Shown: positions 1-39,272 of the stretch, piece after piece
How the letters are laid out: each line of letters opens with the position of its first letter
How positions within the stretch are numbered: position 1 is the stretch's first letter
Assembly: GCA_030634465.1 (NCBI GenBank)
Contig: DAOWAS010000005.1
Coordinates: 1 to 39,272, forward strand
Length of the DNA stretch: 39,272 bases
Source of the DNA: Alphaproteobacteria bacterium
GTDB taxonomy: Bacteria > Pseudomonadota > Alphaproteobacteria > Sphingomonadales > SMXR01
Direction: 5' to 3'
Made by a program: the position numbers and the translations under genes
The notes under the pieces: generated by a model
Databases searched by the model: none
What the model saw: only the letters and a program-made list of their open reading frames with translations
What the model was told of the DNA's origin: nothing

Positions 1-657
1 AACCCCACCACCATGCAGCGTTCCCATGTACAAAAGTTGAAAGACATGGGGTCTGATATTTTCACAGTTTCATTTGATGCCGCAACACCTGACCTGTTTG
101 ACCGCACCCGTGGCAAGGGTGTGCAGTCGCCACACACATGGAAAAAATATTGGGAAATTATGGAAGACGCCAAGGACATTTTTGGTCCGAAAAAATTTGG
201 CGCACATATTATTATTGGCATGGGCGAAACCGAATTTGAAGCATTAAGCTTGGTTCAGCAAATTGTTGATATGGGCGGACACAGCCATATGTTCTGTTTC
301 TTCCCTGAAAAAGGCTCGCTTATGGATCATTTGCCAGCCACACCGCGCGACCAGTGGCGACGTGTTCAGCTAGCTCGTTACATGATCGATTATTGCGGTG
401 TTAAGGTTGAGCAAATGAGTTTTGATAGTGAAGGTCGGGTCACAGATTTTGGTCTGCCAAACAACGAAGTTAGCAATATTATCGATGCGGGCATTGCTTT
501 CCGCACATCTGGTTGCCCGGGCAAGTTCCAAGACGACATTTCAGCTTGTGACCGTCCTTATGGCGACAGCCCTGTTAGTGACCCTGCTAGCCTTCCATTC
601 CAGCCAAACAAAACTGACCTGCGTAAAATTCGTGGCCAACTGGGCATGAAAAAATAA
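1..657 (+). CDS. Radical SAM protein, LipS1/LipS2-type lipoyl synthase (5'-truncated)
   Basis: The reading frame is open from the first base of the window, so this is the C-terminal 218 residues of a longer protein. The N-terminal CxxxCxxC cluster motif would lie upstream and is not visible. What can be seen is the C-terminal half of a radical SAM barrel related to biotin synthase, including a strand like VSFDAA, a GMGETE stretch, and a C-terminal cysteine pair in SGCPGKF...ISACDRPY. It sits 22 bases before an LplA-LplB fusion gene and just upstream of the sHdr genes. In sulfur oxidisers with sHdr-LbpA, two radical SAM proteins (LipS1 and LipS2) insert the sulfur atoms into octanoylated LbpA. 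That context supports a LipS assignment, but I cannot tell LipS1 from LipS2. A different biotin-synthase-like enzyme is less likely. Confidence 0.75.
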   Translation, partial: NPTTMQRSHVQKLKDMGSDIFTVSFDAATPDLFDRTRGKGVQSPHTWKKYWEIMEDAKDIFGPKKFGAHIIIGMGETEFEALSLVQQIVDMGGHSHMFCFFPEKGSLMDHLPATPRDQWRRVQLARYMIDYCGVKVEQMSFDSEGRVTDFGLPNNEVSNIIDAGIAFRTSGCPGKFQDDISACDRPYGDSPVSDPASLPFQPNKTDLRKIRGQLGMKK

Positions 658-679
658 ATATAACTGTCGGGGGACAGGT

Positions 680-1786
680 GTGAGCAATGGTTCAAAAAAT
701 CCTTTAAGGGTAATATCCACCCCTGTGTATGAGGGGCGATATAATATTGCTCTGGGGCAAGCACTTATTGAAAGCCATAGCGAAGGGGCGTGCGGCGACA
801 CGCTGCGCTTTTTGCGTTTTTTACCAACTGCATTGGTGGGACGGCACCAAGACCTGTCACGCGAAGTTAATGTTAAAAATTGTCTGAAAAACAATGTCGG
901 TCTGGCGCGGCGTATAACTGGTGGCGGGGCAATTTATTTTGACCAAGGCCAGTTGGGTTGGGAGCTTGTTATTAGCCGCAAAACATTGGGCAATTTAAGT
1001 TTGGCTGAGGTTGCGGAAAAAGTATGCACTGCGGCGGCTAACGGCCTGTCCACGCTGGGTATTGAGGTTAAATACCGTCCGCGTAATGACCTTGAGGTTG
1101 ACGGTAAAAAAATAAGCGGTACGGGCGGTTTTTTTGATGGTGACACCCTGTTTTTCCAAGGTACTGTTTTGGTGGATATGAAACCCCAAGACATGGAGCA
1201 GGCGTTGAATGTGCCCCAAGCAAAATTGCGTAAAAAAGGCATAGCCAAGGCGGGCGACCGTATAACCACCATAAAAGCGCTGTTGGGCGACAAAACCCCG
1301 CCCATTGCCGATATAGAAAAGGCCGTGTTAGCGGGCATGGTTGACGGTTTTAATTTTGCGCCCACATCAGGCAAGTTTAGCACAGAAGAAGAGCGCTTGG
1401 CACAGGCCTGTTATGACGATGAAATAGGCACAGATGATTTTCTTTATGAAATTGACAGTCCAGACAAGGAACATAAAGTTTTCTCAGGAACCCACCAAAG
1501 TGCGGGCGGTACAATTACGTCGCACATTAGATTGGATGGCGCAAAAAATGACCGCATAAGAGAAGTGCTTATAACGGGCGACTTTTTTGTAACCCCGCCA
1601 CGGGTTATTTTAGATTTAGAAAGCAAGCTGCGCGGTCAGTGGGTTAAAGATGTTGAAAAAACCACCTTGGATTTTTTTGCTGAAAGCAATGTTGAGGTGA
1701 TGTCCGCCCAACCGCAAGATTTTATAATGTCTTTTGATGCCGCATTAAAAGGTGCATTAAAAGAAAAAGAGGATGCCTCAACATGA
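680..1786 (+). CDS. Lipoate/octanoate-protein ligase, LplA-LplB fusion, sLpl(AB)-type
   Basis: This 368-residue protein should adenylate lipoate or octanoate and transfer it to the lysine of the lipoate-binding protein encoded at 9474-9917. Residues about 20-230 form the LplA-like catalytic domain. It carries the RRITGGGAIYFD lipoyl-AMP binding motif (77-88) and the KKISGTGG stretch whose K144 corresponds to the substrate-binding lysine. The C-terminal part (about 260-350, with HKVFSGTHQSAGG) matches the accessory LplB-like domain, fused here in one chain as in sLpl(AB) of sHdr-containing bacteria. The start is a GTG at 680 after a GGGGGA ribosome-binding site. The end overlaps the next gene by four bases (ATGA), indicating translational coupling. 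The ligase fold is clear; the specific role for LbpA is inferred from family knowledge and neighbours. Confidence 0.88.
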   Translation: MSNGSKNPLRVISTPVYEGRYNIALGQALIESHSEGACGDTLRFLRFLPTALVGRHQDLSREVNVKNCLKNNVGLARRITGGGAIYFDQGQLGWELVISRKTLGNLSLAEVAEKVCTAAANGLSTLGIEVKYRPRNDLEVDGKKISGTGGFFDGDTLFFQGTVLVDMKPQDMEQALNVPQAKLRKKGIAKAGDRITTIKALLGDKTPPIADIEKAVLAGMVDGFNFAPTSGKFSTEEERLAQACYDDEIGTDDFLYEIDSPDKEHKVFSGTHQSAGGTITSHIRLDGAKNDRIREVLITGDFFVTPPRVILDLESKLRGQWVKDVEKTTLDFFAESNVEVMSAQPQDFIMSFDAALKGALKEKEDAST

Positions 1787-2484
1787 AGGTGCTTTCAATT
1801 ATTCAACATACATCTGCTGAGTATCTAGGTCTTATGGAAGACCATTTAGAAGGTCGGCAAATTCGTTTTAAATATTACCGCCCATTTGTTGAGGGCAACC
1901 CCATGCCCGACCGTGATGCTTTCGGCGATGGTCTTATATTGCTGGGTGGCGGGCCGTGGGGTGCGGCGGGCAGCCGTGATATTCCCACTTTGGCAGAGGA
2001 AGTAGCAGTGACCAGAAGTTGCCTGATGCAGGGCAAGCCCATTATCGCCATTGGCTTGGGGGCAATAATTTTAGCCATTGCCGCAGGTGGTTCGGCAAAA
2101 CCAGCACCGCTAACCTTTAGCGTTGGCGAGGCCAGACGAATTAAGGACGATGCCCTAAACGGATATTTACCCGAAGTGTTCCCCCATGTTGTTTACATGA
2201 AAGACGCGCCAGTTTTACCAGATTATGCTGAAATTTTGGCGGTTGATGAGGCGGGTGAACCTGCGGTTTTTCAAATTGGCGAAAATGCATTTGGCTTTAT
2301 TGGTCACCCCGGAACCAAACCTGCAATTGCTGAAGACCTGTTTATGGAATTTGAAGAAATTCCTGAAAATTCTGCGGCAGTTCTCGATTCGTTAAACATC
2401 AAAAAGGTGGATATAGAGGACGCTTTAATACCCATAATGACAGGGCTTATTCAAAAGACAGGGCTTATGGGGCGGGGCAATTAA
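1783..2484 (+). CDS. Class I glutamine-amidotransferase-like protein lacking the nucleophile cysteine
   Basis: This 233-residue protein has the layout of a stand-alone class I glutamine amidotransferase domain. A LGGGPWGA segment lies at about 54-61, a nucleophile-elbow region at 86-97, and a terminal His-Pro motif at 175-176. The elbow reads AIGLGA where active enzymes have GICLGA, so position 91 is glycine instead of cysteine. The catalytic HPE motif reads HPG (175-177), so the glutamate is also gone. It is therefore unlikely to hydrolyse glutamine. Translation is coupled to the preceding ligase by an ATGA overlap, which ties it to lipoate assembly or attachment. The function is unknown; a scaffold or ligand-binding role is inference. 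It is followed by a 258-base gap before the DsrE gene. Confidence 0.8.
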   Translation: MKVLSIIQHTSAEYLGLMEDHLEGRQIRFKYYRPFVEGNPMPDRDAFGDGLILLGGGPWGAAGSRDIPTLAEEVAVTRSCLMQGKPIIAIGLGAIILAIAAGGSAKPAPLTFSVGEARRIKDDALNGYLPEVFPHVVYMKDAPVLPDYAEILAVDEAGEPAVFQIGENAFGFIGHPGTKPAIAEDLFMEFEEIPENSAAVLDSLNIKKVDIEDALIPIMTGLIQKTGLMGRGN

Positions 2485-2561
2485 GTGTCTGATATTGTTG
2501 CGTTAATGTGATTAAGTTGCATGTTTTTTAATTTTTTTGTTTCAATATGTCAATTATTACT

Positions 2562-2575
2562 TTAGATTATTCTAA
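2562..2575. promoter_or_regulatory. Inverted repeat upstream of the dsrE-sHdr operon
   Basis: TTAGA, four bases, then TCTAA form a perfect inverted repeat in the AT-rich gap before dsrE. A winged-helix ArsR/SqrR-type repressor encoded at 9968 could bind such a site, but that is inference. The repeat shares the 7-mer TAGATTA with the inverted repeat at 11315-11331. Confidence 0.35.
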
Positions 2576-2632
2576 TAAACAAAACTCACGTTCCTGTTTT
2601 ATTAAGTAGTACCAACGTTTTTTTAATATTTA

Positions 2633-2656
2633 CCTGAGATAATGTTTAGCCTCAGG
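2633..2656. repeat. Inverted repeat CCTGAG-N12-CTCAGG upstream of dsrE
   Basis: CCTGAG (2633-2638) and CTCAGG (2651-2656) are exact reverse complements separated by 12 bases. The right arm also lies within a short GCCTCAGGC palindrome (2650-2658). It sits about 90 bases before the dsrE start codon and could be a leader hairpin or an operator. There is no T-run after it, so it is not a typical terminator. Confidence 0.35.
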
Positions 2657-2742
2657 CTCATTTAAACGGCCTTAAAACAGGGTAGGGTTAGTAACAAAGA
2701 ATAAGAAATTTGAATAAATATAGGGAATTAAGGGGCTAATTT

Positions 2743-3120
2743 ATGTCAGACAAACTAATTATTGTTATTGCAAATACCGATCCAAGAAATGGCGAAGAAC
2801 TAGGCGCGCCGATTTTTCAGGCAACTGTTGCCGCCGCGATGGAATATGAGGTCGATGTTATTTTTACCGCCACAGCTGGCAAATTGATGAAAAAAGGCGT
2901 GGCTGAGAAGCTTTTTATTAAAGAAGGCTCTCCAAAATCAGTATATGAATTTATTAAAGATGCCCACGAAGCTGGCGCAAAAATGTACTGCTGTTCACCT
3001 AACCTAGACCTTTTCGACATGACTGTTGATGACCTGATACCAGAATGCGAAGGCGTTGTTGGTGGTGCGCATCTTATTGAAGAGATTATGGAAGAAGATT
3101 GTAAAGTTCTAACATACTAA
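2743..3120 (+). CDS. DsrE-family sulfurtransferase/sulfur carrier (DsrE3-like)
   Basis: This 125-residue cytoplasmic protein has the DsrE/F fold pattern: an IIVIANTDP first strand, a long helix, and a central VIFTATAG strand. The vicinal cysteines C83 and C84 in MYCCSPN occupy the place of the active-site cysteine of DsrE3-type carriers. C102 and C120 are additional. In sHdr organisms such proteins pass sulfane sulfur, together with TusA and rhodaneses, toward the sHdr complex. It is the first gene of the sHdr run, 43 bases before sHdrC1. A good ribosome-binding site (AAGGGG) lies seven bases before the ATG. No TusA, rhodanese or DsrE2 gene is visible in the window; these may lie upstream. 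The exact DsrE subclass is not certain. Confidence 0.82.
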   Translation: MSDKLIIVIANTDPRNGEELGAPIFQATVAAAMEYEVDVIFTATAGKLMKKGVAEKLFIKEGSPKSVYEFIKDAHEAGAKMYCCSPNLDLFDMTVDDLIPECEGVVGGAHLIEEIMEEDCKVLTY

Positions 3121-3163
3121 TCTTTAGCTTGACGGCTTAACAATAAAATTGAGGAAATGCCAA

Positions 3164-3919
3164 TTGTCACATTCTCATTCATCTAGAGTTCAAAAGCATA
3201 TCGGTGATCCGATCTCTGAAAAACCTGCGGTAGATCAGGAGTTTTTAGAGGAAATTTTCAATGACATTCAGTCAGATTTTCGTTTTGATCACGAATTAAA
3301 TGGTTGTTTAAATTGTGGAATTTGCACAGCCACTTGCCCTGCGGCGCATTATTACGACTTTAGCCCAAGGGAAATGGTTCAGCTTTTGTGGACAGAAAAC
3401 TTGGAAGGCATTTACGATGCCATGCAGGAAAAAATTTGGGCCTGCGCCCAGTGTTATACCTGTGCGGCACGTTGTCCGTTTAAAAACTCTCCTGGTGGCT
3501 TAATTATGTTGATGCGTGAAACAGCAATTAAGCACGGCATGGAGAGTGCCAAGAGCGTTTTACGCCCATTTAGCCGTGTTATGTTGAAGCTGATATCAAC
3601 AGGCAACCAGTTGGCACCTGACATGATTACCCCTGATCACTTTCCCGATTGGGGTCCAAATATTTCCAAGGTTGATGCCCCTCTGAAATTGTTGCGTAAG
3701 GCCATTCCAATGGCAACGCTAAACACCACCGCAACCGCATGGGAAGTAAACCTGAAAACATCTATCGAGCTATACACAATTTGGGAAGAGACAGGCGTTC
3801 TAGACCAGTTGGAAACAATTGATGAAAACTTGTTCGATGTGATTGTGGATATTATGGACGAAAAGCGCGAAGATTTAGAAGATTGGGAAGATGAGCAAGA
3901 AGACGAGAACGACGAATAG
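3164..3919 (+). CDS. hdrC1: sHdrC1, iron-sulfur subunit of the sulfur-oxidising Hdr-like complex
   Basis: This protein (251 residues from the chosen start) carries two [4Fe-4S] ferredoxin motifs, C48-x2-C51-x2-C54-x3-C58-P and C94-x2-C97-x2-C100-x3-C104-P. They are followed by a helical domain typical of HdrC subunits and a strongly acidic tail. It should move electrons between the FAD subunit sHdrA and sHdrB1. I chose the TTG at 3164 as start because GAGGAA lies eight bases before it. A TTG five codons upstream (3149) is also open but overlaps that ribosome-binding site. The gene order C1-B1-A-Hyp-C2-B2-LbpA that begins here is diagnostic of the sHdr system. A strong terminator hairpin overlaps its stop codon. 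Confidence 0.9.
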   Translation: MSHSHSSRVQKHIGDPISEKPAVDQEFLEEIFNDIQSDFRFDHELNGCLNCGICTATCPAAHYYDFSPREMVQLLWTENLEGIYDAMQEKIWACAQCYTCAARCPFKNSPGGLIMLMRETAIKHGMESAKSVLRPFSRVMLKLISTGNQLAPDMITPDHFPDWGPNISKVDAPLKLLRKAIPMATLNTTATAWEVNLKTSIELYTIWEETGVLDQLETIDENLFDVIVDIMDEKREDLEDWEDEQEDENDE

Positions 3920-3943
3920 GTCGCTCTCGTTTTTTTTATTTTT
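3903..3943 (+). terminator. Intrinsic terminator between sHdrC1 and sHdrB1
   Basis: Arms 3903-3913 and 3920-3930 form an 11-base-pair stem with one A-C mismatch and a six-base loop GAATAG. It is followed by eight T (3930-3937), one A and five more T. The loop contains the sHdrC1 stop codon TAG. This is a textbook rho-independent terminator in the middle of the operon. A ribosome finishing sHdrC1 would mask the stem, so read-through may depend on translation. Confidence 0.8.
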
Positions 3944-3960
3944 AAAGCTAGGAGAACATT

Positions 3961-5313
3961 ATGGCTGATAAACATGATGGAGATGAGCGCTTTACCGGAC
4001 ACGGTGCAGAATGGCGCGATAGCAATCTTTCACAGGAAGATGCACAGGTAGCAACCGCTTGGGTTGAGCAAAAAATTGACCGCAGGTCTATGCTTACCAA
4101 CAAGGACCGCGTTGAAGATGTGCGCGATATTATGTGGCAGTTGGAAAAAGACGGCGAAATTGTTGTTCACAGAATTAAAGATGAGCACAACCCTGTTGTC
4201 GTAAAGACCCTGTTTGGTTGGGATAAAAAAATCCCTACAAACCAGTTGTGGCACCATAAGTCATGCGGTCAGTGCGGTAACATTCCCGGCTATCCGACAT
4301 CATTGCTATGGCTGATGAACGAAATGGGTATTGAATATTTGGACGAAACTGACCAAACATCATGCACCGCGTGGAACTATCATGGTTCGGGCATTGGTAA
4401 CATGGTTTCATTGGCGGCGGTGTTTTTGCGCAATTTCCATCAGGCTTATATGTCTGCGAAAGCTATGGGCTTGCCAGAGGGGCATTTCTATCCGCTAGTT
4501 CATTGCGGGACATCTTTTGGTAACTATAAAGAAGTGCGGGGCTATTTGCTGCACTCTGCCGAGTTGCGCGAGCAAGTTAAGAACATTCTAGGCAAGCTTG
4601 GTCGTTTGGTTGACGGCAAGCTGCTTATACCTGAAGAGATTGTGCATTATTCGGAATGGGTACATGTGATGCGCGGCGAAATTGCCAAGCGTCAGGTTGT
4701 GGACACTAGTAAAATTCGTGCCACCATTCACCCTGCTTGTCATGTTTACAAAATGGTTCCTGAAGATGTTGTTTATGATAACGATGTGCTGGGTGGTAAC
4801 CGTGTTGCTGTGTCTACGGGCATTATGGAAGCGTTGGGCACTAACGTTATTGATTATTCAACATGGTATGACTGTTGTGGTTTTGGTTTCCGTCACATTA
4901 TTTCAGAGCGCGAATTTACCCGTTCTTACGCCATTGACAGAAAAATTAAAGTTGCTGTGGAAGAGGCCAATTCAGATATAATGATCGGCCATGATACTGG
5001 CTGTATTACCACGCTGGATAAAAACCAGTGGATTGGTAAAGCTGTGGGCAAAGACTATGAATTGCCCGTTATGGCTGATTGTCAGTTTGCGGCTTTGGTT
5101 TGCGGTGCTGACCCATTTAAAATTGTGCAATTGCATTGGCATGCCTCGCCAGTTGAAAAGCTGTTGGCAAAACTTGGCATTGACTGGGACGAGAAAAAGG
5201 CAGGGTTTGAGGCTTATTTAAAAGAAGTTGAAGCTGGTAATCAGGAAAATTTGTATGACCCGCGTAAGCGTATTACGTCAGGTCCAGGATATAAAAGGAT
5301 TGAACAAAAATGA
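3961..5313 (+). CDS. hdrB1: sHdrB1, cysteine-rich subunit of the sulfur-oxidising Hdr-like complex
   Basis: This 450-residue protein resembles HdrB (heterodisulfide reductase subunit B family). After an N-terminal region of about 95 residues without cysteine motifs, it shows SCGQCG (101-106), DQTSC (131-135), VHCGTS, HPACHVYK, DCCGFGF and DTGC. These are the cysteine-rich CCG-type segments that ligate unusual iron-sulfur clusters in this family. In the sHdr complex it is thought to be part of the substrate-converting centre. The start ATG at 3961 follows AGGAGAA. The end overlaps sHdrA by ATGA. It is transcribed downstream of an intrinsic terminator, so its dose may differ from that of sHdrC1. 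Confidence 0.9.
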   Translation: MADKHDGDERFTGHGAEWRDSNLSQEDAQVATAWVEQKIDRRSMLTNKDRVEDVRDIMWQLEKDGEIVVHRIKDEHNPVVVKTLFGWDKKIPTNQLWHHKSCGQCGNIPGYPTSLLWLMNEMGIEYLDETDQTSCTAWNYHGSGIGNMVSLAAVFLRNFHQAYMSAKAMGLPEGHFYPLVHCGTSFGNYKEVRGYLLHSAELREQVKNILGKLGRLVDGKLLIPEEIVHYSEWVHVMRGEIAKRQVVDTSKIRATIHPACHVYKMVPEDVVYDNDVLGGNRVAVSTGIMEALGTNVIDYSTWYDCCGFGFRHIISEREFTRSYAIDRKIKVAVEEANSDIMIGHDTGCITTLDKNQWIGKAVGKDYELPVMADCQFAALVCGADPFKIVQLHWHASPVEKLLAKLGIDWDEKKAGFEAYLKEVEAGNQENLYDPRKRITSGPGYKRIEQK

Positions 5314-6347
5314 CAAAACCTATCCTAGTAGTTGGTGGCGGCCCCGCAGGTTTGGCGGCAGCACATTCACTATCAGCACTTGGCAAAAAGGTCGTGCTGG
5401 TTGAAAAGGAAGATAAGCTGGGTGGCGCACCTATTTTGTCTGGCTATGCAAAACTGGTTCCCTCTGGTGAGTGGGCCAAAGACGCTATTGGCGGCATGGT
5501 CAAACGGGTTGAAGACAGCAAGATGATTGATGTGCGTTTAAGCACAACGGTTAGCGAGTTGTCTGGCGACACTGGCAATTTTACCGCCAAGCTTTCATCG
5601 GGTGATGAGGTAAACGCAGCAGCCACGGTTATGTGTACAGGCTTTACCCATTTTGACAGTGTTAATAAGCCAGAATGGGGCTTTGGAACACATCAAGATG
5701 TTGTGACAACCACACAGGTTGAACAAATGATTTCATCTGGCAAGGGTGTTCGTTGCCCGTCGGATGACCGTAAGCCAAAGCGCGTTGCTATTTTGCTTTG
5801 CGTTGGTTCTCGTGACCGTCAAATTGGTCGTGAATGGTGTTCGAAAATTTGTTGTTCAGTTTCAGCAAATATCGCTATGGAAATTCGCGAAGAATTGCCA
5901 GATTGTCATGTGTATATTTATTATATGGACATTCGTACCTTTGGTCTTTTGGAAACTAAATATTACTGGAAAAGCCAAGAAGAATTTAAGGTTAAATACA
6001 TCAAGGCGCGTATTGCCGAGGTTACATCAAATGGTGAACAGTTGATTGTTAAGGGTGAAGATACGCTGGTTAAGCGTCCTATCACCATTCCGTTCGACAT
6101 GGTTGTTCACGCTGTGGGCATGGACCCTAATGTTGATAACCGTGTTTTATCTGAAAGCTTTGATGTTGATCTTGAACCACACGGCTTTATTGATCGCGCT
6201 GATAGCTACGGTGTTGTTGGTGCCACATCACGTGATGGCGTGTTTGTAGCGGGTTCTGCCACAGGGCCAGAAACCATTGACGACAGTATTGCCCAAGGTA
6301 AAGCCGCGGCAATGTCAGCGCTTGAATGTATTCAGGCTACAAAATAG
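5310..6347 (+). CDS. hdrA: sHdrA, FAD-binding subunit of the sulfur-oxidising Hdr-like complex
   Basis: This 345-residue flavoprotein starts with a Rossmann dinucleotide motif, VVGGGPAG (7-14), followed by LVEKEDKLGG. The cluster-ligand region contains C164 in CVGSRD and C177, C181 and C182 in WCSKICC. The C-terminus has the GVFVAGSATGP FAD motif. It is much shorter than methanogen HdrA and lacks the C-terminal ferredoxin domain, as expected for sHdrA of bacterial sulfur oxidisers. It likely bridges electron transfer between the C and B subunits and may be the site of electron bifurcation or transfer. Translation is coupled to sHdrB1 by a four-base overlap. Confidence 0.92.
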   Translation: MTKPILVVGGGPAGLAAAHSLSALGKKVVLVEKEDKLGGAPILSGYAKLVPSGEWAKDAIGGMVKRVEDSKMIDVRLSTTVSELSGDTGNFTAKLSSGDEVNAAATVMCTGFTHFDSVNKPEWGFGTHQDVVTTTQVEQMISSGKGVRCPSDDRKPKRVAILLCVGSRDRQIGREWCSKICCSVSANIAMEIREELPDCHVYIYYMDIRTFGLLETKYYWKSQEEFKVKYIKARIAEVTSNGEQLIVKGEDTLVKRPITIPFDMVVHAVGMDPNVDNRVLSESFDVDLEPHGFIDRADSYGVVGATSRDGVFVAGSATGPETIDDSIAQGKAAAMSALECIQATK

Positions 6348-6361
6348 GAAACACAAACTAA

Positions 6362-7249
6362 ATGGCGTCATTAGGCAGCATATTTGGAGGTAAGGGCAAA
6401 AGCCCTGTGCAGGAGGCCACCTTGGAACGTCCAAGGTTGGAGCTGTCTGGCCCCACATTGACCAGTGCCTTTGAAACCCTAACCACCATAAGTGAAGAGC
6501 ATGGCGGCATTGAAAAATATGTTGATGCTCTGAAACTGAAGTCTGAGCTGTTCAAAGAAGTGTTTGAAAAAGGTGCTGACACCCCGCTTGAGCCTGCCAT
6601 TATGAAGGGCATTTCGTTGGTTATGCCAACAGTGCGCCGGCGTATCGGCATTTATTTGGATGATGGTGAGAAGTTTGAAGTGTTGCGTAGTGCCATTTCT
6701 GGCCTGTTAGATGGCATGGATAATACCCGCACCACTGATGCTCGCATGGCGGCATTTTGTGCCTGTTTTCCTGAGGACAAAGCCCATCGCTGGGTGAAAG
6801 ACCTTGGTTCTGAAATTTTGCACAACACTGATCTGGAGCGTTACCCACAAATGAACCGTTGGATGTGGGATAAAACTTCAAACACTGGAATGTTACGTGA
6901 AATTTGGTACGACGATAACATCGACCATATTACTTTGGATATTCCTGATGGCTACGGCACATTTATTATGTTGCGTGAAGAAATAGCGCAATTTTTAAGT
7001 GGCAACGGAATTTATAAAGACATGTTCTATTATATTGATCTGCTGTTTGCTCAGGTTTACAGCGATTATATTACAGCACAGGGTGGCACATATTTGCGGG
7101 CGGATTTTTCCACCCCAGATGACCCAATGGAACACACCCGCAGGCTTTTGGGATTAGATGTGGTTCGCTATAAAAACCACCCAAATGCAGAAGACGCAGA
7201 TGAAGAGCAAACAGTTACTTTAATAGACACTAAACTTTTGATGAGTTGA
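6362..7249 (+). CDS. Conserved sHdr-locus protein (Hyp)
   Basis: This is a 295-residue soluble protein with no domain I recognise. Its position between sHdrA and sHdrC2 is that of the hypothetical gene found in sHdr loci of sulfur oxidisers. It is mostly helical in composition, has no signal peptide or membrane segment, and shows only one notable cysteine pair (C133 and C135 in AFCACF). Spacing is 14 bases after sHdrA and 7 before sHdrC2, so it is in the operon. It may be a structural or assembly partner of the complex, but nothing in the sequence proves this. Confidence 0.88.
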   Translation: MASLGSIFGGKGKSPVQEATLERPRLELSGPTLTSAFETLTTISEEHGGIEKYVDALKLKSELFKEVFEKGADTPLEPAIMKGISLVMPTVRRRIGIYLDDGEKFEVLRSAISGLLDGMDNTRTTDARMAAFCACFPEDKAHRWVKDLGSEILHNTDLERYPQMNRWMWDKTSNTGMLREIWYDDNIDHITLDIPDGYGTFIMLREEIAQFLSGNGIYKDMFYYIDLLFAQVYSDYITAQGGTYLRADFSTPDDPMEHTRRLLGLDVVRYKNHPNAEDADEEQTVTLIDTKLLMS

Positions 7250-7256
7250 TAAAATT

Positions 7257-8036
7257 ATGCCTATTCATGAAAAATCGCTGATCCGCCCAGAAAATCTAGT
7301 TACCCATGACCAGTTGGTTATTGATGGTGTTGATGTTTCTGGTCACTGGAGCACCTTTATCGAAACAAGGGTGGTGAAGGACTATAATGAAGACATGCAA
7401 GATGAAATTGCAGCCCTAGCAGGTGGTGAAAATATTCACCGTTGCTGGCAGTGTGGCTCTTGTACCAATGCCTGCACGATCAATGCGGAAAACCCTGATT
7501 TTAATCCGCGTTATTGGATTTATCTAATACGCATGGGTATGGAAAGCGAACTTTTGCGCGATAAAGATATTATTTGGCAATGTGTTTCTTGTAATAAATG
7601 CACCTCGGCCTGCCCGCGTGATGTGGTGCCAGAAGGCGTTATGAAAGCTACAGCCCACTGGTTGGAGCTAAAAGGTCACACAGAAAAGTCATCATCCACA
7701 ATTTTTGACGAAGTGTTTTCAGAACAGGTTTTTGCCACTGGTAAAATTGAAGAAAGCAGAACCATGCGCCGCTTTTTCAGCCGCACTGGTCAGCCATTAA
7801 TGCCAAGTTGGTTTGTTGAGTTTATGAAAAGGCTTATCCGTTATTTGCCAGTAAAAATGCTTATGCACATGGGATTAGCCACTGTATTTACTCCCAAAAC
7901 CAAAAAATGGGATAAGGCCAGAGATGCTATTGAGGAATATGTAGCTGAGAAAAAAGCTGCTGACAGAAAAGCCCTTGGTTTAGATAAATTAATAGAACAA
8001 GCGAAGCAGGAAGTTAACAACATTGCTGCTGAATAG
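7257..8036 (+). CDS. hdrC2: sHdrC2, second iron-sulfur subunit of the sulfur-oxidising Hdr-like complex
   Basis: This 259-residue protein has two [4Fe-4S] motifs: C63-x2-C66-x2-C69-x3-C73 (CWQCGSCTNAC) and C109-x2-C112-x2-C115-x3-C119-P (CVSCNKCTSACP). The second cluster is followed by an HdrC-like helical domain. It is paired with sHdrB2, which starts 14 bases later, as the second C-B module of the complex. The C-terminal 40 residues are lysine- and glutamate-rich. The internal four-helix region around 185-215 is hydrophobic but not a convincing membrane span. Confidence 0.9.
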   Translation: MPIHEKSLIRPENLVTHDQLVIDGVDVSGHWSTFIETRVVKDYNEDMQDEIAALAGGENIHRCWQCGSCTNACTINAENPDFNPRYWIYLIRMGMESELLRDKDIIWQCVSCNKCTSACPRDVVPEGVMKATAHWLELKGHTEKSSSTIFDEVFSEQVFATGKIEESRTMRRFFSRTGQPLMPSWFVEFMKRLIRYLPVKMLMHMGLATVFTPKTKKWDKARDAIEEYVAEKKAADRKALGLDKLIEQAKQEVNNIAAE

Positions 8037-8050
8037 GAGACTTCGCCGTT

Positions 8051-8983
8051 ATGGATAATAAAGATAAATATAAAAAGGTAGCTTACTATCCAGGTTGTGC
8101 GCTGGAGGGAACCGCGCACGCCTATGACAGTTCAACAAGAGAAGTTGGCAAGGCATTGGGTTTGGAGTTGGAAGAGGTTGAAAACTGGAACTGTTGCGGT
8201 GCAATGGAAGTTAAAAACGTAGACACCAAGTTGCAAACATATCTGTCTTCACGGGTGCTATCTATTGCCGCTAATGAAATGAAGCACGATGTGGTGATGG
8301 CGCCATGTAACGGTTGTTATCATAATTTGAAAAAAGCCGAGTATGACCTTGCTGAGGATGATGCATCGGTTGAGGTGGTGGAAAAGCTGTCTACAAAGGC
8401 TGGTCACGAAACGTACAAAGCAGGACAAATAGAAACTATTCATGCGCTGGACTGGATTAAAAAAGCTGTTGGCGAAGAAGAGTTAGAGAAAAAAATCGAG
8501 AACTCGTTACAAGGTCTGAAAGTAGCTAACTATTATGGTTGCATGTACACCCGCCCAAGGCATATTTTCCCTGAAAAAGACCAAGGTGAGGGAAGTGAGA
8601 GCATTGATAAGCCCCATTATATGGATGATCTTTTAGCTGTAGCTGGTGCTGAGAATGTTGAGTTCCCACTAAAAACAGCGTGTTGTGGCGGTGCGCACAC
8701 ACTATCTGATAGCGATATGTCCACCAAGCTGGTGTTGAACATTTTGCAAGCGGCTGAGGCATCAGGTGCTGAGGTAATAGCAACCGAATGCCCAACTTGC
8801 CACAGTGGTTTGGAAATGCACCAAGTGAGAGCCGAAAAAGAACTTGGCATTAAAACCAATGTTAAAATTATGTATTTTACGCAGTTGCTAGGCGTTGCTT
8901 TAGGTATGAGCAAAAGAAAAGTAAGCATTCATGAAAATGTTTCTGACGGCTCCAAGCTACTTAAAGAAAAGGGTATTGGGTGA
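8051..8983 (+). CDS. hdrB2: sHdrB2, second CCG-domain subunit of the sulfur-oxidising Hdr-like complex
   Basis: This 310-residue protein has two canonical CCG domains. The first comprises YYPGC, NWNCCGA and APCNGCYHNL. The second comprises YYGCMYTRP, TACCGGAH and TECPTCHSG. This pattern binds the noncubane iron-sulfur clusters that handle disulfide or sulfur chemistry in HdrB. It follows sHdrC2 closely after a GGAG site. Its stop overlaps the start of the next gene by four bases (GTGA), linking that small gene to the complex. Confidence 0.92.
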   Translation: MDNKDKYKKVAYYPGCALEGTAHAYDSSTREVGKALGLELEEVENWNCCGAMEVKNVDTKLQTYLSSRVLSIAANEMKHDVVMAPCNGCYHNLKKAEYDLAEDDASVEVVEKLSTKAGHETYKAGQIETIHALDWIKKAVGEEELEKKIENSLQGLKVANYYGCMYTRPRHIFPEKDQGEGSESIDKPHYMDDLLAVAGAENVEFPLKTACCGGAHTLSDSDMSTKLVLNILQAAEASGAEVIATECPTCHSGLEMHQVRAEKELGIKTNVKIMYFTQLLGVALGMSKRKVSIHENVSDGSKLLKEKGIG

Positions 8984-9396
8984 GAAGCTTCGAAGATATA
9001 GAGCAGGCAATTGATGCTGCACAGAAGTCTGAAGAACCAATAAGTTCTGCTAAAGTCCTGCTTGAGGCAGGAGAAGATGTGATGGAACAATGGGTTAGTG
9101 CGCATGATGGTGAGCCAACCCAAAAAGAAAAAGAAGGCTTCAGACTGTTAGCCCTGCACCGCCAAGGGGCAAAGGGTGAACCAAGTTTTAACGCTTGTCG
9201 TGAAACTTGCCGAGAGCTTGTCTATTATTATAATCTTATTACATTAGATAAAAGCCATGAAGATGTTGCCAAACGGGTAGTTATGATGGCATTAGTAGCT
9301 AAACACCTGCTATATTTTGTTAGTGGGAAGATGATCGAGAATGAGTTGGGCGGCTTTTGCTGCGCTTCCAAGCCACTACGTGCCAATATGAATTAG
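8980..9396 (+). CDS. Uncharacterised 138-residue protein coupled to sHdrB2
   Basis: I do not recognise this protein. It begins at a GTG overlapping the sHdrB2 stop (GTGA), so translation is coupled. It lies between sHdrB2 and lbpA. The sequence is soluble and helical and has two cysteine pairs: C73 and C77 in NACRETC, and vicinal C127 and C128 in GGFCCAS near the C-terminus. Those cysteines could carry sulfur or bind metal, but that is inference from composition and location. The central VVMMALVAKHLLYFVSG stretch is hydrophobic, though too short to assert a membrane anchor. Confidence 0.82.
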   Translation: MRSFEDIEQAIDAAQKSEEPISSAKVLLEAGEDVMEQWVSAHDGEPTQKEKEGFRLLALHRQGAKGEPSFNACRETCRELVYYYNLITLDKSHEDVAKRVVMMALVAKHLLYFVSGKMIENELGGFCCASKPLRANMN

Positions 9397-9423
9397 CTGC
9401 GTGGCGACAAGAATTATAAGTAA

Positions 9424-9446
9424 AAATTAACATTGCTAGTTAATTT
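9424..9446. promoter_or_regulatory. Perfect 8-base inverted repeat upstream of lbpA
   Basis: AAATTAAC (9424-9431) and GTTAATTT (9439-9446) are exact reverse complements with a seven-base spacer. The element sits 27 bases before the lbpA ATG and fills most of the gap after the previous gene. It could be an operator, a transcript-processing site or an mRNA-stabilising hairpin that sets a separate level for LbpA. Confidence 0.4.
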
Positions 9447-9473
9447 AAGAAGAAAACAAAGAGGGTCAAAATT

Positions 9474-9917
9474 ATGACAGATGTTCGCGGGTGCCACTTA
9501 CCAGATGAGTTGCTTTATGATGTTGCAAACCATATTTGGTTTACCGAAGTTGGCGATGGCACGGTTAAGCTTGGCATGACCACAGTTGCAACAGCACTAG
9601 CTGGGCAATTGGTAGCATTTACACCAAAAAAGGTGGGACGTTCTGTTAAGCCTGGCAAGTCATGCGGCACAGTAGAAAGTGGCAAGTGGGTTGGCCCTGC
9701 CAAATCTGCGGCTGGTGGCGAAGTGTTGGAAGTTAATACCGCCCTTGTTGATAAGCCTGATATGGCAAATGATGACCCTTACGGCGATGGCTGGATGGTA
9801 ATTCTTAAGCCAGATGATTGGGATAGTGTTAAGCCTACGCTGACACCAGGTACGGAAGTTACCGCACCTTACGAAGCAAAAATGGATGAAGACGGCTTTG
9901 CTGGATGTGGCGGCTGA
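9474..9917 (+). CDS. lbpA: Lipoate-binding protein LbpA (GcvH-like) of the sHdr pathway
   Basis: This 147-residue protein has the biotinyl/lipoyl-domain fold of glycine cleavage H protein. K71 in ESGKWVGP is the expected lipoylation site. The flanks differ from GcvH (GWMVILKPDDWD, then a C-terminal GFAGCGG with C145), and no glycine-cleavage genes are present. Placed at the end of the sHdr genes and with dedicated ligase and radical SAM genes upstream, it fits LbpA, whose swinging lipoyl arm carries sulfur substrate during oxidation by sHdr. A ribosome-binding site (AGAGGG) precedes the ATG. Confidence 0.93.
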   Translation: MTDVRGCHLPDELLYDVANHIWFTEVGDGTVKLGMTTVATALAGQLVAFTPKKVGRSVKPGKSCGTVESGKWVGPAKSAAGGEVLEVNTALVDKPDMANDDPYGDGWMVILKPDDWDSVKPTLTPGTEVTAPYEAKMDEDGFAGCGG

Positions 9918-9928
9918 TAAGAGGTTTG

Positions 9929-9944
9929 AGGTCTGGATAGACCT
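9929..9944. repeat. Hairpin between lbpA and the ArsR-type regulator gene
   Basis: AGGTCT, loop GGAT, AGACCT gives a six-base-pair perfect stem extended by two G-T pairs. There is no T-run, so it is at most a partial terminator or RNA stability element, or else an operator for the regulator that starts 24 bases later. Confidence 0.35.
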
Positions 9945-9967
9945 TGTGAATATGTGTTTGGGGAATA

Positions 9968-10321
9968 ATGATGAGTGATGTAGCTGAAGCCATGCCAATG
10001 GAAATGGATATTGACGCGTTGAAGGCCAATGCAAAAAATGCAACTGGTCTTTTGAAAACCATGGCTAACGAATGGCGTTTGCTAATACTTTGCCAATTGG
10101 CAGAGGGCGAGAAAAGTGTTGGTATTTTAGAAGACCTTATCGGTCTTTCACAATCTGCTTTGTCACAGCATCTGGCAATTTTACGCAGAGAAAATTTGGT
10201 TAAAACCAGACGCTCTGCCCAAAGCATTTATTATTCTCTGTCTAGCAATGAAGCCGAAGCTGTAATGGCAACGCTGTATTCTCTTTTTTGCGACCCTGAA
10301 ACCTGCGGGTCAGGCAGATAA
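9968..10321 (+). CDS. ArsR-family repressor, SqrR/BigR/sHdrR-like persulfide sensor
   Basis: This 117-residue winged-helix protein has the recognition helix SQSALSQHLAILRRENLV (about 61-78) and the following wing TRRSAQSIYYSL. It lacks the usual metal motif of ArsR/SmtB. It has C42 in LILCQL and C108 in LFCDPE, the two positions that form the sulfur-sensing pair in SqrR, BigR and YgaV, plus an extra C113. Such proteins derepress sulfide- or thiosulfate-oxidation genes when the cysteines become bridged by sulfane sulfur. In sHdr organisms, ArsR-type regulators control sHdr and Sox genes. The start is ATG at 9968 or, equally possible, ATG at 9971. The target sites are not known; candidate inverted repeats are listed separately. 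Confidence 0.88.
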   Translation: MMSDVAEAMPMEMDIDALKANAKNATGLLKTMANEWRLLILCQLAEGEKSVGILEDLIGLSQSALSQHLAILRRENLVKTRRSAQSIYYSLSSNEAEAVMATLYSLFCDPETCGSGR

Positions 10322-10327
10322 TATTTG

Positions 10328-10687
10328 CTACAGGCAGTGAAGAAGAACTTTGCGGCGTAGCTGGTTGAAGTTTTGCCAAGATGAAAACACAGACTCTTTG
10401 TCTTCTGTTCCAGTTTGATGCTCGAAAAAGATATTAATAAATGCCTCTAAGGGTTCTTTCAGCTCAAACGTTCTGAGGTCGCCTTTTGTCCAGCCAATTA
10501 CCATTCCTGCCTTTTTAAATTCATCTAGGTTTGAGGCTGTTTTTATAAGCGCAACCAGTTTTTCCAGACGTGCAATATCTTCACGAAGAAGCTGGCTTTC
10601 AAACATACTGTCCTGAACTTCGAGCTTTTGTTTAAGGTGAGTGATAAGAAACAATTTTAAAATCCTTGAAAAAGTTTCATTAGCCAT
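10328..10687 (-). CDS. Uncharacterised 119-residue protein
   Basis: I do not recognise this protein. It is helical, with a middle segment rich in charged residues (LLREDIARLEKLVALIK) that could form a coiled coil, and it has no signal peptide. It converges on the regulator gene with a six-base gap and diverges from the DUF442 gene. No clear ribosome-binding site precedes the ATG at 10687, and the start codon lies inside an inverted repeat (10679-10694). It may be a real orphan gene; I give it moderate weight because the frame fills the gap exactly and no other frame codes there. Confidence 0.55.
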   Translation of the reverse strand: MANETFSRILKLFLITHLKQKLEVQDSMFESQLLREDIARLEKLVALIKTASNLDEFKKAGMVIGWTKGDLRTFELKEPLEAFINIFFEHQTGTEDKESVFSSWQNFNQLRRKVLLHCL

Positions 10688-10694
10688 TGCTAAT
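10679..10694. promoter_or_regulatory. Inverted repeat over the start of the 119-residue gene
   Basis: ATTAGC, CATT, GCTAAT is a perfect inverted repeat covering the start codon of the minus-strand gene. It lies in the divergent region shared with the DUF442 gene. It could occlude the start codon in mRNA or act as an operator. Confidence 0.3.
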
Positions 10695-10768
10695 ATGATT
10701 AAACATACTATCTATATAGCTTCAAGAGATTAAATAAGCACTACTGTTCTAAAAATTAGGAGGCGGAA

Positions 10769-11194
10769 ATGACCAATATAGCACAAATTACCGATAACTA
10801 TTCAGTTGCCCCTCAGCTTACTGCGGCTGACTTTGCCACCATTGCGGAGGCTGGATATAAAACTGTTATAAATTTTCGTCCTGATGCAGAAAAGCCGGGC
10901 TATATGAGTGCTAGTGAAGCCCAAAAGCTGGCAGAAGAAAAAGGCTTGGCTTATTACCATATTCCAGTGCCCATGAACGGCCTTACAGCTGAGCATATTA
11001 AGGGTTTGAAAGATATTATCGCCCAAACCAATGATCCAATTTTAGCCCACTGTGGAACTGGCAAAAGAGCTTCTGTGGTATGGGCCTTTGCCCATGCTAG
11101 CGAAGGTGACATAGATAATATTGTGTCGTGTTGTGCCAAGGCTGGGCATAATATTGCTCCGTTACGCCCTCAACTACAGGGAATGAAGGGCTAG
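10769..11194 (+). CDS. DUF442 (TIGR01244) phosphatase-like protein, Blh N-terminal type
   Basis: This 141-residue protein belongs to the DUF442 family, which has a tyrosine-phosphatase-like fold. The P-loop is HCGTGKRAS, with C95 as the nucleophile and R100 as the loop arginine. The N-terminus has ITDNYSVAPQLTAADF and VINFRPDAE, typical of the family. DUF442 is the N-terminal domain of Blh, which is encoded with BigR in sulfide-detoxification operons. Here it stands alone near an SqrR-like repressor. It may therefore act on persulfides or be a small phosphatase; the substrate is not known. A strong AGGAGG site precedes the ATG. Confidence 0.88.
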   Translation: MTNIAQITDNYSVAPQLTAADFATIAEAGYKTVINFRPDAEKPGYMSASEAQKLAEEKGLAYYHIPVPMNGLTAEHIKGLKDIIAQTNDPILAHCGTGKRASVVWAFAHASEGDIDNIVSCCAKAGHNIAPLRPQLQGMKG

Positions 11195-11244
11195 CTTAGC
11201 TTTTACGCCATTTGTTAATACAAAATTTTCTTTTCTATGTTGTT

Positions 11245-11266
11245 CTGAAAGTGGTTAAACTTTCAG
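11245..11266. repeat. Perfect 8-base inverted repeat downstream of the DUF442 gene
   Basis: CTGAAAGT (11245-11252) and ACTTTCAG (11259-11266) flank a six-base loop GGTTAA. It lies 51 bases after the DUF442 stop. GGGTGC follows instead of T residues, so it is a weak terminator at best; it may instead be an operator for the kinase gene. Confidence 0.45.
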
Positions 11267-11275
11267 GGTGCTGTT

Positions 11276-11298
11276 GAATTTCGCATATTTAGAAATTC
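11276..11298. repeat. Inverted repeat GAATTTC-N9-GAAATTC upstream of the kinase gene
   Basis: The seven-base arms are exact reverse complements separated by nine AT-rich bases (11283-11291). It is the second of three inverted repeats within 90 bases. Confidence 0.4.
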
Positions 11299-11314
11299 GG
11301 TGGATTAGTTTTTA

Positions 11315-11331
11315 AATCTAAGTAGTAGATT
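11315..11331. promoter_or_regulatory. Inverted repeat AATCTA-N5-TAGATT before the kinase start
   Basis: The perfect six-base arms with a five-base spacer sit 13 bases before the GTG start. It shares TAGATTA with the repeat upstream of dsrE (2562-2575). A common regulator, possibly the SqrR-like protein, is conceivable but unproven. Confidence 0.4.
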
Positions 11332-11344
11332 AGGGTCGATTTTT

Positions 11345-13120
11345 GTGGAAAAACCAGTGGGCATAAGAGCAAGAGTTGCTCTTTTAATGACAATGTTTAC
11401 GGTGGTGGCGGCTGTTTCCATGGCTGGTGTTGTCTACTTCTTGTATACCTCAGCCTTGGATGTTGAAAAAGACCACCTTTCAAAAATTGTCGACAGGCAG
11501 GCGGTTATTCTTAATGCCATTAGCGACCAAAACAGCCACGATAGTGTGGTAGCCAGTATAATTTCACCACAAGGTGGAGCGTATGGTTATGGGGGCTTTG
11601 CCGACACTGGCGAGGTGGTCGTAGGCAAAAGATCAGAAGACACAATTCTATATTATTGGTCAGAAAAACAATCAGACCAAAGCACATTAGATAATAGATT
11701 AAGCAGGGTTGTTCCTTGGCAATCTGGTTTGGCAGAACCGTTGCGCCGCGCACTTAACGGCGAGCAAGGAACCATGCTAGGCAATGACTATATGGGGCGC
11801 ACCGTTATTGCCGCTTATGCCCCTACAGCGGGCGGTGTTTGGGGTGTTGTTGCAAAATTAAATCTGGCAGAGGTTCAAAAACCATTTTTCCATGCTGGTC
11901 TGATAGTGGTTGGCAGCATAGTTGCCATTATGCTTTTGGGTTATTTATTGTTTAGAGCTTTATCCCATCCTTTTGTCGAGCGCACTAAGGTTGAAAAAGA
12001 GCTTATCGATAGTAAAAAGCAAATGGAGTTTGTTTTAGATAATACCGCAGATGGAATTATTTCCATGGCGGCAGACGGAACCATTTTAACCTTTAACCGT
12101 GCCGCAGAAAAAATGTTCCGATATTCCTCTGATGAGGTTTTGGGTAAAAACATTGCCGTTTTAATGACAGGCTTTGATGCTGACCGTCATGGTGGCTATG
12201 TAGAAGGCTACATGGAAACACGTTCCAAAAAAATTATTGGTATCGGCCCGCGTGAGGTAAATGGTGTTCGTAAAGATGGCTCTCTTATTCCTATTGACCT
12301 TGCTGTTAACGAAATTAAAGGCGTGGATAAGACTATTTTTGTGGGAAGTGTTCGTGATATTTCAGAACGTATTGTGCAAAGAAAACGCATTCAACGTTCA
12401 CAAAAAATAGAGGCCATTGGTCAGTTGACCAGGGGCGTTGCCACAGATTTCAATAATATCCTTATTAACATTCAGGAAAATTTGGATTTGCTTGAGGGTA
12501 AGCACGGCAGAGACAGCCAGTCGCTTGAATATATTCAAAGTGCGAATAAAGCGTCAAAACACGGTGTTGAAATGATCCAAAGGCTTTTGGCCTTCTCAAG
12601 GCGTCAGCAGTTAACGCCTGAGTCTATAAACATTAAAGATGTTATTACCGACACAGTTAAGCTGGCAGAGCCATCACTTGGCCCCAAAATAGAAGTTAAT
12701 CTGGATGTGTCCCGCGATTTGTGGAGCATTGTGGCTGATAAGGGGCAGTTGGAAAATACCTTGCTAAGTTTATGCCTGAACTCAAGAGACGCCATGCCTA
12801 GTGGTGGAGTTTTATCCATAAAGGCAGAAAACCTAATGCTAAATAAAGAAGATGCGGACAAAAAGTCAGTTATGCCCGGTGAGTATATTCGCCTGTGCGT
12901 GAATGATAACGGTATTGGTATGACCGAGGGTATCGTGGATAAGGTTTTTCAACCATTTTTCACCACAAAGGATTTTGGCAAAGGCTCTGGTCTGGGTTTA
13001 AGTATTATTCATAGTTTCGTTCATCAAACTGGTGGCACGATTGCTTTGCACAGTGAGGTTGATAAAGGTACAGAAGTTGAGATATTGCTTCCAAGACACG
13101 GACAGGTATCCCTAACCTAA
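11345..13120 (+). CDS. Orphan membrane PAS sensor histidine kinase lacking the phosphoacceptor histidine
   Basis: This 591-residue protein has a membrane segment at about 12-34, a periplasmic sensor region of about 145 residues, a second membrane segment at about 184-206, and a PAS domain at about 222-338 (FVLDNTADGIISM...FVGSVRDIS). A HisKA-like dimerisation helix follows at about 350-420. The HATPase domain has the N-box LCLNSRDAMPSGG, G1 box NDNGIGM, F-box FQPFFTT and G2 box GKGSGLGLS. In the H-box, family members read GVAHDFNN, but this protein reads GVATDFNN, so T367 replaces the phosphorylated histidine. The ATP site looks intact. No response regulator is adjacent and there is no receiver domain. 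It may act as a partner or pseudokinase. The start is a GTG at 11345 after AGGG. Confidence 0.88.
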   Translation: MEKPVGIRARVALLMTMFTVVAAVSMAGVVYFLYTSALDVEKDHLSKIVDRQAVILNAISDQNSHDSVVASIISPQGGAYGYGGFADTGEVVVGKRSEDTILYYWSEKQSDQSTLDNRLSRVVPWQSGLAEPLRRALNGEQGTMLGNDYMGRTVIAAYAPTAGGVWGVVAKLNLAEVQKPFFHAGLIVVGSIVAIMLLGYLLFRALSHPFVERTKVEKELIDSKKQMEFVLDNTADGIISMAADGTILTFNRAAEKMFRYSSDEVLGKNIAVLMTGFDADRHGGYVEGYMETRSKKIIGIGPREVNGVRKDGSLIPIDLAVNEIKGVDKTIFVGSVRDISERIVQRKRIQRSQKIEAIGQLTRGVATDFNNILINIQENLDLLEGKHGRDSQSLEYIQSANKASKHGVEMIQRLLAFSRRQQLTPESINIKDVITDTVKLAEPSLGPKIEVNLDVSRDLWSIVADKGQLENTLLSLCLNSRDAMPSGGVLSIKAENLMLNKEDADKKSVMPGEYIRLCVNDNGIGMTEGIVDKVFQPFFTTKDFGKGSGLGLSIIHSFVHQTGGTIALHSEVDKGTEVEILLPRHGQVSLT

Positions 13121-13208
13121 TAATTCATACAACCGAACACTTTCATATAAAATTACCTTGAACTTAGCTCAATGCTTTGAAACACTGTCTTTTCAAGAAG
13201 GTGGGGAT

Positions 13209-14348
13209 ATGTCTCAAGAAGAAAATGCATTAGTGGTTAAAGAAGACCCAGCTCTACTGGAAATTGATTTCCATGGAGACATGCTTATCGGCCGTGCCGC
13301 TGAGATTGAAGCCCAGCTTAAGAAATTCCAAGGCAAAAAACACAGATCCGCTATGGCTATTGTTGACCTGTCCAAGGTTACAAGTGCCGATACCGTTGGT
13401 GCATGGCTTATATATAAAACGGTTAAAGATATAAAAAAATATGTAGCAAAGGTTCATGTTCGTGGTGCTAGCCCAGATGTTGAAAGTCTTTTGCTGCAAA
13501 TTGAAGAAAATGACCAGCCGTTTGTGCCGCCGCCACCTCGCTTAAACGCAGTGTTAACCCAGTTGGAAGATGTTGGTCTGGCTACGGTAAGAATTGTTAC
13601 TGAAATGGGCAAGTTCTTGGGTTTTATGGGCTTGGTAACCACAAGGCTTGCTGGTGCATTTAAAGACCCAAAAAGAATTCGTATTGTGCCTCTGGTTTAT
13701 CAGATGGAGCATGTGGGTCTAAAAGCACTTTCTATAATTGGTTTGATGTCGTTTCTAATTGGCGCGGTTATTGTAAACCAAGGGGCTATTCAGCTTAGGC
13801 AATTTGGCGCTGAGGTTTTTGTTGTTGATATGCTGGCTATAACCCAGTTGCGTGAGCTAGGGGTGCTGTTAACCGCCATTATGGTCGCAGGGCGTTCAGG
13901 CAGTGCCTTTACCGCACAAATTGGCAGTATGCGTGCCAACGAAGAAATAGAGGCCATAGAAACCATTGGCATGCACCCCATTGATGTATTGGTAATTCCA
14001 CGGCTATTGGCACTGGTTTTAGTTCTGCCCATACTGGTGTTTTATGCTGATATCATGGGTTTGTTGGGCGGCGCGCTAACCGCATGGATAACCCTAGATA
14101 TTTCACCGGGTGCATTTGTGCAAAGGTTTCAGGAAGCGGTTGTGGTCAGCACCTTTATGGTTGGTCTTATTAAAGCGCCATTTTTTGCCGCTGTAATAGC
14201 GCTTAGCGGGTGTTTTGAAGGCATGAGCGTTTCAGGCAGTGCCGAAAGTGTGGGGCGGCACACAACCAGATCAGTGGTGCAGTCAATTTTCTTGGTGATA
14301 GTGTTAGATGCATTTTTTGCTATGTTTTTTACAGCATTGGATTGGTAG
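13209..14348 (+). CDS. mlaE: MlaE-type lipid ABC transporter permease with N-terminal STAS domain
   Basis: The first about 105 residues resemble a STAS domain (FHGDMLIGRAAEIE and VDLSKVTSADTVGAWLIY), like MlaB fused to the permease. The rest is an MlaE permease with LVYQMEHVGLKALSIIG, GSAFTAQIGSMRANEEIEA and about five hydrophobic segments. It belongs to the inner-membrane complex that moves phospholipids between the inner and outer membranes. I chose the ATG at 13209, preceded by AAGGTGGGG, giving 379 residues; a longer frame opens at 13158 but lacks such a site. The permease, ATPase, MCE and lipoprotein genes follow each other in order. Confidence 0.93.
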   Translation: MSQEENALVVKEDPALLEIDFHGDMLIGRAAEIEAQLKKFQGKKHRSAMAIVDLSKVTSADTVGAWLIYKTVKDIKKYVAKVHVRGASPDVESLLLQIEENDQPFVPPPPRLNAVLTQLEDVGLATVRIVTEMGKFLGFMGLVTTRLAGAFKDPKRIRIVPLVYQMEHVGLKALSIIGLMSFLIGAVIVNQGAIQLRQFGAEVFVVDMLAITQLRELGVLLTAIMVAGRSGSAFTAQIGSMRANEEIEAIETIGMHPIDVLVIPRLLALVLVLPILVFYADIMGLLGGALTAWITLDISPGAFVQRFQEAVVVSTFMVGLIKAPFFAAVIALSGCFEGMSVSGSAESVGRHTTRSVVQSIFLVIVLDAFFAMFFTALDW

Positions 14349-15146
14349 TTGGTGGAAAAAAGCAAAATTGATAATAGCGACAAAGACGATAACCCTGTTG
14401 TTGAGGTTAGGGGGTTGGTCACACGCTTTGGCATGAACACAGTGCATGACAATTTAGATATTAAAATGCGCAGAGGTGAAATTCTCGGCGTTGTTGGCGG
14501 CTCTGGCACTGGCAAGTCAGTTTTATTGAAAGCCATTTTGGGAATAATTAAACCCGCCGCAGGTAAAATTGATATTTGGGGGCAAGATCAGGCTGAGTTA
14601 AGTTCTAATGAGCTTATTTGCGAGAGAAGGCGGCTTGGTGTTTTGTTTCAGGATGGTGCGCTGTTTTCGTCATTAAGTGTTGCGGGTAACGTTCAGGTGC
14701 CCCTGCGGGAACATTTCAATATGTCACAACAGTTAATGGATGAAATATCTGCCATTAAAATTAGCATGGCGGGTTTGCCGCCTGATGCCGCACCTAAAAT
14801 ACCCGCTAGTTTGTCTGGCGGTATGCGTAAGCGTGCTGGCTTGGCGCGGGCACTTGCACTTGACCCGCAAATATTATTTTTGGACGAACCCACAGCAGGG
14901 CTAGACCCAATTGGCGCGGCAGCGTTTGACCAGCTTATTTTAAAATTGCGTGATACATTGGACTTGTCTGTGTTTCTTGTAACCCACGATTTAGATACAT
15001 TATACACTATTTGTGATAGGGTTGCGGTGCTGGCTGAGGGTAAGGTAATAGCGACCAAACCAGTCCACGAGTTAGAGAAGTTAGACCATAGTTGGGTTAA
15101 AGAATATTTTCGTGGCCCAAGGTCACGCCTTGCAAAAGAGGGTTGA
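14349..15146 (+). CDS. mlaF: MlaF-type ABC transporter ATP-binding protein
   Basis: This 265-residue ATPase has Walker A GGSGTGKSV (50-58), the signature LSGGMRKRAG and Walker B ILFLDEPTAGLD, followed by a VTHDLDT H-loop. It powers the lipid transporter. The gene begins directly at the mlaE stop. The start is TTG at 14349 or GTG at 14352, both without spacing from mlaE, so translation is probably coupled. The signature LSGGMRKR is characteristic of Mkl/MlaF-type importers rather than drug exporters. Confidence 0.94.
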   Translation: MVEKSKIDNSDKDDNPVVEVRGLVTRFGMNTVHDNLDIKMRRGEILGVVGGSGTGKSVLLKAILGIIKPAAGKIDIWGQDQAELSSNELICERRRLGVLFQDGALFSSLSVAGNVQVPLREHFNMSQQLMDEISAIKISMAGLPPDAAPKIPASLSGGMRKRAGLARALALDPQILFLDEPTAGLDPIGAAAFDQLILKLRDTLDLSVFLVTHDLDTLYTICDRVAVLAEGKVIATKPVHELEKLDHSWVKEYFRGPRSRLAKEG

Positions 15147-15211
15147 TGCTATTTTAATACTAGTTATGAACCAAGGCTCAGTTACAAAATAAGGCAAAGA
15201 GGCATAAATTT

Positions 15212-16144
15212 ATGGAAACAAGAGCACATCATTTGCTGATCGGGGCATTTATGGTTGTCATGGTCGCTAGCTTTTTAGGGTTTCTTATTTGGCTGGCCAA
15301 AATTGATATTGACCAAGAGTTTGGTGAATATGACATTTATTTTGATGAGAGCGTTGCCGGTCTGACAAAATCTAGCGTTGTTCAATATAACGGCATTCCC
15401 GTGGGTCAGGTTTGGGATATTCGCATTGACCCCAACAACCCTAACAGGGTTCTGGTTAAGGTGGAAATTGAAAGTGATATCGATATTTATGAAGATAGTG
15501 TTGCAGTGCTTGCAATGCAGGGTATTACTGGTGTGGCCTTTGTTCAAATTGAGGGCGGCAGTGCTGAAGCGGCAATTTTACAAGCTGATGGTGACGTAGC
15601 TCCCATTATAAAATCACGCATTTCAGCAATTCAGGAACTGTTCACTGGCGCGCCAGACTTTATTAACGAAGCAATTGGCGTGGTTAATAAAATTAATGAA
15701 CTATTGAACGAAGAAAACCGTGCCAGCATTGGCAATATTTTACGAAATATGGACGATGTTTCACAAAACTTCGCTGAGGGAACTGAAGACATTGCCGCAG
15801 TGGTGACAGAACTAAACAGGTCCATAAAAAGCGTAGGTGATGCGGCTGAGGCTATTGCTGAGGTTGCCACGGGTATTGAGGGCGAGTTGGAAGATGTTCT
15901 TAACGAGCTTGATGGTGTTTTAAGCGGTGCTAACAAGCTGATGGAGCAACTTAACGATTTGGTTTATGAAAATGAGGGTGCTGTAACCACATTTACCAAT
16001 GGCACTTTACCAGAGATATCTAGACTGGTTATCGATGCTAGACGCTTGGCTATTGTGCTTTCAAGCTTGGCGGAAAATTTGGAAGATGACCCCACAGGTC
16101 TGATCTTTAGTCCAAGTAAACCAGAATACTCGCCTGAGAAATAG
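15212..16144 (+). CDS. mlaD: MlaD-type MCE-domain periplasmic lipid-binding protein
   Basis: This 310-residue protein has one N-terminal membrane anchor (about 8-28) and an MCE domain (about 40-125) with DIYFDESVAGLTKSSVVQYNGIPVGQV. A long coiled-coil C-terminal region follows, with repeated asparagine- and aspartate-rich heptads. In the Mla complex a hexamer forms the lipid-conducting ring. The C-terminal helix is much longer than in E. coli MlaD, as is common in alphaproteobacteria. The start is at 15212 after AAGAGG, 65 bases after mlaF. Confidence 0.93.
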   Translation: METRAHHLLIGAFMVVMVASFLGFLIWLAKIDIDQEFGEYDIYFDESVAGLTKSSVVQYNGIPVGQVWDIRIDPNNPNRVLVKVEIESDIDIYEDSVAVLAMQGITGVAFVQIEGGSAEAAILQADGDVAPIIKSRISAIQELFTGAPDFINEAIGVVNKINELLNEENRASIGNILRNMDDVSQNFAEGTEDIAAVVTELNRSIKSVGDAAEAIAEVATGIEGELEDVLNELDGVLSGANKLMEQLNDLVYENEGAVTTFTNGTLPEISRLVIDARRLAIVLSSLAENLEDDPTGLIFSPSKPEYSPEK

Positions 16145-16185
16145 GGCGAGAGCGACCTAATATAACGACACAGAAAGGCGGATTA

Positions 16186-16833
16186 ATGAGTAAACATATT
16201 GGCATAAAAAAAATAGTAGCAGTTTTACTATTACCAATGTTGGTGGCATGCGGCCCGTTGATAGAGTTTCCTGGCTCTGGCGATGCCCCGCGCCATTTTC
16301 AGCTAACCCCTAGCGGTGTGTCCCTAGCAAACAGTGCAACTGCTAATGTCAGTAGCGCAACCATTTATATGGAAAGTGTTTCATCGTCTGGTGTTCTTAA
16401 AACCACAAATATTCTGGTGCAGGCTGGTTCAAATGAACTGCAATATTATAAAGATGCCCTGTGGGTGGACAGAACCCCCATATTGGTTGAGCGTTTTCTT
16501 ATTGAGGCGCTAGCAAGCAATGGCAGCCTGACCGTTGTGGGTCCTGAAAGTATTGAAATACCTGCCGACTATAGGCTGAGAATTGACCTAAAGGGCTTTT
16601 CTTTTAAAACTGGGCAAATAGGAAGCTCTGACAAAGTATATATTAGCCTAACGGCAATGTTGGTTAAAAACGGCCCCATAGAAATTATGGGTCTTAAAGA
16701 ATTTAATATTGAACGTAATGTATCTAGTGGTGAGATTGATGAAGTGATTGAGGGTTTTAATATAGCTATGAATGGCTTGAGCCAAGATCTGTCAGGCTGG
16801 ATATATGAAACCTTGGAAAACGAAGCATCATAG
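16186..16833 (+). CDS. ABC-type transport auxiliary lipoprotein (PqiC/DUF330-like)
   Basis: A lipoprotein signal peptide ends in LVAC, so the mature protein begins at C22. The mature part has the strand pattern of the ABC_trans_aux family: SSATIYMESVSSSGVLKTTNILVQ and a long segment ending in LSQDLSGWIYETLEN. These proteins sit at the outer membrane and dock the MCE bridge. It follows mlaD by 41 bases after an AAAGGCGG site. A short inverted repeat spans the mlaD stop (CTCGCC and GGCGAG). Confidence 0.88.
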   Translation: MSKHIGIKKIVAVLLLPMLVACGPLIEFPGSGDAPRHFQLTPSGVSLANSATANVSSATIYMESVSSSGVLKTTNILVQAGSNELQYYKDALWVDRTPILVERFLIEALASNGSLTVVGPESIEIPADYRLRIDLKGFSFKTGQIGSSDKVYISLTAMLVKNGPIEIMGLKEFNIERNVSSGEIDEVIEGFNIAMNGLSQDLSGWIYETLENEAS

Positions 16834-16842
16834 GAAGCTAGT

Positions 16843-17505
16843 GTGTATAAAGATGAAAAGCAGGGCGTTGATAATTTCTATAAAACACCCCTTGGAAAAA
16901 TCTTTTCACAGCACCTAATGCTAACTATCAACCAATTGCTGGGCGATGTTTCTGGTCGAAATATATTAGTTATCGGCCCTGCCATTCCTGATATGGATCA
17001 ATTAGCGCTACGTTGTAGGAACATTCAATATAAAACCCTTAAAGGTACAAGTGTTTTCCCCTTTTCAGACGATAGTTTTGCAAGGGTGATAGTTCTACAC
17101 AGTTTGGAGTTTTCAGAACACATCACAGGCTTTCTTCGTGAGGTTTGGCGGGTTACCGAGCCAGAAGGAAAGGCTATATTTGTAGTGCCAAACCGTTTGG
17201 GGCTGTTGGTGCGTTCAGACAGAACACCATTTGGTTTTGGGCAACCCTATACAAAGAACCAGTTTAAAACCCTGTTGGTGGATAACCAGTTTAGTTCGCA
17301 AGAATTTTGTGAGGTTTTGTGCATGCCTGTGTGGTCGCTTTCTCGCAAGCCATCAGTTATTACTTTTATGGATAAAATGGGTCAGCTTTTATGGCCGCAA
17401 CTTTGTGGCGCTTTCATTGTTGATGCAGGAAAAAGTGTTTATGCCCCTGAAATGCAGGGTGAAAATGCTAAAGCCACACTAGCCCCCGCAACAGCACCAT
17501 ATTAA
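16843..17505 (+). CDS. SAM-dependent methyltransferase-like protein
   Basis: This 220-residue protein resembles the Methyltransf_11 family. Motif I is degenerate (NILVIGPAIPD in place of a GxGxG loop). It is followed by FPFSDDSFARVIVLHSLEFSEHITGFLREVWRV, a clear motif IV to helix region, and by EGKAIFVVPN. Family members are common in alphaproteobacteria beside glyoxalase II or envelope genes; the substrate is unknown. It starts with GTG nine bases after the lipoprotein gene, so it is the last gene of the Mla operon, and converges on the DUF2125 gene. Low conservation of motif I leaves activity uncertain. Confidence 0.78.
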   Translation: MYKDEKQGVDNFYKTPLGKIFSQHLMLTINQLLGDVSGRNILVIGPAIPDMDQLALRCRNIQYKTLKGTSVFPFSDDSFARVIVLHSLEFSEHITGFLREVWRVTEPEGKAIFVVPNRLGLLVRSDRTPFGFGQPYTKNQFKTLLVDNQFSSQEFCEVLCMPVWSLSRKPSVITFMDKMGQLLWPQLCGAFIVDAGKSVYAPEMQGENAKATLAPATAPY

Positions 17506-17509
17506 TAAA

Positions 17510-18544
17510 TTACATTATTGGTGGCAGTTCTGTCAGGCGTAGCGGCCCTAGCCACAGGTGACCATTTTGCGCTGTAAGCGATAGGGGTATGCTGTCACCA
17601 CCTGAAAAGGTTTGCAGCAAAACCAAGCTGGAATTAAGCGTGTCTTGGGCTTGTTTATCCAAATTTATAAACCGACTAATCACTTCGCTTGCGGCTTGCG
17701 GTACGGCAATGCGGGTAGAAAGCGCCCCAAGTGGTTTTAGCTCTTGGTCTAGTGTTACACTGCCATCGGCTTTTACATCCATACCACTTATAATAATGTC
17801 AAATTGCGAAATTTCCAAAGTGCCACTGCCATCACGCCATGCTTCCAAGCCACTGCGTGACAGGTTCGGTGCGGTATCACCCCGCAACTCAGACACTAAT
17901 GTCAGCTCATCAATAACTTTGGTCGAGGTGTTTTCGCCAATGGTCAGCCCTTCAATACCTAAGGCCACATCAGCCAGTTTTGGGGCTAACAGCGTGTTTT
18001 CAGATGTGGGTATGTCTGATGCCGCCGAGCGAATATGCATGGCGAAGTTTTGCGCACTTAAAATAGGGCTGTTGTCGGCATAGCGTGAGGCAAAACTGCT
18101 AGTTAACTCAACAGATATACGAGAACCATTATTTTTCGGCCCATTGAAGCTTAAGCGCACCGCGGCGCTATCAAGAAAAATACCTGAACTGTCCGTATTA
18201 TTTGCACTTTGTTTTTCATAAACGCTTAAGCGTGATGCATTCGATGTGAAAATAAGATGAGAAAAGTTCCACGGCTGAGCATAGATGTGCAACTTGTCAC
18301 TAACCCATGTGGAATAGATATCGCCTTGTTCTTGACTAACCTTGGGGTTGTCTAGTGACACAATAATTCTGTAAGGAAAGCCAGTAACCTCAAAATTATC
18401 ATAAGTAAGGGTTATGCCATCTTTTTCCAGTTTTTGGATCATATCACGCACATGGTCTTCGGCATTTTCAGCAATATAATACCAATAGGCTGAGTATGCC
18501 GCTAGCAAGGCAAAAATAGATAATACTATGGATTTTAACTTCAT
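17510..18544 (-). CDS. DUF2125 envelope protein
   Basis: This 344-residue protein has an N-terminal membrane anchor (about 4-25, LKSIVLSIFALLAAYSAYWYY) and a long periplasmic beta-rich domain. The start region DGITLTYDNFEVTGFPYRIIVSLDNP is typical of DUF2125, a family found mainly in alphaproteobacteria. The family function is unknown; the fold hints at lipid- or envelope-related assembly proteins, which is inference. It is the last gene of the ftsE-ftsX-ydcF-plsC run, 10 bases after plsC. Confidence 0.85.
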   Translation of the reverse strand: MKLKSIVLSIFALLAAYSAYWYYIAENAEDHVRDMIQKLEKDGITLTYDNFEVTGFPYRIIVSLDNPKVSQEQGDIYSTWVSDKLHIYAQPWNFSHLIFTSNASRLSVYEKQSANNTDSSGIFLDSAAVRLSFNGPKNNGSRISVELTSSFASRYADNSPILSAQNFAMHIRSAASDIPTSENTLLAPKLADVALGIEGLTIGENTSTKVIDELTLVSELRGDTAPNLSRSGLEAWRDGSGTLEISQFDIIISGMDVKADGSVTLDQELKPLGALSTRIAVPQAASEVISRFINLDKQAQDTLNSSLVLLQTFSGGDSIPLSLTAQNGHLWLGPLRLTELPPIM

Positions 18545-18554
18545 GTTTTTGCCT

Positions 18555-19283
18555 TTACTTAAATGTCATTGCTTCAAGCTTCTCGGTGGCGGTATCAATA
18601 TCGTTGCCCAACCTTTTCATAAACTCCTCACGAGATAAGCCGTTTTCGATAACAGGCAGAAACTCTAAATAAATTGTTCCCGGGCGCTTCAGAAAAGAAT
18701 TTCGTGGCCACAGTAGGCCAGAGTTAAGGGCAACAGGCACTACAGGCAATTTTAACTGTCGGTAAAGAGCGTAAACACCGGCCTGAAATTCGGCATCGTG
18801 TTCTGCCGAAACTCTGGTGCCTTCTGGAAAAATTACAATTTTACGGTTGTATGTTACGGCGGCTTTTGCCTCTTTTAACATTCTGCGTAACGCCTTGGAG
18901 CCAGCATTTCTGTCCACGCCAATCATTTTAAGTTTGCGTACATACCAGCCAAAAACAGGAATATCCCTTAGCCCTGTTTTAAGGACAATAGCGGGGTCTT
19001 TTAACAGTCCTTGGAACACCGTGGTTTCCCACGCCGACTGGTGTTTGCAGGCAACAATAACTGGCTCTTCAGGCAGGTTTTCCATGCCCTTATAAACAAC
19101 CTTAATGCCAGTTATAATAGGCAGAGCTTTTTGCATGCCTCTAGACCATTGCTCTTGGGGGAAAAGCGATCTTTTCCTAGGCAATGGCAGGGTTAACATC
19201 CCTATGATTGACCAAAGCGCTGCCCACACATAGAAAAATATAAAAAATAAAAATGAGCGTATAAAAATCACTATAAGGTCCAT
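18555..19283 (-). CDS. plsC: 1-acyl-sn-glycerol-3-phosphate acyltransferase-type enzyme (PlsC family)
   Basis: This 242-residue membrane-associated acyltransferase has a hydrophobic N-terminus (about 4-32), the catalytic block KHQSAWET, and the substrate block FPEGTR (152-157). The catalytic motif is HX4E (H81...E86) instead of HX4D, a variant seen in parts of this family. It likely acylates lysophosphatidate or a related lysolipid. The gene lies six bases downstream of the YdcF-like gene and is probably cotranscribed with ftsEX, consistent with envelope synthesis. Confidence 0.88.
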   Translation of the reverse strand: MDLIVIFIRSFLFFIFFYVWAALWSIIGMLTLPLPRKRSLFPQEQWSRGMQKALPIITGIKVVYKGMENLPEEPVIVACKHQSAWETTVFQGLLKDPAIVLKTGLRDIPVFGWYVRKLKMIGVDRNAGSKALRRMLKEAKAAVTYNRKIVIFPEGTRVSAEHDAEFQAGVYALYRQLKLPVVPVALNSGLLWPRNSFLKRPGTIYLEFLPVIENGLSREEFMKRLGNDIDTATEKLEAMTFK

Positions 19284-19288
19284 TGTTA

Positions 19289-19897
19289 TTAGAAAATACG
19301 GTACCGAGCTAAACTATATATATATTTTGTATATTCAAGGGCAATGGATGACCATTTTAGCTGTGTTTTGATCACAAATGGGTAAACTTTCAAATCAGGC
19401 GCTGTGTTCTCTAGCTCTAATAGCGCCCTTGGCATGTGAAAGTCAGATGTAATTACCATTAATGAAGTAAAGCCATTTTCTTCAGCCCAGTTTTTGGTTT
19501 CAGCGGCATTCCCCTTTGTATCCAGTGCTTGCCTGCCAAGGTTAATACATGTTTGCTCATCGTTATTTTCGCAATGTTTTAATGGGCTGTCATATGCGTT
19601 TAATATGGTGGTGGTGTTTAGGTTGGCATTAACACCTGAAATTAACAGGCGTTTTCCTAGCCGCAAATTCAGTGCTTCTATTCCCGCTTCAATGCGGCCC
19701 ACCCCGCCTGTTAGGGCAACAATGCCATCAACCTGTCTTTGGCTGTCTAAGCTTGAAGGTTCAGGTTTAAAGCTAATAAACCAAGCTAACCCCATGCCCC
19801 AAATGACAAGCAATATCAGGCAAAGTTTGATAAACCTGACAATTCTTCTGCGTCTTCTTTGCAATTTTATTCTGCGTTTATAAATGCTTGCTACCAT
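19289..19897 (-). CDS. YdcF/ElyC-like DUF218 protein
   Basis: This 202-residue protein has an arginine-rich N-terminus (RRRIKLQRRRRR) and one membrane segment at about 23-44. A DUF218 domain follows with VDGIVALTGGVGRIEAGI, KRLLISGV, GRQALDTKGNAAETKNWA and VITSDFHMPRALLEL. Family members act at the cell envelope (SanA, ElyC, YdcF). It begins four bases after ftsX. The exact substrate is unknown. Confidence 0.88.
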   Translation of the reverse strand: MVASIYKRRIKLQRRRRRIVRFIKLCLILLVIWGMGLAWFISFKPEPSSLDSQRQVDGIVALTGGVGRIEAGIEALNLRLGKRLLISGVNANLNTTTILNAYDSPLKHCENNDEQTCINLGRQALDTKGNAAETKNWAEENGFTSLMVITSDFHMPRALLELENTAPDLKVYPFVIKTQLKWSSIALEYTKYIYSLARYRIF

Positions 19898-19901
19898 TGT
19901 T

Positions 19902-20786
19902 TTACATCATCTTTATAAGAGCTTTTCTAACCGCTTTGTCTGCGGTAACCATTGACAGTAGCGAAACTGCAAATGGAATAAGCCCTAAAGTTAATATCTG
20001 CCATAAGTTAAGGGTAAGCTTGGGTGTTAAGCCATCACCTAGGTCTTTGGTTAATATATAAAAAACTATAATTGTAATAATGGCGGCAACTAGCCCACCA
20101 ACACCACCTTTGAAACCATATATCATAAATCTGTTTTTAAACTCACGGGAAATGGCACTGTCCTCAGCCCCCATAAGATGAACTATTTCTATGTTTTCTT
20201 TGTGGGCGGACAGCCGTGCGTTGGTGGCAAAAACAATTATGGCAACGGTTGTCAGCATAATTAGCACTACAGCTAACCCTGATGTGGCCTGAATTGTGGC
20301 ACTTAGTTTTAATAGTTGGTCGACCCATTGTTGGTGTCCGTCCAGTTTTGCATCTGGTGCCACCGCATGTAACTTGCCCTCCAAGGCAATAATATCAACA
20401 TGTCGGTTGGGAACCAGTTGTGCTGTTATCATTGCTGGTATTGGCAGGTCATCTGTTACATTTCCAGACCCCAACCACGGCTCTAACAGGCTTGTTATTT
20501 TATCATCACTCAGCAGTTCGGCCGATGTTACCTCAGGCATGCTTTTTAAAATTTCAAGCACGCTTGCAGCTTGCTCGGCAACACTTTCGTCGTCAGCATT
20601 GCTTATTTGTATTGTCATGCTTTGGGACAGCTCTGATGACCACAAGTCGCTCATATTATGTAAGGCAAAGCCAGACCCAATTGATAGGGCTGATAAATAG
20701 GTCATAACCGCAATAACCCAAGGCAGTATTCCGCCGCCCTCTTTACCACTTGGAAGAAACTGAATGCTTGATTTTGCTTTGAACAT
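19902..20786 (-). CDS. ftsX: Cell division ABC transporter permease FtsX
   Basis: This 294-residue protein has a cytoplasmic N-terminus, a first membrane segment at about 25-45, a large periplasmic loop, and three more membrane segments in the C-terminal half (VLIMLTTVAIIVFATN and two later ones). The sequence RLSAHKENIEIVHLMGAEDSAISREF is a hallmark of FtsX. With FtsE it links cell division to peptidoglycan hydrolase activation. It overlaps ftsE by one base (TAATG). Confidence 0.93.
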   Translation of the reverse strand: MFKAKSSIQFLPSGKEGGGILPWVIAVMTYLSALSIGSGFALHNMSDLWSSELSQSMTIQISNADDESVAEQAASVLEILKSMPEVTSAELLSDDKITSLLEPWLGSGNVTDDLPIPAMITAQLVPNRHVDIIALEGKLHAVAPDAKLDGHQQWVDQLLKLSATIQATSGLAVVLIMLTTVAIIVFATNARLSAHKENIEIVHLMGAEDSAISREFKNRFMIYGFKGGVGGLVAAIITIIVFYILTKDLGDGLTPKLTLNLWQILTLGLIPFAVSLLSMVTADKAVRKALIKMM

Positions 20787-21487
20787 TACACTTCCCCAAC
20801 TGTTGGGTTGGCGGCATTGCCAGCCGCAGGTATTAGCTCTAATTCACCATTTTTAAGGCGTAGCTCAGGCGCATTCATGTGTTTGACCATAGAAATATCA
20901 TGGGTGGCAATAACCGTGGTGGTGCCAATTTTGTTCAACTCAACAAAAAGATGCATCAGCCTTTGTGCCATTTCGGGGTCAACATTACCTGTGGGTTCAT
21001 CAGCCAACAGCAGATCGGGGCGACCAATAACCGCACGGGCAATGGCAAGTCGCTGCTTTTCTCCGCCTGAAAGTGTTGATGGTCGGGCCTCAAACTTATC
21101 CTTTAGGCCAACCCAGCTTAAAAGCTCCTTGGACTGTTCTTTCAGGCGCTCTTCTTTAACCTCGCCCGCTAAAACCATTGGCAACATAACATTTTCAACG
21201 GCTGTTAAATGCTCTAATAGCCGAAACTCTTGGAAAACAACGCCGATACGCCGCCTTAGTTTTGGCAAGGCCGCGCGGGTGGAGATAACAGTGTTAACAT
21301 CAAAAAAGCTGGTTAGGCCGCGTGATGGTCGGTGGGCTAAATATAACAGCTTCAATAATGACGATTTACCCGCACCACTGGCGCCGGTTAAAAAATGAAA
21401 AGAACCCCGCTCCAACTCGAAGCTGATATCTTTTAAAATTTCGCTATCCATACCATAGCGCATGCCAACATTTTCAAATCTTATCAC
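20786..21487 (-). CDS. ftsE: Cell division ATP-binding protein FtsE
   Basis: This 233-residue ATPase has Walker A GASGAGKSS (35-43), signature LSGGEKQRLAIARA, Walker B LLLADEPTGNVD and a H-loop in ATHDISM. The protein starts MIRFENVGMRYG, typical of FtsE. Its gene leads the operon ftsE-ftsX-ydcF-plsC-DUF2125 and diverges from the MJ0042 gene across a 207-base gap. Its long opposite-strand open frame (20808-21398) is a shadow. Confidence 0.95.
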   Translation of the reverse strand: MIRFENVGMRYGMDSEILKDISFELERGSFHFLTGASGAGKSSLLKLLYLAHRPSRGLTSFFDVNTVISTRAALPKLRRRIGVVFQEFRLLEHLTAVENVMLPMVLAGEVKEERLKEQSKELLSWVGLKDKFEARPSTLSGGEKQRLAIARAVIGRPDLLLADEPTGNVDPEMAQRLMHLFVELNKIGTTTVIATHDISMVKHMNAPELRLKNGELELIPAAGNAANPTVGEV

Positions 21488-21596
21488 CAGTGTTTCCCAT
21501 TTTTTTATTCGTTCGTACCATATTTACAACCAGTGGCATTTCAGGTCTAGCCCTGCTCTTATCTATATTTCAATTCATAGGGTTTTATTTTGCCTG

Positions 21597-21633
21597 TTTT
21601 AGGTAGTAAGATAAGTTTTAGGTAGTAAGGTAA
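21597..21633. repeat. Tandem 18-base direct repeat in the ftsE/MJ0042 divergent region
   Basis: TTTTAGGTAGTAAGATAA (21597-21614) is repeated as TTTTAGGTAGTAAGGTAA (21616-21633), 17 of 18 identical, with a 19-base period. It lies about 60 bases upstream of the MJ0042 start. Two same-face sites suggest binding of a regulator, or a small tandem duplication. Confidence 0.6.
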
Positions 21634-21694
21634 TATGCTATCCGAAGTTTAGGGTTAGGTCACAGACAAAATGACATTAAGAGGTTTATGACAA

Positions 21695-22612
21695 ATGATT
21701 ATTGGTTGTCCCGATTGTTCAACAAAGTTTGGTATACCAGATGGTGCGCTAGGCGATGCTGGTCGCAAGGTTAGATGCGCTAAATGTGGCCATGTTTGGT
21801 TGGCCACTAATGAAGATGCAATTACTATGGAGCAGCCTGTAACTGAGGCTGCTGATGATAGTGTAAGCCCATCTCAGCCTGAGGCACCACAAGAGGAAAT
21901 CACACCACAACCCGAACCTGCTGACGAAAGCGTTGCGGATGAAGCCCCATCCCCTGAAATTGAGAACACTGAAGCTGAACATACTGACGTTGAAAGTGCT
22001 GAGGAAGATATTAAAGGTTTGGGTGACAGCAGTGTAGAAGAGGCGCTGGCTGTTATTAAGGGTTCCGCCATTGAAGAGCCTGACTTTCCCTTAGGCAAGG
22101 GTGAGATAGGCGAGTTCGCGGCAACAGCTAGTTCCAAAACAGTTGTAATTGGTTGGAGCGCTTTGGGCGTATTTATGGTTAGTATTTTGCTTGTGTTCTT
22201 CTTAATGCAGGACAGTTTGCGTAATGTGTGGCCGCCCATAACAAAACTTTATGATGTGGTTGGGTTGTTGGACGCCACCCATATGGAAAGCCAAGAAGAA
22301 GCTGACATGGCGCCTGTAGATTATTCCCAATATATTCGTATTTCAAACGATGCGGGACTTGAACGTTTGGCAAATGGCGTCCCCGCATTGGTTATTAGGG
22401 GGGCTGTAACCAACACTGCTGATTTTGACATTATCTTGCCTGGTGCTGAGATTGTTCTCAGAAATGAAAGACGTCAGGATATTCAGACGTGGCCTTTTGA
22501 GTTTGATGAGGAAACCTTAAAGGCTGGAAAAACCATGCCATTCATTGAGGCTATATCTAACCCGCCACGGGAAACAACCGAGTTTGAATTAATGCTTTTG
22601 TGGGAAAAATAA
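21695..22612 (+). CDS. MJ0042-type zinc-ribbon membrane protein with DUF3426 domain
   Basis: This 305-residue protein starts with a zinc ribbon (C5-x2-C8 ... C28-x2-C31: CPDCSTKF and VRCAKCGHVW). An acidic, proline- and glutamate-rich linker of about 110 residues follows, then a membrane segment (about 149-171) and a C-terminal DUF3426 beta domain (RLANGVPALVIRGAVTNTADFDI...). This architecture is typical for alphaproteobacterial MJ0042 proteins. The function is unknown. It converges on the DUF4175 gene with a 14-base gap. Confidence 0.9.
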   Translation: MIIGCPDCSTKFGIPDGALGDAGRKVRCAKCGHVWLATNEDAITMEQPVTEAADDSVSPSQPEAPQEEITPQPEPADESVADEAPSPEIENTEAEHTDVESAEEDIKGLGDSSVEEALAVIKGSAIEEPDFPLGKGEIGEFAATASSKTVVIGWSALGVFMVSILLVFFLMQDSLRNVWPPITKLYDVVGLLDATHMESQEEADMAPVDYSQYIRISNDAGLERLANGVPALVIRGAVTNTADFDIILPGAEIVLRNERRQDIQTWPFEFDEETLKAGKTMPFIEAISNPPRETTEFELMLLWEK

Positions 22613-22626
22613 ATTTGCCTGCAAGG

Positions 22627-23913
22627 CTAATTTGTTGAGCGAATGTGTTGGGCAAATGTTTCGCCCGTAGTTTCTTCTAGGCGCAAGGCCGTGTCCCACA
22701 ACAATGACGCTATTAAATCGACATCATACGATGGTGACAAGCTAAGCCGCCAATAGGCTGTGCGCAGTGCTATATAGACAACAAGGTCGTTGTTAATATC
22801 ATCTTTATTTTCAGATATCAGCTTCAGCCTTTGACCAAGCACCGCTTTCGGGGTGGGTTCTAACAGCAACGACTTTCTTATATTTATTATATTTCTGGCT
22901 ACTGGGTTTGAAAAAGTTTTTTGTGGCAAGCGAAATTGCAAAACATCGCTGGTGCTAACTTGCCCCATGGCATCTTCTATGTTTAACCAGCCCAAAACCA
23001 TGGTTCCTGCCCATGGGTTGGCACTAAGGTCTAGCCTTTGGTAGCGCTCTACGTTTTTTTGTTCAAAGGTCAACGGCAAGGGATGAGAAAAAACCTGCTC
23101 TTCGCTGTCGCCATCATCGCCGTATTGCCCCGCTTTTCTAAACTGGAAGGTTATTTTTCTTAAAGGGTAATCATCTTGCCCCACATATCCAACCTCAAGC
23201 GTGTTATCTGGCTGGGTAATTGGGGCTGATGTAAAGCCAACAGATGGCACCTCGTCACGTTTAACCTCAATGTTCCATACAACTGTGTTTTTTCCGCCAA
23301 AGTTAAGCTCCAGCTCGCCAGTTTGGTACATGGCAACTGTTTGTTGATAGGTATTTTCATATGGTGGTGGAAACGCTATCACCTTGCCGTTCAGGTAAAG
23401 GCGTGGTTTGCGTATGCCGCCCTCAATGCTGAACTTAACAATGCTACCTTCCAGCATTGTCAGGTTGTTATCATTTTCGCTAAGGTCTTTATAGCGATGT
23501 GCTTTTGCTAGGTTGGTGTGGCTGGTACCTGTGTAGTTAGGCGGTGCGACCCATGCCGAAATTTTTGCCTGCGAAATGGGCGCGTAAAAGTTAATTTTAA
23601 AAGCATTGATAACTATTTCTAACCCCTGACCTTGGGCGATGGCAAAGCCACTGGCTACGGCGAATATAATAATATATTTGGCACCATAATCACGTTGCCA
23701 CCCCCAATTTGCTTTGTTTAGGGCGGTTTTGGTTAAAAAATATGCGGTTAGCAGGGTTGCAACCAAGGCTATGGGTTGGGCAATGCTTGGTAGAAAAAAC
23801 CAGACATCAAATAGTGAGGTACAGACATAGATAGCCATAATACTGACAGCAGGCCATACCGCTCGCCATGTATTTTTTATAGTTAGAACTGCCTCATTAA
23901 CTTTGGAGGGTAT
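22627..23913 (-). CDS. DUF4175 (TIGR02302) membrane protein, short form, probable ATA/ATT start
   Basis: The protein has DUF4175 features: N-terminal membrane segments, then a large soluble part (VRFQFRKAGQYGD-like strand and GWLNIEDAMGQVSTSD). The first ATG (23838) gives 403 residues but has no ribosome-binding site. The frame continues upstream for 25 codons and encodes VLTIKNTWRAVWPAVSI, which matches the conserved N-terminus of the family. It has no ATG, GTG or TTG there. A perfect AGGAGG (23924-23919) sits five bases before ATA (23913), and ATT is at 23916. I therefore use 23913, giving 428 residues. Usual members are about 800 or more residues; this one ends at LWDTALRLEE, losing the low-complexity C-terminal half. 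A sequencing frameshift remains an alternative. Confidence 0.75.
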   Translation of the reverse strand: MPSKVNEAVLTIKNTWRAVWPAVSIMAIYVCTSLFDVWFFLPSIAQPIALVATLLTAYFLTKTALNKANWGWQRDYGAKYIIIFAVASGFAIAQGQGLEIVINAFKINFYAPISQAKISAWVAPPNYTGTSHTNLAKAHRYKDLSENDNNLTMLEGSIVKFSIEGGIRKPRLYLNGKVIAFPPPYENTYQQTVAMYQTGELELNFGGKNTVVWNIEVKRDEVPSVGFTSAPITQPDNTLEVGYVGQDDYPLRKITFQFRKAGQYGDDGDSEEQVFSHPLPLTFEQKNVERYQRLDLSANPWAGTMVLGWLNIEDAMGQVSTSDVLQFRLPQKTFSNPVARNIINIRKSLLLEPTPKAVLGQRLKLISENKDDINNDLVVYIALRTAYWRLSLSPSYDVDLIASLLWDTALRLEETTGETFAQHIRSTN

Positions 23914-23950
23914 AATAACCTCCTTTAGTTTGTTTTATTTATAAGCATTA

Positions 23951-24076
23951 CTAGGCAATGCTTTTTTCAACCTCAACGCTTCCATGTGTTGGTGCTACAG
24001 GGTCACCTTTTTTACCACAACCTGCCAATAACAGACTAGTTAGGCACAAAACAATTAATCCTGATTTTACTGTCAT
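23951..24076 (-). CDS. LptM-like small lipoprotein
   Basis: A 41-residue protein with a signal peptide ending in LLAGC (lipidated C20) followed by GKKGDP, the hallmark of the LptM/YifL-like small lipoprotein family. Its ATG overlaps the argH stop by four bases (ATGA). In many alphaproteobacteria this gene lies between argH and lysA. Here lysA is absent and the DUF4175 gene follows. LptM in enterobacteria assists LPS-translocon oxidation; a similar role here is inference. Confidence 0.85.
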   Translation of the reverse strand: MTVKSGLIVLCLTSLLLAGCGKKGDPVAPTHGSVEVEKSIA

Positions 24077-25482
24077 TTCAATTGTTCCTTCCACAATTTC
24101 AATTGCTCCTTTACGGCAGATGGTGCTGTGCCGCCAAGGCTTGAACGACTGTTAAGCGCTCGCCTTGGATCTAACACATCATAAATACCGTCTGTGATAT
24201 CAGCCTCTATGCTTTGCATGTCGCTTAAGCTTAGCTTATCCAACTCACATTTTTTCTGGTCAGCCATACCAACTAATGAACCGGTAATTTCATGCGCCCT
24301 TCTAAAGGGTATGTTCAGGTTTTGCACTAACCAATCGGCCAAATCAGTTGCTGTTATGTGGCCTTTCATGGTGGCGGCAGCCATGGCATCTTTGTTCACA
24401 CTTAATGTTGCAACCATGCCAGTTAAGGCCTTTAAGCTTAATATAAAATGATCAACACTGTCAAAAACCGCTTCTTTGTCTTCTTGCATGTCCTTGCCAT
24501 ATGCAAGGGGCAGACCCTTCATCACCGTTAGCATGGCAACCAAATTTCCCATTATGCGACCAACCTTGGCTCTAATTAGCTCTGCGCCGTCAGGGTTGCG
24601 TTTTTGCGGCATTATTGATGAGCCCGTGGAAAACGCATCGTCCAAAACAATGTAGCTATATGGTTGTGACGACCATATAACAATTTCTTCTGCCATGCGG
24701 GAAAGGTGGGTGGCGCTAATGGTAAGGGCGGCCAAAAATTCCAAGGCAAAGTCACGGTCAGAAACCGCATCAATTGAGTTTTGCATCGGTGCGCTAAAGC
24801 CTAATAGTTTTGCTGTCATGTCGCGGTCGATAGGAAAGCTTGTTCCCGCCAACGCCCCCGCACCTAATGGCGACAGGTTCATGCGTTTGCGGCAGTCACC
24901 TAACCGTGCCACGTCTCTACCCGCCATTTCAACATAGGCAAGCAGGTGGTGGGCTAGTGACACTGGTTGTGCCGCTTGCAGGTGGGTGGTGCCAGGTATC
25001 AGAGTTTCAACATGTTGTTCAGCTAAGCCCAACAATGCCTTTTGAAATGCTTTCAGTTCAATTACAATGCTGTCTAGCGAGCTTCTAGTCCACAAGCGAA
25101 AGTCGGTTGCCACTTGGTCGTTTCTAGAGCGTGCTGTGTGCAATCTTCCCGCAGGTTCGCCAATTATATCGCTTAATCTGGCTTCGATATTCATGTGAAT
25201 ATCTTCTTGCTCAATTTTAAAGTCGAACTGTCCTGCGGCTATTTCTTCGCTAATTTGCGCAAGCCCTCTTTTAATCTCGCTAAGGTCAGCATCGCTTATA
25301 ATGCCTTGCGTCGCCAACATAGTTGCATGAGCAATGGAACCTGTAATGTCCTCCTCAGCTAGACGCTTGTCAAAATGGATAGACGCATTTAACAGCTCCA
25401 TAGCTTCCGCAGGGCCGTGGTCAAAGCGACCACCCCATAGTTTATTTTTATTTGTTTTGTTATTGTTGTTTTTATTGCTCAT
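24073..25482 (-). CDS. argH: Argininosuccinate lyase
   Basis: This 469-residue enzyme cleaves argininosuccinate to arginine and fumarate, the last step of arginine synthesis. It begins with the LWGGRFDHGPAEAMELLNASIHFDKRLAEEDI pattern and has the fumarase/ASL signature SSIMPQKRNPD. The length is usual for the family. A poly-asparagine/lysine leader (MSNKNNNNKTNKNK) precedes the conserved part. It is divergent from the TlpA gene and coupled to the small lipoprotein gene. Confidence 0.97.
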   Translation of the reverse strand: MSNKNNNNKTNKNKLWGGRFDHGPAEAMELLNASIHFDKRLAEEDITGSIAHATMLATQGIISDADLSEIKRGLAQISEEIAAGQFDFKIEQEDIHMNIEARLSDIIGEPAGRLHTARSRNDQVATDFRLWTRSSLDSIVIELKAFQKALLGLAEQHVETLIPGTTHLQAAQPVSLAHHLLAYVEMAGRDVARLGDCRKRMNLSPLGAGALAGTSFPIDRDMTAKLLGFSAPMQNSIDAVSDRDFALEFLAALTISATHLSRMAEEIVIWSSQPYSYIVLDDAFSTGSSIMPQKRNPDGAELIRAKVGRIMGNLVAMLTVMKGLPLAYGKDMQEDKEAVFDSVDHFILSLKALTGMVATLSVNKDAMAAATMKGHITATDLADWLVQNLNIPFRRAHEITGSLVGMADQKKCELDKLSLSDMQSIEADITDGIYDVLDPRRALNSRSSLGGTAPSAVKEQLKLWKEQLK

Positions 25483-25539
25483 TATTCTATAACTCGTTCT
25501 GGTTTGTTTAAGATCGCCTTGTTTAAATGGAGATTATTA

Positions 25540-26109
25540 ATGAAGCGTTTTATCGTTGCGCTTATCATAATAGCTAGTTCGCTTAGTTTGCTTGTCTTTC
25601 TGTTGCGAGACAAGGGGCAATTGCAGGCTGACCTAAACTCTTTAGCTGTGGGCGAGCTTTCTATTGTTGAGGTTTTTAACCAACCAGCCACCGTATCGCA
25701 AACAAAATTTACTGACCGTGATGGTGAAAAGCTTAGTTTTTCCGATTTAGAAGGCAAAGTGCTGTTAGTTAATTTTTGGGCCACATGGTGCGCACCGTGT
25801 ATCCATGAAATGCCAGACCTGAACCGTTTGCAAAAAGCGCTGGGTAGTAATTCGTTTGAGGTCATTACCATATCATTAGACCGCCAAGGGTACGGCGTTA
25901 TCGACCCATTTTTTGATGAGGTGGGTATTGATAACTTAAAAGCTTACTTAGACCGTTCCAACAAGCTTTCGCTTGAGGTCGGGGCTACAGGCCTGCCGAC
26001 CACTATTTTGCTGGATAAAAACGGCAAAATGATAGCCCGTGTTGTTGGCCCCCTAAAATGGGACAGCCGCCAAGCAATAGAGTTTTTAGCAAGAGCAATC
26101 GAAGGCTGA
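25540..26109 (+). CDS. TlpA-family thiol:disulfide oxidoreductase
   Basis: This 189-residue protein has an N-terminal membrane anchor (about 3-22) and a thioredoxin-fold domain with active site WCAPC (C84 and C87) and a cis-proline in GLPTT. It is likely periplasmic and reducing, as TlpA proteins that serve cytochrome maturation. I chose the ATG at 25540, preceded by GGAGATT. A longer frame opens at 25504. It sits head-to-head with argH, which is frequent in alphaproteobacteria. Confidence 0.9.
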   Translation: MKRFIVALIIIASSLSLLVFLLRDKGQLQADLNSLAVGELSIVEVFNQPATVSQTKFTDRDGEKLSFSDLEGKVLLVNFWATWCAPCIHEMPDLNRLQKALGSNSFEVITISLDRQGYGVIDPFFDEVGIDNLKAYLDRSNKLSLEVGATGLPTTILLDKNGKMIARVVGPLKWDSRQAIEFLARAIEG

Positions 26110-26111
26110 TA

Positions 26112-26984
26112 TTACCGTGTTGGTGTTGGTTCACCATCACCAGAATAGTCGTAAAAACCTTTGCCAGTTTTCACACCCAGCCAACCAGCCTCAACATATT
26201 TTACCAATAGCGGGCAGGGGCGGTATTTGCTGTCGTTAAACTCGTTATAAAGCACATTCATAATTGCTAAGCAGGTATCCAAACCAATAAAGTCCGCCAA
26301 TGTTAGCGGCCCCATGGGGTGGTTGGTGCCAAGAACCATGGTTTTATCAATGGCTTTAATGCTGCCAATGCCTTCATAAAGAGTGAAAACCGCCTCGTTT
26401 ATCATTGGCATTAAAATTCTATTGGCAATAAAACCGGGGAAATCTTCTGAAACCGCAGGGTCTTTGCCCATTTTAATGGCAAGCGCCTCAATGATCTCAA
26501 ATGTTTCTTTCGATGTGGCAATGCTAGGAATTAGCTCAACCAACTTCATAATTGGCACAGGGTTCATAAAGTGCATGCCGATAAACTTTTCTGGTCTGTC
26601 GGTGGCGGAACCAAGTCGGGTTATGGAAATGGACGACGTGTTGCTAGCTAACAATGCCTCAGGCTTAAGGTGTGGGCACAGTTCTTTCAGAAGAGCAATT
26701 TTAATGTCTTCTTTTTCCACCGCAGCTTCAATAACCAGATCGCAGTTTGCGTGGTGTTCTAGCCCCACCGCAATGGTTATGGACGCAAGTGCCTTGTCCA
26801 TATCAGCCTGTGATATTTTTTCTTTTTGAACTTGCCTGTTCATGTTTTTAGTAATGGTTGCCAAACCTTTTTCAGCAAATTCTTGTTTTATATCGGTTAG
26901 AACAACCTTATAGCCAGCCAGTGCCGCAATATGGGCAATGCCATTGCCCATTTGACCTGCGCCAATAATACCGATGATTTTCAT
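26112..26984 (-). CDS. hbd: 3-hydroxybutyryl-CoA dehydrogenase
   Basis: This 290-residue NAD-dependent enzyme has a Rossmann motif GAGQMGNGIA (9-18), catalytic HFMNPVPIMKLVE and the family end domain (TMVLGTNHPMGPLTLADFIGLD). It oxidises or forms 3-hydroxybutyryl-CoA in fatty acid or polyhydroxybutyrate metabolism. It follows etfA by 16 bases in an etfB-etfA-hbd operon, a common alphaproteobacterial arrangement. The long opposite frame at 26383-26829 is a shadow. Confidence 0.94.
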   Translation of the reverse strand: MKIIGIIGAGQMGNGIAHIAALAGYKVVLTDIKQEFAEKGLATITKNMNRQVQKEKISQADMDKALASITIAVGLEHHANCDLVIEAAVEKEDIKIALLKELCPHLKPEALLASNTSSISITRLGSATDRPEKFIGMHFMNPVPIMKLVELIPSIATSKETFEIIEALAIKMGKDPAVSEDFPGFIANRILMPMINEAVFTLYEGIGSIKAIDKTMVLGTNHPMGPLTLADFIGLDTCLAIMNVLYNEFNDSKYRPCPLLVKYVEAGWLGVKTGKGFYDYSGDGEPTPTR

Positions 26985-27000
26985 CTTGTTTTTCCTAAAG

Positions 27001-27927
27001 TTAAAGCGCTTTGTCTAGCTCAGGCAAAACATCAAACAGATCAGCAACCAAGCCGTAATCAGCAATTTGGAAAATTGGTGCATCTTCGTCTTTGTTAATT
27101 GCCACAATTATTTTGCTGTCTTTCATGCCCGCTAAATGCTGAATGGCACCTGAAATGCCCACAGCAATATAAAGATCAGGTGCTACAATTTTGCCTGTTT
27201 GCCCAACTTGATAGTCGTTAGGAACAAACCCTGCATCCACTGCGGCACGACTGGCACCAACACCAGCACCCAGCTTGTCAGCCACGGCTTCAATAAGGGC
27301 GAAGTTTTCGCCGCTACCCATGCCACGACCACCAGAGACAATAATTTTTGCACTGGTTAGCTCAGGTCGGTCAGATTTTGACAATTCAGCAGACACAAAC
27401 GAACTGTTGTCACTGCCTGCTTGGGCATCAACATTTACCAGTTCAGCACTGCCACCAGAACCCGCAGGGGCAAAACCAGTGGTGCGCACTGTTATTACCT
27501 TTTTAGCATCGCTTGATTGCACGGTTTGAATGGCATTGCCCGCATAAATTGGGCGCTTGAACGTATCAGGGCTTTCCACAGAAATAATATCTGAAACCTG
27601 CGCTACATCTAAAAGTGCGGCAAGGCGTGGCATTACATTTTTACCAGTTGTTGTTGCGGGTGCCACAAATGCTGAATAGTTTGCTTCCAAGCTTAGCAAC
27701 AACGGGGTGATGGCTTCTGCTAACGGGTGGGCATATTGCTCAGCATCGCTTACCAATACCTTGCTAACACCGTCAACGGCCTGTGCCGCCGCTGCGGCAT
27801 CACCGCAATTGTGACCAGCAACCAACACATGCACGTCGCTATCAATTGCCAGTGCGGCTGTAACGGCGTTTAATGTGGCATCTTTTAATGAAGCATTATC
27901 ATGCTCGGCTAATACTAATACGCTCAT
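27001..27927 (-). CDS. etfA: Electron transfer flavoprotein alpha subunit
   Basis: This 308-residue subunit has the C-terminal FAD-binding domain [34 protein letters not shown], then [30 protein letters not shown]. It accepts electrons from acyl-CoA dehydrogenases and passes them to ETF-ubiquinone oxidoreductase. It overlaps etfB by four bases. Confidence 0.96.
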
Positions 27928-28673
27928 GATAAAACTCCTTCACCTTTAAGTTTCTCTAACAGCTCAGCCACATTTTCAACCTTAACACCTGCGGTGCGTT
28001 TGGCTGGCTCTTCCACCTTCAACTGGGTTAGGCGCGGTGTTATATCCACCCCGTAGTCGTCAGTTGATTTTGTGATAATTTCTTTTCTTTTTGCCTTCAT
28101 GATGTTTGGCAATGAAGCATAGCGCGGTTCGTTCAAACGCAGGTCAGTTGTAACCACCGCAGGAAGGGTCAGCTTAACAGTTTCCAAGCCACCATCAATT
28201 TCACGGGTTACATTAACCGAACCGTCAGCCACTTTCACCTCAGATGCAAACGTACCTTGCGGCCAGTTCAGCAGTGCCGCCAACATTTGCCCTGTTTGGT
28301 TGCAATCGTCATCAATTGCTTGCTTGCCAAGGATAACCAGTTCAGGTTTTTCCTCTTCAACAATTGCTTTGATAATTTTAGCAACAGAAATTGGCTCAAC
28401 AGTTTCGCCAGTTTCAACCAAAATACCACGGTCACCACCCATAGCCAGTGCGGTGCGAATGGTTTCTTGCGCTTGGTTTGGGCCAATAGACACAATGATA
28501 ATTTCATCAACACCACCAGCCTCTTTAAGGCGGATGGCCTCTTCAACGGCAATTTCGTCAAATGGGTTCATGGACATTTTGACATTTTGCAGTTCAACGC
28601 CTGAACCGTCTGCTTTAACTCGTGCTTTGACGTTGAAGTCAATTACACGTTTTACAGGGACAATAATCTTCAT
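27924..28673 (-). CDS. etfB: Electron transfer flavoprotein beta subunit
   Basis: This 249-residue subunit starts [16 protein letters not shown], has the AMP-binding region [22 protein letters not shown] and the family signature near [20 protein letters not shown]. It forms the ETF heterodimer with the next gene. The operon is preceded by a 113-base gap after the adenosyltransferase gene. Confidence 0.96.
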
Positions 28674-28786
28674 CAGCCTTTGCGCTCCTAAGGTCTGTTT
28701 TATAATGTGAAATATTCGGCTTAGGGTTACCTGAATTGGCGGGGTTAGTCAATTATTGATAACCACAAAGGTTATGTAATTGAAAG

Positions 28787-29359
28787 CTATCTTGTGCCGC
28801 CCGGTACCCACAACACATCATTTTTGCCCATGTCGTTAACAAACCGCCCCAAAACAAACAAAAGGTCTGACAATCGGTTCAGGTATTTTATGGCGGATGG
28901 GTTTATTTTATGCTGTTGCTGTTGGGTTATAGCGCAGCGCTCGGCGCGGCGGCAAATGGTGCGTGCTAGGTGTAAATAGCTAGCGGCCTCGCTGCCACCG
29001 GGCAATATAAAACTGGTCAGGTCTTCTAGGTTTGCATTCATTTGGTCAATTTCTTGTTCCAAACGTGTTACCTGCGCATCTGTAATGCGAAGCTTGCCAC
29101 TTTCGCCATCTTCTTCACCATCTTCAATGGGGGTGGAAAGGTCAGCGCCAAGGTCAAACAGGTCGTTTTGAATGGCTTGAAGCATTTTTTTAGTGTCACT
29201 GCTAACATAAAGGCAGGCAATGCCAATGGCGGCGTTGGTTTCATCCACGGCACCATATGCCTCAACCCTGATGTCATCTTTGGCGACACGTTCGCCGTTA
29301 CTTAGCGAAGTTTCGCCCTTGTCGCCGCCACGGGTATATATTTTAGTTAGCTTAACCAT
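28787..29359 (-). CDS. Cob(I)alamin adenosyltransferase, PduO type
   Basis: This protein (190 residues from the chosen ATG) has the PduO/ACA pattern KIYTRGGDKGETSLSNGERVAKDDIRVEAYGAVDETNAAIG and the C-terminal TICRRAERCA helix. It converts cob(I)alamin to adenosylcobalamin. I chose the ATG at 29359, preceded by AGGAC; a longer frame from 29395 overlaps the HIG1 gene end region. It is just downstream of the HIG1 gene. Confidence 0.93.
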   Translation of the reverse strand: MVKLTKIYTRGGDKGETSLSNGERVAKDDIRVEAYGAVDETNAAIGIACLYVSSDTKKMLQAIQNDLFDLGADLSTPIEDGEEDGESGKLRITDAQVTRLEQEIDQMNANLEDLTSFILPGGSEAASYLHLARTICRRAERCAITQQQQHKINPSAIKYLNRLSDLLFVLGRFVNDMGKNDVLWVPGGTR

Positions 29360-29369
29360 TTTAGTTGTC

Positions 29370-29567
29370 CTAATTGCCAATGTTAACGGCGGCAAAAATG
29401 CCTAAAAGAATTATGGTGGCAAACTGGGCAATTACCCGCATGCGCATAAGCTTGTTAGAATTTTTTTTGTTAAACTCGCCGCCTCTAGCCATTGAAAACA
29501 GGCCGAAAAAAAGAATGCCAATAGTTCCTGCAAGTGCAATGCCGATCATTATATTTAATATGGTCAT
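29370..29567 (-). CDS. Twin transmembrane protein, HIG1 domain
   Basis: This 65-residue protein has two membrane segments (about 4-24 and 44-62) linked by the ARGGEFNKKNSNKLMRMRVI turn, the signature of the HIG1/hypoxia-induced domain. In alphaproteobacteria such genes sit beside the PduO-type adenosyltransferase and may influence respiratory complex assembly. It precedes the adenosyltransferase start by ten bases. Confidence 0.9.
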   Translation of the reverse strand: MTILNIMIGIALAGTIGILFFGLFSMARGGEFNKKNSNKLMRMRVIAQFATIILLGIFAAVNIGN

Positions 29568-29624
29568 GATAAAATACTCTGTTAATGAGAGGGAGTTATA
29601 TATTTCATGGTTTTATGCTTGTTT

Positions 29625-30488
29625 TCAAGACTTATCCATCAGTTTTTTTGCTAGTTCAATGCCATCATCACCGTGTTCTCGTAGTGACTTTAGTGTGGCT
29701 GAGCCGCTTCTTTTAGCCAAACGTTGCCCGTCATCATCAACCAACAGGGCATGGTGGTGGTAAATGGGTGTTTCAAACCCCAACAATGCTTGCAACAAGC
29801 GGTGAATGTGGGTGGCCTCAAACAGGTCAACCCCGCGAATAACATGGCTAATGTTTTCTAAATGGTCATCCACAGTTACAGCAAGGTGGTAACTTGTTGG
29901 TGTTTCTTTGCGGGCTAAAACAATGTCGCCTTGTTCAACTGGCGTTGCTGTAATTTCACCCTTAATTTCATCTTGCCAATATAGCGGCCAGTTGTTTTTG
30001 GCCTTTAGAAATGCAATTGCCTTTTCCATATCCAACCTTAGGGCATATGGTGCGCCGCTTTGTTGTTTTTGCGTTTGCTCGCTAACGCTTAGTTTTTTAC
30101 AGGTTTGCGGGTAAACCACTCCGTCAAACCCGTGTGGTGCTGATGGTGCGTTTGCGATTTCTTTTTTAATGTCGGCGCGGGTGCAAAAACACGGGTATAG
30201 CAGATCCATGTTATCTAGAATGTTCAGATATTTTTCATAATCAGCAAAATGCTGGGACTGGATGCGAACAGGCTCACTCCACTTAATGCCTAGCCAGCTT
30301 AGGTCTTTATAAATTTCTTGGGTAAACTCATCGCGGCATCTGGTTTGGTCTATGTCTTCAATGCGTAAAAGAAAACTGCCATCATTCGCTTGGGACATCG
30401 TATATGCCAGCAAAGCAGAAAAACCATGACCAAGGTGCAACAACCCTGTAGGGCTGGGTGCGAAGCGTGTGATGAAAGTTTTTTTCAT
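29625..30488 (-). CDS. gluQ: Glutamyl-Q tRNA(Asp) synthetase
   Basis: This 287-residue enzyme resembles the catalytic domain of glutamyl-tRNA synthetase without the anticodon domain. It has the HIGH-type motif HLGH (18-21), the LRIEDIDQTRCR segment, zinc-ligand cysteines C100, C102 and C130, and KRSGS in place of KMSKS. It attaches glutamate to queuosine at the wobble position of tRNA-Asp. It is divergent from the esterase gene. Confidence 0.94.
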   Translation of the reverse strand: MKKTFITRFAPSPTGLLHLGHGFSALLAYTMSQANDGSFLLRIEDIDQTRCRDEFTQEIYKDLSWLGIKWSEPVRIQSQHFADYEKYLNILDNMDLLYPCFCTRADIKKEIANAPSAPHGFDGVVYPQTCKKLSVSEQTQKQQSGAPYALRLDMEKAIAFLKAKNNWPLYWQDEIKGEITATPVEQGDIVLARKETPTSYHLAVTVDDHLENISHVIRGVDLFEATHIHRLLQALLGFETPIYHHHALLVDDDGQRLAKRSGSATLKSLREHGDDGIELAKKLMDKS

Positions 30489-30585
30489 TTTTTTAGCAAG
30501 CTTTCAATTATTTAGCTTTATCTAGCTTTTCTTTAGTACGCTCATAACATATTCTGTTGCCAATTGTGAAAGGTGATTATGTATC

Positions 30586-31245
30586 ATGACAGAAGTTGTT
30601 GAAATTAGCGGCCCTAGCTCTTTGCCAGAAAGTGGCACCAAACCAGATAGTATTGTTATTTTTTTACATGGCTATGGCTCAAACGGTGATGACCTTATTG
30701 GTCTTGCTCCAAACTGGCGGGCTATTATGCCTAATACGGTGTTTTTGTCGCCAAATGCACCAGAAAAAACACCCATGGCGCCAAACGGTTACCAATGGTT
30801 TCCCCTAAGCACACTGGCAAAAAGCGAGCGTGAAAGCGGTGTTTATAAAGCCGCACCCACTTTAAACGCTTATATTGATAAAGTATTGGCGGAATATGAC
30901 CTGAGCGAAGACAGGCTTGCTTTGGTTGGCTTTTCCCAAGGAACCATGATGGCACTGCATGTGGCGCCGCGCCGTGCAAAACAACTGGCATGTGTTTTGG
31001 GATATTCGGGCGCATTAGCCGCACCGCACAAATTGGTTGATGAAAGCAAGTCAAAACCACCTGTCATGCTTATCCACGGTGAGAGCGATGATGTTATTCC
31101 GTTTCCCGCCATGTTTGAAGCCGTGGGTGCGCTTGAGGCGCTTGGTTTAGAGGTGGAGAAACATATAAGTAAAAATACCCCCCACGGCATTGCCCCTGAT
31201 GGCTTGCAAAAAGGTGGCATTTTCCTAACAAGAGCATTTGGCTGA
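30586..31245 (+). CDS. Alpha/beta-hydrolase, phospholipase/carboxylesterase family
   Basis: This 219-residue protein has the oxyanion segment FLHGYGSNGDDLIGLA, nucleophile elbow GFSQG with S117, acid D169 in GESDDVIP, and H200 in NTPHGIAPDG. This matches the PF02230 carboxylesterase family. The natural substrate is unknown. It overlaps the TfoX-domain gene by one base. Confidence 0.92.
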   Translation: MTEVVEISGPSSLPESGTKPDSIVIFLHGYGSNGDDLIGLAPNWRAIMPNTVFLSPNAPEKTPMAPNGYQWFPLSTLAKSERESGVYKAAPTLNAYIDKVLAEYDLSEDRLALVGFSQGTMMALHVAPRRAKQLACVLGYSGALAAPHKLVDESKSKPPVMLIHGESDDVIPFPAMFEAVGALEALGLEVEKHISKNTPHGIAPDGLQKGGIFLTRAFG

Positions 31246-31526
31246 TGGCTAAGAAATTTGAAAAACTGGAAGATATGAAAAATTTGGGGCCAAAAACCTC
31301 AGAACGACTACGTGCTGTTGGTGTAAACACCCCTGCGGAGCTGGTGGAGATGGGCGCTGTTGAGGCCTATTGCCGGCTTAAGCTGACATATACTGATAGC
31401 ACATCAGTTATTGTCCTTATTGCCATTCAAGGCGCGCTTATGGACGTGCATTGGCAGGAGGTGCCACCAGTTTTAAGTGATGCTTTAAAGTTGGAAGCGT
31501 GGGAACTGCTAAAAGCCCAGAAATAA
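31245..31526 (+). CDS. TfoX C-terminal domain protein
   Basis: This 93-residue protein is the C-terminal TfoX domain alone: KNLGPKTSERLRAVGVNTPAELVEMGAVEAYCRLK. It resembles helix-hairpin-helix-like nucleic acid-binding modules. TfoX/Sxy regulates competence in gammaproteobacteria, but single-domain versions are widespread and their role is unclear. It begins at the last base of the hydrolase stop codon. Confidence 0.88.
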   Translation: MAKKFEKLEDMKNLGPKTSERLRAVGVNTPAELVEMGAVEAYCRLKLTYTDSTSVIVLIAIQGALMDVHWQEVPPVLSDALKLEAWELLKAQK

Positions 31527-31567
31527 AGAGCGGCCATAAATAAAGAACGACCAGAAATAAAGCACCG
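31519..31567. repeat. Three tandem 17-base repeats after the TfoX-domain gene
   Basis: Units start at 31519, 31536 and 31553 and share A(G/T)AAATAAAG followed by a degenerate (A/G)CGRCC-like tail; the third is partial. The first includes the TfoX-domain stop codon. The block fills the gap to the convergent coq7 gene. Confidence 0.6.
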
Positions 31568-31577
31568 TAAGATGTTA

Positions 31578-32156
31578 TCAAACCCGCTTAGATAGCCATA
31601 TGGCACTGCGACAGCCAATTTTAATGGCTTCTGACAATAATTTATACCCTGGGGTGTCTTCAGCACCATGTTCAAGAGCTATGTTTTTATGCTCTACCTC
31701 TTCAGCTTGAAACTTCTCAATTTTTTTATTTAGCTCAGGTTCCGTATTCCACGCGCTGAGGGTTTCTCTCTGTTCTTGGTAATGTTCGTCTATGACCTCT
31801 TCAACAGCGGCTGTACAGGCCATGGCGGCCTTTTCGCCCATTATGGCGGTAACAGCACCCAAGGTGTAGCCAGCCACGTTCCAGAACGGGTATAGGGCAG
31901 TTGGGCGCACACCGCGTTCCATCATCAGTTCTTCAAAAGCTTCCAAGTGTTCATCTTCTTGCTCAGCCATGTGTTTAATGGTGGCATAGCTTGGGTGGTC
32001 AGGCCCTAGGATATCCATTTGCCCTTTGTAAATGCGCTTGGCGCCAAATTCACCAGCATGATCAACCCTTATCATACTAGCAATTGCGTCTTCACGGTTT
32101 GGCTCGCCAGGAAGCGGCAGGGGCGGAATTGCTTTTGTCTGCTTTTCTTTGCTCAT
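31578..32156 (-). CDS. coq7: Demethoxyubiquinone hydroxylase (Coq7 family)
   Basis: This 192-residue di-iron enzyme (from the chosen ATG) hydroxylates demethoxyubiquinone, the penultimate step of ubiquinone synthesis. It shows RVDHAGEFGAKRIYKGQ, EQEDEHLEAFEELM, EEVIDEHYQEQ and EVEHKNIALEHGAED, which provide the glutamate and histidine iron ligands. I chose ATG at 32156, preceded by AAGGTGGG; a GTG three codons upstream is also open. Confidence 0.95.
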   Translation of the reverse strand: MSKEKQTKAIPPLPLPGEPNREDAIASMIRVDHAGEFGAKRIYKGQMDILGPDHPSYATIKHMAEQEDEHLEAFEELMMERGVRPTALYPFWNVAGYTLGAVTAIMGEKAAMACTAAVEEVIDEHYQEQRETLSAWNTEPELNKKIEKFQAEEVEHKNIALEHGAEDTPGYKLLSEAIKIGCRSAIWLSKRV

Positions 32157-32166
32157 ATTACCCACC

Positions 32167-32691
32167 TTATTCTTTTCTCAATTTAGACCAAGAGAATATA
32201 GCAAAAAATGCCATGAAAGACGCAATGAAAAAGTTATAGCCTGCCATGGAAATACCGAATAATGACCACGGAGCGGCATCACAGCGAATTATTGGCGCGC
32301 TAAACAGTTGGGCAAGGCGATCTTCATTGCTGCCTGAAAAGTCAATTGTGGGGGTGCAGGACGTGGGCCCTTGCCACCATTTATATTCAACACCAGTATG
32401 ATATGCGGCAATGCCTGCATCTACCGTTAATAAAACGCCACACAGAAGCAGTAAAATAAGAACAAAAGACTTGTCTAAATTGATGACACCCTTTTGTGCC
32501 AACAGGCCAATGGCGGATACTGCTATTGCACCCATGTAGGGGTAGCGTTGATAGTAACAAAGCTCGCACGGGGCATAACCAAAACCATATTGAAAAATAT
32601 AAGCCGTACCCAAAACTGCTACGGAAAGCAAAAATATTACTAACAGCGCGTTTGGAATAAGGCTTTCTAATTTGCTCATTATAAAATTCAT
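32167..32691 (-). CDS. dsbB: Disulfide bond formation protein B (DsbB family)
   Basis: This 174-residue membrane protein has four predicted membrane segments, the first-loop pair C42 and C45 in CELC, and the second-loop pair C112 and C137 (TSC...IRCDAAPW). This is the arrangement that passes electrons from DsbA to quinone. The start is ATG at 32691, just after the stop of the YqaA-like gene; a further ATG at 32679 is possible. Confidence 0.9.
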   Translation of the reverse strand: MNFIMSKLESLIPNALLVIFLLSVAVLGTAYIFQYGFGYAPCELCYYQRYPYMGAIAVSAIGLLAQKGVINLDKSFVLILLLLCGVLLTVDAGIAAYHTGVEYKWWQGPTSCTPTIDFSGSNEDRLAQLFSAPIIRCDAAPWSLFGISMAGYNFFIASFMAFFAIFSWSKLRKE

Positions 32692-32695
32692 TTTA

Positions 32696-33277
32696 TTACC
32701 CAATATATTTGATGGCGATAAAGCCGAAGAATAATAAGAATACGGTTACTGATGTGACTAAAGTTAGGCGTTTTTCAATGAAATTTTGAATGGCCTCACC
32801 AAAATGCAAGATAAGAAAGCCCTCTATAAGAAAACGAGGGGTGCGAGAAGCCAGAGATGCGATAAGAAATGCTAGCGGGTCCATAGCCACCACACCACTT
32901 GCAATGGTGATAACCTTAAATGGGAAAAATGTTAGGCCAAATAAAAATACTAGCCATGCGCCCCATTCTATAAAATTTTCCTGAAAGCGGGCAAACTCAT
33001 CCATATAACCATAAAAACTGATAATTTCTTTGCCAACCAGTTCCCATGCGAAATAGCCAATGGCATAACCAAGCATAGCCCCCAATACAGAGCCTATTGT
33101 GCAGATGATAGCAAAGCGTATTGCCTTCTCACGCTTGGCTAGTGCCATGGGCAACAGCATTACATCTGGCGGAATGGGAAATACGGAGCTTTCGATAAAT
33201 GCAATAAACCCTAGCCAACGTTCAGCATAAGGTCGGTTTGCCAGTTCAAGCGTCCAATTATAAAGGCGTTTTAACAT
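32696..33277 (-). CDS. YqaA/DedA-like membrane protein
   Basis: This 193-residue protein has about five hydrophobic segments and the motif FIESSVFPIPPDVMLLPMALAK near the N-terminus, followed by FFPFKVITIASGV. This matches the YqaA branch of the VTT/DedA superfamily. It lies directly upstream of dsbB, a frequent pairing. The transported molecule is unknown (undecaprenyl-phosphate flipping is known for some DedA relatives). Confidence 0.88.
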   Translation of the reverse strand: MLKRLYNWTLELANRPYAERWLGFIAFIESSVFPIPPDVMLLPMALAKREKAIRFAIICTIGSVLGAMLGYAIGYFAWELVGKEIISFYGYMDEFARFQENFIEWGAWLVFLFGLTFFPFKVITIASGVVAMDPLAFLIASLASRTPRFLIEGFLILHFGEAIQNFIEKRLTLVTSVTVFLLFFGFIAIKYIG

Positions 33278-33378
33278 ATGTTTTCCATTTTTATATGTTT
33301 CGATATAGCAGAGCAGGGCGCGTCAAACAATCATAACCCGAAGGGGCAATAAAAGTTTGTGCTGGTTAATATCATTAC

Positions 33379-33406
33379 TTGACGAAGGGGAAATCCTGTC
33401 TATGAT
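33379..33406 (+). promoter_or_regulatory. Sigma-70-type promoter of tRNA-Leu
   Basis: TTGACG (33379-33384) and TATGAT (33401-33406) are separated by 16 bases, ending 15 bases before the tRNA. This is a near-consensus promoter. Confidence 0.75.
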
Positions 33407-33421
33407 GCGCACACTTACCGT

Positions 33422-33508
33422 GCCCCCGTGGCGGAACTGGTAGACGCGCGGGATTCAAAATCCCGTTCCTGTATGGGAGTGTCCGTTCGATTCGGACCGG
33501 GGGCACCA
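33422..33508 (+). tRNA. tRNA-Leu(CAA)
   Basis: An 87-base tRNA with acceptor arms GCCCCCG and CGGGGGC, discriminator A and encoded CCA. The anticodon stem CGGGA/TCCCG encloses TTCAAAA, giving anticodon CAA (reads UUG leucine). The long variable arm (CCTGTATGGGAG region) and the TTCGATT T-loop are as expected for a class II tRNA-Leu. Confidence 0.97.
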
Positions 33509-33557
33509 CTCTCTTTCTATCCTTATTAAATAACACTGAAATTTAAGCATAAAAAAA

Positions 33558-33576
33558 CGGCGCCCACTGGACGCCG
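33558..33576. terminator. Hairpin terminator between tRNA-Leu and the TonB operon end
   Basis: CGGCGCCC and GGACGCCG form an eight-pair stem with one mismatch and a three-base loop. On the minus strand it is followed by seven T (complement of 33551-33557), which fits the end of the operon from 39237 to 33604. On the plus strand AT-rich sequence follows, so it may also stop tRNA transcripts. Confidence 0.8.
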
Positions 33577-33603
33577 CTTAATTATTTTTATTATCTATCT
33601 AAA

Positions 33604-34932
33604 CTATTCTCTAGCAGCCAGAGCCAATTGTTCTCTTCTGTTGGCTTCGTTGTTGATATGTCTAATCCACTGAGCTGACTGTGTGCGAGAGCGGCTATCT
33701 TTTCTTGATTCCTGAAAGGCTTCTTTAGCTTTTTGCAGCTGATCATTGTTAAAATAAGCCATGCCCAAAATCATATATGCCTGATCTTCTCTGTTTAGAT
33801 CACCTTTATCAATGCCTTGCATGATGGCGGCAATAGACTTGCTCCACTCATCACGAGCCATATAAACCTGTCCAAGTCTAAGTGAAAGGTCACCCTCTTC
33901 AGCTAGCTCAGCCGCCTGAATTAGTGGTGGAATGCTATCTTCCAATTCTTGCGCGTTAATAAGGGCGTTGGCATAAAGCTCATAGTTGTCTTTGCTTTCT
34001 TCCAGAACTTCAACTTCAAAACCTTTACGCATAACTTCTGCGGCTTTAATTGGAACCTCATTAAACATATAAAGTTGAGCCATGTTTCTAAGATGACTTT
34101 CTTCAACCAGATAACCTTGGTTATATGCAACTTCCATAGTAGCTAGTTGTGAAGCTTCATTTCTTAGTTCTGAATACATTGATGCAAGCTGTAGCCAGTA
34201 TCTTGGTTTGTTGTGGTTTAGAACAAGGTATTCCAGAATATCACGGGCTTCTGTGTAATTGTTTTTCTCGTAATAAATTGTCAGCAAAAGCAGATACCAG
34301 TTTTCTCTTACAACACCACCAGACAATTCAGTAAGCTCAACAGCTTTCAAAATAGGTGCGAGTGCGGCTTCGAAATCATTCATGGCGTAAAATAACTGAC
34401 CACGGAAAATATATGCTGATGCTTGTGGCTCGGCGGCATATAGAAACCATTGATCCAAATACTCCATAGATTTATCATAGTTTCCTTCAGAAAACTCTAA
34501 TTGAGCAAGTTGAAAGCGAATATTATCTTCAAATGCAATGGGAATACCTTCTAATTGCAAAATATTTTCAAAGGATTTAATGGCATTGGCCGTATCATCA
34601 AGTTCAAAATAATAATACGCATAGAAGTTCCACATGTTAGCTTCTTCATATGAATTAAGGCCCCTTACGTTATGCAGGTCCTCTAAACTCTCGCGTGTTT
34701 CTTCATAGTCTTTTATTTCTAACGCCGCTTGAGCGCGCTCTAGATATTTAAAAGCACTTGCGCGCATTGTTGGTGTGCGTCTTGTTTTGCGCTCAGGGGC
34801 TGCTTGCTGCTCTTGTGCAACAGCAATGTTGCCAGATGGCATAAAACCTGTGCCTGAAAAGACTGTTAGGGCTGCACCTGCCATTGTGGCGAGGGTAGCT
34901 TGCCGAACAATTTTTTTCATGGAAACTTTCAT
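33604..34932 (-). CDS. Periplasmic TPR protein of the TonB2-type operon
   Basis: This 442-residue protein has a signal peptide (about 1-40, ending in a VAQ-like site) and then tetratricopeptide-like repeats through most of its length, including ALEIKDYEETRESLEDL, AIKSFENILQLEG and AKEAFQESRKDS. In TonB2-type loci a TPR gene is the last member and helps the transport complex. It follows tonB after a 78-base gap containing a 16-base palindrome. The start is ATG at 34932 after AGGA. Confidence 0.9.
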   Translation of the reverse strand: MKVSMKKIVRQATLATMAGAALTVFSGTGFMPSGNIAVAQEQQAAPERKTRRTPTMRASAFKYLERAQAALEIKDYEETRESLEDLHNVRGLNSYEEANMWNFYAYYYFELDDTANAIKSFENILQLEGIPIAFEDNIRFQLAQLEFSEGNYDKSMEYLDQWFLYAAEPQASAYIFRGQLFYAMNDFEAALAPILKAVELTELSGGVVRENWYLLLLTIYYEKNNYTEARDILEYLVLNHNKPRYWLQLASMYSELRNEASQLATMEVAYNQGYLVEESHLRNMAQLYMFNEVPIKAAEVMRKGFEVEVLEESKDNYELYANALINAQELEDSIPPLIQAAELAEEGDLSLRLGQVYMARDEWSKSIAAIMQGIDKGDLNREDQAYMILGMAYFNNDQLQKAKEAFQESRKDSRSRTQSAQWIRHINNEANRREQLALAARE

Positions 34933-34947
34933 ATTATATTCCTAGCC

Positions 34948-34963
34948 TCAGGATATATCCTGA
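34948..34963. repeat. Perfect 16-base palindrome upstream of the TPR gene
   Basis: TCAGGATATATCCTGA is its own reverse complement. It lies 16 bases before the TPR start, next to its ribosome-binding site. On the plus strand a T-run follows, but no plus-strand gene ends here, so an operator or RNA-processing hairpin is more likely. Confidence 0.55.
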
Positions 34964-35010
34964 TTTTTTATTCATTTAGGTCTTGGTGTTTAGTAGCGAC
35001 CATTAAAAAT

Positions 35011-35613
35011 TTATTCTTCCATCTCAAAGGTAATGAGGTTTCTAACGCCGGCTGTTCTTTGTGGCTCGCCATTAATCACTTTAGGTTTGTATTTAAACTT
35101 AAGTGCGGCACGGGTTGCGGCACGTTCAAAATAACCAGTTGGCTCTGCTTCAATAACAATAGCATCTTCAACTGCACCTGTTTCTGTAACGGTAAACTCA
35201 ACCAATACCCAACCAGATATGCCACGTTCTTGGGCACGGCGTGGGTATTGTGGTGCAACCTTAACAATAGGAAGGTAGTCACCATCCATAGCGCCACCAA
35301 AACCTGTGCTCATATTAGCACCAACATCAACTGCGGCTCTTTCAAATGAAACGCCACTGTCAGTTGGGTTGTTAACATTAACCTGAAGGTCAAGCTCAGG
35401 CGGAGTGTCTTCAATTTCAGGTGGGCGTTCTGGCTTTCTATCTTCAACCATCGCCTGTTCATCACGGTCAATACGAACCATATCAACAATATTACCAGCT
35501 TTGTCGCCATCCAAGTTTACATCGCCACTTGCCACTAATAATTGCATTACAAAAAACAGAGCAAAGGTTACTGCTGATGCGAGAATTATAGAATATATGT
35601 ACCTTGTAATCAT
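35011..35613 (-). CDS. tonB: Energy transducer TonB
   Basis: This 200-residue protein has one N-terminal membrane segment (about 8-28), a short proline-rich linker (ERPPEIEDTPPELDL) and a C-terminal TonB domain (YPRRAQERGISGWVLVEFTVTETGAV...FERAATRAALKFKYKP). It passes proton-motive force to outer-membrane receptors. It is shorter than classical TonB, like TonB2 of marine bacteria. It lies 17 bases after exbD. Confidence 0.93.
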   Translation of the reverse strand: MITRYIYSIILASAVTFALFFVMQLLVASGDVNLDGDKAGNIVDMVRIDRDEQAMVEDRKPERPPEIEDTPPELDLQVNVNNPTDSGVSFERAAVDVGANMSTGFGGAMDGDYLPIVKVAPQYPRRAQERGISGWVLVEFTVTETGAVEDAIVIEAEPTGYFERAATRAALKFKYKPKVINGEPQRTAGVRNLITFEMEE

Positions 35614-35630
35614 TTTAAGTATTCTCTCTA

Positions 35631-36029
35631 TTAACTTTGATCTGCTGATAAAGCTACGTTTGGCGCTCCAGCCTGTCTGGCCGCTTCCATAACCTGCATT
35701 GTAATTCCAGATTTAGCTTCCCTGTCGGCCTGAATAACAACAGTACCTCTTGGGTTTTCAGCTAATAGTCTTTCCAAAACAGTTCTTAGTGCTTTAATTT
35801 CAACTTTTTTACGATTGACCCATACCTGGTCAGCGGAAGTTACTGCGATTAGAACGGCCGCTTGTTGTTTCAACTCTGCTGATACCGCAATTGGTTTATC
35901 AACTGAAACGCCAGCCTCTTTAACAAATACCGCGGTAACAATGAAGAAGATTAACATGATGAACACAATATCCAACATGGGTGTCATGTTAATTTCTTCT
36001 GCTTCATCGGCTTGTGCGTGGTTGCGCAT
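35631..36029 (-). CDS. exbD: ExbD-family biopolymer transport protein (second copy)
   Basis: This 132-residue protein has one membrane segment with the conserved proton-pathway aspartate D20 in MTPMLDIVFIMLIFFIV and a periplasmic domain ending in MQVMEAARQAGAPNVALSAD. It works with ExbB to power TonB. A second ExbD lies immediately upstream, 67 bases before this one. Confidence 0.92.
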   Translation of the reverse strand: MRNHAQADEAEEINMTPMLDIVFIMLIFFIVTAVFVKEAGVSVDKPIAVSAELKQQAAVLIAVTSADQVWVNRKKVEIKALRTVLERLLAENPRGTVVIQADREAKSGITMQVMEAARQAGAPNVALSADQS

Positions 36030-36096
36030 AACTTTTCTCTTCTATTGTTATATCATGAAAATAGTAAAAAAACTATTTCCTGCATTAATCCAATGG

Positions 36097-36492
36097 TTAT
36101 TCGGCAATTGACACATTTTTCACGCCAGATAGCAGGGCTTGGTCGTATATCTCGACGATTAGTCCTGCGTGACTGTCAGGAAGGGCTTGTATTACCACCA
36201 TTCCTTCTGGGTTTTCTGCATGCAAGCGCTCAATGTTTGCTCTTACCGAACGGATATCCACACGTCTGAAATCAATGAAAATTTGGTTGTTATTATCTAT
36301 TTTGATAATAATATTTTTCTTGTCAGGGTCTGGTGGAGGCGGATTGTCATTATCTGGCTTGTTAACATCAAGACCATGTTCTTTGACAAAGCTCGCCGTT
36401 ACGATGAAGAAAATCAGCATAATGAACACGATGTCCAGCATCGGTGTCATGTTAATTTCGGCTTCATCGTCCTGTTTTTTAAATTTTCTCAT
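36097..36492 (-). CDS. exbD: ExbD-family biopolymer transport protein (first copy)
   Basis: This 131-residue protein has D20 in the same MTPMLDIVFIMLIFF membrane segment as its neighbour. A proline-rich insert (NPPPPDPDKK) follows the membrane segment, and the periplasmic domain diverges. The two copies share about the first 30 residues and differ afterwards, suggesting an old duplication with specialisation into a heteromeric ExbD pair. It is 7 bases after exbB. Confidence 0.92.
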   Translation of the reverse strand: MRKFKKQDDEAEINMTPMLDIVFIMLIFFIVTASFVKEHGLDVNKPDNDNPPPPDPDKKNIIIKIDNNNQIFIDFRRVDIRSVRANIERLHAENPEGMVVIQALPDSHAGLIVEIYDQALLSGVKNVSIAE

Positions 36493-36499
36493 AACCGAC

Positions 36500-37018
36500 C
36501 TAGTGATCCATGGTTAAATTATCTTCAAGCTTTTCAGCTTCTCTCTTGGCTTTACGCTCGATATAGGTGCTTACGAAAACACCAGAAAGAGCGGCCACCA
36601 TACCTGCCATTGTTGGAATTGTAGCTTTGGAAACACCACCAGCCATTGCTCGTGCGTTGCCGCTACCCATGATTGCCATCACGTCAAAAACTTCGATCAT
36701 TCCAGTAACAGTGCCCAACAAACCCACTAGTGGGCAAATGGCAACAAGGGTTTGAATTAACTTAACGTTTTTATTCAAATCTATTGATACTTGAGAGATC
36801 ATAGCAATGCGAATTTTGTGTGCATGCCATGATTTGCGTTCTTTTCTATCTTCCCAAGCATTAATAACCTTGCTGGCATCTTTTTTGTAAACAGCACGGA
36901 AATACCAAAGTCTTTCGATGATCAACACCCACATAATGAATGTGACAAGCAGGACTAGGAAAAGGACGTCTCCGCCCTTTTCCATAAATTCCCGAATGGC
37001 GTCAAACGCCTCACCCAT
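36500..37018 (-). CDS. exbB: ExbB/TolQ-family proton channel protein
   Basis: This 172-residue protein has membrane segments at about 17-35, 92-115 and 140-160 and the MotA/TolQ/ExbB signature PLVGLLGTVTGMIEVFDVMA plus GGVSKATIPTMAGMVAALSGVF. It forms the proton channel with ExbD. Its start overlaps the end of the TtpC-like gene by eight bases. Confidence 0.93.
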   Translation of the reverse strand: MGEAFDAIREFMEKGGDVLFLVLLVTFIMWVLIIERLWYFRAVYKKDASKVINAWEDRKERKSWHAHKIRIAMISQVSIDLNKNVKLIQTLVAICPLVGLLGTVTGMIEVFDVMAIMGSGNARAMAGGVSKATIPTMAGMVAALSGVFVSTYIERKAKREAEKLEDNLTMDH

Positions 37019-38417
37019 TGGCGGCCTCCTTCTCAGCGTGAGAAGCTATGATACCAGCACTTTGCTCTTCTAGGATGTGGATCACGCCCTTACTCATGCC
37101 AGCAACAAGGCTGTGCAAGAACAAGGTTGGGATAGCCACAAGAAGACCAAGAACTGTTGTCACTAGGGCTTGAGAAATACCACCAGCCATAAGCTGAGGA
37201 TCACCCGTACCAAATAGTGTGATAGCCTGGAAGGTTGCGATCATACCGATCACAGTACCAAGTAGACCAAACAATGGTGCCACCGCTGAGATCATTTTGA
37301 TAACTGTCAAGAAACGCTCCAATGCAGGAGTTTCTTTCAAGATAGCTTCATCAAGTTTCAGCTCTAAGGTTTCAACATCAACGTTCTTGTTGTTTTGGTA
37401 AACAGTAAGAACACGACCCAGTGGGTTGCTGCTAGAAGCTGCACCGCTTTTCATTGAGCCACGAACCTTCTTGGCAACGCCTGACAGGTAAACTGTGCGT
37501 TCAATAACCAGAGCAATACCAATAAGACCCATAAATGCGATGAAGTAACCAACAGGGCCACCTTGGTCAAAACGTTCCATCCAACTCGGTGCATTAATCA
37601 TAACACGAAGTAGTTGACCGCGACTTGGATCGATACCAAAGGCAACAATCTCGCCAGCATCTGCGTCTTCCAGATCATCAATTGTACCAGTGAAACGACC
37701 AGATGGTTGACGAGCTAGCTCTTCAACACGACCAGTTTCAGCACTGTATACAAAGTATTTTCCTTCTGCAGCCAGGTTAAAGTCACCGATACGAATAAGA
37801 TCAACATCAAGTGATTGACCATCAGCTGCAGCAACTGTGTAAGGGAATTTAACAACTTCACCAGAAGCAGTCATTTCTCTTTGCATTTCAAACCACAGAC
37901 CTTCTATTTCAGCAATAGAAGGAAGTTGTGAGCCACCAGATTTTTCAATCAAGGCGCTAATGCCTTCTTCACGGTTAGGGTAATGAACGCTCATCAATGA
38001 ACCAGCAAATACGCTACGTGTATCGCCAGCAACTTGTTGTAACACACCAAACAGCTCGCTTAGGTTACCCATGCGATCTTGCAAGCGTTGTGTAAGGTTT
38101 GTCAGCTCGGTTTCATTGGTTTGAAACGTAGCCTCTAAACGTTCACTGCGACGCTCTTCATTTGCTTTAGTTTGGTTTGCTTCACGAAGAAGTTGTTGTT
38201 GGCGTGAGCGTTGAGCAATAAACTCAGCTTCACGTTGGCGGTGCCATGCTGTTTCAGCAACACGACCTTCTTCAACAAGGCGTAAAAGCTCTTCCAAGCC
38301 ATCGGTTTCTACTTCAATCACAGCAGCGTCAGCTGGTGCGGTGTTTTCTTGCGCCCATGTGTTAGAAGCTGTTCCAACAAGGGCAAAAGCCATTATAGCT
38401 AATAAAATTTTCTTCAT
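37011..38417 (-). CDS. TtpC-like MotA/TolQ/ExbB protein with N-terminal periplasmic domain
   Basis: This 468-residue protein has a signal peptide (about 1-22), a coiled-coil region (about 50-125), a periplasmic domain and then three membrane segments with APLFGLLGTVIGMIATFQAI and MAGGISQALVTTVLGLLVAIP. This long form matches TtpC, the extra ExbB-like protein needed by TonB2 systems of Vibrio. It follows the DUF3450 gene by four bases. Confidence 0.92.
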   Translation of the reverse strand: MKKILLAIMAFALVGTASNTWAQENTAPADAAVIEVETDGLEELLRLVEEGRVAETAWHRQREAEFIAQRSRQQQLLREANQTKANEERRSERLEATFQTNETELTNLTQRLQDRMGNLSELFGVLQQVAGDTRSVFAGSLMSVHYPNREEGISALIEKSGGSQLPSIAEIEGLWFEMQREMTASGEVVKFPYTVAAADGQSLDVDLIRIGDFNLAAEGKYFVYSAETGRVEELARQPSGRFTGTIDDLEDADAGEIVAFGIDPSRGQLLRVMINAPSWMERFDQGGPVGYFIAFMGLIGIALVIERTVYLSGVAKKVRGSMKSGAASSSNPLGRVLTVYQNNKNVDVETLELKLDEAILKETPALERFLTVIKMISAVAPLFGLLGTVIGMIATFQAITLFGTGDPQLMAGGISQALVTTVLGLLVAIPTLFLHSLVAGMSKGVIHILEEQSAGIIASHAEKEAANG

Positions 38418-38421
38418 TTTC

Positions 38422-39195
38422 TTACTCCGGCGCTATAACGGGTAGGTTAATCAGGTTTGGTGTGGCTTGGTTGTTAGCAATACGAATGCCTTCAGTAATA
38501 GCATTACCGAAATCGTCATCTAACTCTATCCAACTCTTAGCTTTAGAGTTCCACATGCCTGACACTGAACCGTCTTTGGTTTGATAATATAAGCCAACAC
38601 GACCAATGCGAAGGAAGTTTACGTCACGTATAGAACCTTCGATTTCAGTAGTGCCTTCATATGCTTCAATTGTACGACCATAATCGTTTTCAATTTGATA
38701 AGCTTCAAAAACGTTACGGAACTTCTCTGATGGAGAAACGTTTGGATTGTCCATCATTTCATTGAGGCGATCAATACGACCATGACGCTCACCCTCTAGG
38801 AATGGCACATCATGATTAATGAACTCAGACAAAGACGCCATCATACGCATCATTAAAGGCGTAATTTGACGTTCGATGAGGGTAACCTCTTCAATAGAGG
38901 TGCGAAGCTCGCCCATTTCCACTATTTGTTTGGCAATTTGACGCTCTAATTGTGCATTGTAAACACGCAGGCCCTCAATTTCTTTCAAGATCCTTTTGTA
39001 ATCTTGAAGAAGATCGTCTGTTTCATTGGCGATATTGTTGATTCGTACTTGAGATGCTTGAGCAATGCGGTTGCCATCTGCGCTAACCGCAAAGATATCA
39101 TCAAGGCCTTCAGCATGTAGTGCACTTGCGCTAAAAGTTAGAGCAGTGGCAGCAACAGCAGTAAAGGCCAGCTTTCTTACACTTTGTTTTTGCAT
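38422..39195 (-). CDS. DUF3450 periplasmic protein of the TonB2-type operon
   Basis: This protein (257 residues from the chosen ATG) has a signal peptide ending at about residue 28 (ASALHA) and a coiled-coil region (KRILKEIEGLRVYNAQLERQI) typical of DUF3450. The rest is a compact C-terminal domain (GLYYQTKDGSVSGMWNSKAKSWIELDD). DUF3450 genes lead TonB2-type clusters. I chose ATG at 39195, preceded by GGGAAGA, since it gives a normal signal peptide; an ATG at 39237 in the same frame is also possible and would give 271 residues. Confidence 0.88.
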   Translation of the reverse strand: MQKQSVRKLAFTAVAATALTFSASALHAEGLDDIFAVSADGNRIAQASQVRINNIANETDDLLQDYKRILKEIEGLRVYNAQLERQIAKQIVEMGELRTSIEEVTLIERQITPLMMRMMASLSEFINHDVPFLEGERHGRIDRLNEMMDNPNVSPSEKFRNVFEAYQIENDYGRTIEAYEGTTEIEGSIRDVNFLRIGRVGLYYQTKDGSVSGMWNSKAKSWIELDDDFGNAITEGIRIANNQATPNLINLPVIAPE

Positions 39196-39272
39196 TCGTC
39201 TTCCCACAGGAATTGTCAGTTTTGTTACGGACTTCATGTCTGTAACTCTTAATATAAAAACAGGGTGGTTTC

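Follow-up and report, generated by a model that had tools for sequence, protein, structure and literature searches.

A predicted histidine kinase with threonine at the phosphoacceptor position is a candidate reader or phosphatase of a response regulator in an alphaproteobacterium

An open reading frame in the window (the whole 39,272-nt stretch of DNA analyzed here) encodes a predicted sensor histidine kinase in which threonine (T367) occupies the position of the phosphoacceptor histidine, as the original prediction had claimed. As judged from its sequence, the protein is confirmed as real and membrane-bound, a rare His-less kinase whose general type is already known. We infer that it could not run a normal kinase cycle; it is probably no longer a kinase but a protein that binds, and perhaps dephosphorylates, the partner protein of another kinase. 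The reading we prefer, to which we give an even chance, is a repurposed pseudo-histidine kinase that serves as nucleotide-gated reader or phosphatase of a distant response regulator. The features on which this reading draws are listed in Table 1.

Table 1. Predicted domains and core residues of the window kinase
Feature	Position in the window	Strand	Basis and remarks
Pseudo-histidine kinase ORF	11345..13120	+	591 aa, GTG start
First transmembrane segment, about residues 9-38	11369..11458	+	Hydropathy
Extracytoplasmic sensor domain, residues 39-178 (140 residues)	11459..11878	+	No Pfam match
Second transmembrane segment, about residues 179-211	11879..11977	+	Hydropathy
PAS domain, residues 226-341	12020..12367	+	PF00989/PF13426
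DHp/HisKA helices, residues 340-418	12362..12598	+	Pfam HisKA match below cut-off; structure model
R363 (AGG)	12431..12433	+	Alignment; relatives G 82, A 5, S 4, R 1
T367 (ACA) at phosphoacceptor His position	12443..12445	+	Sequence and alignment
D368, kinase-type acidic residue, kept	12446..12448	+	Alignment; role from PMC3510030
N371, phosphatase-type T/N residue, kept	12455..12457	+	Alignment; role from PMC3510030
E378 (GAA)	12476..12478	+	Alignment; relatives G in 89/93
CA/HATPase_c domain, residues 426-583	12620..13093	+	PF02518; structure model
S475 (AGT) for first N-box Asn	12767..12769	+	Alignment; N in 91/93
N479, second N-box Asn, kept	12779..12781	+	Alignment; 93/93
G1 box DNGIG (521-525), kept	12905..12919	+	Alignment
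F box FQPFFTTK (535-542), kept	12947..12970	+	Sequence and alignment
G2 box GSGLGL (547-552), kept	12983..13000	+	Alignment

The H-box of the window kinase reads QLTRGVATDFNNIL, T367 included. The DHp-CA core was aligned with 93 nonredundant relatives from its own genome and its order, plus one gammaproteobacterial kinase, and the equivalent position is H in 92 of them, the remaining row (L134, a partial fragment) being gapped. The phosphoacceptor His that functional HisKA domains carry in the DHp H-box is therefore replaced by T367. Its codon, ACA, differs from both His codons (CAT and CAC) at all three bases, which excludes a single-base error as the cause; deriving it from a His codon takes either three substitutions or two compensating indels. 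A sequencing or assembly error masking a true His is most improbable. The genome is indeed a draft of 160 contigs, and two compensating single-base indels beside CC could turn CAC/CAT into ACA, but the three differing bases fall within a single codon and leave the frame unbroken, and the same gene carries independent unusual residues at positions 363, 378, and 475.

Motif scans revealed how rare this substitution is. The G-x-A-T-D-F-N-N pattern matched only the window in 385 genomes of the class, and the window plus a 34-codon frame (G1007), discarded as a chance match, in 399 genomes of the phylum. When any acceptor codon not starting with C was allowed, the 61 nearest genomes and 301 genomes of the order returned the window together with frames rejected as nonkinases: a TonB-dependent receptor (G052), an outer-membrane-type protein (G550), and two copies of a 122-codon frame (G588 and G618). 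Combined, the scans covered 1,024 genomes (G000 to G1023) and found T at this motif in no other kinase, a result that bounds this motif rather than all His-less kinases, since the pattern requires exact flanking residues and misses C-initial codons. The H version of the motif is matched 124 times in 58 of the 61 relatives (summed from the table of matches).

The changes in the catalytic core extend beyond the acceptor. The window protein is unchanged at 20 of the 23 columns that are at least 95% conserved and departs from them at H367T, G378E, and N475S. This count is not extreme, as more distant kinases in the alignment differ at up to six columns; the departures of the window protein include the catalytic acceptor and one ATP-site residue. 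The N, G1, F, and G2 boxes had all been described as intact, which holds for the last three but not for the N box: the HATPase_c domain preserves G1, F, and G2 together with N479, whereas the near-invariant first N-box Asn, also N in CckA, KinB, and ZraS, is S475. Further kept residues are N370, D521, G523, G525, G547, G549, and G551. The T/N residue expected four positions past the acceptor in HisKA phosphatases is present as N371 (N in 89 and T in 3 of the 93 relatives). G363R and G378E are located on the same helix as the acceptor and could impair docking. With the acceptor lost and N475S and two DHp glycines changed too, the earlier suggestion of a pseudokinase is well supported.

Because of S475, options requiring an active kinase domain are less probable than regulator binding or phosphatase action, for which N371 remains in place. 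One such option is a heterodimer in which the CA domain would bind ATP and phosphorylate the His of a paralogous kinase, thereby passing on its own signal. We consider this quite unlikely: histidine kinase dimerization is usually specific, no partner kinase is encoded near the window kinase, the core is at most 44% identical to any paralog, and the N-box Asn is replaced. In its favor, G1, F, G2, and N479 are kept, the genome yields at least 20 paralogous kinase matches, some of them 41 to 44% identical over the core, and the paralogous kinases ChrS and HrrS are reported to heterodimerize (PMC9491836). Another option, for which we see very little chance, takes T367 itself as the phosphoacceptor of a Thr-autophosphorylating kinase, the phosphate perhaps not being passed on. 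Thr does carry a hydroxyl, and D368 remains along with most of the ATP site, but Asp would not be expected to receive phosphate from a phosphothreonine ester, and the kinase site is weakened by S475. Moreover, DivL, with Tyr550 at this position, has no autonomous autokinase activity, not even as Y550H (PMC4211667).

The frame of the gene is open throughout the 591 codons from a GTG start, and its GC and GC3 are in line with those of neighboring genes; scans for promoters and terminators gave nothing clear. Pfam assigned HATPase_c (PF02518; 1.1e-17) and PAS (1.8e-12) to the 591-aa protein, and HisKA at 22.4 bits, slightly under the curated cut-off of 26.9. The CA domain was modeled confidently in the full-length structure model (mean pLDDT, 85.0), in which the pTM of 0.43 renders the relative placement of the domains unreliable. 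Predicted secondary structure suggests that the sensor domain is single-Cache-like. The kept columns (20 of 23), the intact frame, the neighbor-like GC3, and the confident CA model support a repurposed core.

These same traits weigh against a recent loss of function, in which a former kinase of this lineage would be turning into a pseudogene and have no current role, an alternative that we regard as unlikely though not negligible. A full-length search of 60 relatives, none of them from the genus, which this genome alone represents, returned no ortholog (best identities of about 41 to 43%, core only). Weak relatives of the sensor domain alone were found by searching 385 class genomes, in 7 other genomes and at about 30 to 39% identity (best, about 38 to 39% with partial coverage), and a genome-contig search retrieved one gammaproteobacterial kinase, 29% identical. 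The lack of an ortholog or syntenic copy among the genomes compared, the several altered conserved residues, and a long terminal branch, eighth of 94 by rank, would all fit decay; the placement of the kinase in that tree is weakly supported (0.61) and was not used for conclusions. However, the frame is intact and of normal composition, and the His-to-Thr codon took three base changes, hence no very fresh single mutation.

The genomic context offers no partner. As had been stated, no response regulator adjoins the gene: none of the proteins scanned in the window matches Response_reg, in or beside the kinase. Upstream lie a sulfur-oxidation cluster of the sHdr-LbpA type (13-10321), which includes lipoate-assembly genes and a regulator of the ArsR type, and, between this cluster and the kinase, a DUF442/BLH-type phosphatase gene (10769-11194); downstream is an mlaE-mlaF-mlaD-auxiliary lipoprotein set (13158-16833). 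The sulfur-regulator and DUF442 neighborhood originally noted is thus real, but a functional tie to it is unsupported: five other sHdr clusters in the order conserve the cluster genes at about 45 to 86% identity and lack any kinase in the stretch read. An old kinase-mla operon was rejected as well, since no such kinase lies upstream of mlaE at 14 other loci in relatives (the L098 locus shows just a 22% partial match about 3 kb off). The kinase occupies a junction private to one draft genome, and the context therefore gives a sulfur-sensing role no support.

Several features of the surrounding region are recorded here for their own sake. The sulfur cluster comprises genes for a radical SAM protein (lipS-like) and a lipoate ligase (sLpl(AB)-like), dsrE, hdrC1-B1-A, orf6362, hdrC2-B2, lbpA, and the ArsR-type regulator. 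The orf6362 marker is missing in the 7 other family genomes compared, while 6 of 301 genomes of the order carry it, its own included; the sHdr cluster may therefore be laterally acquired. At sHdr clusters of two other genomes (L115, 6238-6987; L116, 12801-15707; compare 9968-11194 in the window), a DUF442/BLH-type phosphatase homologue occurs close to an ArsR-type regulator, hinting at a conserved sHdr-cluster accessory. A small protein with no Pfam match (10328-10687, minus strand) has homologues of 34 to 39% identity at the same place next to three other sHdr clusters. Finally, a TonB-type energy-coupling set (TonB-ExbD-ExbD-ExbB-ExbB-DUF3450; 35014-39237, minus strand) lies beside a TPR protein.

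How a repurposed pseudo-histidine kinase might act can be outlined from these features. The sensor and PAS domains would determine which conformation the DHp-CA core adopts, and this core may still dock a response regulator that has received its phosphate from one of the many paralogous kinases. Candidate partners exist, as 64 receiver-domain matches occur elsewhere in the genome. With N371 and most of the nucleotide site kept, the docked regulator could be clamped, and its phosphate would then be removed or the phosphorylated regulator held, as in a phosphatase-only protein or a DivL-style reader, respectively. The window protein would thereby act on another two-component pathway, as a brake or relay gated by its signal. 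A narrower version is more tentative, and we hold it only as a possibility: a stand-alone sensor derived from a CckA-like kinase that lost its kinase arm at H367T and N475S, kept the phosphatase residue, and may now be a dedicated, membrane-signal-gated phosphatase or reader of another kinase's regulator. The phosphatase activities of HK853 and EnvZ are stimulated by ADP (PMC7005713), and such stimulation provides a reason for keeping a nucleotide pocket without an acceptor. On the other hand, the acceptor His promotes the phosphatase activity of HisKA proteins (PMC7005713, PMC3510030), and T367 may therefore weaken it; in CrdS, H371A reduced this activity but did not abolish it (PMC3510030). 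N371 favors a phosphatase, whereas the loss of His and the precedent of DivL, which has no phosphatase activity, favor a mere reader.

To our knowledge, studies of bacterial histidine kinases that naturally lack the His are few and concern DivL in particular. If our reading is correct, the window protein would be a second, independent case of the alphaproteobacterial type, CckA-like, in which Thr takes the place of Tyr and the phosphatase residue is preserved, and would provide a test from nature of whether evolution can separate kinase from phosphatase function in HisKA proteins. The case comprises one gene from one genome, with candidate partners only, and it illustrates that the automatic label "sensor histidine kinase" can mislead on activity.

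Among known systems, the closest solved sequence is the alphaproteobacterial hybrid histidine kinase CckA (PDB 5idj; E value of 1e-39 over the DHp-CA core), with 35% identity in the fold match and the same G-x-A-x-DFNN motif class. Unlike CckA, which carries both the His and a receiver, the window protein has T367, S475, and an extracytoplasmic sensor but no receiver; it reaches 236 and 179 bits where the CckA cut-offs are 1000 and, with no His and no Response_reg match, falls outside that family. The best NCBIfam match, the PRK13557-type histidine kinases (NF010076), extends over PAS-DHp-CA, but its 240.5 bits are far under the 631-bit cut-off and do not confer membership. Solved NifL was also among the fold matches, and a NifL-type anti-activator role was considered but is not argued here. 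The ChrS pseudokinase variant of Corynebacterium glutamicum is catalytically dead and still modulates a paralogous two-component pathway (PMC9491836); that variant arose in the laboratory through a CA-domain frameshift and retains its His, while the window protein is natural and has none. A parallel in logic is the Caulobacter pseudo-histidine kinase DivL (Tyr550; PDB 4q20), which likewise combines a HisKA-type core lacking the acceptor His with largely kept boxes and, as an alphaproteobacterial protein, with PAS input (PMC4211667). The two differ in the acceptor-site residue (Tyr in DivL, Ala in its Magnetospirillum counterpart, Thr here), and DivL has multiple PAS domains and is conserved across alphaproteobacteria, whereas the window gene is known from one genome. 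DivL is only a distant relative by sequence (E value of 8.8e-6), and the much closer match to CckA makes the window protein DivL-like in logic, not in descent. DivL has neither kinase nor phosphatase activity and reads the phosphorylated regulator DivK, a precedent for the use of a His-less kinase as a response-regulator reader in alphaproteobacteria (PMC4211667).
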